Source: Phytoactinopolyspora mesophila
GTDB taxonomy: Bacteria; Actinomycetota; Actinomycetes; Jiangellales; Jiangellaceae
Assembly: GCF_010122465.1 (NCBI RefSeq)
Contig: NZ_WLZY01000003.1
Location: 310,001 to 374,000 of the forward strand
Reading direction: 5' to 3'
DNA: 64,000 bases
Below, piece by piece: positions 1 to 64,000 of the stretch. A program made the position numbers and the translations under genes. Below the pieces are notes generated by a model that was not told the DNA's origin, made no database searches, and saw nothing but the letters and a program-made list of their open reading frames with translations. Within the stretch, counting starts at the first letter, position 1, and the number at the start of each line of letters is the position of its first letter.

Positions 1-1
1 C

Positions 2-151
2 ATCCGCGAGCTGCTCGGCGATCCATCGCTACGGACCCGCCTGGCAGCGGCGGGGCAGGCCCGATCTCTCAGTTTCGGTCCCGGCGACTTCGCCTCGACG
101 GTTTCCGACGCCCTGCTGACCACGATCCGAGGGAACGGCGATGGCGGCTGA
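2..151 (+). CDS. Glycosyltransferase C-terminal fragment (5' truncated by window edge)
   Basis: Only the last 49 codons are visible, in frame 2, ending at a TGA that overlaps the start of the next gene. The fragment begins IRELLGDPSLRTRLAAAGQA, which resembles the C-terminal helix of GT4-type glycosyltransferases (a run like 'LL.D..LR.RL..AGR'). The overlap with the next gene (ATG at 141, stop at 149-151) suggests one polysaccharide transcript. The family call rests on a short tail plus context, so it is tentative. Confidence 0.5.
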   Translation: MRELLGDPSLRTRLAAAGQARSLSFGPGDFASTVSDALLTTIRGNGDGG

Positions 152-1679
152 CCTCGAGCACAAGCACACGGATGTTCACCACGACGTTTCCGGGGACGCG
201 CACAGAAGCGCGCGACGGCACCAGATGCTCGCGTTGGTTTTCGCCGCAAGTGCCGTGGCGTTATCACTCCCGGCCGGGTACCGCACCCTCGACCCACGCG
301 AGCAGCTGGTCCTGGGAGCGCTGTCGGCGACACTGCTATCACTTGCCGCGCTGCAGGTCGTCATAGCGCTCCCCGGGAATCGAGCAAGCATCGCCCGTTG
401 GCGCATCGGCCCTTGGTATCTCCTGTGGAGCACTCTGACGCTTGGAATCGCACCACTCACCTGGCTGGTGCCACAGACGGGCTCGGCAAGCCGGATCGAG
501 CTCACCAGCGTGGTGACCGCGCTGGCTGTGTTCGCGGTGTCGCTCGTGCCGTGGACAGTGGGCTACTGCGTCGGCGTGCCGCGGACGGTGGCCGGCGCCG
601 CTCGGCGCGGATATGCGTTGCTGCTGCGCGGCACGTCGCCCACCGTCCGTGGCGGGAGCTTGCCGTGGGTCCTTTACGGGATCGGTACGGGCGCCCGCCT
701 GTTGACCGTGGTCCTGAGTGGCCGGTTGGGCTATGTCGGCGACATAGACGGGCTGGTTTCCAGCGCGGGTGCCTTCGACCACCTGTTAAGCCTGGTGGCC
801 ACCTTCACGCTGTTCGCCATTGCGGCTGCCGCATACCGCGCGTTCAGCGCTCGGACCCGGGGCTGCCTGGTGACACTCGTGGTGCTGCTCGGCATCGAGA
901 CCGTGGTGGGAGCCCTCGCTGGAGGCAAGCAGCACTTCCTCCTCTCCCTACTGGCTGTCCTGATCCCGTATGGCGCGCTTCGTGGGCGGATGCCACTGCG
1001 GATCCTGCTCGCTGGTGTCATCGTGTTCCTGTGGATCGCAGTGCCGTTCAACACGGCGTACCGCGAGGTTGTCCGCAGTGACGAGAGCACGTTGTCACCC
1101 GAGGCCGCGGTCGCCGCGGCTCCAGAGATCGTTGCGGACGTGACCGCTGCGGACTCGTTCACCGACGCACTGACCGGGTCGACGATTCAGATGCTCAACC
1201 GCGTCCGCATGCTCGACAGCGTCGCCATCATCGTGCAAAAGACGCCCGAGACGATTCCGTACCGGAGCCCGGTCGAATTCGCCTCGGCACCGCTGGTCGG
1301 GGTGATACCCCGAGCGCTGTGGCCGGACAAGCCAGTGCTCGCCACAGGGTACGAGTTCAGCCGGGAGTACTTCGGCACCCCCCGTGACATGTACACCTCC
1401 ACCGGAATTACCCCGCTGGGCGACCTCTACCGGCACGGCGGGATCGTGACGGTGGTGGTGGGGATGGTGTTGCTGGGAATGGGAGCCCGGCTGTTCGACA
1501 CTCTGTTCCGTCCGGACGCGGATCCGCGCGCGATCTGCTACCTCCTTGTCTTCCTTCCGCTGTTCCTGAGATCCGACATCTACACCATGATTACGGGAAT
1601 CCCGAGCGGGATCATCGTGGCCACCGTTGGGGCACGGCTGATCTGTCGCCGTGAACGGACGTCAGGGCCGCAGCAATGA
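141..1679 (+). CDS. Polytopic membrane protein, O-antigen/oligosaccharide repeat-unit polymerase-like (Wzy type)
   Basis: A 512-residue protein with about ten hydrophobic segments and a long soluble loop around residues 300-400. The loop holds RALWPDKP (near 395) and GDLYRHGG (near 428), a pattern seen in Wzy-like polymerases that join polysaccharide repeat units on the outer face of the membrane. The N-terminal 30 residues are hydrophilic and His/Asp-rich. It overlaps the gene before it and the gene after it (ATGA at 1676), so translation is probably coupled with the flanking glycosyltransferases. Wzy proteins diverge strongly in sequence, so the call depends on topology, loop motifs and neighbours. 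A flippase or another glycan membrane enzyme is the main alternative. Confidence 0.6.
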   Translation: MAADLEHKHTDVHHDVSGDAHRSARRHQMLALVFAASAVALSLPAGYRTLDPREQLVLGALSATLLSLAALQVVIALPGNRASIARWRIGPWYLLWSTLTLGIAPLTWLVPQTGSASRIELTSVVTALAVFAVSLVPWTVGYCVGVPRTVAGAARRGYALLLRGTSPTVRGGSLPWVLYGIGTGARLLTVVLSGRLGYVGDIDGLVSSAGAFDHLLSLVATFTLFAIAAAAYRAFSARTRGCLVTLVVLLGIETVVGALAGGKQHFLLSLLAVLIPYGALRGRMPLRILLAGVIVFLWIAVPFNTAYREVVRSDESTLSPEAAVAAAPEIVADVTAADSFTDALTGSTIQMLNRVRMLDSVAIIVQKTPETIPYRSPVEFASAPLVGVIPRALWPDKPVLATGYEFSREYFGTPRDMYTSTGITPLGDLYRHGGIVTVVVGMVLLGMGARLFDTLFRPDADPRAICYLLVFLPLFLRSDIYTMITGIPSGIIVATVGARLICRRERTSGPQQ

Positions 1680-2797
1680 GCGGTACGGTTCTGCTACTAG
1701 CGCCGTCGCGCGGGCTCGGCGGGGGAATCGAGCGCTACGTATCGACCGTCGAGGCCGCGTTCCAGCAACGCGACGTGCGCTACCACCGACTGGACCTGGT
1801 TTCGGCCGACCAGCCATTGAGCGTGATCGCCAAGCTCCGCTTCGTCCGGGAAGTGAGTCGGATGGCGCGGCTAAGCAACGGCCCGCTGCGCTTGGTCCTG
1901 GCCCATCGCAACCTGCTGCCAGTGGTCCGCGCGGTGGCATGGCGAACCACCTATGAGGGTGCCACTGTCATCGTGCATGGCAGCGAACTCTGGTCCGGAC
2001 GTCGCGACTCTGGACGACGCATGCTGCGGCGGCCAGACGTGCGCGTCGTCGCCGCTAGCGCCTTCAGCGCCGGGACGCTCGTGCGCGATTGCCATGCCAC
2101 TGTGCTCCACCCAGGCGTTCCCGCGGCGTGGTACCGCACACTCGTGAAGGCGGCGCGCCAGAGCCACGCCGGCGACGAGATCAACCTGGTCACCGCGTTT
2201 CGACTCGCAGATTGGCAGAGCAAAGGACTCGGCACACTCCTCGAAGCGATCAGCATGCTCGACGACGCACGGGTCCGGCTCACGGTGTGCGGCACGGGGC
2301 CGGTTCCCGCGGACCTGCGTGCTGCGACACTGCCGTATTCGTGGTGCCGGCTGGCACCAGATCTCAGTGACTCGGATCTCGCCGTACAGCTGGCCGGAGC
2401 GGATCTGTTCGTCCTCTGCACCCGGACCCAAGCCGGCGCGGTAGCGTCCGGGGAGGGGTTCGGCCTCGTACTCCTCGAGGCGCAGCTGGCGGGGACACCT
2501 GTGATCGCGCCAGCTCACGGTGGCAGTGACGATGCTTTCCTACGAGACATCACCGGGGTAGCGCCCGTGGACGAGACTCCTCAGGCACTCTCTGCGGTTC
2601 TGGCTCCGCTTCTCAAGGATGGCCCTCGCCGGGCTCGAATGGGGCGCGCAGCGGCGACGTGGTCGCGCACGCGGTTCGAGCCGCGCGAGTACGGCGAACG
2701 GATCATCCATGCACTTCTCGGTGCTACGGCACGAACGCCGCAGGTAGATGAGCAATCAACAACCGCAGAGACCCACGGCTATGGCCGGACGGGGTAG
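1676..2797 (+). CDS. Glycosyltransferase family 4-like protein
   Basis: 373 residues. The N-terminal Rossmann-like half opens with a glycine-rich loop (RGLGGGIERY, about 12-20), a feature of GT-B enzymes acting on nucleotide sugars. The C-terminal half has NLVTAFRLADWQSKG (near 170) and the donor-site segment EGFGLVLLEAQLAGTPVIA (about 262-280), which supplies the E-x7-E pattern of GT4 retaining glycosyltransferases. The ATG overlaps the stop of the polymerase gene. Its 3' end overlaps by about 19 bp the 3' end of the convergent sulfotransferase gene. It probably adds one sugar of the exopolysaccharide repeat unit on the cytoplasmic side; donor and acceptor cannot be read from sequence. Confidence 0.85.
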   Translation: MSGTVLLLAPSRGLGGGIERYVSTVEAAFQQRDVRYHRLDLVSADQPLSVIAKLRFVREVSRMARLSNGPLRLVLAHRNLLPVVRAVAWRTTYEGATVIVHGSELWSGRRDSGRRMLRRPDVRVVAASAFSAGTLVRDCHATVLHPGVPAAWYRTLVKAARQSHAGDEINLVTAFRLADWQSKGLGTLLEAISMLDDARVRLTVCGTGPVPADLRAATLPYSWCRLAPDLSDSDLAVQLAGADLFVLCTRTQAGAVASGEGFGLVLLEAQLAGTPVIAPAHGGSDDAFLRDITGVAPVDETPQALSAVLAPLLKDGPRRARMGRAAATWSRTRFEPREYGERIIHALLGATARTPQVDEQSTTAETHGYGRTG

Positions 2798-3729
2798 CCG
2801 TAGGCTACGAGCAGCGGAGCGCACAGCGCACTGACCAGTCGTTGTTGACCAGGTGGAAGACTGGTACGCCAGGCGTCGTCGTTTCGCAGCCGCGTCCGGC
2901 CCGTGGTGAAGCGCATGGGATTGCCGGATGCACTGTGCGTCACGCCGAGGTCGACATGGTCGTCCCCGATGTAGTCGAGGTCGCTCGGCTCGGGAGGCAT
3001 GCCGGCAAAGCCGGCGAGCGAGCTGAGCGTGTGGCGCGGGCCCGTGACAAAGTCCTCGTACCGCACTCGACACACCGGCACTCTGGGTGGCGTAGATCCG
3101 GCACCGTCGCGGCCCAGGCGGGCGAGCAGGTCGATTGCGGCGTTCTGGGCGTTCCACCGCAGCGCTGATCGCGACGGATTGTAGCGTGGTACTTCGGCGG
3201 CCCCATCGGTTTCCGGCCGCGAAACGTGCTTGGTCCAGGAGTAGGCGACTCCACGCGGATCGCGAATCAGATGGATGACGCGCAGATCCAGGCCGTAGCC
3301 CCATCGCAAGCAGAATCCCAGCGCTGCGTACTTCGACGAATCGACGACGACACGCGCGCCGGACACCGCCGCAGCAGCCGCATAGACGCGCATCTGGTAG
3401 TCCACGAACTCGTGAATCAGCGCGAGCCGGCGGCGAGTCGGGTTCAGCAGACGGGGGATGAGGCGGGTGCGCGCGATGGCGTGCCATACGGCGAAGACGC
3501 GTTGTTTATCGACTCGCTCCCACCCGCCGAAGGCGAGCTCACCGACCGCCTGCCAGAACTCACATGCGGAGAACCAGGCACCGCAACTACAGCGCTCGTC
3601 ATCGTGGAGCCCTTGCTGCCAGACGTGCGTCGCCTCGCCCAATGCGCAGATGCCGGGCAGCTCACCCAATGATCGTTCGATCAAAGTGCTGCCACTGCGG
3701 CCTTGCCCAGCGATGAAAAGTACGCGCAC
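2779..3729 (-). CDS. Sulfotransferase family protein (PAPS-dependent)
   Basis: 316 residues, GTG start. The N-terminus carries the 5'-phosphosulfate-binding loop GQGRSGSTLI (8-17), and LIRDPRGVAYSW (near 160) is the 3'-phosphate-binding region, both hallmarks of PAPS-using sulfotransferases. A CSCG...CEFW cysteine pattern (about 48-60) is common in the bacterial Sulfotransfer_3-type family. It lies on the opposite strand from the glycosyltransferases but inside the polysaccharide locus, so the likely substrate is a glycan or glycolipid. That substrate is an inference from context. Its stop lies inside the end of the convergent gene. Confidence 0.88.
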   Translation of the reverse strand: MRVLFIAGQGRSGSTLIERSLGELPGICALGEATHVWQQGLHDDERCSCGAWFSACEFWQAVGELAFGGWERVDKQRVFAVWHAIARTRLIPRLLNPTRRRLALIHEFVDYQMRVYAAAAAVSGARVVVDSSKYAALGFCLRWGYGLDLRVIHLIRDPRGVAYSWTKHVSRPETDGAAEVPRYNPSRSALRWNAQNAAIDLLARLGRDGAGSTPPRVPVCRVRYEDFVTGPRHTLSSLAGFAGMPPEPSDLDYIGDDHVDLGVTHSASGNPMRFTTGRTRLRNDDAWRTSLPPGQQRLVSALCAPLLVAYGYPVRP

Positions 3730-3813
3730 ACGGTGATGCTACGGGTTGAACTACTCTCCCACCCGAAAAACGCCGAATGGGCACGTTGCCCGGACGTAAG
3801 ACGGTCGACACAT

Positions 3814-4653
3814 CTAGTGTGGTGCGATGGCGAATATGTCGTCGCTGCTCGATGGTGCCGCTGACACCGGGCGCAGTACGCCGCGCCGATCCGGCCGGGC
3901 GAGATGGTATCCGTGTTCGGCGAGTAAGTCCGCGATGGGCTCTCGGCTCTCACCGAGCACACGCTCACTCATGGCGTTCCACTCGATCTGAAGGACACTG
4001 ATCCGGCGTTCGGCAAGTGCGCGCCGTGCGCCTTCCAACACCAAACGCTCGGCACCCTCGACGTCGATCTTCACCCCCGCGGCGGTCCGGTCGCCGAGGA
4101 GGTTGTCCAGCGTGTTCACGTCGACTGGCTCTGCCTCCGCATCGACCGAGGAAGCGGACAGCAGGTGGTTCTTCGCTCCCTGGCCACGAGTCAGCCACAT
4201 CTGCCCCGGCACAGCGGAAAGGGCACACTGCCGGACGGTGATCGGAAAAGGGTTGAGGGCGACGTTCGCGCGAAGTGTCGCGACCGCCGTGCCACTCGGT
4301 TCGATAGCGACAACCTCGGCGCCAGCCTCCGCGGCCCACAAGGCATAGCTGCCCGCGTTGCTCCCGACGTCAATGAACAGATCTCCTGGGCACAGGCACC
4401 GGCGCCACGCCCACATCTCGTTCCAGTCCGGTGGGTTGGCATAGATCACCTTCGCCGCGGCGGTGTCGTGCAACCACACGCGCATACGGGCCCGCTGGCC
4501 GATCGTCGTCACCGTGGGGCGACCGAGCCGGCCACGAACCTGAAAGCGGCACGCCCGGGCGAGGCTTCGCCATCGGTGGCGCCGGTTCGCCGGATGGGTC
4601 CAGACAAAGGTCAGAACACGCCAAGCCTGAATCGCCGGACCCGCCATAGTCAT
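3814..4653 (-). CDS. FkbM-family SAM-dependent methyltransferase
   Basis: 279 residues with a central class I methyltransferase fold: motif I at FIDVGSNAGSYALWA (about 92-106), the acidic ribose-binding end of strand 2 at VVAIEPSG (about 114-121), and VKIDVEGAE (about 193-201), characteristic of FkbM-type O-methyltransferases. The position between a sulfotransferase and the polysaccharide kinase suggests it methylates a sugar hydroxyl of the same polymer. The first 50 residues are basic. The start is the ATG at 4653; a second ATG two codons in is equally possible. Confidence 0.85.
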   Translation of the reverse strand: MTMAGPAIQAWRVLTFVWTHPANRRHRWRSLARACRFQVRGRLGRPTVTTIGQRARMRVWLHDTAAAKVIYANPPDWNEMWAWRRCLCPGDLFIDVGSNAGSYALWAAEAGAEVVAIEPSGTAVATLRANVALNPFPITVRQCALSAVPGQMWLTRGQGAKNHLLSASSVDAEAEPVDVNTLDNLLGDRTAAGVKIDVEGAERLVLEGARRALAERRISVLQIEWNAMSERVLGESREPIADLLAEHGYHLARPDRRGVLRPVSAAPSSSDDIFAIAPH

Positions 4654-4788
4654 CGAGGCTTCATAATGCGCAAATGTGTCAATTCAGGCGAACATGCAAG
4701 ATTCGGACAATTGGCCTGCAAGTACACCGTAGGCCTCAGTATTCGCAAAGCTAGCCGCGCCAGCATGGATTCAGAGTTGCTATTTTTC

Positions 4789-4816
4789 TTGATTCTTGAC
4801 TCACACGCAATAGATT
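4789..4816 (+). promoter_or_regulatory. Candidate sigma-70-like promoter of the tyrosine-kinase gene
   Basis: A TTGATT -35 element (4789-4794) is followed after 16 bp by TAGATT (4811-4816), about 40 bp before the GTG start. The surrounding 200-bp gap (4654-4854) is clearly more AT-rich than the flanking genes. An alternative -35, TTGACT at 4796, is too close to the -10. Confidence 0.5.
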
Positions 4817-4854
4817 AGTACCCAGTTTCGCGCCGTTCAAGGAGGTGGCTTGCA

Positions 4855-6261
4855 GTGGACCTGCGGTCCGATCTTCGGCTCTTTCGAGAATTCTGGCAGC
4901 TGATCCTTGCGGTCATCATCATCACGACCGGCGCAAGCGCCTTCTTGACCTGGAGGGAGACGCCGCAGTACGACTCGGAAGTCACGATGTTCGTGTCAGC
5001 GTCAGGCGCACCTGACGACGCCGCAGCGGCCTACCAGGGCAGCCTCCTGTCACAGCAGCGCGTCGCCTCATACTCCGAATTGGTGCGCAGGCAACACGTC
5101 CTGGACGGGGTGATCGAACGCCTGGAACTTAACCTCACCCCGGAGCAGCTTGCGAGCAAAGTCACCACCTCTGTCGTCGCTGACACGTCCCTGTTGACGG
5201 CCACCGTGCGGGATGCGTCACCGGAGCTTGCCCAACGAATCGCGAACGGCATCGGCGCAGAGTTCGTCGAGCTCGTTCCGGAGCTGGAGAGCGTCGGCGA
5301 AGAGGAGCAGGCTCCGGTCAAGGTCACCGTGGTAAGCCCAGCGGCGCTGCCGTCCTCGCCAGTGTCGCCGCGCCCCACCCGCAACCTCGTGCTCGGTGGC
5401 GTACTAGGAGTGCTCCTCGGGACCGGGCTCGCAGCGGCCCGGCGCACTCTCGACACGACCATTAAGACGGAGGAACGGCTCGAGGAGATCAGTGGCGCGC
5501 CCGTGCTGGGCACGGTGATGTTCGACGCGAGGGCATCTGCAAGGCCGGTAGTTGACCCGGCATCGTACAGCGCGCGGGCTGAGGCGTACCGCAAGATCTG
5601 TGCCAACCTGCACTTCATCAACGTAGACCGCTCCCGCCAGGTCATCATGGTGACCAGCCCGTTGCCCCTCGAGGGCAAGAGCACGACAGCGTGCAACCTG
5701 GCAGTCTCCCTCGCCGAGGCGGAGAAGCGAGTCATCCTGGTCGGAGCGGACCTGCGACGGCCCAGCGCCGCCGGCTACCTTGGCCTTCCTGGCGGTGTCG
5801 GGCTCACCAGCGTCCTGCTCGGAGATGCCAGCTTGAGTCAAGCCACCCAGTACTGGCGCGACCAGTTGTTCGCCGTACTCCCCAGCGGGCCGATCCCGCC
5901 CAATCCCAACGCGATGCTCGCTTCTCAGCGATTGAGTGTCGTGTTACAGGAACTGCGACACGAGTACGACATTGTGATCATGGACTCGTCACCCGTGATA
6001 CCAGTCGCGGACGCAGCCACCCTGGCCGAATCCTGCGACGGTGCCCTGGTGGTCGTCCGGCATGGCAAAACTCGGCGGGAAAATCTGCGCAGTGCCGTGC
6101 AAACCCTGCAGCACGCCGGCACGCCAGTACTGGGCGCCGTGCTCAACATGGCCCCGCGGCAACGTCGTAGCCCGTACTACGAGGCTTACCACGCCGAGAC
6201 AGAGGACGACGTGCGAGCCGATCATGAGCGAACACCGCCTCCGATCACGGCAACCCATTGA
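4855..6261 (+). CDS. Polysaccharide co-polymerase / bacterial tyrosine (BY) autokinase
   Basis: 468 residues. Wzz-like N-terminal part: membrane segment 1 at about 13-33, an extracytoplasmic loop, membrane segment 2 at about 176-196. The C-terminal cytoplasmic kinase has Walker A SPLPLEGKSTTA (about 264-275), Walker A' VILVGADLRRP (about 292-302) and Walker B IVIMDSSPVIP (about 371-381). The first Asp of the usual A' 'DxD' is Gly here. The C-terminal tail has only three tyrosines (SPYYEAYHAE), fewer than many BY-kinases. GTG start chosen because a full AAGGAGGT ribosome-binding site lies at 4839-4846. It should regulate chain length and export by cycles of autophosphorylation, opposed by the phosphatase encoded next. 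Confidence 0.9.
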   Translation: MDLRSDLRLFREFWQLILAVIIITTGASAFLTWRETPQYDSEVTMFVSASGAPDDAAAAYQGSLLSQQRVASYSELVRRQHVLDGVIERLELNLTPEQLASKVTTSVVADTSLLTATVRDASPELAQRIANGIGAEFVELVPELESVGEEEQAPVKVTVVSPAALPSSPVSPRPTRNLVLGGVLGVLLGTGLAAARRTLDTTIKTEERLEEISGAPVLGTVMFDARASARPVVDPASYSARAEAYRKICANLHFINVDRSRQVIMVTSPLPLEGKSTTACNLAVSLAEAEKRVILVGADLRRPSAAGYLGLPGGVGLTSVLLGDASLSQATQYWRDQLFAVLPSGPIPPNPNAMLASQRLSVVLQELRHEYDIVIMDSSPVIPVADAATLAESCDGALVVVRHGKTRRENLRSAVQTLQHAGTPVLGAVLNMAPRQRRSPYYEAYHAETEDDVRADHERTPPPITATH

Positions 6262-6985
6262 CGCTGTGGCCGAGGCGCCGGGCGACCTGTATGGCGGCAC
6301 AGGAGCGGTCCCAGTGCGGCCGATCGGCGGCCGCAGTCCCGTTGCGTTCCGGGTCCTCTACGTGTGTGTGCACAACGTGTGCAGATCTGTGCTCGCCGAG
6401 CGGCTTGCCCGCAGTTACCTAGCCAACCGGCAGGGCGCATTCGCGGAGCACGTCTACGTCGGCAGTGCAGGGACGCGAGCGATACCGGGCCAACCCATGC
6501 ACCCGTATGTGGGCGATGTGCTCCGTACGCGTGACGCAGACATCGGGGATTTCACAAGCAAGCGCCTAACCGCGCGCCTGGTTATGGAGTCGGATCTGGT
6601 CTTGGCCGCGACGGCCGAGGAACGGGACCGGGCGATCTCGATGGCGCCGGCAGCCCTCGGCCGGACCTTCACTATCTGCGAGTTCGCACGCCTCGTCGGC
6701 CTCGCCGAGCGTGGCTACGAGGGATTCGGGGTAGATGCGTTCGATCACGACGAGAATGAGGGGGCCGACGGCTCTGAGGGCGGCGTGGCCCGGACGGCGG
6801 GGAACATCGTCCACGCCGCACATCAGATGCGTGGCCAAGGACCCTACGTGCCCCCCGTGACTGACGACATACCCGATCCGCCGCCGACGAGGGAAGCTTT
6901 CGAAAAGTGCGCAGACCGTGTTGAGAAGGGCGTGTGGGGTGGCCTGGGGCTCATCCGACGCGTGATCGATCACGGTGATCGTTAA
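6224..6985 (+). CDS. Low-molecular-weight protein-tyrosine-phosphatase-like protein
   Basis: 253 residues from the ATG at 6224, which overlaps the kinase gene by 38 bp; a longer reading frame exists upstream but runs entirely inside the kinase gene. The P-loop is CVHNVCRS (48-55), matching C-x5-R-S with Cys48 as nucleophile and Arg54. The usual Gly at the third position is His. The acidic loop carrying the general acid may be the TDDIPDPPP segment (about 216-224). The protein is longer than the usual 150-190 residues: it has a 40-residue N-terminal extension and an Asp/Glu/Gly-rich insert near 175-200. Expected role is dephosphorylation of the adjacent BY-kinase; the pairing is typical of exopolysaccharide loci. 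Confidence 0.82.
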   Translation: MSEHRLRSRQPIDAVAEAPGDLYGGTGAVPVRPIGGRSPVAFRVLYVCVHNVCRSVLAERLARSYLANRQGAFAEHVYVGSAGTRAIPGQPMHPYVGDVLRTRDADIGDFTSKRLTARLVMESDLVLAATAEERDRAISMAPAALGRTFTICEFARLVGLAERGYEGFGVDAFDHDENEGADGSEGGVARTAGNIVHAAHQMRGQGPYVPPVTDDIPDPPPTREAFEKCADRVEKGVWGGLGLIRRVIDHGDR

Positions 6986-7080
6986 CCGTTCAGAATGACC
7001 AGTCGCGTGGTCGCGCCCAGCGTGGGTCCCGGTAGGGCTGTTCGACCCGGTAGGTCGATCACCGGGGCCCGGAGACAGGC

Positions 7081-7113
7081 GTAGGGCATCCACCGAGTTG
7101 GTGGATGCCCTAC
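7081..7113 (-). terminator. Perfect hairpin downstream of tRNA-Tyr
   Basis: A 14-bp perfect stem (GTAGGGCATCCACC and its complement) around a 5-nt loop (GAGTT) begins 13 bp beyond the 3' end of the minus-strand tRNA. No U-tract follows, which is common for actinobacterial terminators. The same hairpin could terminate rightward transcription from the polysaccharide locus. Confidence 0.7.
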
Positions 7114-7126
7114 TCAAGGGCCCTTG

Positions 7127-7208
7127 TGGCAGGTACAGGATTCGAACCTGTGAAGGCTGTGCCGGCTGATTTACAGTCAGCTCCCTTTGGCCGCTCGGGC
7201 AACCTGCC
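7127..7208 (-). tRNA. tRNA-Tyr (GTA anticodon)
   Basis: The reverse strand folds into a class II tRNA. The acceptor stem GGCAGGT (7208-7202) pairs with ACCTGCC, with A (7127) as discriminator. The anticodon loop reads CTGTAAA with anticodon GTA, the T-arm is ACAGGTTCGAATCCTGT, and the long variable arm is typical of bacterial tRNA-Tyr. CCA is not encoded. An upstream promoter and a downstream hairpin frame it as a single-gene unit. Confidence 0.95.
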
Positions 7209-7239
7209 GGGTTCCGGAACAACGCCCCGGACCGATGAG

Positions 7240-7267
7240 AGAATACCCCATAGGCAAGCAGCTACAA
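7240..7267 (-). promoter_or_regulatory. Candidate promoter of tRNA-Tyr
   Basis: On the minus strand TTGTAG (7267-7262) and TATTCT (7245-7240) are separated by 16 bp. This places the transcription start about 25 nt upstream of the mature tRNA 5' end. Confidence 0.5.
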
Positions 7268-7353
7268 CAACAGGATTCGCGGGCGTGGCGAGGAGCCGGC
7301 TTCAGTGGGCGCCACCCGCTGCGCGATGTCAGGCAATGGACAAGGAGCATCAG

Positions 7354-7848
7354 GTGGCAAGCGAGTCGTCGTTCGACGTCGTGAGCAAAGTCGATCGCCA
7401 GGAAGTAGACAACGCGCTCAACCAGGCGGCGAAGGAGATCTCCCAACGTTTCGATTTCCGCGGCACCAACGCGGTCATCAAGTGGTCCGGTGAGTACGGG
7501 ATCGAGATGGAAGCCTCCGCCGAAGACCGGGTGCTCGCAGTGCTCGACGTCTTCAAGGACAAGCTGGTGAAGCGGAAAGTATCGCTGAAGGCTCTGGATG
7601 CAGGAGAGCCCCGCACGTCGGGACCACTCGTCAAGATCTCGGCCACCCTTCAGGACGGCTTGAACCAGGAACAGGCCAAGAAGATCACCAAAGTGATCAG
7701 AGACGAAGGCCCCAAGGGCGTGAAAGCGCAGGTACAGGGGGAAGAGGTCCGGGTCTCCTCGAAGAAGAAAGATGATCTTCAAGCGGTGATGGAACTGCTG
7801 CGCGAGCAGGACTTCGACTTCGCGGTGCAGTTCACCAACCGCAGGTGA
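7354..7848 (+). CDS. yajQ: YajQ-family nucleotide-binding protein
   Basis: 164 residues from the GTG at 7354, preceded by AAGGAG (7342-7347). A longer in-frame ORF would start inside the tRNA-Tyr gene and is rejected. The N-terminus [20 protein letters not shown] and the conserved [18 protein letters not shown] are the family signature, and the length matches YajQ (about 163). Members bind nucleotides, and some bind cyclic di-GMP and act as regulators. Which ligand applies here cannot be told. The gene is monocistronic; a hairpin at 7896-7927 separates it from the convergent protease gene. Confidence 0.93.
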
Positions 7849-7895
7849 GCGGTGCCGCGTTCAGTGCTGGCGCGACATAGCCGCTTGATCACCGC

Positions 7896-7927
7896 CGTTG
7901 GGCAGGGGTTGTGACGCCTGCCCGACG
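7896..7927. terminator. Hairpin between convergent yajQ and htpX-like genes
   Basis: An 11-bp stem (CGTTGGGCAGG with CCTGCCCGACG, one G-U pair) and a 10-nt loop lie in the gap between the two convergent genes. There is no T-tract. Probably a bidirectional terminator. Confidence 0.45.
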
Positions 7928-7982
7928 ACGGTGTTCAACGCGGTTCAGCCCTCCCGGGACACCGCCCGCGCCGAACCCGGGC

Positions 7983-8783
7983 TCAGCGGCGGTAGCCGGC
8001 CAACTGCTCGAGCCGCGCGACGCGCTCGGCCGTCGACGGGTGTGAGCGACAAAGCCGCAACAGCCCCCGGTACCGCAGCGGACTGGTCAGCATGAGGTGG
8101 CTGGCCGCCACCACACCAGCCTCAGGCGGCAGCACCAGTTCGCGTGCGGCCGCGTCGAACTTCCGCAGCGCACCGGCCAGGGCCAACGGCTCACCGTTGA
8201 GCCGCGCGGATTCGCTGTCAGCCTTGAACTCGCGGTCCCGGCTGATGGCGAGACGGGCCGCACCGGCCAGGAACACACCCACCAGCGGCACCATGACGGC
8301 CAGCCGGTTGACGGCACCGACCACAGACGCGGGGAGGGTGTCGAGATTCCTGATATGCGCCAGCTCATGGCCCACCACCGCGCGGAGCTCGTTCTCGTCG
8401 AGCACAGCCAGAGCGCCTTCTGTGACGCAAATCATAGAACGGTTCGGGTTCCGTCCAGTGGCAAGCGCGTTCACGGCCCTGGTGGGGCTCACGTAGAGCT
8501 GCGGCATCGGCAGCCGCGCCTTGGTCGTCGACTCCCGCACGACCCGGCAGAACACCGGCTGCTCGGCCTCACCGACAGGGTAGGCACGCATCGCGCGAAC
8601 CGCGACGGTGTCACTGCGCAGGAGGACATACACGCAGAACGCCGCTGCGGCGATCAGCGCCAGCCAGAAACCAAGGGTGCCGAAACGCGAGCCGATGAGC
8701 ACCACGCCGAGCGAAGGCAGCAGCAGTAGCACGGTGGTTCTCACCAGGTTGCGAATCGCGCGAGGGGCCTGCACGGTGAGCAC
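7983..8783 (-). CDS. htpX: M48-family membrane metallopeptidase, HtpX-like
   Basis: 266 residues, GTG start. Two N-terminal membrane segments (about 13-30 and 35-55) precede the catalytic domain. The zinc motif HELAH (about 139-143) and the downstream glutamate segment SRDREFKADSES (about 180-191, third zinc ligand) identify an M48B peptidase, and a further hydrophobic region lies at about 157-178. HtpX-type enzymes degrade misfolded membrane proteins. It is divergent from korA. In mycobacteria htpX sits beside menaquinone genes, so its presence in this respiratory region fits. Confidence 0.85.
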   Translation of the reverse strand: MLTVQAPRAIRNLVRTTVLLLLPSLGVVLIGSRFGTLGFWLALIAAAAFCVYVLLRSDTVAVRAMRAYPVGEAEQPVFCRVVRESTTKARLPMPQLYVSPTRAVNALATGRNPNRSMICVTEGALAVLDENELRAVVGHELAHIRNLDTLPASVVGAVNRLAVMVPLVGVFLAGAARLAISRDREFKADSESARLNGEPLALAGALRKFDAAARELVLPPEAGVVAASHLMLTSPLRYRGLLRLCRSHPSTAERVARLEQLAGYRR

Positions 8784-8898
8784 AAGCTACAAACGTCTCA
8801 CCCGTCGCGAGGGTTCCGGCGGAATAGAGCCCGGGCTCTCACACGTTGGACGACACAGTCAATTGGTCAGGGTTGCCTTAGCATGGAGGTAAGAGGCA

Positions 8899-10827
8899 GT
8901 GCCTCCCCAAGGTACCGGCCGCTCCGACGCGCCCCCGATGGCGCCATCAAGCAGGAGGCATCAAAACGCCGTGACGGCGAAAGAGGTCCGAGAACTCGAT
9001 CGCGTCGTGATCCGGTTCGCCGGCGATTCTGGCGACGGTATGCAGCTTACAGGCGACAGGTTCACCGCTGAGGCAGCGACATTCGGCAATGACCTGTCAA
9101 CTCTCCCCAACTTCCCTGCCGAGATTCGCGCACCAGCGGGGACGCTGCCCGGAGTTTCAAGCTTCCAGCTGCACTTTGCCGACCACGACATTCTCACACC
9201 GGGTGACTCACCAGACGTGCTGGTGGCGATGAACCCAGCCGCTTTGAAGGCCAATCTGCCCGACGTGCCCAAGGGCGCAATCCTCATCATCGACTCCGGT
9301 GAATTCACACCGCGCGCGCTGAAGAAGATCGGGTACGCGACCAACCCCCTCGAAGATGGCTCTCTGAGCGCCTACACCGTCTATGCCGTGGACCTGTCCG
9401 GCATGACCATGGGCGCATTGGAACAGTTCGGGCTGACCCGCAAGGAGGCGTCCCGTTCCAAGAACATGTTCGCGCTCGGGCTGCTGTCCTGGATGTACGG
9501 ACGGCCCGTCGACGGAACCGTCGGGTTCCTCCAGAACAAATTCGCTACCAAAGCGAAGATCCGTGACGCCAACATCGCCGCGTTGAAGGCGGGCTGGAAC
9601 TACGGCGAGACCACTGAAGACTTCGCCGTCTCCTATGAGGTCAAGCCCGCGCCGATGCCGCCCGGCCGGTACCGGAATATCACCGGGAACCTGGCCCTGA
9701 GCTACGGCCTGGTGGCCGCTTCACAGCAGTCCAAGCTGCCGTTGTTCCTCGGCTCGTACCCCATCACGCCGGCCTCGGACGTCCTGCACGAGATGTCCAA
9801 ACACAAGCGGTTCGGTGTGCGCACCTTCCAGGCCGAGGATGAGATCAGCGCGGTTGGTGCCGCCCTCGGTGCGGCGTTCGGTGGCTTGCTGGGCGTCACC
9901 ACCACATCCGGGCCGGGCGTGGCGTTGAAGTCTGAGACCATCGGCCTGGCGGTGGCGCTCGAGCTTCCGTTGATCGTGGTCAACATCCAGCGAGGCGGGC
10001 CTTCGACCGGCCTGCCCACCAAGACCGAGCAGGCTGATCTGCTGCAGGTGATGTTCGGACGCAATGGCGAGTCCCCTGTGCCTGTGGTGGCCGCTGCGTC
10101 GCCGGCCGACTGCTTCGACGCAGCGCTCGAGGCGGTTCGCATGTCCGTGACCTACCGCACACCGGTCTTCCTGCTGTCCGACGGGTACCTCGCCAACGGT
10201 TCCGAACCGTGGGAGATTCCCGACGTCACCAAGCTGGCCAGCATCGACGCGAACTTCGCCACCGAGCCCAATCACGGAGAGGGCGACGACGCCGAGTTCT
10301 GGCCATACCTTCGTGACCCGCACACGCTGGCCCGGCCCTGGGCGGTGCCCGGCATGGCTGGACTCGAACACCGCATCGGTGGTCTGGAGAAGGCTGACGG
10401 TGCCGGCACCATCTCCTACGACCCCACCAACCACGACCACATGGTGCGGACCCGGCAGGCAAAGGTCGATGGCATCGAGGTTCCCGACCTGGAGGTCGAC
10501 GACCCTACGGGCGAGGCCCGGCTGCTGGTACTCGGCTGGGGCTCCACCTTCGGCCCCATCGGCGCCGGGATCCGGCGGGCGCGGCGAGCCGGAAACCATG
10601 TCGCCCAGGCACATCTGCGCCATCTGAACCCGCTCCCCGCCAACACCGGTGAGGTCCTGCGCCGATACGAGCGAGTACTGCTACCCGAGATGAATCTCGG
10701 CCAGCTCGCCCTGCTCCTGCGGGCCCGCTACCTGGTGGACGTCGTCAGCTACAACCAGGTTCGCGGATTGCCGTTCAAGGCCGAGGAACTCGCCGAAGTC
10801 ATCATGAAAGAGGTCGATCAGCTGTGA
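8899..10827 (+). CDS. korA: 2-oxoacid:ferredoxin oxidoreductase, alpha/gamma subunit (KorA type)
   Basis: 642 residues from a GTG with GGAGGTAAGAGG just upstream. The N-terminal gamma-type domain (about 35-210) starts RVVIRFAGDSGDGMQLTGDR, and the alpha domain (about 250-480) includes LGSYPITPASDVLHEMSK and the TTSGPGVALKSE segment. The gamma-alpha fusion is the form used by archaeal and actinobacterial 2-oxoglutarate:ferredoxin oxidoreductases. With KorB it decarboxylates a 2-oxoacid (most likely 2-oxoglutarate) to acyl-CoA and reduces ferredoxin. No delta (ferredoxin-like) subunit is present, as usual for this type. Overlap with korB indicates coupled translation. Substrate choice between 2-oxoglutarate and pyruvate is from family resemblance only. 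Confidence 0.93.
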   Translation: MPPQGTGRSDAPPMAPSSRRHQNAVTAKEVRELDRVVIRFAGDSGDGMQLTGDRFTAEAATFGNDLSTLPNFPAEIRAPAGTLPGVSSFQLHFADHDILTPGDSPDVLVAMNPAALKANLPDVPKGAILIIDSGEFTPRALKKIGYATNPLEDGSLSAYTVYAVDLSGMTMGALEQFGLTRKEASRSKNMFALGLLSWMYGRPVDGTVGFLQNKFATKAKIRDANIAALKAGWNYGETTEDFAVSYEVKPAPMPPGRYRNITGNLALSYGLVAASQQSKLPLFLGSYPITPASDVLHEMSKHKRFGVRTFQAEDEISAVGAALGAAFGGLLGVTTTSGPGVALKSETIGLAVALELPLIVVNIQRGGPSTGLPTKTEQADLLQVMFGRNGESPVPVVAAASPADCFDAALEAVRMSVTYRTPVFLLSDGYLANGSEPWEIPDVTKLASIDANFATEPNHGEGDDAEFWPYLRDPHTLARPWAVPGMAGLEHRIGGLEKADGAGTISYDPTNHDHMVRTRQAKVDGIEVPDLEVDDPTGEARLLVLGWGSTFGPIGAGIRRARRAGNHVAQAHLRHLNPLPANTGEVLRRYERVLLPEMNLGQLALLLRARYLVDVVSYNQVRGLPFKAEELAEVIMKEVDQL

Positions 10828-11879
10828 GCGCCACCGACCTGGGCATGCCCGGACTGAGCGGTGTGCCCACCACCGACGTCGAACAGACGAAGAAGGATTT
10901 CACCAGCGACCAAGAGGTCCGCTGGTGCCCGGGGTGTGGCGACTACGCAGTCCTGGCGGCGGTGCAGGGCTTCATGCCCAAACTCGGTCTTGCCCGGGAG
11001 AACATCGTCTTCGTCTCCGGCATCGGCTGCTCGTCTCGCTTCCCGTACTACATGAACACGTACGGAATGCACTCGATCCACGGCCGGGCGCCGGCGATCG
11101 CCACCGGCTTGGCGACCTCCCGTCCGGACCTTTCGGTGTGGGTCGTCACCGGCGACGGCGACGCGCTGTCTATCGGCGGCAATCACCTGATCCACGTGCT
11201 GCGCCGCAACGTGAACATGACCATCTTGCTGTTCAACAACCGGATTTACGGGCTCACCAAGGGCCAGTACTCGCCCACGAGTGAGCAAGGCAAGATCACC
11301 AAGTCCACACCCATGGGGTCGCTCGATGCCCCGTTCAACCCGGTGTCGCTGGCGCTAGGCTCCGAAGCGACATTCGTGGCACGCACCATCGACTCCGACC
11401 GCGCACACCTGACCTCTGTGCTGCAGGCGGCCGCCGCCCACCGCGGAACCTCACTGGTCGAGATCTACCAGAACTGCAACATCTTCAACGACGGCGCGTT
11501 CGAAATCCTCAAGAACCGGGACACCCAAGACGAGGTACTGATCCGCCTCGAGCACGGCGAACCGGTCCGCTTCGGCGCCGGCGCCGAGCACGGCATCCGC
11601 CGTAATCCGCATACTGCCGGGCTCGAGGTCTGCGCCGCCGACGACCCCGCCGTCATCGTCCACGACGCCCACGCTCCGGATCCGAGCCGGGCGTTCGCAC
11701 TGTCGCGCCTGGCCGACCCGGGCACGCTCTCACGCACGCCGATCGGCATCTTCCGGCAGGTGGAGCGGCCCACTTACGGCGATCTGATGAACGATCAGGT
11801 CGATCACGCCATCGAATCCCAGGGAACTGGCGACCTCGCGACGCTGATCGCCGGCCGCGACACCTGGACAGTCGAGTAG
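10824..11879 (+). CDS. korB: 2-oxoacid:ferredoxin oxidoreductase, beta subunit (KorB type)
   Basis: 351 residues; the GTG overlaps the korA stop (GTGA). The TPP-binding region is TGDGDALSIGGNH (109-121). Four cysteines placed as in this family can ligate the [4Fe-4S] cluster: WCPGCGDY (Cys35, Cys38), GIGCSS (Cys69) and QNCNIF (Cys218). It binds thiamine diphosphate at the interface with KorA and passes electrons to ferredoxin. The pair forms a two-gene operon ending in palindromic repeat DNA. Confidence 0.94.
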   Translation: MSATDLGMPGLSGVPTTDVEQTKKDFTSDQEVRWCPGCGDYAVLAAVQGFMPKLGLARENIVFVSGIGCSSRFPYYMNTYGMHSIHGRAPAIATGLATSRPDLSVWVVTGDGDALSIGGNHLIHVLRRNVNMTILLFNNRIYGLTKGQYSPTSEQGKITKSTPMGSLDAPFNPVSLALGSEATFVARTIDSDRAHLTSVLQAAAAHRGTSLVEIYQNCNIFNDGAFEILKNRDTQDEVLIRLEHGEPVRFGAGAEHGIRRNPHTAGLEVCAADDPAVIVHDAHAPDPSRAFALSRLADPGTLSRTPIGIFRQVERPTYGDLMNDQVDHAIESQGTGDLATLIAGRDTWTVE

Positions 11880-11912
11880 GTCGTTCGTCAGGGCATCGCA
11901 TCCCCGGCCTGA

Positions 11913-12037
11913 CCGGTGATCGTGAGCAGATTCGCGCGCCCGCACCCCGTGATCGTGAGCGGATTATGGCCGCTATAGCGGCGCAATGTTGCTCACGATC
12001 ACGGGAAGGGGGGCTGCGATCCGCTCACGATCACGGG
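11913..12037. repeat. Nested palindromic repeat, family C copy 1
   Basis: The core GTGATCGTGAGC occurs twice in plus orientation (from 11916 and 11949) and twice in minus orientation (about 11991-12003 and 12023-12035). Between them is the perfect 14-bp palindrome GCCGCTATAGCGGC (11969-11982). The element fills the gap between the convergent korB and giant secreted-protein genes. A related element lies at 29537-29660. Confidence 0.8.
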
Positions 12038-12053
12038 CAGGGTGGCAGATGGG

Positions 12054-15000
12054 CTACTCGAGCTGGGCTATCAGCCCCTCCCCCATCGCGACCAGCGCGG
12101 CGCGGGCGTCGGTGTCCTCCACACCCTCGGCAACAGCCAGGAACCGCCGCAGCGTCTGCTCGGTCGGGCGAGTCTGGCCACGCTCGCTCAGCCGCTCCGC
12201 GGAGGAAAGGTGAGCCAACATCCGGTCCCGCTGTGATTCGCTGATCCGTCCCTCGTCGAAGTACTCGTTCACCAGCGCCACGGCTGCCCCGTACGACACC
12301 TCGTCCGAGTCGCCGAGTTCGCTGATCTGGACATCCCGGAAGTGGACACGGTCGTTGCCGCCGTGATTCTGCAGGCCGAGATGACCTGAGGATAGATCGC
12401 GCCCGGAGCCCGGTTCGTCCTCGAACTCGTTGACCAGCTCGCCGTTGATCCACACCCTGATCCAGGGGTCGTCCAGCTCGATCTCCATCGTGTTCCACTC
12501 ACCGACGACGGTGGGCCACGCGGTGGCGGGCTGGAAGTTGTAGATGGCGCCGGTCTGGTTGATCGGGTCCCCTTCTGGAGCGCCGAACGTGTCGATCTGC
12601 ACCTCGTAGCCTTCGTTCACGGCCACCCAGGGGTCGCTACCCGGATCAGGGAAGCCGACGAAGATACCTGAGTTGTCATGCTCGTCAAATACCTTGAAAT
12701 CGAGCTTGAGCCGGTAAGACTCGAACTGTTCGTCGTGCCAGAGCAGCCCCATGCCGCCAACGGTCTCCAGGGCGCAGCGGCCGTCGTCCGCGTCTCGCAC
12801 GGTGACGAACGACCCCGGACCGGCCATGTTCCAGCCCTCGATTGATTCGCCGTTCCACAAGGCTCGGTAGCCGTCTTCGACCTGCGGATCCTCACATGGA
12901 TCGGGCTCGGGCGGGTCAGCGTCAAGAGTCCACCCGGAAAACTCTACCCGGCCAGTGGAGTCCGAGTGGGAAGTCGCGAACATGCCGATGTCTTGCGCCT
13001 CCGCCGGATCCGGCGGGGTACCCGAACCGACTGTGGTCCATTGCTCGCCGTCTGTCGAGTAGGAGCCTGTGTAGGTGGTGCCTTCCCGCTCCAGGCGCAG
13101 CCACACCGGATAGGCCGACACGCCGCCGGTGTTCACGTTGCTGTCCAGTTCGCCGTTGCCGGTGGAGTCGAACTGGAAAGCCACGCCGTTCTCCGGTGTC
13201 ACCGACATCATCGCGTAACCGGTCGACGAGTTCGGCGCCGTGATGTCGTTTCTGGCCATGATCCCGGCCTTGGCCCACGGATCGCTGTTCTCCTGGCCGT
13301 CGATCCGCACCGTCGCCGAGAACCGCTCCCCGGCAGCATCTTCCTGGTAGATCGCGCCGTACTCGTCGCAGGAGAGCCACACATCGCACCCGTTGGCGTC
13401 GATCACGAACTCGTCCGGCCCGAACTGGAAGAACTCCGCCTGAGTGTTCGTGAACGTCTGCCACGGTTCCCGTACAGAGCCCTCGCCGACGCTGATCTGC
13501 ACCGCCCGGGACGTCGAGGTCTGCCCTGCGCTGTTCGTCGCCCGGGCACGCAGCACGTACATCCCTTCCGGAACGTCGGACCAGGTGTGGGTGTACGGCT
13601 CTTCGTCGACCGTTGCGATCACCGTCTGCCCGTCGAGGAACTCCACCTCCGCGATCTCGTGTCCGGCGTCGGTGGCATCTGCTGTGAGGACGACGTCGCT
13701 GCCGGGTTCGAAGCTCGCGCCGTCTTCCGGACTGGTCAGTGTCACCCGCGGCCGCGTCTCCGAAGCCACGCCCTGGCCGACAGCATCGAAGAAGTTGAGA
13801 TTGAACAGCCCGTCGGCCTGGTCCGGATCCGAACCGGTGAAGACCAGATACATGGTGAACGTCGCACCCGGATCCGTCACCTCCGTGGACACGTCCGTCC
13901 AGCTCTGCCAGCCGCCCGTGACCGGAACATCCGCCGACCCCAGCAGTTCGCCGTCGGGCGCGTCCTGACGGACCTCGATCGTGCCTCCGGTACCTGCCGA
14001 GGCCACCCGAAACACCAGTTCCTTGATCTGGTACAGGTTCACCGGTTCGTAGGCAACCCAGTCGCCATGCCCGATCCACGCGACGTTGACCGAACCACCT
14101 TCGATATCGGTGGTCGGCTCGATCTGGATGCCTTCGCTGGCGGTGAAGTGCTGCGCCTGCTTGCGCTTCGGCTGAAGCACGACGCCGTCGGAACCGGTCA
14201 GAGCCGGAGCACTCTGGCCCCCGCGGTCGGTGTAGCTCGCTTGCAAGACCCAGAAGATGTTCATACCCGGGTCGTGGCCGCTATCGGTTTGCGTAGCGCT
14301 GATACCTTCGCAGCCGTCGTATTGCGTCATCGGATGCGCGTGCTCGTCATGCCCCAGGGACGACGACACGTCGACATCAGCACAGTCGATGCCATCGCCG
14401 ATGGTGCCGTCCTCCGCGTCCGTCACGTCGACCCGGAACGGGATGTCGTCTCCCCAGTCGAAGAACCCGCCGTCGGGCGGGACATCGAACGAGACGTCTG
14501 GCCTGGTGTTGCCGACCGTGATGGTCACGTTGGCCACACCGGTACGCTCTTCGGCATCGGTGACCGTGAGTTGAGCACTGTACTGGCCGTTCTCGGTGTA
14601 GGTGTGTGTCGGGTTGATCTCGTCCGACGTCGCACCGTCACCGAAGCTCCACGCATAGTCGACGATCTCGTTCTCCGGCGCATCGGGATGGAAAGAGCTC
14701 TCGCCGGTGAACTGCACCTCCAGCGGCGCATGGCCCGACGTCGGCTCGGCGCTCACCCGGGCCACCGGTGAGAGGCCACCCGCGATGTAGTCGATGCGGG
14801 ACAGCGCGGAGTCCGGTGCGCCACCGAAGAACCCGGAACCGTATTCGAGGACGTACAGCGAGCCATCGGGACCGAACTCCATGTCCATCGGGTTGATGAG
14901 CTCGATGTCCGGCACGGTCTCGGTGATGTCGATCAACTGACTGGCACCGTCGAGGTGAAGCTGCTTGATCCAGCGCCGGCCCCACTCGTAGAGCAGTGGG

Positions 15001-17027
15001 ATGCCGTCGTAGTACTCCGGCCACTTCGTGTCGGACTCGAGTTCCGAGTCGAAGACGTAGGCCGGACCGCCCATCGGCGATCCGCTACCGGTACCCAGCT
15101 GCGGGAACTCCGGTGTGAGCGCGTAGTGGTACCAGATCTTCGCCGGTGTCACCGGCGGTAGCTGCTCCAGCCCCGTGTTTCGCGGGGAGCCGTTGACCGG
15201 GCCGCCTTCGCAGTCGAAGGGCTCACCCGATTCACCTGTGGCGAAGTCATAGTCGATGTACGCCACGTTGTCACCGATGCAGTACGGCCAGCCGATGTTC
15301 ACCGGTTCCTCGATGAGGTGCCATGTCACCGTGTTTTGCGGACCACGATCGGGGTGGGGATCGGTGGCGTCCGGGCCGTAGTCGCCGAGATAGACGGCGC
15401 CGTCACGCGGATCGACGGAGAAGCGGAACGGATTGCGGAAACCCATCGCGTAGATCTCGGGACGGGCGAGCTCGGGATCGTAGGTCCCGTCCGGGAAGAG
15501 GTGGTCCCAGTCGCCGGCGGTGAACAGGTTGCCGTCCGGAACGGTGTACGTGCTGCCCTCACCCGGCTCGTCGGCAGCATCGTCCATGGGGGTGATCCGC
15601 AGCAGTTTGCCCCGCAAGTCCGCGGTGTTGCCCGAGGTCCGCTGCGCGTCGAAGGCGGGATTGCGGTGCGGACGCTCGTCGATCGGTGTGTAGGCGTCGG
15701 ATTGGAACGGGTTGGCGTCGTCGCCGGTGGCCAGGAAGAGATTGCCGTCGGCATCGAAGCCGATGTCACCGCCCATGTGGCAGCAGATGCCCCGCGTAGC
15801 CGGTACCTCGATGATGACTTCTTCGGAGTCGAGGTCCAGGTACGAGGCGGGTCCGTCGTCGACGAACTGGAATCGCGACAGATTCGAGTGCGCTTCCCAC
15901 TGCTCGAACAGCTCTTCATCGCCGGGAACGACCTGGTCAGGCGCGGGCCCGGAGGGCACGCCGTCGATCACGGGCGAATAGAACACGTACACCCAGCCGT
16001 TGTTCTCGAAGTCCGGGTCTATCGCGATACCTTGGAGTCCTTCCTCGTCGTGGCTGTAAACCGGTATCTCGGCCACCACAGGCGTCGTGTTTGTCTCGGG
16101 ACTCCACATCCGGACCACACCATCGCGGGAAGTGAGCAGCACTCTGGTATCCGGTAGCACCGCCAACCCCATCGGCTCGCCGACGTTGCTCTCGTCCTGC
16201 GCGAGAGTCACCTTCTCGAAGTTCTTCCATTGGGTCGCGCCGCAGTCGCCGTCGGCCACGCCGGCCGCCCACTGGATACCGCCGAGGATGTGCTGCCCGA
16301 ACTCCGGATCCGCATACACCTCGGACCTGTGGCCGAGCCCGGTGTACCAGGACCGGCCGCCGTCGTACACCTGACACCACGCGATCGGGTGATCCCAGCC
16401 CATTTGCGGCCCCGGATCGACCTGGTCGGCGTAGGATTCCTCGTCCAGACCTGCCAGTACGTGAACGTCGCCGCGTGGGCTCTGGTTGAAGTCGTACCAC
16501 TCGTCCTCGATGGTCCACAGCGGCGCGGCGTGCGCGGTCGACGGGTGCACGTGGTCGTACACCATGACATCGGCGGTTTGAGTGCCCGGCGGATGCGACT
16601 GGAAGTACGCACCTACCAGACCGCCATACCAAGGCCAGTCGTAATGCGTGTCGGACGCGGAGTGAATTCCGGCGTAACCGCCGCCGGCTTGGATGTAGCC
16701 CTCGAAGGCCTCCTGCTGGTCGGGCTCAAGGACGCTGCCGGTGGTGTTGAGCCACACGACGACGTCGTAACGATCGAGATTCTCCTCGGTGAACACCGAG
16801 CTGTCCTCGGTGTGGTCCACCGCGAAGCCGTGCTCGGCGGCCAGCCCCTCGACCGCTGCTACACCTGCCGGGATGGAGTCATGGCGGAAGCCCTCCGTCT
16901 TGGTGAACAGCAAAGCGTGAAATTCTGCGTCGTCGTCATGCGCAACCGACGCCACCGGTGGCAACCCCACAGCCAGCAACGTGGTCGCGCTCATGGTCGC
17001 GAGCATTGGTCGTACTAGTGCGGACAC
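12054..17027 (-). CDS. Giant secreted ThuA / sugar-dehydrogenase / PKD / CBM6 / DUF1080 multidomain protein
   Basis: About 1657 residues with an N-terminal signal peptide ending near VASVAHDDD. In order: a ThuA-like domain (about 35-255; GYAGIHSASDTHYDWPWYGG), a PQQ-type glucose/sorbosone dehydrogenase beta-propeller (about 265-745; GLQGIAIDPDF, GDYGPDA), a PKD domain (about 755-845; YAWSFGDGATSD), a CBM6-like domain (about 950-1100; WIGHGDWVAYEPV), an Ig-like domain (about 1105-1195), a concanavalin-like DUF1349-type domain (about 1205-1385; DPWAKAGIMARND), and a DUF1080/3-keto-glycoside-hydrolase-like domain (about 1400-1560; HDNSGIFVGFPDP), then a helical tail. The GTG at 17027 is chosen because GGAGG precedes it by 5 nt; a TTG at 17039 is the outer limit. 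Likely an extracellular glycan-oxidising or glycan-cleaving protein. Domain borders are approximate. Confidence 0.85.
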   Translation of the reverse strand: MSALVRPMLATMSATTLLAVGLPPVASVAHDDDAEFHALLFTKTEGFRHDSIPAGVAAVEGLAAEHGFAVDHTEDSSVFTEENLDRYDVVVWLNTTGSVLEPDQQEAFEGYIQAGGGYAGIHSASDTHYDWPWYGGLVGAYFQSHPPGTQTADVMVYDHVHPSTAHAAPLWTIEDEWYDFNQSPRGDVHVLAGLDEESYADQVDPGPQMGWDHPIAWCQVYDGGRSWYTGLGHRSEVYADPEFGQHILGGIQWAAGVADGDCGATQWKNFEKVTLAQDESNVGEPMGLAVLPDTRVLLTSRDGVVRMWSPETNTTPVVAEIPVYSHDEEGLQGIAIDPDFENNGWVYVFYSPVIDGVPSGPAPDQVVPGDEELFEQWEAHSNLSRFQFVDDGPASYLDLDSEEVIIEVPATRGICCHMGGDIGFDADGNLFLATGDDANPFQSDAYTPIDERPHRNPAFDAQRTSGNTADLRGKLLRITPMDDAADEPGEGSTYTVPDGNLFTAGDWDHLFPDGTYDPELARPEIYAMGFRNPFRFSVDPRDGAVYLGDYGPDATDPHPDRGPQNTVTWHLIEEPVNIGWPYCIGDNVAYIDYDFATGESGEPFDCEGGPVNGSPRNTGLEQLPPVTPAKIWYHYALTPEFPQLGTGSGSPMGGPAYVFDSELESDTKWPEYYDGIPLLYEWGRRWIKQLHLDGASQLIDITETVPDIELINPMDMEFGPDGSLYVLEYGSGFFGGAPDSALSRIDYIAGGLSPVARVSAEPTSGHAPLEVQFTGESSFHPDAPENEIVDYAWSFGDGATSDEINPTHTYTENGQYSAQLTVTDAEERTGVANVTITVGNTRPDVSFDVPPDGGFFDWGDDIPFRVDVTDAEDGTIGDGIDCADVDVSSSLGHDEHAHPMTQYDGCEGISATQTDSGHDPGMNIFWVLQASYTDRGGQSAPALTGSDGVVLQPKRKQAQHFTASEGIQIEPTTDIEGGSVNVAWIGHGDWVAYEPVNLYQIKELVFRVASAGTGGTIEVRQDAPDGELLGSADVPVTGGWQSWTDVSTEVTDPGATFTMYLVFTGSDPDQADGLFNLNFFDAVGQGVASETRPRVTLTSPEDGASFEPGSDVVLTADATDAGHEIAEVEFLDGQTVIATVDEEPYTHTWSDVPEGMYVLRARATNSAGQTSTSRAVQISVGEGSVREPWQTFTNTQAEFFQFGPDEFVIDANGCDVWLSCDEYGAIYQEDAAGERFSATVRIDGQENSDPWAKAGIMARNDITAPNSSTGYAMMSVTPENGVAFQFDSTGNGELDSNVNTGGVSAYPVWLRLEREGTTYTGSYSTDGEQWTTVGSGTPPDPAEAQDIGMFATSHSDSTGRVEFSGWTLDADPPEPDPCEDPQVEDGYRALWNGESIEGWNMAGPGSFVTVRDADDGRCALETVGGMGLLWHDEQFESYRLKLDFKVFDEHDNSGIFVGFPDPGSDPWVAVNEGYEVQIDTFGAPEGDPINQTGAIYNFQPATAWPTVVGEWNTMEIELDDPWIRVWINGELVNEFEDEPGSGRDLSSGHLGLQNHGGNDRVHFRDVQISELGDSDEVSYGAAVALVNEYFDEGRISESQRDRMLAHLSSAERLSERGQTRPTEQTLRRFLAVAEGVEDTDARAALVAMGEGLIAQLE

Positions 17028-17131
17028 GGACACCTCCAACTAGCACAGAGCGAGTAGGTCTCCGCCGCACGGCGTGCCGGCACCGTCCGGACGCGGGATC
17101 CCGAAGCTGATCGCCACGTGACCCGTGGCCG

Positions 17132-17161
17132 TGACAGTAAGAAGACTTCCGCTTCTTGTCA
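17132..17161. promoter_or_regulatory. Inverted repeat overlapping the promoter of the giant secreted protein
   Basis: TGACA-gt-AAGAAG (17132-17144) and CTTCTTGTCA (17152-17161) form an imperfect inverted repeat with a 7-nt centre. It covers the spacer and both hexamers of the minus-strand promoter, the position expected for a repressor operator. Confidence 0.45.
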
Positions 17162-17162
17162 A
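17134..17162 (-). promoter_or_regulatory. Strong candidate promoter for the giant secreted protein
   Basis: On the minus strand TTGACA (17162-17157) and TACTGT (17139-17134) are separated by exactly 17 bp, a full match to the housekeeping consensus pattern. The predicted transcript would have a leader of about 100 nt before the GTG at 17027. Confidence 0.65.
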
Positions 17163-17307
17163 TCATAAGTTGGCGACAAGTTGGCCAGAAAGGTTCTGCG
17201 ATAGGGAGCTGGCCAGCAGATCTCTCGTTGACGTCGGCTAGCGGGTTCCGGCATTCTGGGGACGGGCGGCGGAACTTTTTATCTTGCGATAGACAAAAGA
17301 TCCCTAC

Positions 17308-17358
17308 ATCTGCGCATGCGTTGACACTACTTCTGATGAATCTGCGCATCTATTGACA
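17308..17358 (+). repeat. Direct repeat upstream of the Ebo-type operon
   Basis: ATCTGCGCAT followed after 3 bp by TTGACA occurs at 17308-17326 and again at 17340-17358, offset by 32 bp (about three helical turns). The intergenic gap 17028-17510 otherwise shows only the promoter elements listed here and no gene. Likely tandem binding sites for a regulator with duplicated -35 hexamers. Confidence 0.6.
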
Positions 17359-17381
17359 TGTTCGCTACAAATGGGCAACAT
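17353..17381 (+). promoter_or_regulatory. Candidate promoter of the Ebo-type operon
   Basis: TTGACA (17353-17358), 17-bp spacer, CAACAT (17376-17381). The -10 is weak (first base not T). A leader of about 120 nt would precede the GTG at 17511. Confidence 0.4.
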
Positions 17382-17510
17382 GGGCGCAACTCGGTGATCA
17401 CGTTTTCAGCAGCGGGGCCATTGAGCAAACTGCTGTCGGTGACCCACCAGACGCAGCCGCCCTGCGGCCGGCTCCCCGCAACACCACCGGTCGCGAGACG
17501 AGGAGGCACC

Positions 17511-18674
17511 GTGAGCGACTCCGTCGGTATCTGGTTCATCGGCGCACGAGGATCGGTCGCGACAACCACCACAGTGGGTTCACTCGCCATCGCCTCCGGG
17601 CTCGGCCCACGCACCGGCCTGGTGTCCGAACTCCCGCCCGTCGCACAGGCACAGCTGCCCAGTCTCGGCCGGCTCGTGATCGGTGGCCACGAAGTGGCGG
17701 GTGGCTGCCTGACCAAGCGCGCCGAGACACTCGCCGCCGCCGGTGTCTTACCTTCCGATCTTGTGACCGCCCTCGCCGACGAGCTGGCCAGTGTTGACGA
17801 ACGTATCCGTCCAGGTGTCCATCATCACGACACCGACCAGCGCTCTACTGCCCAGCGCATTGAGGCCGACTTGCGCCGATTCCGCGAAGAGCATGACCTC
17901 GGGCGGGTAATCGTCGTCGATGTGTCCAGCACTGAGCCGCCGACGGCCAGCACGCCTGCGCTCGACGAGCTCGCTCGACTCGAGGCGGCGTTGGACGCTG
18001 GTGAAGCACCGCTGCCGATCAGCTCGCTCTATGCCTATGCCGCGTTCCGCGCCGGTTGCCCGTTCGTCGCGTTCACGCCGAGCCCAGGCCCCCGCCTTGC
18101 AGCCCTGGCCGAGCTGGCGGCCGAGACCGCCCTGCCGTGGGCCGGCTCCGACGGAAAGACCGGTGAGACCCTGGTCAAGACCGCCCTGGCACCTTTGTTC
18201 GCCATGCGTGCGTTGAAAGTCCGGTCGTGGTCGTCACTCAACCTCCTCGGCGGAGGCGACGGGCAGACGCTGGCCGATCCAGCCAACGCGGTCAGCAAGA
18301 CCGTGACCAAGGCACAGGGCTTGGAGGCCATCCTCGGTCACCAGGTAGACGGTCCGCTGCACATCGACTACGTCGAAGACCTCGGCGACTGGAAGACGGC
18401 GTGGGACATGGTCTCCTTCGAGGGCTTCCTCGGCACCCGGATGTCGCTGCAGTTCACCTGGTCCGGCTGTGATTCCGCCCTCGCCGCGCCGTTGATTCTC
18501 GACCTTGTCCGTCTCATGTCGCGAGCTCATGAGGTCGGCGAGCGCGGACCGATTCCCGCCCTCGGTTTCTTCTTCAAGGACCCCGCGGCCAGCGACGTTC
18601 ACGTACTCGGCGAGCAATGGAACGCCCTGGTGGACTGGTGTGCCCGCCTCGGCGCGGCCGGTAAGACTCGATGA
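17511..18674 (+). CDS. Myo-inositol-1-phosphate synthase-like protein, first gene of the Ebo-type operon
   Basis: 387 residues from the GTG at 17511, with AGGAGG at 17501-17506; the longer frame upstream has no coding character. The N-terminal Rossmann glycine loop is WFIGARGSVATTTTVG (5-20), as in NAD-dependent inositol-phosphate synthases. Further family-like segments are WAGSDGKTGETLVKTALAPL (about 212-231), NLLGGGDGQTLADP and DYVEDLGDWKTAWD (about 285-298). The stop overlaps the next ATG (ATGA), and the following genes are also close-packed. Known members cyclise glucose-6-phosphate to inositol-1-phosphate. Here the product may instead feed the Ebo pathway, where other organisms use an EboD sugar-phosphate cyclase. 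That role is inferred. Confidence 0.82.
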   Translation: MSDSVGIWFIGARGSVATTTTVGSLAIASGLGPRTGLVSELPPVAQAQLPSLGRLVIGGHEVAGGCLTKRAETLAAAGVLPSDLVTALADELASVDERIRPGVHHHDTDQRSTAQRIEADLRRFREEHDLGRVIVVDVSSTEPPTASTPALDELARLEAALDAGEAPLPISSLYAYAAFRAGCPFVAFTPSPGPRLAALAELAAETALPWAGSDGKTGETLVKTALAPLFAMRALKVRSWSSLNLLGGGDGQTLADPANAVSKTVTKAQGLEAILGHQVDGPLHIDYVEDLGDWKTAWDMVSFEGFLGTRMSLQFTWSGCDSALAAPLILDLVRLMSRAHEVGERGPIPALGFFFKDPAASDVHVLGEQWNALVDWCARLGAAGKTR

Positions 18675-19531
18675 GGCCACGCGACCTGGCCGAGTTGGTA
18701 CGGCTGCCTGCCGCGCTGACGGCGCCGGGCGATTCCCTGGCGGGCGCCGCCGCGGCCGGATGGCCGCACGGGCACCGCACATGGACACTGCCCGTTTCGT
18801 CAACATTGCTCTATTGGGCCGGCATGGCGCTGAACGACTACGCCGACCGAGACCTCGACAAACACGAACGCCCGGAACGGCCGATCCCATCCGGTCGCGT
18901 CACGCCGGGTGAGGCGCTGGCCCTCGCGGCCGGGCTCACGGGCGCCGGCCTGTGCGTAGCCGCCGCCGGAGGTGGCCGTCGCGCACTTCGAGTAGCCGTG
19001 CCGCTCGCGGCCACCGTATGGACCTACGACCTCCTCGCCAAACAAACAGCGGCCGGGCCCGCCTGCATGGCCGCGGCCCGCGGATTGGACGTGCTGCTGG
19101 GAGCCGGCGGCCAGCTGCGTGCGGCGGCCGTTCCAAGCCTGGCCGTCACAGTGCACACCGCGGCCGTGACCAGCCTCAGCCGAGGCGAGGTGCACGGAAG
19201 TTCGGAGAACGCCGGGCGGATCGCGCTGGCTGGTACCGCCGCGGCCGCTGCCACCGCCGCTGTCCCGCATCGCCCGGCCGGACGGGTATCCGCGCTGGCC
19301 GGCGCGGCACTCGCAGCCGGCTATGCAGCGGTTGTCGGGCGAAGTCAACTCGAAGCGTCCCGCAGCCCGGATGCCGGCACCGTGCGCCGGGCCACCGGTA
19401 CCGGCGTGCGTGGCGTCATCCTGTTGCAGTCCGCGCTGGCCGCGCGCTCCGGTGCACTGGGAGTCGCCGCCGGCCTGCTCAGCGCGGGTCCCATCGCCCG
19501 GATGGCATCCAAGGTGGTGTCGCCCACATGA
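18671..19531 (+). CDS. eboC: UbiA-family prenyltransferase, EboC-like
   Basis: 286 residues, mostly hydrophobic with 7-9 membrane segments. The first Asp-rich motif is NDYADRDLDKHERPERPIPSG (about 56-76), which binds the prenyl diphosphate through Mg2+. A second site region YDLLAKQ (about 118-124) is poorer in Asp than in canonical UbiA enzymes. The ATG overlaps the previous stop, and its own stop overlaps the next ATG (19528). It should transfer a prenyl group onto a polar acceptor in the membrane; the acceptor, possibly a cyclitol made by neighbours, is unknown. Confidence 0.82.
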   Translation: MRPRDLAELVRLPAALTAPGDSLAGAAAAGWPHGHRTWTLPVSSTLLYWAGMALNDYADRDLDKHERPERPIPSGRVTPGEALALAAGLTGAGLCVAAAGGGRRALRVAVPLAATVWTYDLLAKQTAAGPACMAAARGLDVLLGAGGQLRAAAVPSLAVTVHTAAVTSLSRGEVHGSSENAGRIALAGTAAAAATAAVPHRPAGRVSALAGAALAAGYAAVVGRSQLEASRSPDAGTVRRATGTGVRGVILLQSALAARSGALGVAAGLLSAGPIARMASKVVSPT

Positions 19532-20439
19532 GCACGCGCCAGGCCGGCGAACTCCGGTTCGGATACGGCACCAACGGCTTCGGCAGCCATCGCCTCGACG
19601 ACGCGCTCGCCGTTATCGCCGGCCTCGGGTACGACGGCGTCGCCCTGACCGTCGACCACCCGCATCTGGATCCCTATGACGACGACCTCCCCGCCCGCAC
19701 CGCCTCCGTCGGCCGGCGCCTCGAAGAGCTGGGACTGGCCGTGGTGATCGAGACTGGCGCACGCTACGTGATGGATCCCTGGAACAAGCACGAGCCAACG
19801 CTCGTCTCAGCCACCGGCCGTGAGCGACGGGTGGACCTGCTGTGCCGGGCGGTGCGCATCGGCGCGGACCTCGGAGCCGAGGCGGTTTCGTTCTGGTCCG
19901 GAACCGCGCCGAGCGGCACGGACACCGAAGAGGCTTGGCATCGCTTGCTGTCGGGTGTGGAACCAGTGCTCGAAGAGGCAGCGCGGCTCGACGTGACATG
20001 TGCGTTCGAGCCGGAACCGGGTATGTTCATCGACACCGTCGCAGGCGTCCTCGAACTACGGCGCCGGCTGGGTCATCCAGAGCGGTTGCGTGTCACCATC
20101 GACGTCGGTCATTGCGTATGCAACGAGACTCGCACCGTCGCCGAATGTATCCATGCCGCCGGACCGCTGCTGAGTAACGTCCAGATCGACGACATGCTGC
20201 CCGGCGTTCATGAACACCTCGAGCTAGGCCACGGCGACGTCGACTTCCCCGCGACGCTCGGTGCGCTGCTCGATGTCGGTTACGCCGGCCTTGCCTCGTT
20301 GGAGCTCCCCAGGCACGGCCACGCCGCGCCAGAGGTTGCTGCGAGATCGCTCGAGGTCCTGCGCGCAGCGTTGTCCGAGGCCCAGCGGGACCGAACACCG
20401 GACGACCGGACCGCGGAGTCTTCAAGAACACCGGCGTAA
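19528..20439 (+). CDS. Sugar phosphate isomerase/epimerase-like TIM barrel (xylose-isomerase-like)
   Basis: 303 residues from the ATG at 19528 (ATGA overlap); the longer frame lies within eboC. The fold is AP-endonuclease-2/xylose-isomerase-like. Metal-ligand motifs are FEPEPGMFIDT (about 168-178), TIDVGHC (about 190-196, Asp and His) and HLELGHGDVDF (about 230-240). The EPEPGxxI(D/E)T motif recurs in the EboE homologue encoded at 22004, so the two are probably distant paralogues in the same pathway. The C-terminal 20 residues are hydrophilic and variable. Substrate unknown. Confidence 0.8.
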   Translation: MSTRQAGELRFGYGTNGFGSHRLDDALAVIAGLGYDGVALTVDHPHLDPYDDDLPARTASVGRRLEELGLAVVIETGARYVMDPWNKHEPTLVSATGRERRVDLLCRAVRIGADLGAEAVSFWSGTAPSGTDTEEAWHRLLSGVEPVLEEAARLDVTCAFEPEPGMFIDTVAGVLELRRRLGHPERLRVTIDVGHCVCNETRTVAECIHAAGPLLSNVQIDDMLPGVHEHLELGHGDVDFPATLGALLDVGYAGLASLELPRHGHAAPEVAARSLEVLRAALSEAQRDRTPDDRTAESSRTPA

Positions 20440-20455
20440 GCAAGGAGGCAGGCGC

Positions 20456-21127
20456 GTGAGCACTGTGTCGGATGAACTCACTTCGTACCTCGACGGCGAC
20501 GCCCGGCAACGCCTCGATGACCTTCTCCGCGAGATAGGCGCCGAGCCGTCGAAGACTGCCATCCGATTCCCGGCGGCGGCCCGGTTGATCGCGCGGGGAC
20601 CAGCCGATCCCGAGGATCCTGACGGCATACTCGAACCACGGATCGAGGACGTGGTCCGCATTGCCCTGCTCACCGCAGCGGCCGAAGCGTGGGCAGACCG
20701 GCCGGAAGTGCTCATTCGCGAGATGAGTGCCCTGTACCGCTTCGGCGATGCCGACGAGAAGCGGGCGGTGTTGCGGGCGCTCACGCCACTCGATCCCGGA
20801 CCTGACCTGCTGCCTATCGTCGAGGACGCGCTGCGGACCAACGACAGCCGGCTGGTGGCCGCGGCTTTGGGTAGCTACGGGGCCCGCCACCTCGGCACCG
20901 ACGCCTGGCGGCAAGGCGTCCTCAAGTGCCTATTCGTCGGCGTGCCGCTCGACACGGTCGCCGAACTCCACACTCGGATGGACACCGATCTTGCCCGGAT
21001 GGTGGCGGACTACTGCCTCGAACGGATCGCCGCAGGGCGCGAAGTGCCGCCTGATGCGTGGAAAGTGCTGGACGAGTTCCCCGACATGATCGACGGCCGG
21101 TTCCCTGCGGCAGCCCGGGAGGCATGA
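20456..21127 (+). CDS. eboA: EboA-like helical protein
   Basis: 223 residues from the GTG at 20456, preceded by AAGGAGG at 20442-20448. The sequence is almost all alpha-helical with HEAT-like repeats, including SALYRFGDADEKRAVLRAL (about 87-105) and DALRTNDSRLVAAALGSYGA (about 124-143). There are no catalytic motifs, signal peptide or membrane segments. Identification rests on resemblance to EboA and on conserved neighbours (EboC, EboB, EboE, EboF). The biochemical role of EboA is not established. Its stop overlaps the eboB start region. Confidence 0.75.
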   Translation: MSTVSDELTSYLDGDARQRLDDLLREIGAEPSKTAIRFPAAARLIARGPADPEDPDGILEPRIEDVVRIALLTAAAEAWADRPEVLIREMSALYRFGDADEKRAVLRALTPLDPGPDLLPIVEDALRTNDSRLVAAALGSYGARHLGTDAWRQGVLKCLFVGVPLDTVAELHTRMDTDLARMVADYCLERIAAGREVPPDAWKVLDEFPDMIDGRFPAAAREA

Positions 21128-21999
21128 TGCGCATCTACGACCCCCACATCCATATGACGTCGCGCACCACCGACGACTACGAGGCGATGTATGCGGCCGG
21201 CGTGCGTGCGCTGACTGAGCCGGCGTTCTGGCTGGGCCAGCCCCGCACCAACGTCGGTTCGTTCACTGACTACTTCGACAGCCTGCTGGGGTGGGAACGC
21301 TTCCGTGCCGCCCAGTTCGGGATCCGGCACCACTGCACCATCGCGCTGAACCCCAAGGAGGCCAACGATCCTCATTGTGCCGAGGTCCTCGACGTCCTGC
21401 CCCGCTACCTGGCGAAGGACGGCGTCGTCGCCGTCGGCGAGGTCGGCTTCGACTCAATGACGGCAGAAGAGGAGAAGGTGTTCGTCAGCCAGCTGGACAT
21501 GGCGGCTGAGCACGATCTTCCGGTCCTAGTACACACGCCCCATCGGGACAAAGCCGCTGGGACCAGGCGCACCCTTGAACTGGTCGCGGCGTCGGGCCTG
21601 CCGCCCGAGAGGGTGCTCGTCGACCATCTCAACGAGACGACGGTTGCCATGGTCGCCGACTCCGGTTGCTGGATGGGGTTCTCGATCTATCCAGACACCA
21701 AGATGGACGAGCACCGGATGGTGGCGATCCTGGCCGAACGCGGATTCGACCGGATGATCGTGAACTCCGCGGCGGACTGGGGTCGCAGCGATCCGCTCAA
21801 GACGGCCAAGACCGGGCAGGCGATGCTGGAATACGGCTTCACCGTCGACGACGTCGACCGAGTCCTGTGGCAGAACCCCGTCGAGTTCTACGGCCAGAGC
21901 GGCCGGCTCCTTCTCGACGAGATAGAGGCCGAGCCCGCCGCGACATTCGAAGGCAACTCGGTCCTGCGCGGACAACGTCCAACGGGCGGAGAGGAGTGA
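21127..21999 (+). CDS. eboB: TatD-family metal-dependent hydrolase, EboB-like
   Basis: 290 residues. The N-terminal metal motif DPHIHMTSR (4-12) supplies the HxH pair; VGEVGFDSMT (about 110-119), PVLVHTPHRDK (about 135-145) and VLVDHLNE (about 168-175) supply the further Glu and His ligands, and NSAADWG (near 222) the final Asp. This is the amidohydrolase layout of TatD enzymes. Two adjacent ATGs (21124, 21127) follow GGGAGG; the second has the better spacing. Classical TatD proteins are nucleases, but in this operon it more likely hydrolyses a small metabolite. Confidence 0.8.
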   Translation: MRIYDPHIHMTSRTTDDYEAMYAAGVRALTEPAFWLGQPRTNVGSFTDYFDSLLGWERFRAAQFGIRHHCTIALNPKEANDPHCAEVLDVLPRYLAKDGVVAVGEVGFDSMTAEEEKVFVSQLDMAAEHDLPVLVHTPHRDKAAGTRRTLELVAASGLPPERVLVDHLNETTVAMVADSGCWMGFSIYPDTKMDEHRMVAILAERGFDRMIVNSAADWGRSDPLKTAKTGQAMLEYGFTVDDVDRVLWQNPVEFYGQSGRLLLDEIEAEPAATFEGNSVLRGQRPTGGEE

Positions 22000-22003
22000 T
22001 CCG

Positions 22004-23173
22004 ATGCGCTTTCGCCACCGTGACGGCACCATTGTCCACCTGGCGTACTGCACCAACGTCCACCCCACCGACGACTTCAACACGCTGATCGATCAGGTCC
22101 GCACGTTCGGCGGCGGGGTCCGGTCCCGGCTGGGCGTTGACCGGCTCGGGCTAGGCCTCTGGCTGCCCGCGCCGGTTGTGTCGTCGCTGGTCGACCATCC
22201 CGGGGATGTCGGTCGGCTGAGAAGTACGCTGGCCGGGCACGGGCTGGAGGTCGTCACCCTCAATGCGTTCCCCTATGCGGGATTCCACGCGCCCGAGGTC
22301 AAGAAGGCCGTCTACCACCCCGATTGGTTCGACCCCCGGCGCCTCGAGTACACCCTCGACTGCGCGACGGTGTTGGCTCAGCTGATGCCGGATGACGCCG
22401 CGCGCGGCAGCATTTCGACCCTGCCCCTCGGTTGGCGCAAACCCTGGTACGCCGATAGGCAGCAGCGAGCTCGTGAGCATCTCGACCAGCTCGCCGAAGG
22501 GTTGGCCAAGATCGAAGCCGCGACCGGCCGCAACATTCGTGTAGGGCTGGAACCCGAACCAGGCTGTGTCATCGAAACGACGAGTGACGCCGTCGAACGG
22601 CTCGAAGGAGTCGACCAGGACCGCATCGGCGTCTGTTTGGACGCCTGCCACCTGGCCGTGGAGTTCGAGGAACCCGCCCAGGCTGTGCGGCGGTTGTCCG
22701 ACGCCGGGCTGCCGATCGTGAAGACCCAGGCGTCGGCTGCCTTGCATGTGCGAGAACCGGATGACCCCACGACCCGTGACGCTTTGCAGAACTACGTGGA
22801 GGATCGGTTCCTGCATCAGGTACGCGAGTGCGGCGCCGGCCGAATCATCAGTCGCGACGATCTACCGGAGGCCATGGCGGGACGCCGGGCCTTGCCCGGG
22901 CGTGCGCCCTGGCGGGTGCACTATCACGTGCCGGTGCACCAATCGCCGACGCCACCGCTGGCGTCCACGAGTGACCAGCTCCAGGACACCCTAGGTGCGC
23001 TGTTCGGTGGGAATACCGCTGCCACCAGCCATATCGAGGTCGAGACGTACACGTGGTCGGTGTTGCCGCAAGACCGGCGGCCGGCAGGCGACGAAGGTCT
23101 CACCGACGGATTGGCCGCCGAGGTGCGGTGGGTCGCCGACCGGCTGAAGGATCTCGGAATGGAGGCACTGTGA
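22004..23173 (+). CDS. eboE: EboE-like metabolite traffic protein (xylose-isomerase-like TIM barrel)
   Basis: 389 residues. The N-terminus HLAYCTNVHP (12-21) and the long TIM barrel with VGLEPEPGCVIETT (about 184-197), CLDACHLAVEFEE (about 211-223) and KTQASAALHV (about 238-247) match the EboE family. The C-terminal region TSHIEVETYTWSVLP (about 344-358) is also typical. Only 4 bp separate it from eboB, with GGAG upstream of the ATG. Its stop overlaps the next gene's GTG. Function is thought to be sugar or cyclitol isomerisation linked to export of a metabolite; the substrate is unknown. Confidence 0.85.
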   Translation: MRFRHRDGTIVHLAYCTNVHPTDDFNTLIDQVRTFGGGVRSRLGVDRLGLGLWLPAPVVSSLVDHPGDVGRLRSTLAGHGLEVVTLNAFPYAGFHAPEVKKAVYHPDWFDPRRLEYTLDCATVLAQLMPDDAARGSISTLPLGWRKPWYADRQQRAREHLDQLAEGLAKIEAATGRNIRVGLEPEPGCVIETTSDAVERLEGVDQDRIGVCLDACHLAVEFEEPAQAVRRLSDAGLPIVKTQASAALHVREPDDPTTRDALQNYVEDRFLHQVRECGAGRIISRDDLPEAMAGRRALPGRAPWRVHYHVPVHQSPTPPLASTSDQLQDTLGALFGGNTAATSHIEVETYTWSVLPQDRRPAGDEGLTDGLAAEVRWVADRLKDLGMEAL

Positions 23174-24543
23174 ACAAGCTGCTGGTGCTCGACGTCGTCG
23201 GGCTGACGCCGAGGCTGCTGGCCCACGCACCATCGCTGCGAGCCGTCGCCGACCGAGGATGGCAAGCCGAACTCGGGACCGTGTTGCCGGCGGTGACCTG
23301 TTCCGCGCAGTCGACCTTTCTCACCGGGCAGCTACCACGCGAACACGGGATCGTCGGCAACGGCTGGTACTTCCGGGATCTCGGCGAGATCTATCTTTGG
23401 CGCCAGCACAACCGGCTGGTTCAACGCGAGAAGGTGTGGGAGACCGCACGCCGCAGCAACCCCGGGTTCACCACTGCCAATGTGTGCTGGTGGTACGCGA
23501 TGGGCGCCAGCACCGATTGGACGGTCACGCCCCGCCCGGTCTACCACGCCGATGGCCGGAAGTCTCCGGACTGCTACACCCGCCCGCCGGAGCTGCATGA
23601 CGAACTCACGGCACGGCTGGGCCCTTTCCCGCTGTTCAACTACTGGGGCCCCACGGCGTCGCTGCGCTCCAGTGAGTGGATCGTTGCCGCCACCCGCCGG
23701 TTGCTTCCACAGGCCGACCTGACTCTCGCATACATTCCCCACCTCGACTACGACCTGCAGCGTTACGGCCCCGACAGCCCGGAGGCGGTAACCGCGGTGC
23801 GAGACGTCGATCGAGTCGTGGCTCCGTTGCTGAACGACGCCCTGCAGCGCGACACCCGCGTCGTCGTGCTCAGCGAGTACGGCATCACGGCGGCCACTCA
23901 GCAGGTACACATCAACCGGGTGTTCCGGGACGCCGGGCTGCTCGAGGTCTACACCCAGCACGGCATGGAGTATCTGGATCCGTGGACCTCGCGGGCGTTC
24001 GCCGTCGCCGATCACCAGACTGCTCATGTGTATGTGTCAGATCCGGCGGACGTCGACCATGTAGCCAAACTCTGTGGGGACCTGCCAGGGGTCGATCTCG
24101 TGCTCGATCGGGAAGCACAGGCCGAGCACGGGCTGAACCACGAACGTGCCGGCGAACTGGTGCTGGTCGCCGAGCCTGGCGCCTGGTTCACGTACTACTA
24201 CTGGCTCGACGACGCACGCGCGCCGGACTTCGCCCGGGGTGTGGACATTCACCGCAAGCCGGGTTATGACCCCGCGGAGCTCTTCCTCAACCCCGCCGAT
24301 CCACGGGTGAAGCTGCGGGCCGGGATGGCGCTGGCCCGCAAGAAGGTGGGGCTCCGGTATGCGATGAACGTCATCCCGACGGACGGACGTTGGGTGAAGG
24401 GCACCCATGGCCGGCTGCCCGACGATCCCGCGGACGGCCCGGTGCTGCTGTGCAGCGATGCTTCGACCGCACGGGATCGGCTCGCTGCCACCGACGTCCG
24501 CGACCTCCTGCTCGAACTCTGTGGTCTTCCCGAGGCTCGGTGA
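23170..24543 (+). CDS. eboF: Alkaline phosphatase superfamily (nucleotide pyrophosphatase/phosphodiesterase-like), EboF-like
   Basis: 457 residues from the GTG at 23170 (GTGA overlap). Metal and nucleophile regions of the NPP family are visible: LLVLDVVGL (4-12, first Asp), PAVTCSAQSTFLTGQLPREH (about 39-58, Thr/Ser nucleophile area), YIPHLDYDLQRYGPDS (about 190-205), VLSEYGI (about 235-241) and a His-containing VADHQTAHVYV (about 277-287). No signal peptide, so it acts in the cytoplasm. It should cleave a phosphate monoester or diester in the Ebo pathway. It is the last gene of the operon; repeat DNA begins 28 bp after its stop. Confidence 0.82.
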   Translation: MNKLLVLDVVGLTPRLLAHAPSLRAVADRGWQAELGTVLPAVTCSAQSTFLTGQLPREHGIVGNGWYFRDLGEIYLWRQHNRLVQREKVWETARRSNPGFTTANVCWWYAMGASTDWTVTPRPVYHADGRKSPDCYTRPPELHDELTARLGPFPLFNYWGPTASLRSSEWIVAATRRLLPQADLTLAYIPHLDYDLQRYGPDSPEAVTAVRDVDRVVAPLLNDALQRDTRVVVLSEYGITAATQQVHINRVFRDAGLLEVYTQHGMEYLDPWTSRAFAVADHQTAHVYVSDPADVDHVAKLCGDLPGVDLVLDREAQAEHGLNHERAGELVLVAEPGAWFTYYYWLDDARAPDFARGVDIHRKPGYDPAELFLNPADPRVKLRAGMALARKKVGLRYAMNVIPTDGRWVKGTHGRLPDDPADGPVLLCSDASTARDRLAATDVRDLLLELCGLPEAR

Positions 24544-24571
24544 TCTCGCCTAGCTCCACCCCACCCACCCG

Positions 24572-24658
24572 GTGATCGACAGTGCGTTGCGGCTCCACAT
24601 TCACGACAATTCACCCCGAGAGCTCATCGGTTCACGACCACAGCACACTGTCGATCAT
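24572..24658. repeat. Palindromic repeat family B, copy 1
   Basis: An ~87-bp imperfect palindrome. The left arm GTGATCGACAGTGCGTTGCGG pairs with the right arm that ends CACACTGTCGATCAT. The internal segment CTCCACAT.C.CGACA.TTC is shared with copy 2 at 25679-25764. The right arm contains the stop and last codons of the minus-strand membrane protein. Confidence 0.82.
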
Positions 24659-25601
24659 CGAGGTGGGAACGGCGGTCGTGGAGCACCAGGAGCAGAGTCA
24701 GCCCGATCACGACGCCGGCCATCGTCGAGAGCTGGTTAACCGCGGCCAACGCGAACGGGTGCTCCGGGACGTCGGGCGGGACCGCGGCAGTGAAGAGACC
24801 TTTCCATGCGCCCCAGGCGAACAGCGAGCCGGACGAGACCCACGTCAGCAGCGACGGGACCCAGAAGCGCAGTCTGGTTCGCCGGTGGGTGAGCGCCCAG
24901 ATGCCCCATGCTGCTATCAGCGCCCACACCGCTGAGTTGGCCACGGTGATGTGCCATCGCGCGTCCCGCAACCCGAGCTGGTCCGTTTCGAGGCCGACGG
25001 TGCCGCCGACGGCCCAATAGGCCTGCACGAGACCGAGCAGCACCACCACCGTCATCGCACGCCTGGCCAGCACCACCTGCAGCTGCCTAGTGGACCCGGC
25101 CCCCTCCGGAGCGTCGCTCATCGCACCACGAAAGGCCTCCGGCCAACGGCGTCGTGCGTACAGCGGGAAGGCGATCGCCAGCCCGAGGCCGGTTCCCGCA
25201 AAGGCCACGGCGATCAGCACGGCCTCCCATGTCGGAAGCTCAGCTCCGGGATCGGTCGCCTCGGGTGCGGATTGGAAGGGCGCAGTGGAGATGACCATGG
25301 TGAGGACGGGCACCAGGAACCCCATACCGATCCACGCCGGCAGGGCGACCATCCACGTCGGCACCCGGGTCCCCCATCGCTGGGCGAGCATGAGGGCCAG
25401 AGTGATCCCGACGGCCGCCATGACCACAGTGAGTCCGTTGACCTGCGCCCAATTGAGGTCCTCCCACACGCCCTGGTCGAGCCCGCCCCCCAACAATCCA
25501 TCGAGAGTCCAGACAATCTTGATCAGCAAGTAGGGGAGCATAGCGAGCGCGGCGCCATACGCAGTCAGTTTCTGCACGCGCAGATCACGAGGGTGTTCCA
25601 T
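24624..25601 (-). CDS. Polytopic membrane protein of unknown function
   Basis: 325 residues from the ATG at 25601; an upstream GTG at 25658 would add 19 Gly/Pro-rich residues and cannot be excluded, since a GAGGGGG precedes it. I count seven or eight hydrophobic segments (about 13-35, 55-75, 80-102, 125-150, 180-200, 215-232, 240-262, 275-298) and no recognisable motif. The last dozen codons (DDRQCAVVVNR end) lie in the right arm of repeat copy 1. It is framed by two repeat copies, so it may have moved or been rearranged as a cassette. No function is proposed. Confidence 0.65.
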   Translation of the reverse strand: MEHPRDLRVQKLTAYGAALAMLPYLLIKIVWTLDGLLGGGLDQGVWEDLNWAQVNGLTVVMAAVGITLALMLAQRWGTRVPTWMVALPAWIGMGFLVPVLTMVISTAPFQSAPEATDPGAELPTWEAVLIAVAFAGTGLGLAIAFPLYARRRWPEAFRGAMSDAPEGAGSTRQLQVVLARRAMTVVVLLGLVQAYWAVGGTVGLETDQLGLRDARWHITVANSAVWALIAAWGIWALTHRRTRLRFWVPSLLTWVSSGSLFAWGAWKGLFTAAVPPDVPEHPFALAAVNQLSTMAGVVIGLTLLLVLHDRRSHLDDRQCAVVVNR

Positions 25602-25678
25602 GAACGCGACGTTATGCGGGGAGCCAGGACCGGCGGCTCCCTCGCCAGAGGGACCCACATCCCCCTCGCGAGTCCTCA

Positions 25679-25764
25679 GTGATCGAGAGTGCGTTGTGGC
25701 TCCACATACCCGACATTTCGCCCACGGAGTCGCCGGATTACGACCACAACGCGCTGTCGATCAC
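25679..25764. repeat. Palindromic repeat family B, copy 2
   Basis: The left arm GTGATCGAGAGTGCGTTGTGG pairs with the right arm whose complement is GTGATCGACAGCGCGTTGTGG (two mismatches in 21). The layout and internal blocks match copy 1 at 24572-24658 in the same orientation. It lies between the membrane-protein gene start and the 3' end of the oxoprolinase gene. Confidence 0.82.
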
Positions 25765-25781
25765 CGGGAGTGAGGGGCGCA

Positions 25782-28700
25782 TCAGGGGGACGGCGCGCCG
25801 TAACCGCCACCACCCGGCGTCTCGATCACCAAGGTGTCGCCCGGTCCGACCTCGACCGAATCATTACCGGCCAGCTCCACGACCGAGCCATCGGCTCGTT
25901 CGACCCAGTTGCGGCCGAGCATGCCGGGTCCGCCACCGGCCATGCCGTAAGGCGGCACGCGGCGATGTCCAGACAAGGTGCTCACGGTCATCGCCTCCCG
26001 AAACCGGAGCCGGCGCACCGCACCGTCCCCGCCCCTCCACCGGCCTTGCCCGCCGCTGCCGCGCCGGATGGCGAAGCTGTCCACCATGACCGGGAATCGC
26101 CACTCGAGCACCTCCGGGTCGGTGAGCCGGGAATTGGTCATATGGGTCTGCACCGCGGCAACGCCGTCGAAACCGTCGCCCGCGCCGGAACCCGAGCCCA
26201 CCGTTTCGTAGTACTGATACTCGGCGTTGCCGAAGGTGGTGTTGTTCATGGTGCCGGACCCTTCGGCCTGCACGCCCAGAGCGGCGTACAACGCCGCGGT
26301 CACTGCTTGCGACGTCTCGACGTTCCCGGCGACGACGGCCGCTGGGTACTCCGGCGACAGCATGGTGCGGGGCGGCACGACGATCCGCAACGGTCTCAGG
26401 CAGCCGTCGTTCAGCGGGATGTCGTCGGCGACGAGGGTACGGAACACGTACAGCACGGCGGCCGTCGCCACCGACGTCGGCGCGTTGAAATTGTTGTCCA
26501 ACTGGTCGGACGTGCCGGTGAAGTCGATCGTCGCCGACCGGTTCTGCCGGTCTACGGTGATCGACACGTCGATAGTCGAGCCCTGGTCCATTTCGTACCT
26601 GTACGCGCCGTCGTCGAGTGCGTCGATGACGCGGCGCACGGCCTCCTCGGCGTTGTCCTGGACATGACGCATGTACGCCTGCACCACGTCGAGGCCGAAG
26701 TGGTCGATCATCCGATTGACCTCGGCCACGCCCTTCTCGTTGGCCGCGATCTGCGCTCGTAGGTCAGCCAGGTTCGTGGCCGGGTTCCGCGACGGGTAGG
26801 GGGCCTGCGTCAGCAGGCGGACGGTCTCCTCCTCCATGAACCGTCCGTCCCGCACGAGCAGCCAATTGTCGAACAGCACACCTTCCTCGTGGATGTCGCG
26901 GCTGAATGCCGGCATGGAGCCTGGTGTGAGGCCGCCGATCTCGGCATGGTGCCCGCGGGATGCGACATAGAACAGCACGTCGCGGGAGGCTTCGCCGTCA
27001 CCGCTCCCGCCTCCCGCCCCGACAACTTCCCGCGGCACCGGAGCGAACACCGGCGTCACCACGGTGATATCCGGCAGGTGCGTGCCCCCGTGATACGGAT
27101 CATTGACGGCGTAGACGTCACCGGGCCGGAGCTCACCGGCCATGGCCCGCCGTTCGATCACCTCTTTGACGCTGGACCCCATCGAGCCAAGATGCACCGG
27201 CATGTGCGGCGCGTTCGCGATCAGGTTGCCGTCGGGGTCGAACAACGCGCAAGAGAAGTCGAGCCGCTCCTTGATATTGACTGACTGGGCGGTCGATTCC
27301 AGTCGAGCACCCATCTGCTCAGCGATGGACATGAACAGGTTGTTGAAGATCTCGAGCATCACCGGGTCGACGTCGGTGCTCACGCCGGCGATGTCCGCCC
27401 GGTCACGCACCCGCTCGATCTGCACGTGACCGTGCTCGGTGATGGCCCCTCGCCAACCGTCGTCGATCACCGTCGTCGCATTCGCCTCGGCGATGATCGC
27501 TGGCCCGTTCACGTGATCACCGGATGTCAGCTGGTCCCGCTGAAAGAGCGGCGCATCCACCCGTCCCCCGCCCCGGTAGAGCCGTACGGAACTGGCGCCG
27601 GGCGACTGGGGGGTGACGCGGAGTGAGCCCTGAGCAGGGACGAGGTCCCTTGCTCCAACCCCCAGCTCCACCTGAGGCGTCAGCCCGACCGCCTCTACCG
27701 ACACTGCTTCGACGATGAGGGGCCGCTCCATCAGGAACGCGTACATCCGGCGATAGGTTTCCTCGAACTCGGCGACCATGGCATCTGGTTCGGCAAGCTC
27801 TACCTGAACGGCAGTGTCCGTACCGTCGTAGCGCAGATGGGCTCGTGCGGTGACGCGGATCCGATCGCCGGGAACGTCCTCGGCAGTCAGTTCGTCCCGC
27901 GCGGATTCTTCTAGTGCGCTGACGACGTCGCGCAGTCGATCCATCGCCCCATCAGCAAGCTCTGACTCGATCGATTGTTCGCGCATCGCGGTGGTGTCGG
28001 CCAGGCCGATGCCCAGAGCCGACAGCACGCCGGCCATCGGCGGGACCAGCACGGACCGGATACCGAGCGAATCGGCCACCGCGCAGGCGTGCTGTCCGCC
28101 GGCGCCGCCGAACGTCGTCAGCACATATTCGGTGACGTCGTGCCCCTTCTGCACGGAGATTTTCTTGATCGCGTTCGCCATGTTCGCTACCGCAATGGCC
28201 AGGTATCCATCCGCGATCTGTTCCGGCGTGCGCTGTTCACCGGTCTGCTCGGAGATCTCATGTGCCAGCTGGGTGAACTTCTCTCGTACGATGCCGGCAT
28301 CCAGCGGCTCGTCGCCGCCGGGGCCGAACACCGCCGGGAATTGATCCGGCTGGATACGGCCGAGCATCACGTTGGCGTCCGTGACCGTCAGCGGGCCGCC
28401 GTTTCGATATGCGGCCGGCCCTGGATGGGCACCGGCTGAGTCCGGTCCCACCCGCAGCCTTGACCCGTCGAAATGCAGGATCGAACCGCCGCCTGCTGCC
28501 ACGGTGTTGATGTCCAGCATGGGCGCGCGCAGGCGGACCCCGGCTACCTGGGTGTTGAATGTGCGCTCGTACTCCCCGGCATAGTGCGAGACGTCGGTGG
28601 ATGTACCGCCCATGTCGAATCCGATCACCTTGTCGAAGCCAGCCAGCCGCGACATGCGCGCCATCCCGACGATTCCACCGGCCGGTCCCGACAGGATGGC

Positions 28701-29486
28701 GTCCTTGCCGCGGAAGTGTCCGGCTTCGGCGAGGCCGCCGTTGGACTGCATGAACATCAACCGGACGCCCGGCAGCTCGTCGGCTATCTGCCGGACATAG
28801 CGGCCCAGGATCGGCGACAGGTAAGCGTCGACGACGGCGGTGTCACCGCGCGGAACCAGTTTCATCAGTGGGCTGGCCTCACTGGACAGGGATACCTGGG
28901 GGAAGCCGATGCGTTGCGCCAGTTCGCCGACGAGGTGTTCGTGCGCCGGGTAGAGGTGACTGTGCATGCAAACGATCGCCACCGCGCGATACCCGTCGTC
29001 GTAGGCGGCACGCAGTTCGGTCTCCAACTCGTCGAGCCTCGGCGCGCGAAGCACGTCGCCCTGCGCGGTGACGCGTTCGTCGACCTCCAGGACGCGCTCA
29101 TGCAGGAGTTCCGGAAGGACGATTTGCCGGTCGAAGATCCGCGGGCGACTCTGATAGCCGATCCGCAGCGCGTCGGCGAATCCACGGGTGATCACCAGGA
29201 CCGTCCGGTCCCCGGTGCGTTCGAGCAATGCGTTGGTCGCGACCGTCGTGCCCATCCGGACCGCCTCGATCCGGTCCGCCAGCGAGCGCCGGTCAGGAAC
29301 GGCACCACCAGACCTGTTCTCGTCCCTGTCGAGGAGCTCACGGATTCCGGCGACGGCGGCGTCACGGTACTGGCCCGGGTTCTCGGAGAGGAGTTTGTGT
29401 GTCACCAGCGAGCCGTCGGGACGGCACGCCACGATATCGGTGAACGTGCCGCCGCGGTCGATCCAGAATTGCCAGCGTCCAGACAT
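25782..29486 (-). CDS. Fused hydantoinase A/B, 5-oxoprolinase-like (ATP-hydrolysing)
   Basis: 1234 residues, close to the length of fused 5-oxoprolinases. HyuA part: [18 protein letters not shown] (8-25, ATPase-type phosphate loop), a linker helix, then [15 protein letters not shown] (about 293-307). HyuB part from about residue 710: [20 protein letters not shown], then [14 protein letters not shown] (about 805-818) and the C-terminal [11 protein letters not shown]. Known members cleave 5-oxoproline to glutamate with ATP, or open hydantoins; the two cannot be separated by eye. No signal peptide, so cytoplasmic. It stands alone, with repeats on both sides. An adjacent PxpABC system is not present. 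Confidence 0.9.
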
Positions 29487-29536
29487 GGAACGACCCTAAA
29501 GGTTCGCTTTGCCAGGCGGGCCGCCAGCCAGCCCAA

Positions 29537-29660
29537 CCCGTGATCATGAGCAGCTTTCCGCGCCATCCTCCGGTGATCGTGAGCGGATATTGGTCGCTAT
29601 GACGACACAGATGCGACCACGATCACACGAAGTTGCGCAGAATTATGCTCACGATCACCG
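29537..29660. repeat. Nested palindromic repeat, family C copy 2
   Basis: CCCGTGATCATGAGCAG (29537-29553) and CGGTGATCGTGAGCGGAT (from 29571) in plus orientation are followed by CCACGATCAC (from about 29617) and GCTCACGATCACCG (29647-29660) in minus orientation. The order and spacing mirror the element at 11913-12037. It lies between two divergent genes, upstream of the rarD-like gene. Confidence 0.75.
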
Positions 29661-29711
29661 TCAGCAGTGTTCCGGCCTATTGCTGCTGGACGGGCTCGGT
29701 AGCATGGTCCG

Positions 29712-30653
29712 GTGAGCTCATCCCGCGCCGGCATCCTCTATGGCTTCGCGGCGTACGGCCTGTGGGGACTGCTCCCGCTCTACTGGGCGCTGCTGGACCA
29801 TGTCGGTTCTCTCGAGGTGCTGGCGCATCGGGTCGTGTGGTCGCTGCTCGTCGTGCTCGTCATTCTCGCGCTCACGCGCCGCCTCGGCCGCCTCCGAGGG
29901 CTCGGCCCACGCGCCTACACGTTGCTGTGCGTGGCCGGCCTGATCATGACGGTCAACTGGGGCACATACATCTGGGCGGTCAGTCAGGGCCGCGTCATCG
30001 AGACCTCGCTCGGGTACTTCATCAACCCTCTGGTGACTGTCCTGGTGGCCGTCATCGTGCTGCGTGAGCGGCTGCGTCGGCCCCAGTGGGTGGCCATGGC
30101 GATCGCTCTGGTGGCCGTTGTGATCCTGACGGTGAACTACGGCCAGCTGCCATGGATCGGACTGACGCTCGCCTTCACATTCAGCTTTTACAGCCTGATC
30201 AAGAAGAAGCTCCGGGTCCCGGCTGTCGAGAGTGTGGCGGTGGAGTCAGCCGCGGTCTTCCTCCCGGCCCTGATCTTCCTGCTCACGCTGCAATTCACCG
30301 GCGACGCGGATTTCGGGCACGTCGATCTGGGCACTGACTTGCTGTTCGTAGCGACGGGTGTGGCGACCGCGGTGCCTTTGCTGCTCTTCGCGGCCGCCGC
30401 GAGCCGCGCGGCGCTGAGCACGCTGGGCCTCATGCAGTACCTCGGGCCCACAATCCAGTTCATGATCGGCCTCTTCGTCTTCAACGAGGAGGTGCCGCCT
30501 GTTCGGTTCATCGGTTTCGGGTTGGTGTGGGTTGCTCTGGTGATCTTCACCGCGGATGCCCTTCATCACCGGCGCCGCCGGCTGGCCGGTACTGTCGCCA
30601 CCGCTACAGTCCCCCCAAAACCGCCTCCTAGCAGCCTCGCACCGGAGCCCTAA
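29712..30653 (+). CDS. rarD: RarD-like EamA-family transporter
   Basis: 313 residues, GTG start. Ten membrane segments arranged as two EamA halves. The family signature is YGFAAYGLWGLLPLYWALL (9-27), followed by HRVVWS (about 39-44) and NWGTYIWAVSQGRVIETSLGYFINPL (about 81-106), as in RarD proteins. The C-terminal 35 residues are basic and Pro-rich. It is a drug/metabolite exporter by family; the substrate is unknown. The stop codon lies in the left arm of a 37-bp perfect inverted repeat. Confidence 0.9.
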   Translation: MSSSRAGILYGFAAYGLWGLLPLYWALLDHVGSLEVLAHRVVWSLLVVLVILALTRRLGRLRGLGPRAYTLLCVAGLIMTVNWGTYIWAVSQGRVIETSLGYFINPLVTVLVAVIVLRERLRRPQWVAMAIALVAVVILTVNYGQLPWIGLTLAFTFSFYSLIKKKLRVPAVESVAVESAAVFLPALIFLLTLQFTGDADFGHVDLGTDLLFVATGVATAVPLLLFAAAASRAALSTLGLMQYLGPTIQFMIGLFVFNEEVPPVRFIGFGLVWVALVIFTADALHHRRRRLAGTVATATVPPKPPPSSLAPEP

Positions 30654-30743
30654 ATGATCATGTTTGGTGGGTTTTCTCGTGCGTGACCATGCTTGCAGGC
30701 CTATTGACGCACGAGAAAACCCACCAAACATGATCATTTAGGG
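30648..30743. repeat. Perfect 37-bp inverted repeat between convergent genes
   Basis: The left arm (30648-30684, beginning CCCTAAATGATCATGTTTGG) and the right arm (30707-30743) are exact reverse complements, with a 22-nt loop. It contains the rarD-like stop codon and ends 6 bp before the stop of the polyprenyl synthase gene. It may work as a bidirectional terminator, though the perfect, long and AT-richer stem is more like a repeat element than a plain terminator. Confidence 0.85.
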
Positions 30744-30748
30744 AAGCG

Positions 30749-31744
30749 TCAGGAGGTGCGAGTGACGACGGTGTCGCAGAGCGCCTCCAGCGCCCGACGC
30801 GCCGGCACGTCGGGAACCGAGGCCAGGGCCGCGCGGGCGTCGTCGGCCCAACGGAACACCTCGCGGCGAGCCTCCTCCATCGCCGGATGGGCCCGCAGCA
30901 GCCTCAGAGCCTCCGCGTGGTCGGAGTCGTCGGCGATCGGTCCGGAGATGAGTTCGAGCAATCGTTCGTCGCCTGCCCGGGCCGCGCGCCGGGCGTACAG
31001 GACCGGGAGCGTGGCCACACCCTCTCGCAAGTCGGTACCGGGCGTCTTGCCCGACAGCGCTGACTCGCCGGCGATGTCGAGCAGGTCGTCGGCGAGCTGG
31101 AAAGCCATACCTATCCGTTCGCCGTAGTCGCCGAGCATGTCGACGACGTCGGAGTCGGCGCCGGCGTGCAACGCGCCCAGTCGGACCGATGCCGCGATCA
31201 ACGAGGCGGTCTTGTCGGTCAACACGGACAAGTAGTGCTCGACCGGATCTTCGCCCTCGCCGGCACCGATCGTTTCCCGCAACTGCCCCTGCACCAGCCG
31301 GCGGAAGGTGCGCGCCTGGATCCGCACCGATTCCGGGCCGAGATCGGCAAGCATGTCCGACGCGCAGGCGAAGAGGAAGTCACCGGTCAGGATGGCCACG
31401 GTGTTATCCCACCGGGCATTGGCACTAGGACCGCCTCGGCGCAGCTGGGCTTCGTCCATGACGTCGTCGTGATAGAGCGTCCCGACATGGGTCAGCTCGA
31501 CGACCACCGCAGCCGGCACCACGCCCGGCGCCTCGATGTCGCCGAAACTGGCAGCTACGAGGGTCAGCAGCGGCCGGAACCGCTTTCCGCCCGCGCGCAC
31601 AAGATGCCGGGACGCCTCCGACAGCACATCGTCGTCGGATTTCACCGCCTCATGGAGCCGTTGTTCGACGTCGTCGAGCGCTGAACTCACCGACGCTTCG
31701 AGGTCAGCGTCGACCGACGGGATCCCGAGACTGCTAACACTCAC
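30749..31744 (-). CDS. hepT: Polyprenyl diphosphate synthase (menaquinone side-chain type)
   Basis: 331 residues, GTG start. It has the two aspartate motifs of trans-prenyltransferases: YHDDVMDEAQLRRG (first Asp-rich motif, Asp93-Asp97) and FQLADDLLDIAGE (second motif, Asp219-Asp223), plus GGKRFRPLL (52-60). It condenses isopentenyl diphosphate onto an allylic primer. With nuo and men genes on one side and a MenJ-like gene beyond nuo, the likely product is the menaquinone side chain; chain length cannot be read reliably. The same association is known from mycobacteria and Streptomyces. The gene ends beside the perfect inverted repeat. Confidence 0.88.
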   Translation of the reverse strand: MSVSSLGIPSVDADLEASVSSALDDVEQRLHEAVKSDDDVLSEASRHLVRAGGKRFRPLLTLVAASFGDIEAPGVVPAAVVVELTHVGTLYHDDVMDEAQLRRGGPSANARWDNTVAILTGDFLFACASDMLADLGPESVRIQARTFRRLVQGQLRETIGAGEGEDPVEHYLSVLTDKTASLIAASVRLGALHAGADSDVVDMLGDYGERIGMAFQLADDLLDIAGESALSGKTPGTDLREGVATLPVLYARRAARAGDERLLELISGPIADDSDHAEALRLLRAHPAMEEARREVFRWADDARAALASVPDVPARRALEALCDTVVTRTS

Positions 31745-31940
31745 CGAGCCCTCCCAACCTGACCTTCATCCTGAGTCCGCTATTGCCATGCCGACACGCC
31801 TGTGGGAAATAGATCGCTTCTATTCCATCAGACCCCGTCGTGATGCGATGCGCCCGCAGCTAGAGGCTGCCGGCGCCGAAACACTAGTGTCGCGTACCTC
31901 CCCGTCCGGCGAATAAGAGACCCCGGCCAATGTGGGCCCT

Positions 31941-31964
31941 GGGCGCGTGTGCCCACACGCGCCC
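31941..31964 (-). terminator. Hairpin downstream of the nuo operon
   Basis: GGGCGCGTGTG (31941-31951) and CACACGCGCCC (31954-31964) form an 11-bp perfect stem with a 2-nt centre, about 70 bp after the nuoN stop. TTTTT follows on the plus-strand side (31973-31977). The rest of the 31745-32031 gap shows no gene. Confidence 0.5.
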
Positions 31965-32031
31965 GCCCGGCGTTTTTCCCGCTTTCCCGCGGACGTGAAG
32001 ACATGTTCCCCAGTTCGCGCGATACGGCACA

Positions 32032-33558
32032 TCAGCGGATGAAGACCGCGGCTTGTTCCGCCAGGTCCAGCAGCGGTCCCGGCAGGATGCCCAGGGCGAT
32101 CGTCGCAACCGCGGCGGCTCCGATGCCAACGACGGTCCACCCACTCGGAACGGCCACGGTGGGTCCTTCCGAAGCGGGTTCGGAGAAGAACATCAGCACG
32201 ATGACGCGCACATAGAAGAAAGCCGCCACCGCGCTCACCAGCACACCAACGATCACCAGTGGCATCGCCCCGCCTTGGAAGGCGGCAGCGAACACGGTCA
32301 GCTTGCCCACAAAACCGCTCGTGAGCGGGATGCCGGCGAGCGCCAGCAGGAACAGCCCGAAGGTCGCAGCAAGAAGTGGTGACCGCTTACCCAAACCGGC
32401 CCACTTGGACAGGTGTGTCGCCTCACCACCGGCGTCCCGGACGAGTGTGACGACGGCGAACGCGCCCAACGTGGTGAGGCCGTAGGCCGCCAGGTAGAAC
32501 AGGATCGCGGCGATGGCGACCTCGTCCACGGCGACCAATGCGGTCAGGATGAACCCGGCGTGCGCGATCGACGAGTACGCGAGCATCCGTTTGACGTCGG
32601 TCTGGGTCAGCGCGACGACGATTCCGACCACCATGGTGGCGATGGCGACCGCCCACAACATCGGCTGCCAGTCGGTGCGAATCCCGCCGAAGGCGACGTA
32701 GAAGAGGCGCAGCATCGCACCGAACGCGGCCAGTTTGGTGCACGCGGCCATGAAGGCGGTGACTTGAGTGGGCGCTCCCTGGTAGACGTCCGGTGTCCAC
32801 GCGTGGAACGGCACCGCACCGATCTTGAACAGCAGTCCCACAGCCATCAGGCCGACGCCGGCCAGCAACAGGCCTTCCTGACCGACCCGAGCGGTCAGTG
32901 CGGCATCGATTTCGGAGAACCGCAGCGAGCCGGCGAACCCGTAGACGAAGGCCGACCCGAACAGGAAGAACCCGGAGGCGAAAGCACCCAGGAGGAAGTA
33001 CTTCATGGCCGCTTCCTGCGACAGCAGACGGCGGCGCCGCGCCATGCCGCAGAGCAGGTACAACGGCAGCGACAAGACCTCGAGCGCGATGAACAAGACG
33101 AGAAGGTCGTTCGCCGCGGGGAAGAGCATCATCCCGCCGACGGAGAACATCATCAGCGGGTAGACCTCGGTCTGCAGCACCTTCTCGCGGACCAGTACCC
33201 GCTCGTCCTCGCTCCCGGGCAGCGACGACGCGGACGGTGCGAACGCGTCGCCGCCGGACTCGATCCGGCGTTCGGCGAAGAACATGACGCTGATGATCGC
33301 CATGACCAGCAGCGTTCCCTGAAGGAACAGAGCCGGGCCGTCGATGGCGACGGAACCAACGGCTCCGACGATCTCGGTGTCGCGCAGGCGAACCACCTGC
33401 ACCAGAGCGGCAACCAAGGCGACCAGAGCCAGCCCGACCTGGACGGCATGCCGGGGACGTCGCGGCACGAACGCCTCGACCAGCACCCCGACGACACCCG
33501 CGCCGAGGACGATGATCATCGGCAGCAGGGCGGCGTATTCGATAGACGGCGCGGTCAC
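32032..33558 (-). CDS. nuoN: NADH-quinone oxidoreductase subunit N
   Basis: 508 residues, about 14 membrane segments, GTG start overlapping the nuoM stop. Antiporter-like core motifs include HAWTPDVYQGAPTQVTAFMA (about 250-269) and VKRMLAYSSIAHAGFILTAL (about 324-343), characteristic of NuoN. It is one of three proton-pumping antiporter-like subunits in the membrane arm of complex I. It is the last gene of the 14-gene operon and is followed by a hairpin. Confidence 0.97.
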   Translation of the reverse strand: MTAPSIEYAALLPMIIVLGAGVVGVLVEAFVPRRPRHAVQVGLALVALVAALVQVVRLRDTEIVGAVGSVAIDGPALFLQGTLLVMAIISVMFFAERRIESGGDAFAPSASSLPGSEDERVLVREKVLQTEVYPLMMFSVGGMMLFPAANDLLVLFIALEVLSLPLYLLCGMARRRRLLSQEAAMKYFLLGAFASGFFLFGSAFVYGFAGSLRFSEIDAALTARVGQEGLLLAGVGLMAVGLLFKIGAVPFHAWTPDVYQGAPTQVTAFMAACTKLAAFGAMLRLFYVAFGGIRTDWQPMLWAVAIATMVVGIVVALTQTDVKRMLAYSSIAHAGFILTALVAVDEVAIAAILFYLAAYGLTTLGAFAVVTLVRDAGGEATHLSKWAGLGKRSPLLAATFGLFLLALAGIPLTSGFVGKLTVFAAAFQGGAMPLVIVGVLVSAVAAFFYVRVIVLMFFSEPASEGPTVAVPSGWTVVGIGAAAVATIALGILPGPLLDLAEQAAVFIR

Positions 33559-35096
33559 TGATCGTTCCCTTCAATGACGGTGTCGACAACGTTTATCAGC
33601 GGCGGCGGAACGTCGACTTCCACCTCGGCGAGGGTGGGCCCGACGCCGTCGTCGATCACATCGATCACGGTCCTCGGGAAGACCCCGATGGCCAAGATCA
33701 GCGCGATCAGCGGAGCAACCACGGCGATCTCACGCCGGCCGAGGTCGCGCATCCCGGCGCTTTCCTCCCGCACCGGACCGGTCATGGTCCGCTGATAGAG
33801 CCAGAGGATGTACAGCGCGGCGAGCACGATACCGCCGGTGGCGATCACAGCTGCGGCCCGGTAGCGCTCGAAAGTACCCGCGATGACCAGGAACTCGGAG
33901 AGGAACGTCGCCAGCGGCGGCAAGGCCAGGCCGGACAACCCGGCGAAGAGGAACACACCAGCCAGCTTCGGAGCGGGTTTCTGGATCCCGCCGTAGTCGG
34001 CCACCAGCCGCGAGTTGCGCCGCGAGATCATGAATCCGACGACGACGAACAGCGCGATGGTCGACAACCCGTGGTTGACCATGTAGAACGTCGCTCCGGT
34101 AGCGCCACGATCGGTCAGGGCGAAAATGCCCAGCACGATGAACCCGAAGTGCGAGATCGACGTGTAGCCGATCAGGCGCTTCATGTCCGTCTGTCCGATG
34201 GCCAGCAGCGCACCGTAGACGATGCTGATGACCGCGAGCACAACGATGAATGGCGCGAACTCAGCGGCCGCCGCCGGGAAGAGCGGAACGGCCAGCGCGA
34301 TCATGCCGAAGGTGCCGACCTTGTCCGCGACTCCGGAGAGGAACGCGGCGTTGGACGGCGTCGCCTCCGCGGCGGCATCGGGCAACCACGTGTGGAAAGG
34401 CCACAACGGCGCCTTGATGGCGAATGCCAACATGAAGCCGAGGAACATCCACCGCTGCGCGTCGGTGCCGATGTCCAGTGCCATCAGGTCCGCTAGCAGG
34501 AACGACGGGTTCCCGGCATCGACCGACTGAACGTACACACCGATCACGGCGGCGAGCATCACCAGGCCACCGAAGAGGTTGTACAGCAAGAACTTCAGCG
34601 CGGCGTACCGGCGCTGCGGCCCGCCGTACATCCCGATCATGAAGTACAGCGGGATCAGCATCGCCTCGAAGACGATGTAGAACAGCAGCAGGTCCTTGGC
34701 GAGGAACGCCGCCAGGATCATCGCCTCGACCAGCAGCAGCAGCGCGAAGAACGGCTTCGGATCCCGCTTCTCAGCATCGGCCTCGGGCCACATCGCCATG
34801 GCGACGATCGGCGTCGCCACCGCGGTGAGCGCGATCAGCGCGATCCCGATGCCGTCCACGCCGAGCGCCCAGTGGATGCCCAGCGCCTCGATCCATGCGT
34901 GCTGTTCGGCCAGCTGATAGCGGTCACCGCCCAGCTCGAACTGGGAGATCACGGCGACCGCCACAGCCAGGGTCAGCAGCGAAAACGCGATCGCCACTTG
35001 CTTGGCGAGCTTTCCGCGCCCGGACGGCACCAGCGCCGTCAGCACGGCCCCGAGCGCGGGCACCGCGATGAGTGTGGTCAACCAGGGAAACGTCAC
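33555..35096 (-). CDS. nuoM: NADH-quinone oxidoreductase subunit M
   Basis: 513 residues with about 14 membrane segments. [17 protein letters not shown] (about 139-155) holds the conserved glutamate. [20 protein letters not shown] (about 233-252) and [21 protein letters not shown] (about 308-328) are strong family motifs. The GTG start overlaps the nuoL stop, and its own stop overlaps nuoN. Proton-translocating subunit of the membrane arm. Confidence 0.97.
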
Positions 35097-37105
35097 GGCA
35101 ACCTCACCAACAGCATGGCAATGACGACTAGGCCGGCGCCGGCCAGCATGGTCAGTGCGTACGAGCGGACGAAACCGGTCTGCCAGCGTCGCCAGCGGGC
35201 CGACAGGCCGCCGACGGCGGTCGCGGCCCCGACGACGGCGCCGTCGACGCCACGGTTCTCGGCGTAAACCAACGACCGGGTCAGGTACTGGCCGGGCCGC
35301 ATCAGCACGGCCTCGTTGAAGGCGTCCCCGTACAGATCACGACGGGCAGCCACCGTGATCGGGTTGCCTGCCGGCGCGACCGGCGACACCGGACGACGCT
35401 GATACAAGAACCAGGCCAGTGCTGCTCCGGCCACCACGGTGGTCAAAGTGATGGCGATCAGCAGGGGCAGCGGTATCGGCAGATCCGGGTGTTCCTCACC
35501 GGTGACGGGCTCGAGCCAGTCGACGATCCCGCCGCCGATGTACAGCAGCCCCGCACCGCCGGCGACCGACAGGACGCCCAGGCCGATCAACGGCCAGGTC
35601 ATCACCTTCGGCGACTCGTGCGGATGAGCGACTGTGCCTGTGGTCGCGCTCGTCGTCTCCGTCGTTCCTCCTCCGACTTCTCGCCGCTCCTCCGACCAAC
35701 GTTTGCTGGTGAAGAACGTCATCAACATGACGCGGGTCATGTAGAAGGCTGTGATACCGGCACCGAGCAGCGCGCAGATCCCGATGAGAATGCCCTCACC
35801 GAAAGCGGCCTCGATGATCAGGTCCTTGGAGAAGTACCCGGCGAACGGCGGGATGCCGATGATCGCCAGATAACCGAGGCCGAACGTCGCGAAGGTGACC
35901 GGCATCGCGGCGCGCAGTGCGCCGAACCTGCGCATGTCCACCTCGTCGTTCATGCCGTGCATGACCGATCCGGCGCCCAGGAAGAGATTGGCCTTGAAGA
36001 AGCCGTGGGTGATCAGGTGGAAGATCGCGAAGGCGTAGCCCGCCGGTCCGAGCCCGGCGGCGAGCATCATGTAACCGATCTGGCTCATCGTGGACCCAGC
36101 CAGCGCCTTCTTGATGTCGTCCTTGGCGCACGCGATGATCGCACCCATCAGCAACGTGATGGCTCCGATGACGACGACGGCCGTACGCGCTTGAGGCGCG
36201 AGGTCGTAGATCGCCGCGGAGCGCACCACCAGGTAGACGCCGGCGGTGACCATCGTGGCCGCGTGGATCAGCGCCGACACGGGTGTCGGGCCTTCCATCG
36301 CGTCCAGCAGCCAGGACTGCAGCGGGAACTGTGCCGACTTACCGCATGCGGCCAGCAACAGCAGCAGGCCGATCGCGTTCAGCCAGCCGGTGGGAGCACC
36401 CGCTTCGGCGCCGGCGAACACCATCTCGAACGACGAGGAGCCGAACACGATCAGCATCGAGGCGACGGCGAGCACCATCCCCATGTCGCCGACCCGGTTG
36501 ACCACGAACGCCTTCTTGGCGGCGACAGCCGCGGACGGCTTGTGTTGCCAGAAGCCGATCAGCAGGTAGGACGCCAGTCCGACACCCTCCCAGCCGATGA
36601 ACATGATCAGGTAGTCGGCCGCCAGGACCAGTAGCAGCATCGCCGCGACGAAGAGGTTCAGGTACGCGAAGAACCGTCGCCGGCGCTCGTCGTGCTCCAT
36701 GTAGCCGATCGAGTAGACATGGATCAGCGAACCCACGCCGGTGATCAGCAGGACGAAGGCCATCGAAAGCTGGTCGAGGAGCAGGTCCACTCGGACCTCG
36801 TAGCCGCCGGCGTTGAACCATTCCCACAGCGGCACCAGGAACGAGCGCTCGCCGCCGGACTCACCGAGCATGGTGATGAACAGGGCGACAGCAACGACGA
36901 ACGAGGCGACGGCCGCACCCGTGCCGATCAGGTGGCCGGTGCGGTCCAGCTTCCTGCCGCCGAGCAGCAGGATCGCCGCTCCCAGCAGTGGCAGCGCGAT
37001 CAGCAGCCACGTCCAGGAGATCAGGCCGCTGGCCTCTTGAACGACTTGGTGCGTCTGATCAGCCTGGGCAGCGAAACTCTGTGTCAACGAGTTGATCGAA
37101 TTCAC
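35093..37105 (-). CDS. nuoL: NADH-quinone oxidoreductase subunit L
   Basis: 670 residues, about 16 membrane segments and a long C-terminal lateral helix region. [16 protein letters not shown] (about 171-186), [23 protein letters not shown] (near 270) and [21 protein letters not shown] (near 330) are diagnostic. A hydrophilic loop rich in Thr/Glu (about 480-510, [17 protein letters not shown]) interrupts the C-terminal third. It starts 13 bp after nuoK, one of the few real gaps in this operon. Distal proton-pumping subunit. Confidence 0.97.
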
Positions 37106-37118
37106 CTGTCCCCACCCG

Positions 37119-37418
37119 TCACAACTTCAGCAGGCTGGCATCGTCGACCGATGCGGACCTGCGAGTTCGGAAAATCATCACGATGATGGCCAGGCCGACC
37201 ACGACCTCTGCGGCAGCAACGACCATGACGAAGAACGCCACGATCTGACCGTCGAGGTTGCCGTGCATCCGCGCGAACGTCACGAAGGCGAGGTTGGCCG
37301 CGTTGAGCATGAGCTCGACACTCATGAAAGCCACCAGGGCGTTTCGCCGCAGCAATACACCGGCGCTGCCAATGGTGAACAAGATGGTGGCCAGCACCAG
37401 GTACGACGTGGGGTTCAT
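37119..37418 (-). CDS. nuoK: NADH-quinone oxidoreductase subunit K
   Basis: 99 residues with three membrane segments, the usual size. Conserved glutamates lie in the second and third segments ([14 protein letters not shown] and [14 protein letters not shown]). The ATG overlaps the nuoJ stop. Core membrane-arm subunit linking the quinone site to the antiporter-like subunits. Confidence 0.96.
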
Positions 37419-38401
37419 CGAGGCGCACCTCCGTCGCCAGAGCCGGAATCATCGCCGTCGGTGGAATCCGTCTCGGCCCCGGGCTCACCTGGACCGGCGA
37501 CGCCGCCCGGCTCGCTCGCCGGCGGCTCAGCTCCGGGGTGAACGTCTTGTCCGGCATCGGCGTCGGCTCGCGGTCCCGCCTCGGAGTCCGGCACAGGCTC
37601 GTCCTCGTCCTCCCCGATCCGGCCGACATCGCCGGCGAATTCCTCCGGGGGACGTGCGGCACCGCGGGCCACCAGCACCTGGGAGACCGACGACTCGGCC
37701 GGGGTGCCGTCCGGCAGCAGCGCCGGCGTGTCGACCGCATTGTGCCGGGCGTACACACCTGGCACCGGGTTGCCGGCCGCTTCACGCGGATCACCCTCGC
37801 GGAACCGTCGCTCAGAGAGCTCGCGCTGGCTGAGCCGGCGGTTGCGCCGCTCGCGGTGGGTGAGGACCATGGCGCCGACGGCGGCGGTGATCAGGACGGC
37901 GGCCACCACCTCGAAAGCCCAGACATAACGACCGAAGATCAGGTCAGCGATGCCGTAGACGTTGCCCTCCGGTGCCGCCGCGGCTGTGCCTGCGGGGTCT
38001 GGCAGCGCCGCTCGGCCGGCGACGCCGGTGAGCAGAATGACGACGCCGATGACCGCCAGGGCGGCAGCACCACGCTGCCCGCGGATGGTCTCGACCCGGG
38101 AGTCGGACGCATCGACGCCGACCAGCATGATGACGAAGAGGAACAGCATCATGATCGCGCCGGTGTAGACGACGATCTGCACGACGCCGAGGAACGGCGC
38201 TTCCAACGCGATGTAGAGGATCGCCAAGCCCACCATGGTGACCGCCAGGAACAAGGCGCCGTGCACCGCTTTGCGGGAGAAGACGAGCCCGAGCGCACCG
38301 ATCACGGCCAGTGGCGCGATGATCCAGAAAAGGATCTGTTCACCTGTGGACCCGGTGGAGGTCTCGGTCACCTGGGTGGCGACAGTGGCCAGGAGACTCA
38401 C
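37415..38401 (-). CDS. nuoJ: NADH-quinone oxidoreductase subunit J with long acidic C-terminal tail
   Basis: 328 residues. The first ~190 are the usual NuoJ with five membrane segments ([27 protein letters not shown] region, about 50-76). The remaining ~135 residues are a hydrophilic tail rich in Asp, Glu, Pro and Gly (for example [20 protein letters not shown]), predicted disordered and without known function. E. coli NuoJ is about 184 residues, so the tail nearly doubles the protein. GTG overlaps nuoI; the stop overlaps nuoK. Confidence 0.95.
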
Positions 38402-38958
38402 CGGCCCCCCTCTCCGGCTGATGTACCCGAGCGCGAGTCACTTCCGCCGCCGCCCTGCAGGCCGGCGCCGAGGTAATAGTCGCGTTCGTCGTCACCCAAA
38501 CGCATCGGGTGCGGCGGGTCTTCCATGCCCGGCAACAGCGGCGCGAGCAGATCCTTCTTCTCGTAGATCAGGCTCTCTCGCGTATGGTCCGCGAGTTCGT
38601 ACTCGTTGGTCATCGTGAGCGCGCGCGTCGGGCAGGCCTCGATACAAAGGCCACAGAGGATGCAGCGCAGATAATTGATCTGGTACACCCTGCCGTATCG
38701 CTCACCGGGCGAGTAACGCTGGTCGTCGGTGTTGGGTGCGCCCTCGACATAGATGGCGTCCGCCGGGCACGCCCACGCACACAGCTCGCAGCCGACGCAC
38801 TTCTCCAGCCCATCCGGGTGCCGGTTGAGCTGATGGCGGCCGTGGAATCGCGGCGCTACCGGGTGTCGTTGCTCCGGATACTGCTCGGTTACCTTCTTAC
38901 GGAACATGGTCCGGAAGGTGACCCCGAACCCTGCTACCGGATCGAGGAAACTAGGCAC
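38398..38958 (-). CDS. nuoI: NADH-quinone oxidoreductase subunit I
   Basis: 186 residues from the GTG at 38958, which has GAGGAGGG upstream (38964-38971) and sits inside the last codons of nuoH. A longer frame reaching 39114 lies wholly within nuoH and is rejected. Two [4Fe-4S] motifs are present: [12 protein letters not shown] (about 50-61) and [12 protein letters not shown] (about 95-106). Carries clusters N6a and N6b in the peripheral arm. Confidence 0.95.
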
Positions 38959-40306
38959 TGCTGCCCTCCTCAGAGCTGTTGCTCTCATTGGTTTCATCGG
39001 CCATGCGCCCCGGCGCCACCGGAGCAGCGCTGAGCTGCTGGCCTGGCAGCGGCGGGACCGGGTGGCCGCCTGCGAACGCGTCGAACGGTTTCTCGGCCGC
39101 TTCGGTCTCAGCACTGGATTCGTCGCTGCCCGGCCGTTCGGTGAACAACGGAATCACCCACGACGCCACCAGGATGACGGCCAGGACGATACCGCCCCAG
39201 ATCAACAGCTCCTGGCGCTCGACACCTTCGTTCAGCGCCAGGCGCATCCCCGCGACGGCGACGATCCAGACCAGCGAGACCGGGATGAGCACCTTCCACC
39301 CAAGCTTCATGAACTGGTCGTAGCGGAACCTGGGCAAGGTTCCACGCAACCAGATGAAGAGGAAGAGCAGGGCGATGACCTTGCCGAAGAACCACAGAAG
39401 CGGCCACCAGCCCTCGTTGAACATGCCGTCGTTGATTGCTGACAGCGGCCATGGCGCCCGCCAGCCCCCAAGGAACAGAGTGGTCGCGAGGGCCGAAACA
39501 TTGACCATGTTGATGTACTCGGCGAGGAAGAACAGCGCGTACTTGATCGACGAGTACTCGGTTCCCCATCCGGCGACGAGCTCTCCCTCGGCCTCGGGGA
39601 GGTCGAAGGGGGCCCGGTTGACCTCGCCGACCATCGAGATCAGGTAGACGGCGAACGACGGGGCCAGGATCAGCCCGTACCAGAGCCGTTCCTGGCCTTC
39701 CACAATGCCCGACGTGGACATCGTGCCGGCGAACAGGAACACCCCCACGAACGAAAGCCCCATGGCCAGCTCGTAGGAGATCACCTGGGCAGAAGACCGC
39801 AGGCCGCCCAGCAACGGGTACGTGGAACCGCTGGACCAGCCGGCGAGCATCAGCCCGTAGACGCCGACGGAGGCGATCGCCAGCACCAGCAGCACCGCGA
39901 CCGGAGTATCGGTCAGCTGCAGGCGGGTCGTCTGCCCGAAGATCGACACTTCAGGGCCAAGCGGAATGAGGGCGAAGATCAGGAACGCCGGAACAACGGC
40001 GACGATCGGCGCGAGTATGTAGACGACCTTGTCGGCCGCCTTCGGGATGATGTCTTCCTTCAGCATGAGCTTGACGCCGTCAGCGAGGCTCTGCAGCCAG
40101 CCCTTGGGCCCAACTCGGTTCGGGCCGACCCGGTGCTGCATCTTCGCCACGGTCTTGCGCTCGAACACGATGGTGAAGAGCACCAACAAGACCAGGATCA
40201 CGAAGATGGCCACACACTTGATCGCGATGATCCACCACGGATCGTCGCCGAATCCCTCGACCTGATCAACCGCCCGGATGTCAGTGAGCGCCAGCCCGGG
40301 GATCAT
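38951..40306 (-). CDS. nuoH: NADH-quinone oxidoreductase subunit H
   Basis: 451 residues with eight to nine membrane segments. [29 protein letters not shown] (about 51-79) and [18 protein letters not shown] (about 230-247) are quinone-chamber hallmarks. The C-terminal ~60 residues (Ser/Glu/Pro-rich, ending NSSEEGSSA) are an extension beyond the usual end. The ATG overlaps the nuoG stop. Confidence 0.97.
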
Positions 40307-42756
40307 GCGTCACCTCCAGAGAGCGTCACGACCGCGCCTGGTCCGGCGCCCAGATCCACGTGGACCCGGCAGCCGGCGGAATTCTGTGGAAGCCACACGA
40401 CGCGGTCGGGCATCTCGGTCACCGCCAGCGGCAGCGTCACCGAGCCGGTGGACGTGCTGATAGTCAGCAGTTCGCCATCAGCGACACCCACCTCGGCAGC
40501 CGTGACAGCTGACAGCCGGGCGCACGCTCGACGGGCGGTCCGCGCCAGGTGCGGCTCGCCGTCCTGTCCGCGACCGAGGTCGAGCATCATCCGCCAGGTC
40601 GCGAGTACAGCCTGGTTGGCAGCGGCCTCCGGCGGTTCGGCGGAGTGCCCGCCCGGCTCCGGCGGCTCACCCGGCCAGGCACCGAGTTCAGCGATCTCGG
40701 CACGCACCGCGTCCAGGTCACGGACTCCGAGGGCGGTGCCTAGCTCGGCCGCGACCGCGTCGAGCGCCATCGCGTCGGACCAGGCGGCGCTGTGTTGCAA
40801 GACCTTGGGGAACGGCCGGTGGCGGCCTTCCCAGTTGACGAAGGTCCCGGCTTTCTCCGCCGGCGGCGCGACCGGGAGGACCACATCGGCCAGCTCGGTC
40901 ACCTCGCTGGAGCGGGCCTCGAGACTCAGCACGAAGCCGGCGTTCTCCAGAGCCGCCCGCGCGGCCACCGGATCAGGCAGGTCCGCCAGCTCGACACCAC
41001 CGACGACGATGCCAGTGAGCGTCCCGTCGGACAGACTCGTCAAGATCCCGCTGGTATCGCGGCCTTCCAACGGCGGCAGGTTCTGCACTCCCCACACAGC
41101 AGCCATGTCGACGCGCGCTTCCGCCTGTTCGATCGGGCGGCCACCGGGAAGTAGGGTCGGCAGCAGGCCGGCTTCCACCGCGCCGAGCTCACCGGCCCGG
41201 CGCGGCACCCAGGCGAGTCTCGCACCGGTGGCGGCGGACAGCCGCACCGCCGCACTCAACGCACCCGGCACCGTCGCCAACCGCTCGCCGACCATCAGAA
41301 CGGCGCCTTCGCTGCACAGCTGATCATGCAGCGCGGCCATGGGCGACGCCTTCGCGGCGATCGCGTCCAGAATCTCGGCCTCGGTGCCTGGTGCCGCCGA
41401 GATGAGCTGACCGGAGAGCTTCTCCAGGCCACGGGAGGCAAACGGAGCCACGGAATGGATGCTCGTTCCTTTGCGCGCTGCCTTGCGCAGGCGGAGGAAA
41501 ACGGTGCCAGCTTCCTCTTCGGGTTCCAAACCCGCCAGCAGCACCGTCGGCGCGGCCTCCAGGTCACCGAACGTGACCCGCCGCTCGCCACTCTGCCCGG
41601 CGGCGAACCGCTGCAGGAACCTCGTCTCCTCACTCGAGTGGCTACGCACCCGGAAATCGACGTCGTTGCTACCGAGCGCCACGCGCGCGAACTTGGAGTA
41701 GGCATAGGCATCTTCGAGGGTGACCCGTCCACCGGTCAGCACCGCCACACCCGCGTCGTCACGAGCGGCCGCCAGGCCACGCGCGGCGAGCGTCAAAGCC
41801 TCCGGCCAGGAGGCGGTCACCAGCTCACCGGTTTCCTCATCCCTGACCAGAGGATGCGTCAGGCGGTCGGGCAACGTGTACGAGCGGAACGCGAAACGGT
41901 CCTTGTCGGTGATCCACTCCTCGTTCACATCGGGGTCGTCGCCCGCCAGCCGGCGCATGACGTTGTCCCGCCGGTGATCGACGCGGATGGCGCTCCCGCA
42001 GGCGTCGTGCTCGCCGACGGACGGCACCGACACGAGGTCGAACGGGCGTGACCTGAAGCGGTAGGCCGCCGAGGTCAACGCGCCCACCGGGCAGATCTGG
42101 ATGGTGTTCCCCGAGAAGTAGCTCTCGAACGGCTCTTTCTCGTAGATGCCCACTTGCTGCAGGGCGCCCCGCTCCAACAGCTCGATGAACGGGTCGCCGG
42201 CAATCTCCTGCGAGAACCGCGTGCAACGCGCGCACAGCACACACCGTTCGCGGTCGAGCAAGACCTGAGCGGAGATGTTGATCGGCTTCGGGTACGTACG
42301 CTTCTTGCCCTCGTACCGTGAGTCGCCCCGGCCGTTGCTCATCGCCTGGTTCTGCAGCGGGCATTCCCCGCCCTTGTCGCAGACCGGGCAGTCGAGCGGG
42401 TGGTTGATCAGCAGGAACTCCATGATTCCCTGCTGAGCTTTGTCGGCCACCGGCGACGTCAGCTGGGTGTTGACGACCATGCCCGGCATGACTGTGAGGG
42501 TGCACGAAGCCTGCGGCTTCGGCATCCCGCGGCCGTTGCCCATGTCGGGGACTTCGACCAGGCACTGCCGGCACGCGCCGGCCGGCTCGAGGAGTGGATG
42601 ATCGCAGAACCTGGGGATCTGAATACCGATCATCTCGGCGGCACGGATCACCAGAGTGCCCTCAGGCACACTCACCTCGAAACCGTCGATGGTGAGAGTG
42701 ACCAGGTTCTCCTTGGGCTCGACGTCACCCGACGCCGAGTTGGTGGTGACGGTCAT
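40303..42756 (-). CDS. nuoG: NADH-quinone oxidoreductase subunit G
   Basis: 817 residues from the ATG at 42756, overlapping the nuoF stop (ATGA); an upstream extension lies within nuoF. The [2Fe-2S] ligands are in the [20 protein letters not shown] region (about 50-69), [17 protein letters not shown] (about 117-133) is a [4Fe-4S] motif, and [11 protein letters not shown] (about 168-178) belongs to a third cluster. The C-terminal two-thirds is the degenerate molybdopterin-oxidoreductase-like domain. Peripheral-arm electron-transfer subunit. Confidence 0.96.
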
Positions 42757-44114
42757 TGAGCGCTGACCCCCGCTTCTTCCTGACGTTCGACGGCGAACAG
42801 GGCCGACGCCGCTGGATCGAACGGACAGCCGCCGTGCTCGAAGTGCGCAATGTACTCGTCGCGGAAATACTTGATCGACGACGTGACCGGCGAAACGCCC
42901 CCGTCGGCCAGGGCGCAGAAAGAACGCCCGGCGATGTTGTCCGACATATCGAGCAGTTTGTCTAGATCCGCTTCGGTCCCCTGGCCTTCTTCGAGCCGGT
43001 CGAAGATCTGCACCATCCACCAGAAGCCCTCACGGCATGGGGTGCATTTGCCGCACGACTCGTGTTTGTAGAAGTCGACCCACCTGGAGGTGGCCCGCAC
43101 CACACACGTGGTGTCGTCGAAAATCTGCAATGCCCGGGTTCCCAGCATGGACCCGACGCCCGCCATACCCTCGAAATCGAGCGGCAGATCGGCGTGTTCG
43201 GCTGTGAGCATCGGTGTGGACGACCCACCAGGGGTCCAGAACTTCAACTCGTGCCCGGCGCGAATCCCTCCGGCCATGTCGAGTAGCTCGTTGAGCGTGA
43301 TACCCAGCGGAGCCTCATACTGTCCGGGACGCGTCACATGGCCGGACAGTGAGAAGATCCCGAAGCCCGGTGACTTCTCCGAGCCCATCGACCGGAACCA
43401 GCCGGAGCCGTTGGTCACGATGGACGGCACAGAGGCGATCGTCTCCACGTTGTTGATCACCGTGGGCGAAGCGTACAGGCCGGCCACGGCCGGGAACGGC
43501 GGCTTCAGCCGCGGCTGGCCCCGGCGGCCCTCCAGCGAATCCAGCAGGGCGGTTTCCTCGCCGCAGATATAGGCACCGGCACCTGTGTGCACGATCACCT
43601 CGAGGTCGAATCCCGATCCGAGGATGTTCGATCCGAGATAGCCGGCCTCGTAAGCCTCTGCCACCGCCTGCTGCAGCCGGCGCACGACCGTCAGGACCTC
43701 ACCACGAACGTAGATGAACGCATGGCTGGCGCGGATCGCATACGAGGAGATGATGACGCCCTCGATGAGCAGGTGCGGGTCGGCCATCATCAGTGGGATG
43801 TCCTTGCACGTGCCCGGCTCGGACTCGTCGGCGTTGACCACGAGGTAGGTCGGCTTCGGAGAGTCCTTGGGGACGAAGCTCCACTTCATGCCCGTGGGGA
43901 ACCCCGCGCCGCCGCGGCCGCGCAGGCCGGAGTCCTTGACCGCCTCGACGATCGAATCCGGTGTGCGCTGCAGCGCCTGGCGCAGTGCCTTGTAGCCACC
44001 GTGCCGCTCGTAGACCCGCCGGGTGAAGGAGTCCTCCAGATCCCAACGGGCGGTCAGCACCGGCGTCAGGGTCGAGGCACGTTTCTCCGCCGAGGCCCCG
44101 GATGCCGTGGTCAC
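42753..44114 (-). CDS. nuoF: NADH-quinone oxidoreductase subunit F
   Basis: 453 residues. The FMN/NADH-binding segments are [16 protein letters not shown] (about 63-78) and [19 protein letters not shown] (about 176-194). [11 protein letters not shown] (about 358-368) with a later Cys provides the [4Fe-4S] cluster N3. NADH oxidation takes place here. The start overlaps the nuoE stop and the stop overlaps nuoG. Confidence 0.97.
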
Positions 44115-44848
44115 TTCTGCTCCTCCCCGCTCTTCGTGTCGGCAGCGCCCAGCTCAGGCTGCCCGCCCTCAGGCGCGGTCCAGCCCTTTTCCTTGGCCAG
44201 CCGCAGGCCTGCCAGTGAAGCTGGCCCGGCCTGCTCGCCTTGCAAGGCGGCGCCGTCCGGGAAACCCGCGAGAACCCGTTCGGCTTGCTTCCAGGTGCAC
44301 ACCCGGGGCCCGCGTGTGGAGCGGACCTCGCCGCCAGACCGCAGCGTATCGACAAGATCGTGAGCGGACTCCGGCGTCTGGTTGTCGACGAACTCCCAGT
44401 TGACCATGACCACCGGAGCGAAGTCACACGCCGCGTTGCATTCGACCCGCTCCAGCGAGACCTTGCCGTCGTCGGTGGTCTCGTCATGACCGACGCCGAG
44501 GTGCTCGGACAGCTCCGACCAGATCGTATCGCCGCCCATCACCGCGCACAGCGTATTGGTGCAGACACCCACGTGATAGTCACCGACCGGGCGCCGCTTG
44601 TACATCGTGTAGAACGTGGCGACCGCAGCGACCTCAGCCTCGGTGAGCCCCAGAACGTCGGCACACATCTCGATGCCGGCAGGGGTCACGTACCCCTCAT
44701 AGGACTGCACCAGGTGCAGCATGGGCAGCAGCGCGGAGCGTGGTTCCGGGTAACGGCCCACGATCTCCAGCATTTCCGCACGTGCCTTCGCGTCGAGCCT
44801 GGTATCCGCGCTCTCGGCCACCTCGGCTCCGTTCGTGTCGCTACTCAT
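44111..44848 (-). CDS. nuoE: NADH-quinone oxidoreductase subunit E
   Basis: 245 residues from the ATG at 44848; a TTG at 44887 overlapping the nuoD stop is an alternative. The thioredoxin-like domain carries the [2Fe-2S] ligands in GVCTNTLCAV (C-x4-C) and ECNAACDFAP (C-x3-C). A C-terminal extension of about 70 residues beyond the cluster domain is Gly/Ala/Glu-rich. Pairs with NuoF. Confidence 0.94.
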   Translation of the reverse strand: MSSDTNGAEVAESADTRLDAKARAEMLEIVGRYPEPRSALLPMLHLVQSYEGYVTPAGIEMCADVLGLTEAEVAAVATFYTMYKRRPVGDYHVGVCTNTLCAVMGGDTIWSELSEHLGVGHDETTDDGKVSLERVECNAACDFAPVVMVNWEFVDNQTPESAHDLVDTLRSGGEVRSTRGPRVCTWKQAERVLAGFPDGAALQGEQAGPASLAGLRLAKEKGWTAPEGGQPELGAADTKSGEEQK

Positions 44849-44883
44849 CTCGTCGCCGCTCGAATCCTCTGTTCGCGCTCCGC

Positions 44884-46236
44884 TCAACGGTCGCAGCCCC
44901 CCATCACCGGATCGATGCTCGCCACCGCGACGATGACGTCGGCGACATTACCGCCCTCACAGGTAGCGGGCACCGCCTGGAGGTTGTTGAACGACGGATC
45001 ACGGAAATGGACCCGCCATGGCCGGGTGCCACCCTCGGAGACCACATGTGCGCCCAGCTCACCGCGTGGGCTCTCGATCGGCACGTAGACCTCGCCGGGA
45101 GGTACCCGGAAACCCTCGGTCACCAGCTTGAAGTGGTGGATCAGTGCCTCCATCGACTCACCCATGATGTGCCGGATGTGGTCGAGAGAGTTGCCCATGC
45201 CGTCGCTGCCGATGGCCAGCTGAGCCGGCCACGCGATCTTCTTGTCGGCCACCATGACCGGCCCGGGTTCGAGCCGGTCCAGGCACTGCTCGATGATCTT
45301 CAGCGACTCCCGCATCTCGTCGATCCTGATACGGAACCGGCCGTAAGCATCACACGTGTCCCGGGTGGGCACCTCGAACTCGTAAGTCTCGTAGCCACAG
45401 TAGGGCTGCGATTTACGCAGGTCCCACGGCAGCCCGGTGGAACGCAGCATCGGACCGGTGATGCCCAGCGCAATACATCCGGCGAGGTCGAGGTAGCCGA
45501 TGCCGACGGTACGGCCCTTGAAGATCGGGTTCTCGTTGCAGAAGGCCTCGTACTCGCCGATGTGGTCCCACATCCAGCGCAAGTACTCCCGGATGCTCTC
45601 GACCGCTCCCGGCGGGAGGTCCTGCGCGACACCGCCGGGCCGGATGTAGGCACTGTTCATCCGCAGACCGCTGACCAGCTCAAAGATGTCCAGGGTTCGC
45701 TCGCGCTCGCGGAAACCGGCCGTCATCACGGTCAGCGCGCCCATCTCCATACCGCCGGTGGCGATACACAGCAGGTGCGACGAGATCCGGTTGAGCTCCA
45801 TCATCATGACCCGGATGACGTTCGCCCGCTCAGGGATGTCGTCGGTGATCCCGAGCAGCTTCTCCACTCCGAGCACGTAGGCGGTTTCGTTGTGGAACGG
45901 CATCGCGTAGTCCATGCGGGTCACGAACGTGACGCCCTGCGTCCACGTCCGGTACTCCAAGTTCTTCTCGATGCCGGTATGCAGGTACCCGATGCCGGCG
46001 CGGGCCTCGGTCACCACCTCACCGTCGAGCTCGAGAATCAGCCGGAGCACACCGTGTGTGGAGGGATGCTGCGGCCCCATGTTGACCACGACGCGTTCTT
46101 CGCCCGCCGCGGCCGCGCCCACGACGTCCTCCCAGTCTTGACCGGTGACGGTGTAAACGGGCCCTTCGGTCGTCTCTCGGACCCCCGCGTACGGGTCCTC
46201 GGCGTTGTCGGCCGACGAGAATGTGACGTCAGACAT
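44884..46236 (-). CDS. nuoD: NADH-quinone oxidoreductase subunit D
   Basis: 450 residues from the ATG at 46236; another ATG at 46257 would add seven basic residues. [17 protein letters not shown] (about 54-70) forms part of the quinone-binding pocket, and [12 protein letters not shown] (near 400) is conserved near the C-terminus. NuoC and NuoD are separate genes here, not fused as in E. coli. About 50 bp separate it from nuoC. Confidence 0.96.
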
Positions 46237-46287
46237 GTGTCTCGCTCGCCTTCTCATTCACTCGGCGGCTCACCGCTGCGTTCGACA

Positions 46288-47037
46288 TTACTGATATGCC
46301 CTCCGTTCGTCCGGCGGGGGAATCGTCGCGCCCTTGTACTCGACCGGGATCCCGCCGAGCGGATAGTCCTTGCGCTGCGGGTGGCCGGGCCAGTCGTCAG
46401 GCATCTCGATCCGGGTCAGGGCCGGATGGCCGTCGAAGATGACACCGAAGAAGTCGTAGGTCTCACGCTCGTGCCAATTCGCCGACGGATACGTTGCGGT
46501 GATCGAAGGCAGATGCGGATCACTGTCCGGGCAAGCCACCTCGAGCGAGACCCGCCGGTTGTGAGTGATGGACAGCAGCTGGATACAGACATGCAGCTCG
46601 CGGTCGGCCTCGTCGGGGTAATGCACGCCGTTCACGCCGACACACATCTCGAAACGCAACGAGGCGTCGTCCCGGAACACTCGAGCGACCTCGGCCAGCC
46701 GTTCACGCTTGATGAAGATGGTCATCTGGCCGCGGTCGACGATCACCTTCTCGACAGCATCCTCGTAACCGATGCCGGCCTGCTCGAGCGCGGCGCCGAA
46801 CTCGTCGCCCAGCCGTTCGAAGTCCTCGTGCCATGGCCGGGGCGTCGAGGCACCGCGGATCGGATTGGTGTCGCGCGCCACCAGCCCGCCATAGCCCGAA
46901 GTGTCACCCGAGTCTTCGACGCCGAACATGCCGCGGCGCGTCGGATGGGCCGGCGGCAGCGCGGGGCCCTCCGGCCCCGACGGAAGTCCAGGCTCCATAC
47001 CTTCGGGGCCTGGCCCCTTGTCTGGTGTCTCACTCAC
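46288..47037 (-). CDS. nuoC: NADH-quinone oxidoreductase subunit C
   Basis: 249 residues, GTG start overlapping the nuoB stop. The first ~75 residues are a Gly/Pro/Glu-rich extension common in actinobacterial NuoC. The 30-kDa-subunit domain follows, with [24 protein letters not shown] (about 190-213) and [14 protein letters not shown] (about 216-229). Peripheral-arm scaffold subunit. Confidence 0.95.
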
Positions 47038-47588
47038 CGCAGCAGACCCTTCATCTCATGCGTGGGTGTCGCTTCCAGCGCAGCCTGCTCGGCCTCGGCT
47101 TCGGCGGCCTTGCGGTGCGCGCCCAGCTTGCCGTGCTGGACCTGCTCATGAAGCTTCAGGACAGCGTCGATCAGCATCTCGGGTCGAGGCGGGCAGCCGG
47201 GCAGATAGATGTCGACCGGCACAACGTGATCCACGCCCTGAACGATCGCGTAGTTGTTGAACATGCCGCCGGAACTCGCGCAGACGCCCATGGACAGCAC
47301 CCACTTCGGGTTCGCCATCTGGTCGTAGATCTGGCGGAGTACGGGCGCCATCTTCTGGCTGACCCGGCCCGCGACGATCATCAAGTCCGCCTGCCGCGGA
47401 GAAGCCCGGAAGACCTCCATGCCGAAACGCGAGGAGTCGTGCCTAGGCGCACCGAAGGACATCATCTCGAGCGCACAGCAGGCCAGACCGAATGTGGCCG
47501 GCCACATCGAGCCCTTGCGCATCCAGCCGGCGAGGTTCTCGACCGTGCTGAGCATGACTCCCGACGGGAGCTTCTCTTCAATTCCCAT
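47034..47588 (-). CDS. nuoB: NADH-quinone oxidoreductase subunit B
   Basis: 184 residues. Cluster N2 ligands are the tandem cysteines in [11 protein letters not shown] (about 33-43), [10 protein letters not shown] (about 98-107) and [10 protein letters not shown] (about 126-135). It carries the last iron-sulfur cluster before menaquinone. About 20 bp lie between nuoA and this ATG. Confidence 0.97.
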
Positions 47589-47611
47589 GGTTGCTCACGC
47601 ACCCCTTCCCG

Positions 47612-47971
47612 TCAGTCCCATTCCAGCCCACCGCGTCGCCATTCATAGATGAACGGCACAGTGATCAGGAAGAGGAAAGTCACCATCGCGACAAATCCGA
47701 AAAGTCCAAGATGATCGAACCGGACCGCCCACGGATACAGGAAGATGATCTCGATGTCGAAGATGATGAACGTCATCGCCGTGAGGTAGTACTTGATCGG
47801 AATCCGGCCGCCGCCCACTGGCTGCGGTGTCGGCTCGATCCCGCACTCGTAGGAGTCGAGACGGGCCCGGTTGTACCTCTTCGGCCCAATGAAGGAAGAA
47901 GCCACCACTGAGCCCACCGCGAAGACGGCACCCAGCACGATCAGGCCGATGATCGGCGCGTACAGATCCAC
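47612..47971 (-). CDS. nuoA: NADH-quinone oxidoreductase subunit A
   Basis: 119 residues with three membrane segments. Family motifs are YECGIEPTPQP (about 41-51) and FIIFDIEIIFLYPWA (about 68-82). GTG start with GGGGAG upstream. It is the first gene of the nuo operon. About 90 bp separate it from the MenJ-like gene on the same strand, so read-through from that gene is possible. Confidence 0.96.
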   Translation of the reverse strand: MDLYAPIIGLIVLGAVFAVGSVVASSFIGPKRYNRARLDSYECGIEPTPQPVGGGRIPIKYYLTAMTFIIFDIEIIFLYPWAVRFDHLGLFGFVAMVTFLFLITVPFIYEWRRGGLEWD

Positions 47972-48063
47972 GCGCGTTCAGCTCCCCTCTCGGACACTCA
48001 GGCGTGTCCTGGTCTCGTTTGCCGGCTTCGCCGGTTGGCACGGCGACATATTCTGCCCCTGCC

Positions 48064-49356
48064 TCATGCCGCCGGCGCCAATCGGGTCATGGCATTGATG
48101 ACGCGGTCGTATGCGTCACCATCACGATGGTCGGTGAGATTGGCGAGCAGCTTCAAGGTGAACTGCATCAGCCACGGACGCGGCAGCCCGTGGTTGGTCG
48201 CGATCTTCATCAGGCGCGGGTCTCCGATCAGCCGGACGAATATTCGGCCGAGGGTGAAGTATCCACCGTGCTCCTTTTTCAACGCAGCCGGGTACGCCTG
48301 CAACACTCGCTCCCGGCTGCCGGGATTGGCCCGTGACAACGCGTCGGCGATGACATTCGACGCGAGGCTGGCGGCTTCCATGGCGTAGTCGATGCCCTCG
48401 CCGTTGAAGGGGTTGACCATTCCTCCGGCGTCACCGACCAGCAGCAGGCCCCGGCTATAGTGCGGCTGCCGGTTGAACCCCATAGGCAGCGCCGCACTTC
48501 GGACGTCACCCACCTGGTTCTCCTCGGTGAACTCCCACTCGGCCGGGGTCTGCGCGACCCAGCGGCGCAGGAGGTCCTTGTAGTCCACCTGGCCGAAGGC
48601 TTTGGAAGTGTTGATGATGCCCAGGCCCACGTTGCTCGTGCCGTTGCCAGCACCGAAGATCCAGCCATATCCCGGCAGCAGGTCGCGGCCACCGCGGTCG
48701 TTCGAGGCCCATAGTTCGAGCCACGACTCCATCCAGTCGTCATCGTGACGAGGGGTCTTGAAGTAGGTGCGTACCGCTACGCCCATCGGGCGGTCGTCGC
48801 GCTTGTGGATGCCCAGTGCGGTGGCCAGCCGCGATGACGTGCCGTCGGCCGCCACTACCAGCGGTGCGCGGTATTCCACTTCGTCGCCGGCGGCCCGGCC
48901 GCGTTCGTTGACCGGCCTGGCTCGCACGCCGACCACCCGACCGCTGCGCTCGTCCAGGACCGGCGCGGTGACACTGGTGCGCTGGTGCAGCCTGACCCCG
49001 GCATTTTCAGCATGCTGGGCGAGCAGATGATCGAAGTCGAGCCTGGTGCGAACCAGGCCATAGTCGGGATAGCTGGTGAGTTCCGGCCACGGTAGGTGCA
49101 GGCGCATGCCACCGCCGATGATCCGCAGCCCTTTGTTCCGGATCCAGCCCGGCCCGGCGGTGTCAACACCCATGCGCACCAACTGTCGGACCGCGCGCGG
49201 AGTCAAGCCGTCGCCACACACCTTGTCGCGCGGGAACGAGGCCTTCTCCAGCAGCAACACGTCCAGGCCGGATCTAGCCAGGTAATAGGCCGTGGTGGAT
49301 CCAGCTGGTCCGGCACCGACGACGATCACATCGGCGTCGCCGGCCTGCACATTCAT
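48064..49356 (-). CDS. menJ: Geranylgeranyl reductase family flavoprotein, MenJ-like
   Basis: 430 residues. FAD-binding motifs are VIVVGAGPAGSTTAYYLARSG (about 10-30), the KVCGDGLTPRAVRQL signature of geranylgeranyl reductases (about 45-59), and LLVGDAGGMVNPFNGEGIDYA (about 311-331). The mycobacterial homologue MenJ saturates one isoprene unit of menaquinone. Location upstream of nuoA and near men genes supports that role here. Other family members reduce chlorophyll or archaeal lipid chains, which does not fit the context. Confidence 0.85.
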   Translation of the reverse strand: MNVQAGDADVIVVGAGPAGSTTAYYLARSGLDVLLLEKASFPRDKVCGDGLTPRAVRQLVRMGVDTAGPGWIRNKGLRIIGGGMRLHLPWPELTSYPDYGLVRTRLDFDHLLAQHAENAGVRLHQRTSVTAPVLDERSGRVVGVRARPVNERGRAAGDEVEYRAPLVVAADGTSSRLATALGIHKRDDRPMGVAVRTYFKTPRHDDDWMESWLELWASNDRGGRDLLPGYGWIFGAGNGTSNVGLGIINTSKAFGQVDYKDLLRRWVAQTPAEWEFTEENQVGDVRSAALPMGFNRQPHYSRGLLLVGDAGGMVNPFNGEGIDYAMEAASLASNVIADALSRANPGSRERVLQAYPAALKKEHGGYFTLGRIFVRLIGDPRLMKIATNHGLPRPWLMQFTLKLLANLTDHRDGDAYDRVINAMTRLAPAA

Positions 49357-49399
49357 CGGGTCCTCAGCACCTGTCGTCTGATCTGTCTGCTAACCGGGA

Positions 49400-49427
49400 C
49401 TACTTAGTGAATGAATTCACTAAGTAG
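49400..49427. promoter_or_regulatory. Perfect 13-bp inverted repeat, probable operator
   Basis: CTACTTAGTGAAT (49400-49412), a 2-bp centre (GA), and ATTCACTAAGTAG (49415-49427) form an exact inverted repeat about 45 bp upstream of the menJ-like start. The size and symmetry match a TetR- or MarR-type operator. No such regulator gene is next to it in this window. The surrounding 49357-49627 gap is AT-rich and otherwise empty. Confidence 0.6.
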
Positions 49428-49564
49428 CTTCCTGACCAAGTGTAGGGGTAGTGGAAACGACCTTTCGACCGGGTCCGCAGTCCCTGACCAGCAGATTTAC
49501 GCATCACACGTGTTGCGAAATTCCTTTCCGCCGCCTCCTGCGAAAAGCCACCCGTCCGCAACTA

Positions 49565-49593
49565 TTGACGCCCTCGAGCCCATTTGTTACTCA
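49565..49593 (+). promoter_or_regulatory. Candidate promoter of the glycoside hydrolase gene
   Basis: TTGACG (49565-49570), a 17-bp spacer and TACTCA (49588-49593). The -10 lacks the final T, so this is only moderately supported. It overlaps the palindrome at 49583-49604. Confidence 0.35.
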
Positions 49594-49604
49594 TGAATGA
49601 CAAA
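49583..49604. promoter_or_regulatory. 22-bp operator-like palindrome upstream of the glycoside hydrolase
   Basis: TTTGTTACTCATGAATGACA plus AA is symmetrical around CATG, with 18 of 22 positions matching. It covers the likely -10 region and lies 24 bp before the GTG start. It is a plausible site for a LacI- or GntR-type sugar regulator. Confidence 0.5.
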
Positions 49605-49627
49605 TAGGCGCGGGAAGGGAGCCACCA

Positions 49628-51001
49628 GTGACCCCGTTCGGTCGCGGAGCCGATGAGACCACCACCGACGAGGGCCTGGCCGAGCACGCCCGGCAGATAC
49701 TCGAGGGGAATTGGCTCGGACACGCCACCAGGCCGTCGAGCCTGCTCTATCCCCACCAATGGAGTTGGGACTCCGCCTTCACCGCGATCGGCTACGCCCA
49801 TCAAGACCAGGACCGGGCCGAGACCGAACTGCGTTCGCTGTTCTCCGGCCAGTGGAAGAACGGGCTGCTGCCGCACATCGTGTTCGTGGACGGAGGAGGC
49901 CCGTATTTTCCCGGTCCGGAGGTGTGGGCCACCGAACATTCGCCGAACGCTCCGCGCCGGCCCCTGACGTCGGGCATTGTGCAGCCACCGGTACACGCCA
50001 CGGCGGTCTGGCAGGTTTATCGCCTGGCCCGCGATCGACCACGGGCCAGGCGGTTTCTTCACGACATGCTGCCGAAGCTGGATGCGTGGCACGCTTACCT
50101 GCACCGGGAGCGGACCCGTATCGGCAGCGCGCTCGTGGAGATATGGCATCCGTGGGAGTCCGGGATGGACAACTCCCCACTTTGGGATCCGGTACTCGCC
50201 CGGATCCAGCCCAGGGACGGCACGGCCCCGGAGCACTTGCGCACGGATCTCAGAGTCGCCAACCCTGCCGAACGCCCGACAGCCGCGGAGTACGACCGCT
50301 ATCTTCACCTGGTCGCCCTGTTCCGCGCCCACGCCTACGACGACGAGCGCATCCGGGCGGCCACACCATTCGCCGTCCGAGACGTGCTGTTCAACTCCGC
50401 CCTGGTTCAGGCCGACCACGACCTCACCGCCATCGCCCGCGAACTCGGCAAACCGTCGACGAAGTACGAGGACTGGGCCCGAGCCACCACGCAGGCGGTG
50501 GAAGACGAACTCTGGCAGGACGGCAGCTATGCCGACGTCGATGTCGTGACCGGGGAGGTGCTCGACGCCTCCACCTGGTCGCGGTTCAGCCCGCTGTTCG
50601 CCGGAATCCCGGCTGGGGACCGCGCTGAACACGTCCTCGACCAGCTGACCGACGCGATGGTTGAGGTCGAAGGGCTCGGTCCGGCGGTGCCCAGCCTGTC
50701 GCGCAAGGATCCTTCCTTCGATCCCGCCCTCTATTGGCGGGGCCCCGTCTGGATGAATGTGAATTGGTTCATCTACCACGGCCTGCGTCGCTACGGACGC
50801 CACGACGCAGCCGCATCGTTGCGCACAACCATGATCGAGCTGGCCAGAAAGGCCGGGTTCTCAGAGCACTACCACCCGTCGACCGGACACGGCCACGGCG
50901 GTGCTGAGTTCTCGTGGTCTGCCGCCTTGGTGCTCGATCTGCTCGGTCAGCCCGCTGGCGGTTCCTCAGTGGTCACGCCGATAGGAGCGCCGGAAACGTG
51001 A
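49628..51001 (+). CDS. GH63-like glycoside hydrolase (mannosylglycerate/glucosylglycerate hydrolase type)
   Basis: 457 residues, GTG start with AAGGGAG upstream. The (alpha/alpha)6-barrel signature includes LYPHQWSWDSAFTAIGYAHQD (about 40-60), whose WDSAF aspartate is the likely general acid, EIWHPWESGMDNSP (about 171-184), and FSEHYHPSTGHGHGGAEFSWSAAL (about 414-437) with the presumed catalytic Glu. Family members cleave mannosylglycerate or glucosylglycerate inside the cell; actinobacteria have a glucosylglycerate-specific form. No signal peptide, so the substrate must be imported, consistent with the ABC transporter genes that follow. Exact substrate is inferred. Confidence 0.8.
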   Translation: MTPFGRGADETTTDEGLAEHARQILEGNWLGHATRPSSLLYPHQWSWDSAFTAIGYAHQDQDRAETELRSLFSGQWKNGLLPHIVFVDGGGPYFPGPEVWATEHSPNAPRRPLTSGIVQPPVHATAVWQVYRLARDRPRARRFLHDMLPKLDAWHAYLHRERTRIGSALVEIWHPWESGMDNSPLWDPVLARIQPRDGTAPEHLRTDLRVANPAERPTAAEYDRYLHLVALFRAHAYDDERIRAATPFAVRDVLFNSALVQADHDLTAIARELGKPSTKYEDWARATTQAVEDELWQDGSYADVDVVTGEVLDASTWSRFSPLFAGIPAGDRAEHVLDQLTDAMVEVEGLGPAVPSLSRKDPSFDPALYWRGPVWMNVNWFIYHGLRRYGRHDAAASLRTTMIELARKAGFSEHYHPSTGHGHGGAEFSWSAALVLDLLGQPAGGSSVVTPIGAPET

Positions 51002-51154
51002 GCGGACCTGGGTTAGGGACGGCAGCGACCGGTGTTGTCCTCGGCGCACCACGAGGCCGATCCCGACCCGCCCCGCAGGCCGCCCGCCGCCCCGCATCAC
51101 GCGCACCAGTTCTCTCGACCTCTTTGATCAGACACAGTCAAAGGAGACAGTCCG

Positions 51155-52501
51155 ATGCGTCGAACCAGAATCCTCCGAATGTCAGCCGTCGCGGCGGGGG
51201 CTTTCGCCCTCGTCCTCTCCGGATGCGGTAGCGGCGACACCCAGACCGATGCCCGCGACGACGCCGGGGGCGCGGCGCCCGACGGCGAGCCCGGCAGCGT
51301 GGTGCTGTATTCCACCCAGTTCAATCCGGTCGAGGAGGCCGACGCCATCCGGCGCGACGTCCTCGCTTCGTTCACCGGCGATGCAGAGTTCGTCGGGGCA
51401 TCCGGCGACGGCGAGTTCATCGACCGGGTGTCCGCCGAGGCCCAGGCCGGCAGGGGTGAGATCGGCCTGCTCGGCGCGCTGCACGGCACCTACGTCGACC
51501 TCCAGGACCAGGGGCTGCTCACCGATCTCTCGGACCTCGTCGATGAGATGGCTGACCTGGGCATACCCGACGACGTTCTGGAACTCGGCAGGCTCGGCAC
51601 GGATCAGCAGTGGTACATACCGTGGGTTCAGGCGAGTTACGTCGTCGCGGCGGACAAGCAGGCCCTGGAGTACCTGCCGGACGGCGCCGACGTGGAGAGC
51701 CTCACGTATGACGAGTATCTGCAGTGGGCAGCGAACACCGCGGAGGGCACCGGCGCGCCGCGCTTCGGCTTCCCCGCGGGCGAGGAAGGCCTGATGCACC
51801 GCTTCCTGCAGGGATATCTGCTTCCGTCGTTCACCGGTGGTGTTGTGCGCACGTTCGGTGACAACGCGGCGTGGGAATACCTGGCCGAGCTCTGGGAGTA
51901 CGTACACCCGCAGTCCTTGACTTACGAATTCATGGAGGACCCGCTGCTGAGCGGCGAAGTTCTCGTGGCCTGGGACCACGTGGCACGGTTGAAGAATGCG
52001 CTCGACAGCCGGCCGGACGACTTCGTCGTGGTCCCCGTGCCGAGTGGGCCGGCCGGGCGGGCCCACATGCCGGTGGTGGCCGGGCTCGCGGTGCCGGAGA
52101 GTTCACCGGACCCCGACGCCGCGAAGGATCTGATCCGGCACCTGCTGAGCGTCGACAGCCAGCTGGCGACGCTGTCCGCGGTGGCCTTCTACCCTGTGGT
52201 GGAGACCGGCGACGCGGGCGACCTCGAGCCAGGCATCCAGCTGGCGGCAGACGCCGTGGAAAGCCAAGCCAACGCCGACGACGCGCTGCTGGTCCTCCTG
52301 CCACTGGGGCTCGGCGAGCAGGGCGGCACGTTCAACGACATCTACCGGTCGGCGTTCGAGCGAGTGGCCGTCAGCGGCGAGGACCCGAGTGACGCCGTAG
52401 GCACCGAAGCGGCCCGTCTCGAGGACATGATGGAGAACACCGGCGCGCCGTGCTGGTCCCCAGACGAGCCGAGCGACGGCCCGTGCCCGGTCGGGAACTA
52501 G
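51155..52501 (+). CDS. Extracellular solute-binding lipoprotein (family 1, sugar ABC transporter)
   Basis: 448 residues with a lipoprotein signal peptide; lipobox LSGC (about 21-24) followed by an Asp/Gly-rich linker. The body resembles family 1 sugar-binding proteins: VVLYSTQFNPVEEADAIRRD (about 50-69), a central YVVAADKQALEYLP hinge region (about 164-177) and AWDHVARLKNAL (near 272). AAAGGAGA precedes the ATG. It delivers an oligosaccharide or glycoside to the permeases encoded next. Confidence 0.88.
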   Translation: MRRTRILRMSAVAAGAFALVLSGCGSGDTQTDARDDAGGAAPDGEPGSVVLYSTQFNPVEEADAIRRDVLASFTGDAEFVGASGDGEFIDRVSAEAQAGRGEIGLLGALHGTYVDLQDQGLLTDLSDLVDEMADLGIPDDVLELGRLGTDQQWYIPWVQASYVVAADKQALEYLPDGADVESLTYDEYLQWAANTAEGTGAPRFGFPAGEEGLMHRFLQGYLLPSFTGGVVRTFGDNAAWEYLAELWEYVHPQSLTYEFMEDPLLSGEVLVAWDHVARLKNALDSRPDDFVVVPVPSGPAGRAHMPVVAGLAVPESSPDPDAAKDLIRHLLSVDSQLATLSAVAFYPVVETGDAGDLEPGIQLAADAVESQANADDALLVLLPLGLGEQGGTFNDIYRSAFERVAVSGEDPSDAVGTEAARLEDMMENTGAPCWSPDEPSDGPCPVGN

Positions 52502-52519
52502 TGGCGTAGCCCGACGACG

Positions 52520-53407
52520 ATGCGCGCCATCACCGAATCGATCGGCAGCCGGTTCAGGGGCACGAACATGCTGCCCTACTGGCTGATCATTCCTGCCCTC
52601 ATCTATCTTGCGCTGTTCTTCTTCTCACCGATGGTGCAAGCGTTCCGGCTGGCATTCGAGGGCGCCGACGGCGGCTGGACCGCGGAACACTTCACCATGA
52701 TGGTGAACGACGCCGACTTCGGCCGGGCGTTCTGGTTCACGCTTGCGCTGGTCGTGGTGATAGTTCCGATCCAGTTCGTCCTGGCCCTGACGATGGCGCT
52801 GGTGGTCAACGCCAAGCTTCGGGGACGCGGAGTGTGGCTGTACATCTTCATACTTCCGCTGGCCATCTCCGACCTCGCGGCCGGCATCATCTGGTACGCC
52901 ATTTTCACCGAGCGCGGATATCTCAACACGATCCTGGAAGGGATCGGGCTGATCGATCAGGCCGTCATCTGGATCGATCCGACGCGGTCGGGTTTCTTGC
53001 TGGGGCAGGTGATCCTTGCCGAGCTGTGGCGCTCGACGGCGCTGGTGATGGTCGTGCTCGTCGCCGGATTGCAGGGCATTCCGAAGGAGTACGGCGAGGC
53101 GGCCGAGGTGTTCGGCGCGGGCTACTTACGGCGGCTGTGGAGGGTCACGCTGCCGATGCTCAAGCCCGCCCTGGCCGTCGCGTTGCTGTTGCGGACGGTG
53201 CTCGCCTTCGAGGTGTTCGCGACGGTCATCGCGATCACCGGCCGTGGTGCGACCGTGCTGACGGCTGAGGCATGGCGATGGCACGGCACGTACCGAGATC
53301 CGAATGTGGCCGCCGCTTACGCCGCCCTGATACTCGTGCTCACGGTCGCCGCCGCGGCGCTCATCCTGCGGATCTTCCGGACGAGACGAGAGCAGCTGAT
53401 CCGATGA
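52520..53407 (+). CDS. Sugar ABC transporter permease (MalF/UgpA-like)
   Basis: 295 residues with six membrane segments. The EAA loop is EYGEAAEVFGAGYLRRLWRVTLPMLKP (about 193-219), which docks on the ATPase. It follows the binding protein by about 18 bp and overlaps the second permease (ATGA). Confidence 0.92.
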   Translation: MRAITESIGSRFRGTNMLPYWLIIPALIYLALFFFSPMVQAFRLAFEGADGGWTAEHFTMMVNDADFGRAFWFTLALVVVIVPIQFVLALTMALVVNAKLRGRGVWLYIFILPLAISDLAAGIIWYAIFTERGYLNTILEGIGLIDQAVIWIDPTRSGFLLGQVILAELWRSTALVMVVLVAGLQGIPKEYGEAAEVFGAGYLRRLWRVTLPMLKPALAVALLLRTVLAFEVFATVIAITGRGATVLTAEAWRWHGTYRDPNVAAAYAALILVLTVAAAALILRIFRTRREQLIR

Positions 53408-54282
53408 GCGGCGACGTGCGATCCGACAACACCAGCGGCGAGGCGCGAAACGACAGCAGAGCCCGGCCCGGCCTGCGGTCTGTGCTGGGACGGGTGGGGC
53501 TGTATGCGCTGGCGACGTTTTTCGCGCTCTGGATCCTGCTGCCGATGTACTTCATCACCATCGCGGCGTTCTCTACCCCGGATGACGTGTTCGCGTATCC
53601 GAAGAAGCTGTTGCCGACCAATCTGTCGACGGAGACGCTGGAGTTCTTCTTCGGTTCCAGCGGCATCCTCGACGCTCTACGGATGAGCGTCGTGGTCGCG
53701 GCGCTGACTCTGCTCATCGCGCTGACCGTGGGTACCCCGGCCGGTTACGCGCTCGCCCGGTTCGCCTTCCGGGGCAGTGGCTCGTTCCGGCTGGTGGTGG
53801 TCAGTACGCGCGCTTTTCCGATCATCATTCTGTCGATCCCGCTGGCGGTCACCTACCTGCGTGTGGGGATCGACGACACCGCCCTCGGCGTGGCACTGAC
53901 CCACACCGCGCTGGCGCTTCCGTTCGTCGTGCTGGTGACGGCCAGCGTCTTCGCGGGTATCTCCGAGGAGCTCGAGGAAGCAGCCATGACCCTGGGTTGC
54001 ACTCGGGTGTCGGCGTTTCGCCGGGTGGCGCTCCCGCTGGCCTTGCCGGGCCTCGCCGCCGCGGCGATCTTCACGTTCATCATCTCGTGGAACGAGGTTT
54101 TCGCCGCCTCGATCCTGACCCTGCAGAATCGGACGCTGCCCGCGGAGATGCTCGCGGTGCTCAATCAGTCGCCGTTGCATTTCCGCTTCGCCGGCGGCTT
54201 CTTCCTCATGGTTCCCTCGCTGATCGTCATCCTCGTCATCCGGAAGTACCTGTTCACCATGTGGGGACGGGTCTCTCGATGA
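53404..54282 (+). CDS. Sugar ABC transporter permease (MalG/UgpE-like)
   Basis: 292 residues from the ATG at 53404, overlapping the first permease; the longer frame lies inside it. A 30-residue hydrophilic N-terminus precedes six membrane segments. The EAA loop is ELEEAAMTLGCTRVSAFRRVALPLALP (about 188-214). Pairs with the preceding permease to form the channel. Confidence 0.92.
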   Translation: MSGDVRSDNTSGEARNDSRARPGLRSVLGRVGLYALATFFALWILLPMYFITIAAFSTPDDVFAYPKKLLPTNLSTETLEFFFGSSGILDALRMSVVVAALTLLIALTVGTPAGYALARFAFRGSGSFRLVVVSTRAFPIIILSIPLAVTYLRVGIDDTALGVALTHTALALPFVVLVTASVFAGISEELEEAAMTLGCTRVSAFRRVALPLALPGLAAAAIFTFIISWNEVFAASILTLQNRTLPAEMLAVLNQSPLHFRFAGGFFLMVPSLIVILVIRKYLFTMWGRVSR

Positions 54283-54321
54283 TTCCCCCGCGGCGTCCGG
54301 CGCAACCAGAAAGGTGCCATC

Positions 54322-55434
54322 ATGGCTGGCCTTCGCTTTGAGTCCGTCCAGAAGTTCTTCGACAAGGAGCCCGCCGTGGACCGCGTCGATCTCGAGGTTG
54401 CCGACGGAGAGTTCGTTGTCTTGCTCGGACCGTCGGGCTGCGGGAAAACCACGCTGCTGCGTTGTCTGGCCGGGCTGGAGAAGGTGGACGGGGGCCGGGT
54501 ATGGATCGGCGGCCGGGATGCGACGTCCCTGCAACCCCGGTCCCGCCGGATCGCCATGGTGTTCCAGAACTACGCCGTCTTCCCGCACCTGAAGGTCGTC
54601 GACAACATCGCCTTCGGGTTGCGGATGCAGAAGATGGACAAGAACACGATCGACGAGCAGGTGCGATCAGCGGCAGAGCTTCTACACATCGAGGACTTCC
54701 TCGACCGCTACCCGGCACAGCTTTCAGGCGGGCAGCGACAGCGGGTGGCGGTGGCTCGCGCGATGGCCACGAAGGCCGACGTGCTGCTGATGGACGAGCC
54801 GTTGTCCAATCTGGACGCGCTGCTTCGCATGGAGATGCGGGCGGAGCTCAAGCGCATCATCCAGAAACTTCAGCTGACCACCATCTACGTCACCCACGAC
54901 CAGGTCGAGGCGTTGAGCATGGGCGACCGGATCGCCGTGATGAACGGGGGCCGGATCGTCCAGGTCGACTCACCATTGGAGGTCTACAACAATCCGGCCG
55001 ACATGTTCGTCGGGTCGTTCGTCGGTACGCCGCCCATGAACTTCCTCGAGGCGAGCATGACCAGCGACGGCGGGCGAACGGTCGTGGAGGTGAGTGGTGG
55101 CTCGTTCACCTACAACGGCGCCGATGCTGACGAGCTCACCGGACGCAACCTGGTGCTCGGCATCCGGGCGGAGAACATCGAGGTCCACAGTCAACCCGCC
55201 CCGGAACTCGTGCCGGCGGAGGTTCAGGTTCTGGAGCCGCTCGGTTCCCACAATCTGCTGACCGTCCGCACCGGTGCCGACACCTTGAAGGTCTCAGCTC
55301 CGGCTGAGTCGTTTCCGGCGCCCGGCAGTGACATCTGGCTGAAGATCGACCCGGAACGGGTCAGGTGGATGGATCGCTCGACCCGTCAGGCGATCACCTG
55401 GCGGCCCGTGGAGGCACAACCACATCCGGCGTGA
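54322..55434 (+). CDS. Sugar ABC transporter ATP-binding protein (MsmK/UgpC-like)
   Basis: 370 residues. Walker A LGPSGCGKTT (about 35-44), signature LSGGQRQRVAVARA (about 134-147), Walker B VLLMDEPLSNLD (about 154-165) and the switch His in TIYVTHDQ (about 191-198). The C-terminal ~130 residues form the OB-type regulatory domain of the MalK/UgpC group. Having a dedicated ATPase in the operon is less usual for actinobacteria, where one MsiK-type ATPase often serves many sugar importers. Confidence 0.93.
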   Translation: MAGLRFESVQKFFDKEPAVDRVDLEVADGEFVVLLGPSGCGKTTLLRCLAGLEKVDGGRVWIGGRDATSLQPRSRRIAMVFQNYAVFPHLKVVDNIAFGLRMQKMDKNTIDEQVRSAAELLHIEDFLDRYPAQLSGGQRQRVAVARAMATKADVLLMDEPLSNLDALLRMEMRAELKRIIQKLQLTTIYVTHDQVEALSMGDRIAVMNGGRIVQVDSPLEVYNNPADMFVGSFVGTPPMNFLEASMTSDGGRTVVEVSGGSFTYNGADADELTGRNLVLGIRAENIEVHSQPAPELVPAEVQVLEPLGSHNLLTVRTGADTLKVSAPAESFPAPGSDIWLKIDPERVRWMDRSTRQAITWRPVEAQPHPA

Positions 55435-55463
55435 GCACGGCCCCGGGGGCTGAGGGGCCGGGC

Positions 55464-56162
55464 TCAGGGGTCGTCGCGGGTGCCCTGGTGCAGCGCGACG
55501 ATGCCGCCGGAGAGATTGCGCCACCGGACCCTGGACCAGCCTGCGGACCGGAGTCGTTCGGCCAACGCCGGCTGATCGGGCCAGGCCGGAATCGACTCCG
55601 CGAGATAGACGTAGGCGTCCGGGTTGCTGGCCACCTTTCTCGCCACCGACGGCAGCGCGCGCATCAGGTACTCCAGGTAGACGGTCCGGAACGGCGTCCA
55701 CGTGGGATGGCTGAACTCGCACAGGATCAGCCGCCCGCCCGGGCGGGTGACCCGCAGCATCTCGCGCAGCGCGAGATCGGGATCGTGCACGTTGCGCAGC
55801 CCGAAGGAGATCGTCACCGCGTCGAAGGACTCATCCGCGAAGGGCAGCCGGGTGGCGTCGCCCGCGATGAACGGCAGGTCTTCACGCCGCCGTTTGCCCG
55901 CCCGGAGCATACCGAGCGAAAAGTCACAGGGCACCACCGCTGCCCCGGCGGCCCGGAACGGCTCGCTGGAGGTGCCGGTGCCGGCCGCCAGGTCAAGGAT
56001 CCGTTCTCCGGGCAATGGGCATACGGCCTGGAACACGGCGCGGCGCCAGTAGCGGTCCTGACCGAAGGACAGGACGTCGTTGGTGAGGTCGTATCGGTCG
56101 GCGACGTCGTCGAACATCGCCGCAACCTCTTGGGGTTGCTTGTCGAGCGAAGCACGGATCAC
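55464..56162 (-). CDS. menG: Demethylmenaquinone methyltransferase
   Basis: 232 residues. N-terminal family motif [29 protein letters not shown] (about 13-41), SAM-binding [14 protein letters not shown] (about 57-70) and [23 protein letters not shown] (about 116-138) are UbiE/MenG hallmarks. It carries out the final C-methylation of the menaquinone ring. It is divergent from menF and tail-to-tail with the ABC transporter operon. Confidence 0.95.
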
Positions 56163-56280
56163 GAACCCAGCTTAGAACCCGCGCGAATAGGGGCGGTTCT
56201 TAGGACCCTGCCCTCCCGTGCTCATGCGGGCTGTGACGAAGTCGTCAACTGGCCGAGTCCGGTCCGCCCGGATTTCGACG

Positions 56281-56295
56281 TAGGCTTGTCGCCCG
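56281..56295 (+). promoter_or_regulatory. Candidate -10 element for leaderless menF transcript
   Basis: TAGGCT (56281-56286) lies 8 bp before the GTG at 56295, and there is no Shine-Dalgarno sequence. This spacing fits transcription starting at the start codon, which is common in actinobacteria. Confidence 0.4.
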
Positions 56296-57557
56296 TGACG
56301 AGTGCTCCCCTCACTGCTCAAGTGCCCGCGCTGGTTGCACGCACCGTAGAGATCCCCGACCCCGGGCCGCTGCTTTCGACGCTGCCCAGCGAGGCACCTC
56401 TGGTCTGGGTCCGCCGCGGCGAAGGTCTCGCCGGCTGGGGGGAGGCCGCCCGTTTCGACGTCAAAGGCTCCGCCCGGTTCACCGAGGCCGACAAATGGTG
56501 GCGCAATCTCACCCGGACCGCGGTGATCCGGGATGAGGTCCAGCTTCCCGGCACCGGCCCGGTGGCGTTCGGGTCGTTCACCTTTGACGACGGCCCCACG
56601 TCCTCCTCGCTGGTGCTGCCGGAGACGGTCGTCGGGCACCGCGAGGGCCGATGGTGGGTCACCACCGTCAGCGTCAACGGCGACTTGCCGCCCTGGCCGA
56701 GCTTGCCATCCGTGGCTCCGATCAAGCGGCCAGGCCCGGTGACGTTCGCCGACGGCAGCCGCAGCGGCGCCGAGTGGGGCCGAATCGTCGCCGATGCCGT
56801 CAGCCGCATCAACGCCGGTGAACTCGAGAAGGTCGTGCTCGCTCGTGAGCTCATCGCCGAGACACCGCGGCAGCTCGACCTGAGGTGGCCGCTGCGCAGG
56901 CTCAGCGATCGGTACCCACGCTGCTGGACGTTCAGCGTCGACGGTGTGCTCGGCGCCACCCCCGAACTGCTGGTGCGCCGCGAACGCGGCCTGGTCACCT
57001 CCCGCGTGCTGGCCGGAACCATCCGGCGGACCAGGGACGACGTACACGACCTCGCCTTGGCTGCGTCGCTGGCCAGGTCGAGCAAGGATCTCGAGGAGCA
57101 CGAGTTCGCCGTCCGGTCGGTCGCCGACGCCCTGGCCCCGTTCTGCTCGAGTATGAACATCCCCGAGACACCGTTCGTACTCCACCTGCCCAACGTCATG
57201 CATCTGGCCACGGATCTGGCCGGGGTGACCTCCGGACAGGCGTCGTCGCTGCTGATGGCCGGCGCGTTGCATCCCTCGGCCGCCGTGGGTGGCACCCCCA
57301 CGAAGAAGGCTCAGGAGATGATTCGTGAGCTGGAGGCGCTCGACCGTGGCAGGTACGCGGCACCGGTCGGGTGGATCGACAGCTCCGGCGACGGCGAGTG
57401 GGGCATCGCCTTGCGATGCGCGCAGGTCGACTCCAGCGAGCGCACCCGGCTGCGGCTCTTCGCCGGCTGCGGCATCGTGGCCGGCTCCGACCCGACGGCG
57501 GAGCTCGCCGAAAGCGTCGCCAAGCTCGTGCCGATGCGAGACGCGCTCTCCACGTGA
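56295..57557 (+). CDS. menF: Isochorismate synthase
   Basis: 420 residues from the GTG at 56295; the longer frame crosses menG in antisense and is rejected. The chorismate-binding domain includes INAGELEKVVLARE (about 170-183), FSVDGVLGATPELLVRR (about 213-229), LAGTIRRTRDD (about 237-247), HPSAAVGGTPTKKAQ (about 325-339) and the C-terminal RLRLFAGCGIVAGSDP (near 388). It converts chorismate to isochorismate, the first step of classical menaquinone synthesis. A 24-bp tandem duplication covers its stop codon. Confidence 0.92.
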   Translation: MTSAPLTAQVPALVARTVEIPDPGPLLSTLPSEAPLVWVRRGEGLAGWGEAARFDVKGSARFTEADKWWRNLTRTAVIRDEVQLPGTGPVAFGSFTFDDGPTSSSLVLPETVVGHREGRWWVTTVSVNGDLPPWPSLPSVAPIKRPGPVTFADGSRSGAEWGRIVADAVSRINAGELEKVVLARELIAETPRQLDLRWPLRRLSDRYPRCWTFSVDGVLGATPELLVRRERGLVTSRVLAGTIRRTRDDVHDLALAASLARSSKDLEEHEFAVRSVADALAPFCSSMNIPETPFVLHLPNVMHLATDLAGVTSGQASSLLMAGALHPSAAVGGTPTKKAQEMIRELEALDRGRYAAPVGWIDSSGDGEWGIALRCAQVDSSERTRLRLFAGCGIVAGSDPTAELAESVAKLVPMRDALST

Positions 57558-57592
57558 CGGGCACGACCGCTCTCCACGTGACGGGCACAACC
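57545..57592 (+). repeat. 24-bp tandem duplication over the menF stop
   Basis: The 24-bp unit beginning GCTCTCCACGTGACGGGCAC occurs at 57545-57568 and 57569-57592 with one substitution. The first copy contains the menF stop (57555-57557). Confidence 0.85.
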
Positions 57593-57597
57593 TGAGT

Positions 57598-57713
57598 GGC
57601 TCCGGCGAAAGGGATCTCTCCTCGCCCAGCAGACTCGGCAGGAGAGGGGCTTCGCCGTCGTCCTCCCTCGCTGATGCCCGCCACACCATGGAGAGATCCC
57701 TTTCGCCGGAGCC
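57598..57713. repeat. Family A palindromic repeat, copy 1 (minus orientation)
   Basis: A perfect 24-bp stem (57598-57621 with 57690-57713) encloses a 68-nt interior. Read on the minus strand, the interior matches copy 2 at 62475-62578 almost base for base (ATGGTGTGGCGGGCATCAGC and GAGTCTGCTGGGCGA blocks), while the outer stem differs in sequence yet stays fully paired. It fills the gap between convergent menF and menD and may also terminate both. Confidence 0.88.
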
Positions 57714-57720
57714 CCGGGGA

Positions 57721-59442
57721 CTAGTGGTGCGTGACGGCGTCGCGCAGCCGGGCATGCAGATCACGTAGTGCGTTCCGATCGACGCGCACCTCGACGACCG
57801 TTCGGCCGGACCGCGGCTCGGCCAGTTCGGCGCGCAATTGGGCCACATCGTCCACCCGGACGTGCGCGAGGCCGTAACCCGCGCACAGCGCGGCGAGATC
57901 CGCCGCATGCGGGGTGCCGAATACCCGCTCGAATGGCTTCGCGTACTCCGGTGCCCCCTGTTCCAGCAACGAGAAGATCCCGCCGCCGGAGTCGTTGAGG
58001 ACAACGATCTGCATATCGGGTGTGTCCTCTGACGGCCCTACGAGCAGCCCGCCGGCGTCGTGCAGAAACGCCAGGTCTCCGACCAGAACCCTGGTCAACC
58101 GGCCCGACGCGAGCCCCACACCCGCCGCGGTCGACAGCGTGCCGTCGATCCCGGCCAGTCCCCTGTTGGCCAGCACGAGCGGACCCGCCTGACTCTCGGC
58201 GTCCCCGGCGAACGGAGCGGCAGTGAGGTCGACGTCGCGAATCGGATTGGACGACGCCACGACCAGCGCCTCGCCGTCGCGCAGCGCCGCCCACACCTCC
58301 CGTGCCACCAAGGGGCCATTCAGCGTTCCGGTGTCGAGTACGCCGTCAATGGCACGCCGCGCGATGTGGTCCGCCTCCTGCCACGCCGCCAGCCAACCGT
58401 TGCCGGCCTCACCTGGGTGATCGTGCCGCGCCATGTGCACGGCGTGGGTCACGTGTGCGGCATTGCGGGCGGCGTCGGGCCAGCCGTCGCCCGCTGCCAC
58501 GACAACCACCTCCACGTCGCGCCGGGCCAGCAACGCACTAACCGGCCGCGACAACGTAGGACGGCCGAAGACCACAACCCGCTCGATCTGCCCGCCGAGT
58601 TCCGGACGGCTGAGCAACAGCCGATAGGGTCCGAGCGCGTTCGGCCCGGACCGTGCGCCCGAAGACGGCTCAGCCAGCAACGGGAAGCCACCTCGCTCGG
58701 CGAAATCCCGCGCTGCGAACCCGGCCCCGTCCCCGGCGATGACGGCCGTCCGTGGTCCCCACGGCAGCGCCAGCGCACTTCCGGGAGCAGATGGATCAGG
58801 CTGACCCGGACGGGGTGGGTGCACGGCATGCACCGCCGTCCGGCCGTGCGGAGACGACTCCGACGACACCCACGACGCCGCGGCGCTGCCAGGGTCGGGC
58901 ACCAGCGGCTCACGGAACGACAGATTCAGGTGCGCAGGACCCGGCGCGCCGCCACGTGAGCCGGCGCATGCGGCCAAGGCCCGGGCGAGGAGGCTGCGCA
59001 TGTCCGCGACTTCGTCCGGGCGCCCGTACGGCGCGGGCACGTCGGCGAAATAGCGCACGGCCGAGCCGAAGATGGCGACCTGGTCCGTCGTCTGATTCGC
59101 GCCGGTACCGCGCATCTCATGCGGACGATCCGCGGTGAGCAGGATCAAGGGCACGTTTGAATGCGCCGCTTCGAGCACGGCCGGATGCAGGTTCGCCACC
59201 GCGGTCCCGGACGTCGTGGCGACGGCCACCGGGCCGCTCACCCTGGCCAGCCCCAGCGCGGTGAAGGCAGCCGAACGCTCGTCGATGCGCACATGCAGCC
59301 GCAGGTGCCCCCGGTCCGCGGCGGCCGCGAAGGCGAACGCCAGCGGCGCACTGCGTGATCCGGGGGCGAGCACAGCGTGTTCAACTCCGTGGCGGACGAG
59401 CTCGTCGACGATCGCCTCGGCCACAGCCGTCGAAGGATTCAC
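57721..59442 (-). CDS. menD: 2-succinyl-5-enolpyruvyl-6-hydroxy-3-cyclohexene-1-carboxylate synthase
   Basis: 573 residues. The N-terminal TPP domain has HAVLAPGSRSAPLAFAFA (about 22-39) and TSGTAVANLHPAVLEA (about 78-93). The C-terminal TPP/Mg site has VGDLAFLHDAGGLL (about 463-476) and VVLNDSGGGIFSLLEQ (about 492-507). It joins isochorismate and 2-oxoglutarate with decarboxylation. It is followed (minus strand) by the family A repeat, and preceded 2 bp away by the sortase-like gene. Confidence 0.95.
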   Translation of the reverse strand: MNPSTAVAEAIVDELVRHGVEHAVLAPGSRSAPLAFAFAAAADRGHLRLHVRIDERSAAFTALGLARVSGPVAVATTSGTAVANLHPAVLEAAHSNVPLILLTADRPHEMRGTGANQTTDQVAIFGSAVRYFADVPAPYGRPDEVADMRSLLARALAACAGSRGGAPGPAHLNLSFREPLVPDPGSAAASWVSSESSPHGRTAVHAVHPPRPGQPDPSAPGSALALPWGPRTAVIAGDGAGFAARDFAERGGFPLLAEPSSGARSGPNALGPYRLLLSRPELGGQIERVVVFGRPTLSRPVSALLARRDVEVVVVAAGDGWPDAARNAAHVTHAVHMARHDHPGEAGNGWLAAWQEADHIARRAIDGVLDTGTLNGPLVAREVWAALRDGEALVVASSNPIRDVDLTAAPFAGDAESQAGPLVLANRGLAGIDGTLSTAAGVGLASGRLTRVLVGDLAFLHDAGGLLVGPSEDTPDMQIVVLNDSGGGIFSLLEQGAPEYAKPFERVFGTPHAADLAALCAGYGLAHVRVDDVAQLRAELAEPRSGRTVVEVRVDRNALRDLHARLRDAVTHH

Positions 59443-59444
59443 GG

Positions 59445-60566
59445 TCAGTCGATCTGGCGCAGCCAGGTGAATCCGGTGTTGGCGCCCTGGCAGGTCTGGA
59501 GAATGACGTCACAGGCGTCGCCACACGCCCAGTTGGACGCACTTCCCAGCGCGGCCCCGCGCCCGGGCGCGATGACCCGGTCGACGACCTCGTAGATGCC
59601 GGCCTGCTCGCCCTCCAGCTCTACGAGCGTGCCCATGGGCATCGCGTTCCACCACGCGTTGCCCAGGTAGTCATGTGCGGCGACGAACGTGTCCACAGTG
59701 ACGGGCGCGTAGTGGCATGCCACGCCATACGGGAGGTTGTCGATGTCGGTGCTGTTGTTGCACACCCGGACCTCGATGTTGCGAACGTCGTCGCTGAGCA
59801 CGACACCGGTGTCGCTCTTGACCTCGTCGAAGCGATCTCCGCCGGGGTAGACGAAACGGAACTCGTCGCCGATCGCGGCGTCGACCTCGATCTCGGCCGT
59901 GCTGTCGGCATCGGTGGTGACCTCGGTGACTGTCTCCCATGTGTCGCCGACCTTCGCCTGCAACTCGAGCTCGCCGACAATGGCGACCCCGGCTTCAGTG
60001 GTCCAGGTGGCGATGACTTCGGCCATACCGTCGTCGGTGGGCGAGGCGGTGGCGGTGACCCGCGAAGGCAGCAGGTCAGTTGTGACCACCGTGACGTCGT
60101 TGGAGACGGTGGCTTCCATCTCATCGCTGCCGCCGTAGGCGAGCCGGTAGATGCCGGTCTCGCTGACATCCAGCTCGACGCTGCCACCCTCGTCGCCGAG
60201 CTCGATCTCGGCGACGTTCTCCCAGGTGTCGCCGTCGACCTCCTGCAGATCGACGACCGCGTGCACGGGCCCGGCATCGGAACTGTTCCACTCGGCGGTG
60301 AACGTCACCTCGTCCCAGCCGTTCACGTTCTCCGGAACGGTGAGAATCAGCTCGTCGCCGCCTTCGGGCTCGGCGTGCAGGGCCTGGACCGGGTCGGAGT
60401 CACTGGGCGACGGCGGGAGAACGATGGGCTTCGACGCCGCCCGGATCACCTTGGCCGTGGCCGTCGTGTCCTCCGATGATCCGTCGCTGGCCCCACCGAT
60501 CAACGTAAAGGCCACCGCACCCGCGATGACAATCACACCCGCGCTAGCCAGCAGACGAGACCCCAT
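59445..60566 (-). CDS. Secreted Ig-like protein with C-terminal sortase-like domain
   Basis: 373 residues from the ATG at 60566 (GGAAG upstream); starts up to 60623 are possible. An N-terminal hydrophobic anchor or signal (LLASAGVIVIAGAVAFTLIGG, about 4-23 span) is followed by two beta-rich Ig-like repeats with similar phrases (GDTWENVAEIEL, GDTWETVTEVTT). The last ~95 residues look like a sortase fold: a His in AAHDYLGN (His298), VILQTCQG with a possible catalytic Cys359, and Arg370 near the end (TWLRQID), the His-Cys-Arg order of sortases. The gene ends 2 bp before menD on the same strand. Function is inferred; the C-terminal domain may be inactive or structural. Confidence 0.6.
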   Translation of the reverse strand: MGSRLLASAGVIVIAGAVAFTLIGGASDGSSEDTTATAKVIRAASKPIVLPPSPSDSDPVQALHAEPEGGDELILTVPENVNGWDEVTFTAEWNSSDAGPVHAVVDLQEVDGDTWENVAEIELGDEGGSVELDVSETGIYRLAYGGSDEMEATVSNDVTVVTTDLLPSRVTATASPTDDGMAEVIATWTTEAGVAIVGELELQAKVGDTWETVTEVTTDADSTAEIEVDAAIGDEFRFVYPGGDRFDEVKSDTGVVLSDDVRNIEVRVCNNSTDIDNLPYGVACHYAPVTVDTFVAAHDYLGNAWWNAMPMGTLVELEGEQAGIYEVVDRVIAPGRGAALGSASNWACGDACDVILQTCQGANTGFTWLRQID

Positions 60567-60673
60567 ATACCCATCTTCCATGATCAACCGCGTACTTGCC
60601 ACGGAACCTCCAGGTGACGTCACTATTCTGACGAACCGGGTGGGTGGATGGTTCCGGACTCAGCGCCTGTTCC

Positions 60674-61363
60674 TCAACCGAGTTCGATGGAGTTGGTGAT
60701 CTGCTCGAAGTACTCCTCAGCTTGCCCGCTGTTTTGCTGTTCAGAGGAGACAAGTGGCTGCAGGACGTGATCGTCGAGCTCGATCAGCTGGAAGGTCGTC
60801 ACATAGTCCGCACCGAAGGAGACTTCGGCCTCGATACCTTCGTTGCCGTCGACCGTGATGCTCTCGCTGCGCTCGACGGTGCCCGCGATCTGGTCGGCGA
60901 CGCCCTGCATCCCGACCTCGAGGTCGTACATGCCACCGTCCAGGTCAAGAACGTTGAAGCCGACCTCGACATCCCCCTCGACCATGAAGAACGAGCGGGC
61001 GGTCATGGTGCCGCCGTCACCGGTCGGAGCTTCTTGCTCCTGCGGCGCGACCGCATCCGGCAACGCCACGCTGATGCCGCTGGGCTCGTCGGTCACCAGC
61101 GTCCAGCCGTCAGGAATATCCACCCCGGCCAGGGTGTCGTCGTCCGCGTCGTCGTCCGCGCCGTCATCCGCGCCGTCGTCCGCGTCGTCGTCCGCGCCGT
61201 CATCCGCGCCGTCGTCCGCGTCGTCGTCCGCGCCGTCATCCGTGGTGACGTCGCCGCTGTCGACTGGGCCGTCGTCGCCGGAACCGTCGTCCGATCCGCA
61301 CCCGGCGATCAGGAGGCTGGTCAAAAGGAGCGCGGAGGACGTCCGCAGCGCCGTGCGCAACAT
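60674..61363 (-). CDS. Lipoprotein with Asp-rich tandem-repeat linker
   Basis: 229 residues. Lipobox LIAGC (about 18-22), then an acidic linker of DDGADDGADDDA-type repeats (about 40-75), then a ~150-residue soluble domain (GWTLVTDEPSGISVALPD start) that resembles PsbP/DcrB- or LpqN-like lipoproteins of actinobacteria. The linker is encoded by a 36-bp tandem repeat and is likely to vary in length between strains. Same strand as the sortase-like gene, 107 bp upstream of it. Role unknown. Confidence 0.8.
   Translation of the reverse strand: MLRTALRTSSALLLTSLLIAGCGSDDGSGDDGPVDSGDVTTDDGADDDADDGADDGADDDADDGADDGADDDADDDTLAGVDIPDGWTLVTDEPSGISVALPDAVAPQEQEAPTGDGGTMTARSFFMVEGDVEVGFNVLDLDGGMYDLEVGMQGVADQIAGTVERSESITVDGNEGIEAEVSFGADYVTTFQLIELDDHVLQPLVSSEQQNSGQAEEYFEQITNSIELG
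61139..61246. repeat. 36-bp tandem repeat in the lipoprotein gene
   Basis: Three consecutive 36-bp units (starting 61139, 61175, 61211; each beginning GTCGTCCGCGTCGTCGTCCG) encode the acidic linker. The third unit diverges in its last bases. The unit length keeps the reading frame. Confidence 0.85.
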
Positions 61364-61473
61364 GCATCGGCCCTTTCAGAAGAAGGTGGGTGTTGAGCTA
61401 GTTTCTCGCAACGTCGACACTAACGAATGCACACGCGTCCCAACCGGGAAACCGGGCAGATCGTGGCTCGCCG

Positions 61474-61487
61474 TAAAGTGACATCCG
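61474..61487 (+). promoter_or_regulatory. Candidate -10 element for leaderless menB transcript
   Basis: TAAAGT (61474-61479) is 7 bp before the GTG at 61487 and no ribosome-binding site is present, as for menF. Confidence 0.4.
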
Positions 61488-62443
61488 TGACAACCGCACT
61501 GTTCGACGTCTCGCGCTGGCGCCCCGTCGAGGGCTTCGAATTCACTGATATCACCTATCACCGCCAGGTCTTCGGTGGGCAGGATCAGGGCACCGTCCGC
61601 ATCGCCTTCGACCGGCCCGAGGTCCGCAACGCGTTCCGGCCGCACACGGTCGACGAGCTGTACCGAGCACTCGATCACGCCCGAATGACCTCCGACGTCG
61701 GTTGCATATTGCTGACCGGCAACGGGCCGTCCCCGAAGGATGGAGGGTGGGCATTCTGTTCCGGAGGCGACCAACGCGTACGCGGCCGCGACGGTTATCG
61801 CTACACCACCACTGGTGACCACCCGGCCGGAGACACCGTGGCGGGCGCCTCGGGCGTGGCGCGGCCGGAACGGATCGATCCGGCCCGGGCCGGCCGGTTG
61901 CACATCCTCGAAGTGCAGCGGCTCATCCGCACCATGCCCAAGATCGTCGTCGCGGTCGTGCCGGGATGGGCCGCGGGCGGAGGGCACAGCCTGCACGTGG
62001 TGTGTGACCTCACGCTGGCAAGTGCCGAACATGCGCGCTTCAAGCAGACCGACGCCGACGTCGGCTCGTTCGATGCCGGATACGGCTCGGCCTATCTCGC
62101 CCGGCAGGTCGGACAGAAGTTCGCCCGCGAGATCTTCTTCCTGGGAGACGAATACTCCGCCGAGGACGCTTTCCGGATGGGCATGGTCAACGCGGTGGTC
62201 CCGCATGCCGAGCTGGAGAACGTCGCGCTCGATTGGGCTGCCAAGATCAATGGCAAGAGCCCCACCGCCCAGCGAATGCTCAAGTTCGCATTCAACGCCG
62301 TCGACGACGGCATGGTCGGGCAGCAGGTATTCGCAGGTGAGGCGACCCGGCTGGCGTATATGACCGACGAAGCAGTGGAAGGCCGCAACGCTTTCCTCGA
62401 GAAGCGGGACCCCGACTGGTCCCCCTTCCCTTGGTATTTCTGA
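61487..62443 (+). CDS. menB: 1,4-dihydroxy-2-naphthoyl-CoA synthase
   Basis: 318 residues from the GTG at 61487; a GTG three codons upstream is possible. Crotonase fold with FDRPEVRNAFRPHTVDEL (about 42-59), the oxyanion-hole segment WAFCSGGDQRVRG (about 88-100), VAVVPGWAAGGGHSLHVVCDLT (about 152-173) and the MenB-specific DADVGSFDAGYGSAYLARQVG (about 187-207). It closes the second ring from o-succinylbenzoyl-CoA. A family A repeat lies 31 bp after its stop. Confidence 0.95.
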   Translation: MTTALFDVSRWRPVEGFEFTDITYHRQVFGGQDQGTVRIAFDRPEVRNAFRPHTVDELYRALDHARMTSDVGCILLTGNGPSPKDGGWAFCSGGDQRVRGRDGYRYTTTGDHPAGDTVAGASGVARPERIDPARAGRLHILEVQRLIRTMPKIVVAVVPGWAAGGGHSLHVVCDLTLASAEHARFKQTDADVGSFDAGYGSAYLARQVGQKFAREIFFLGDEYSAEDAFRMGMVNAVVPHAELENVALDWAAKINGKSPTAQRMLKFAFNAVDDGMVGQQVFAGEATRLAYMTDEAVEGRNAFLEKRDPDWSPFPWYF

Positions 62444-62474
62444 TCAAGATCGCGACTGGACATGATGCGGCCGT

Positions 62475-62578
62475 GGGAAAATGGGTCTCTCCATGGTGTG
62501 GCGGGCATCAGCGAGGGAGGTCGATGGCGAAGCCTCTCCCCGACCGAGTCTGCTGGGCGAGGAGAGACCCATTTTTCC
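62475..62578. repeat. Family A palindromic repeat, copy 2 (plus orientation)
   Basis: An 18-bp stem (62475-62492 with 62561-62578, one G-U-type position) encloses a 68-nt interior nearly identical to that of copy 1 at 57598-57713. The 3' arm includes ATTTTTCC, so it may terminate menB or attenuate menE. It ends 27 bp before the menE start codon. Confidence 0.88.
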
Positions 62579-62605
62579 GGGGCCCCGGCTAAACTTGGAG
62601 GCGCG

Positions 62606-63832
62606 ATGGAAACGCCAGCCACGACAACGACGTCGGCGGCTACCCGCTCGCTCCAGGCGATCGAGGTGCCGCTGTCGCCTGCTGTGCTTCCTCGCCTCTA
62701 TCCCGCGGTCGTCGCCGCATTGAGCGGCGGTCCCGCGCTGTTGCCGGTGCCTGACCACCCAGCACCCGTTCGCGAGGACCTGCTGGCCACCCTCCAGCCG
62801 GACACACCACTCGAAGACACCGAGACAGCCTTCGTCGTCCCGACGTCGGGCTCCACCGGTGAACCCAAGGGGGTGTTGCTCAGCGCGAAGGCCGTACAAG
62901 CCTCTGCCGCGGCCACGCTCCGGCGCCTCGGTGGCCCCGGCCGGTGGCTGCTGGCACTGCCGGCTACCCATGTTGCCGGACTGATGGTGCTGGCCCGCTC
63001 GTTCGTCGCCGAGACCGAGCCCGTGGCGCTCGACCTCTCCGGCGGGTTCGATCCCGAACTCTTCGCGGCGGCCAGCGTTCGCTTGTTCGCCTCTGGCCCG
63101 CACCGCCGCTACACCGCACTCGTGCCGCGCCAGCTGGCAGCGCTGCTCGACGCCGGCGAAGCCGCCGTGGCAGCCCTCACCGGGTATCACGCCGTGCTCA
63201 TCGGCGGCTCCGCGGTCAGCCCCGAAATCTTGGAACGCGCGCGGGCCGCCGGGGTTTCCGTGGTCACCACCTACGGCGCGACTGAGACATGCGGTGGGTG
63301 TGTGTACGACGGCTTGCCCCTGGACGACGTCGAGGTGCAGCTCGCCCCCGATGGCAAGATCCGGCTTCGCGGACCGATGCTGGCCAGCGGATACCGGCTG
63401 CGGCCACAGCTGAGCGCGGATGTGCTCGGCGACGGCTGGTACACCACCGCTGATATCGGCCAGGTCGGGCCTGACGGCCGGCTCAGCGTGATCGGGCGAA
63501 GCGACGACGTCGCCGTGTCCGGCGGGGTCAACGTGCCGCTGGTGGCTGTCGACCATCTTGTTGCCGCGCATCCTGCCGTCCGAGAGGCCCTGGCCGTGGC
63601 CTTGCCGGACCCGGAGTGGGGGCAGCGGGTGGTCGCGGCCGTCGTCGCCCAAGACCCTGAGCAGCCGCCCCGCCTGGAGTCGGTGCGCGCGCACGTCATG
63701 CGCCGCGCCCCCGCGGCGTACGCACCCAAGGAGCTGATCATCGTCGACACACTGCCTGTACTGGCAAATGGCAAGGTGGATCGCCTCGGTCTCACACAGG
63801 GCCTCAGCGAGTCCCGGGCCGCCGTCAGCTGA
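62606..63832 (+). CDS. menE: o-Succinylbenzoate-CoA ligase
   Basis: 408 residues from the ATG at 62606 (GGAG 5 nt upstream). A longer frame from 62462 reads through the palindromic repeat and is rejected. The AMP-binding loop is [16 protein letters not shown] (about 75-90), with [18 protein letters not shown] (about 219-236) and the C-terminal [14 protein letters not shown] (about 298-311). The enzyme is short compared with typical acyl-CoA ligases, as MenE usually is. The stop overlaps the menA start. Confidence 0.93.
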
Positions 63833-64000
63833 TGGCCACTTCCACCGAGTGGGTGCAAGGCGCCCGCCCTCGAACCCTGCCCGCGGCTGTGTCACCCGTG
63901 CTGGTCGGCACCGGTGCCGCCGCGGCGGTTGACGCCGTACACCTGGGCCGGGCCCTGCTTGCCTTGATCGTCGCGGTGGCTCTGCAAGTCGGAGTGAACT
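63832..64000 (+). CDS. menA: 1,4-dihydroxy-2-naphthoate polyprenyltransferase, 5' part (cut by window edge)
   Basis: 56 codons are visible from the ATG at 63832, overlapping the menE stop (TGATG). The N-terminus [20 protein letters not shown] (about 7-26) is the characteristic opening of MenA, followed by the first membrane segment. It attaches the polyprenyl chain to the naphthoate ring. Confidence 0.85.

Follow-up and report, generated by a model that had tools for sequence, protein, structure and literature searches.

An Ebo-type operon of Phytoactinopolyspora mesophila with an inositol-phosphate-synthase-like gene in place of EboD

The stretch of DNA analysed here (hereafter the window; 64,000 nucleotides of contig NZ_WLZY01000003.1 from Phytoactinopolyspora mesophila) carries at positions 17511-24543 a variant of the Ebo operon, a widespread membrane-related gene set. 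This variant has no gene for the sugar-phosphate cyclase EboD and begins with an inositol-phosphate-synthase-like gene (INO). The presence of INO in place of EboD recurs in several microbial groups. Our reading, which we hold to be probable with moderate confidence, is that INO and a companion enzyme (TIM) replace EboD as the source of a cyclitol and that the pathway would lead to a prenylated cyclitol lipid. We found no published identification of the Ebo product.

As described in the earlier note, the operon consists of seven packed genes, all on the forward strand. These are INO (17511..18674, GTG start), an EboC-like UbiA prenyltransferase (18671..19531), TIM, a xylose-isomerase-like TIM barrel (19528..20439; PF01261, 130 bits), EboA, a predicted all-helical scaffold-like protein (20456..21127), EboB, a TatD-like metal-dependent hydrolase (21124..21999, start at 21124 or 21127; PF01026), EboE, a TIM-barrel protein (22004..23173), and EboF, with an alkaline-phosphatase-superfamily fold and a changed metal site (23170..24543). 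Four-base overlaps join INO to EboC, EboC to TIM, EboA to EboB and EboE to EboF, and spacers of 16 and 4 bases separate TIM from EboA and EboB from EboE. The same gene order was found in 65 of the 94 actinomycete EboE loci retrieved, which is far beyond chance, and INO is the first gene of most actinomycete ebo operons. One of the 65 full-order operons (L052) has a fragment of INO, the full gene being on another contig, and 21 show an additional weak TIM match (20-56 bits) downstream.

INO scores over the cut-off of both Pfam profiles of the myo-inositol-phosphate synthase (MIPS) family (PF07994, 149.6 bits; PF01658, 109.9 bits). Its closest relative in the PDB is an archaeal MIPS (1u1i, 228 bits), which we take to be the myo-inositol-1-phosphate synthase of Archaeoglobus fulgidus. 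In the alignment, all nine compared MIPS active-site positions, with the residue roles that we assume for them, are kept. INO is thus, judged by its sequence and active-site residues, a member of the MIPS family. The earlier note had asked whether it could be an ordinary housekeeping INO1; this did not hold, since the window protein reaches 38.8 of the 638 bits of the equivalog for mycothiol-type INO1 (TIGR03450) and a second INO1 lies elsewhere in the same genome, separate from the operon copy. Given also the conserved gene order, a housekeeping INO1 beside ebo genes by coincidence was rejected for actinomycetes. A viral origin of INO was dropped, as no relative was found among the viral contigs searched. 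Alternatively, INO could do no more than add to the ordinary myo-inositol supply from which phosphatidylinositol or mycothiol is made; it would then sit in the operon incidentally, and the Ebo product would have no cyclitol. The ordinary MIPS residues, the archaeal MIPS as nearest relative and the inclusion of Archaeoglobi MIPS in the INO clade are consistent with this explanation. However, the separate INO1, the leading position of INO in most actinomycete operons and the mutual exclusion with EboD in two phyla with several partner changes argue against it, and we consider it improbable.

The operon has no EboD, and none was found in the genome. A whole-genome search with PF01761, the DHQ-synthase family, gave a single match; with translations of its neighbours giving shikimate kinase (AroK) and chorismate synthase (AroC), we identify it as AroB. 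A search with an EboD profile did not reveal an EboD hidden elsewhere either, so that the second finding named in the earlier note as a refutation did not occur. Therefore, we class the window operon as a variant and not as a classic ebo operon. The profile survey of actinobacterial genomes that the earlier note had proposed agrees with its view that INO replaces EboD. Among 296 actinomycete genomes, the INO clade exceeds 300 bits in 72 of the 73 with an ebo operon and in 0 of the 219 without EboE over its cut-off; two actinomycetes without EboE (G080 and G268) carry INO relatives at 154-213 bits. EboD was not found in these 296 genomes: the maximum with the EboD profile, a scoring that in most genomes took in no more than six candidates from a first look, is 176 bits, as compared with 330-447 bits for EboDs against each other and 354-510 bits when this profile is applied to Planctomycetota. 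A further 72 operon genomes, a set that omits ten EboE-positive genomes (four with a lone EboE-like gene, six with an N-terminal EboE-like piece only), have only AroB-type and a few other DHQ-synthase-family genes, none of which adjoins the operon. Eight operon genomes (G070, G082, G106, G128, G152, G175, G244 and G277) carry extra strong-scoring genes of this family; none of them is near the operon, and the EboD profile lists none at more than 176 bits.

Replacement of EboD by INO and the mutual exclusion of the two, both anticipated from the window, were also borne out in Planctomycetota. EboE is present in 128 of 199 genomes of this phylum, 37 of which have EboD only, 78 INO only, 2 both and 11 neither (Fisher test, 6e-20, which ignores kinship). 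A kinship-aware comparison gave four independent pairs; on average, the traits went in opposite directions 3.7 times, and in no case did they go in the same direction (sign test, p 0.125). By itself, the association of EboE with INO is weak (p 0.007, again ignoring kinship), 30 of the 110 INO-bearing genomes have no EboE and INO adjoins EboE in 0 of 40 retrieved loci, which are points in favour of an incidental supply of inositol. Among the matches listed for 47 plasmid records with a nearly full EboE (40 of 45 INO plasmid records being listed), EboD lies nearby in 15, INO in 29 and neither in 3. INO-type versions also occur in Gemmatimonadota and a reduced form is found in haloarchaea. EboD above 185 bits was found in none of 20 whole genomes checked, drawn from at least 80 loci of a genome-contig scan. 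A tree was built from the window EboE and 78 of 138 EboE sequences. It includes 40 of the 128 Planctomycetota with EboE, picked among the best-scoring ones, and leaves aside a Gemmatimonadetes MAG (L143) with an EboE split into two pieces. On this tree, at least six partner changes are needed, four of them forced by supported branches. Since an unrelated cyclitol-forming enzyme repeatedly replaces EboD, there is strong indirect evidence for a cyclitol core of the Ebo product.

The TIM gene follows INO and not Ebo. Outside actinomycetes, it accompanies INO in all 15 loci where INO lies near EboC, whereas it is present at 0 of 13 EboD loci; hence, INO and TIM look like a module exchangeable with EboD. 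Many of the TIM matches near INO in these other groups score only 107-190 bits, and it is therefore uncertain that they are the same enzyme. The active-site residues E161, D192, H195, D222, H228, H230 and E259 are kept in 109-110 of 110 TIM sequences. The linkage of TIM to INO, together with the occurrence of both genes in YcaO/PIG-L clusters of Roseomonas and Hymenobacter, would also suit a second explanation, in which the product of INO is not myo-inositol phosphate but, for instance, a different isomer of inositol or the phosphate of a five-membered cyclitol, TIM being part of that difference. A PDB entry named five-membered-cyclitol-phosphate synthase (6k96) is indeed related to INO, but at 47 bits it is far below the A. 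fulgidus enzyme, and INO has the standard residue at every active-site position compared; we regard this explanation as unlikely.

The remaining proteins are related to those of known Ebo operons to varying degrees. EboE scores 429 bits with its equivalog (NF035939, cut-off 250) and EboA 160 bits with the EboA domain model (NF035938, cut-off 50), as expected for a classic ebo operon. EboA reaches 68 of the 320 bits of a narrower family model (NF035937), and its predicted structure (pLDDT 96.2) has no match in the PDB at E<=0.001. EboC falls short of the EboC equivalog (NF035940, 142.9 bits versus a cut-off of 250), as do the EboCs of the EboD-type operons of Azospirillum and Mycetohabitans (89 and 110 bits). 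Its next best model after the two Ebo-type ones is geranylgeranylglycerol-phosphate geranylgeranyltransferase, and PDB sequences gave three weak matches. EboB (334-389 bits) and EboF (441-484 bits) are homologous to their counterparts in the EboD-type operons of Aureibacter and Azospirillum.

EboF had been proposed to be a phosphatase, and this stands for the fold only. It matches PF01663 (223 bits), and its model resembles the Xac NPP entries (TMq 0.60-0.63, TMt 0.70-0.74). Using the Xac NPP residue numbers and ligand roles that we take to apply, four of the six compared positions of the two-metal site carry another residue in 101-105 of 105 EboF sequences: D54 to V in 101, H214 to Q in 103, D257 to E in 102 and H258 to Y in 105, while T90 is kept in 104 and D210 in 105. 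EboF thus appears to be a phosphatase fold without most of the canonical metal ligands, and this changed site disfavours a simple dephosphorylation step.

The chemical steps and the role that we infer for the pathway would be as follows. INO would convert glucose 6-phosphate to inositol phosphate, and TIM might isomerise, epimerise or dehydrate the INO-derived cyclitol, to which the membrane-bound EboC would add a prenyl chain. EboB, EboE and EboF could finish or handle the product, EboF probably not as an ordinary phosphatase, and EboA may be a helical scaffold. Presumably, EboD and the INO-TIM pair both supply a cyclitol. Since EboD has been proposed to make a C7 cyclitol (accessible part of PMC5133447) and INO would give a C6 one, the products of the two types may differ. 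Our best guess for the Ebo product is a prenylated cyclitol lipid, which would act at the membrane by passing a metabolite outward.

In this genome, the role might be tied to secreted keto-sugar enzymes. A large secreted-type protein, divergent from the operon (12054..17039, reverse strand) and a possible functional partner, contains ThuA, glucose/sorbosone dehydrogenase (GSDH), PKD, CBM6, DUF1349 and 3-keto-disaccharide hydrolase domains. Such neighbours were counted with domain seeds, as simple ORF clustering had brought in ORFs read in the wrong frame as well as TIM or oxidoreductase genes that are unrelated. ThuA, GSDH or hydrolase relatives lie near 45 of 76 actinomycete operons versus 0 of 18 control loci, a small set that is not family-matched. 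Moreover, the annotations around the loci of Natronococcus and Salipiger include PQQ-type dehydrogenases, and ferritin-like proteins adjoin some EboD-type loci. All these neighbours could be accommodated if the Ebo product were a redox cofactor or quinone-like prenylated ring serving secreted oxidoreductases and not an export carrier. Against this, 31 of the 76 actinomycete operons have no ThuA, GSDH or keto-hydrolase neighbours in the flanks retrieved, and no such neighbour was picked up by the seeds at the 40 EboE loci of Planctomycetota or at 5 plasmid loci of EboD type. Furthermore, according to the available text of PMC6282210, Nostoc ebo mutants keep the scytonemin monomer in the cytoplasm, unlike a scyE mutant, which points to transport. 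We consider a redox cofactor quite improbable. A broader version, also doubtful, would make Ebo a single pathway of ancient origin, shared by bacteria and archaea, for a prenylated membrane cofactor derived from a cyclitol. Two unrelated cyclase systems, EboD and the INO-TIM pair, would be freely interchanged in it, and its product would serve sugar and metabolite oxidation outside the cytoplasm and not simple export.

If the Ebo product has a cyclitol core, as in our preferred reading, the chemistry to look for is narrowed. The reduced INO-type form also extends the Ebo system to haloarchaea.

The window operon shares EboA, EboB, an EboC-like protein, EboE, EboF and a tight arrangement with the classic eboA-F operon as presented in the accessible part of PMC5133447, but it has INO and an extra TIM barrel and no EboD. 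This source reports eboD to be missing in two of three Planctomycetes, and INO offers an explanation for the EboD-less ebo genes of many members of this phylum; it also describes EboA as fused to a xylose-isomerase-like part in Actinobacteria. EboA, B, C, E and F are likewise common to the window and to the Nostoc punctiforme cluster, which, in the available text of PMC6282210, is required for the scytonemin monomer to reach the periplasm, a function shown in the cyanobacterium only. There, an EboD homologue lies nearby in the opposite direction, unlike in the window genome. The same source cites a nematode-repellent cluster of Pseudomonas. The word inositol has 0 occurrences in the main text of either article. 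In the available part of PMC9235831, the EboC homologue Ubi-297 farnesylated quinoline acids in vitro but not phenols or catechols, and a cyclitol is not mentioned there, a point against our preferred reading. The A. fulgidus MIPS is the closest solved relative of INO and agrees with it at the compared active-site positions; in contrast to the window, matches to EboB, EboC and TIM are missing around INO in 8 of 8 Archaeoglobi loci. Finally, the window EboC exceeds the cut-off of the NCBI SCO3242 family prenyltransferases (NF045897, 368.5 bits, cut-off 260), named after SCO3242 of Streptomyces coelicolor. In the accessible text of PMC3610822, this putative transferase and SCO3243, a myo-inositol phosphate synthase, are listed together among the CDA antibiotic cluster genes and not as an Ebo operon. 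By this name and listing, they resemble members of the system described here, which thereby becomes testable in S. coelicolor.

Seven consecutive genes on the + strand of the window (17511-24543) encode, in this order, an inositol-phosphate-synthase-like protein (INO), EboC, a xylose-isomerase-like TIM-barrel protein (TIM), EboA, EboB, EboE and EboF, with 4-base overlaps at four of the six junctions. This confirms the INO-led, seven-gene ebo operon described in an earlier note; the operon is an ebo variant devoid of EboD, the sugar-phosphate cyclase of the classic operon. EboD is also missing elsewhere in the 6.5 Mb genome. A family search of this genome found a single DHQ-synthase-family gene and no second one, and its neighbours, read by eye from their translations, are shikimate kinase and chorismate synthase. 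Therefore, this gene is AroB.

The first gene might alternatively have been a housekeeping inositol-phosphate synthase placed there by chance. However, INO reaches only 38.8 bits with the mycothiol INO1 model (cut-off 638), and the only other family member of the genome, located on contig 4 (the window being in contig 3), is taken from its translation as a mycothiol-type housekeeping INO1. INO is thus not the housekeeping enzyme. Its nearest PDB relative is the myo-inositol-phosphate synthase (MIPS) 1u1i (228 bits; 38 for 1gr0). Nine positions aligning with Asp, Lys and Asn of the 1u1i active site are retained in 156-157 of 157 INO sequences. In the alignments of INO with PDB sequences, the mutated residues of entries 3qvw, 3qvx and 3qw2 show up as changed letters.

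EboE matches were obtained in 83 of 296 actinomycete genomes, 77 being above the cut-off, and 94 EboE loci were fetched. The order INO-EboC-TIM-EboA-EboB-EboE-EboF is found in 65 of them, including L052 whose INO is a mere fragment. The remaining 29 comprise lone EboE-like genes (L072, L101, L104, L113), 14 loci with broken or N-terminal EboE-like pieces (L115-L128), two second copies without INO (L040, L049), one copy without INO and TIM (L084), three copies without TIM (L039, L042, L059), a locus reduced to INO, EboA, EboB and EboE (L065), one without EboC (L109) and three ending at a contig edge, with INO on another contig of the genome (L056, L089, L090). In 13 loci of one family (L115-L127), a second gene matches only about the first 242 EboE positions, with no other ebo genes.

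The INO clade, defined by more than 300 bits against the window INO, occurs in 72 of 73 actinomycete operon genomes versus 0 of 219 genomes without EboE above the cut-off. In the remaining operon genome (G024), a relative of 228 bits lies on a different contig, and two genomes without EboE (G080, G268) have relatives of 213 and 154 bits. With the EboD profile, scores across the 296 genomes do not exceed 176 bits, at most six candidates being scored in most of them; the same profile gives 354-510 bits in Planctomycetota. EboD proteins score 330-447 bits with one another, and a local EboD profile gives 426-710 bits in the 13 EboD loci. Besides, in eight genomes of group f31 (G081, G091, G121, G130, G148, G166, G174, G192) nothing matches the window INO, and in four others (G101, G183, G217, G265) the ebo-linked copy is the sole match, suggesting that this family lost or strongly altered its housekeeping INO1.

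Among 199 Planctomycetota genomes, 128 have EboE above the cut-off, 43 EboD and 110 the INO clade. The 128 EboE genomes include 37 with EboD only, 78 with INO only, 11 with neither and two with both (Fisher 6e-20, kinship ignored): G421 and G468, the INO of the latter being partial and holding a stop. Over all 199 genomes, both cyclases likewise co-occur in two (p 3e-15, kinship ignored). Genomes without EboE carry EboD in four cases and INO in 30, and the EboE-INO association reaches only p 0.007, kinship ignored. Since 40 fetched EboE loci contained EboD in seven cases and INO in none within the stretch, the link with INO concerns genome content, not neighbourhood. Planctomycetota EboE (128 of 199 genomes) is often a lone gene, distant from other ebo genes. 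A tree built from 79 EboE sequences requires at least six partner changes, well supported branches forcing four of them. Across four independent pairs, the two cyclases changed in opposite directions a mean of 3.7 times and at no time in the same direction (sign test p 0.125), four pairs being too few for significance in a kinship-aware test. That INO would replace EboD, the central proposal of the earlier note, is well supported by these comparisons of sequences: for actinomycetes the grounds are conservation and the lack of EboD, for Planctomycetota the mutual exclusion of the two cyclases.

INO together with TIM appears to form the unit that is exchanged. For 71 INO loci from outside actinomycetes and Archaeoglobi, many of them included because they were found via INO, TIM lies within 4.5 kb in 27 and EboC within 6 kb in 15, all 15 also having TIM; many of the TIM matches near non-actinomycete INO are modest (107-190 bits). 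No such TIM gene occurs at 13 EboD loci, and no locus of these two sets has both cyclases. TIM matches sugar isomerases and epimerases, and its acidic and histidine residues are retained in 109-110 of 110 sequences. On plasmids of Roseomonas (L131, 7974-17149) and Hymenobacter (L142, 7572-16273), an INO-clade gene belongs to clusters unrelated to ebo, encoding a Gfo/Idh/MocA oxidoreductase, a YcaO-like protein, a TIM isomerase (213 bits with the window TIM in Roseomonas), a PIG-L deacetylase and, in Roseomonas, a glycosyltransferase; this looks like an undescribed inositol-based pathway.

EboD-type operons are carried by annotated plasmids of Azospirillum, Deinococcus, Aureibacter, Mycetohabitans and Salipiger. 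Among 47 plasmid records with EboE covering at least 80% of its length, EboD accompanies EboE in 15; INO does so in 28 of the 31 actinomycete records and in Gemmatirosa, and three records, all from Streptomyces, have neither nearby. None of the 40 INO records listed is an EboD record. Large Streptomyces and Embleya plasmids often carry INO-type ebo genes (L133, H1-H28). A linear Streptomyces plasmid has EboE by itself within a type II polyketide cluster (L245, 9995-11173), and two more Streptomyces plasmids (L246, L247) have EboA, EboB, EboE and EboF, with no INO, EboC or TIM within 10 kb on each side. A ferritin-like annotated protein and a hypothetical protein adjoin EboD-type genes of Bacteroidota, Burkholderiales and a cyanobacterium (L136, 1043-4103, where PF12902 was tested; L137, 2051-5069; L248, 10888-14169).

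INO-type loci with EboE also occur in Gemmatimonadota (L132, L143). EboE and EboF of Gemmatirosa match their counterparts in EboD-type Azospirillum better than those of the window, which points to a separate swap. Among haloarchaea, Natronococcus, Halobaculum, Halocatena, Halorubrum and Halorussus cluster EboB, two TIM genes, EboC, INO and EboF, without EboE or EboA; Halomarina (L139) has INO only. Some Planctomycetota and Deltaproteobacteria, as well as a single myxobacterial MAG, have partial INO-TIM-EboC sets.

Upstream of the window operon, a very large divergent protein (12054-17039) combines ThuA, glucose/sorbosone dehydrogenase (GSDH), PKD, CBM6, DUF1349 and 3-keto-disaccharide hydrolase domains. 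Relatives of its ThuA, GSDH or keto-hydrolase parts occur in the flanking sequence fetched for 45 of 76 actinomycete operons (6 of 11 families) and none of 18 control actinomycete loci; TAT-type TIM protein relatives are in the fetched flanks of 39 of the 76. With the same seeds, 40 Planctomycetota EboE loci and five plasmid loci of the EboD type gave nothing; GSDH turned up at 3 of 20 INO loci that also have EboB or EboC. PQQ-dependent sugar dehydrogenase (Natronococcus), ThuA protein (Halocatena) and PQQ-dependent dehydrogenase (Salipiger) are annotated close by. For some groups, such neighbours suggest, but do not show, that ebo is linked to the oxidation of sugars outside the cytoplasm. 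The window also encodes a two-gene 2-oxoacid:ferredoxin-type oxidoreductase (8899-11879; PF01855, PF01558, PF02775) and, downstream of the operon on the opposite strand, a 1234-aa fused hydantoinase A/B (oxoprolinase-type) protein (25782-29486).

EboF had been called phosphatase-like. Its predicted fold (pLDDT 89.7) does resemble nucleotide pyrophosphatase/phosphodiesterases (NPP). However, D54, H214, D257 and H258 of Xac NPP are replaced by V (101 of 105 EboF), Q (103), E (102) and Y (all 105), in EboD-type and INO-type loci alike, making a plain phosphatase role doubtful. The T90 and D210 positions are retained, and EboF does not vary at D281, H282, H286 and D367 (numbered as in the window protein). 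The confident, all-helical EboA model (pLDDT 96.2) has no PDB fold match at E<=0.001 and is compatible with a scaffold.

No paper connecting ebo with inositol-phosphate synthase was found among open-licence PMC papers; "inositol" occurs neither in the main text of PMC5133447 nor in PMC9235831. The former defines eboA-F, proposes EboD as cyclitol maker and EboC as prenylating enzyme, and reports that eboD is lacking in two out of three Planctomycetes and that EboA is fused in Actinobacteria. The latter describes quinoline acids farnesylated by EboC homologues and compares Saccharomonospora loci, and PMC3610822 treats SCO3242 and SCO3243 as CDA-cluster genes. We infer the product of INO-type operons and its role; in the known system, the scytonemin monomer needs eboA, B, C, E and F to reach the periplasm, for which a cyclitol lipid carrier has been proposed (PMC6282210).
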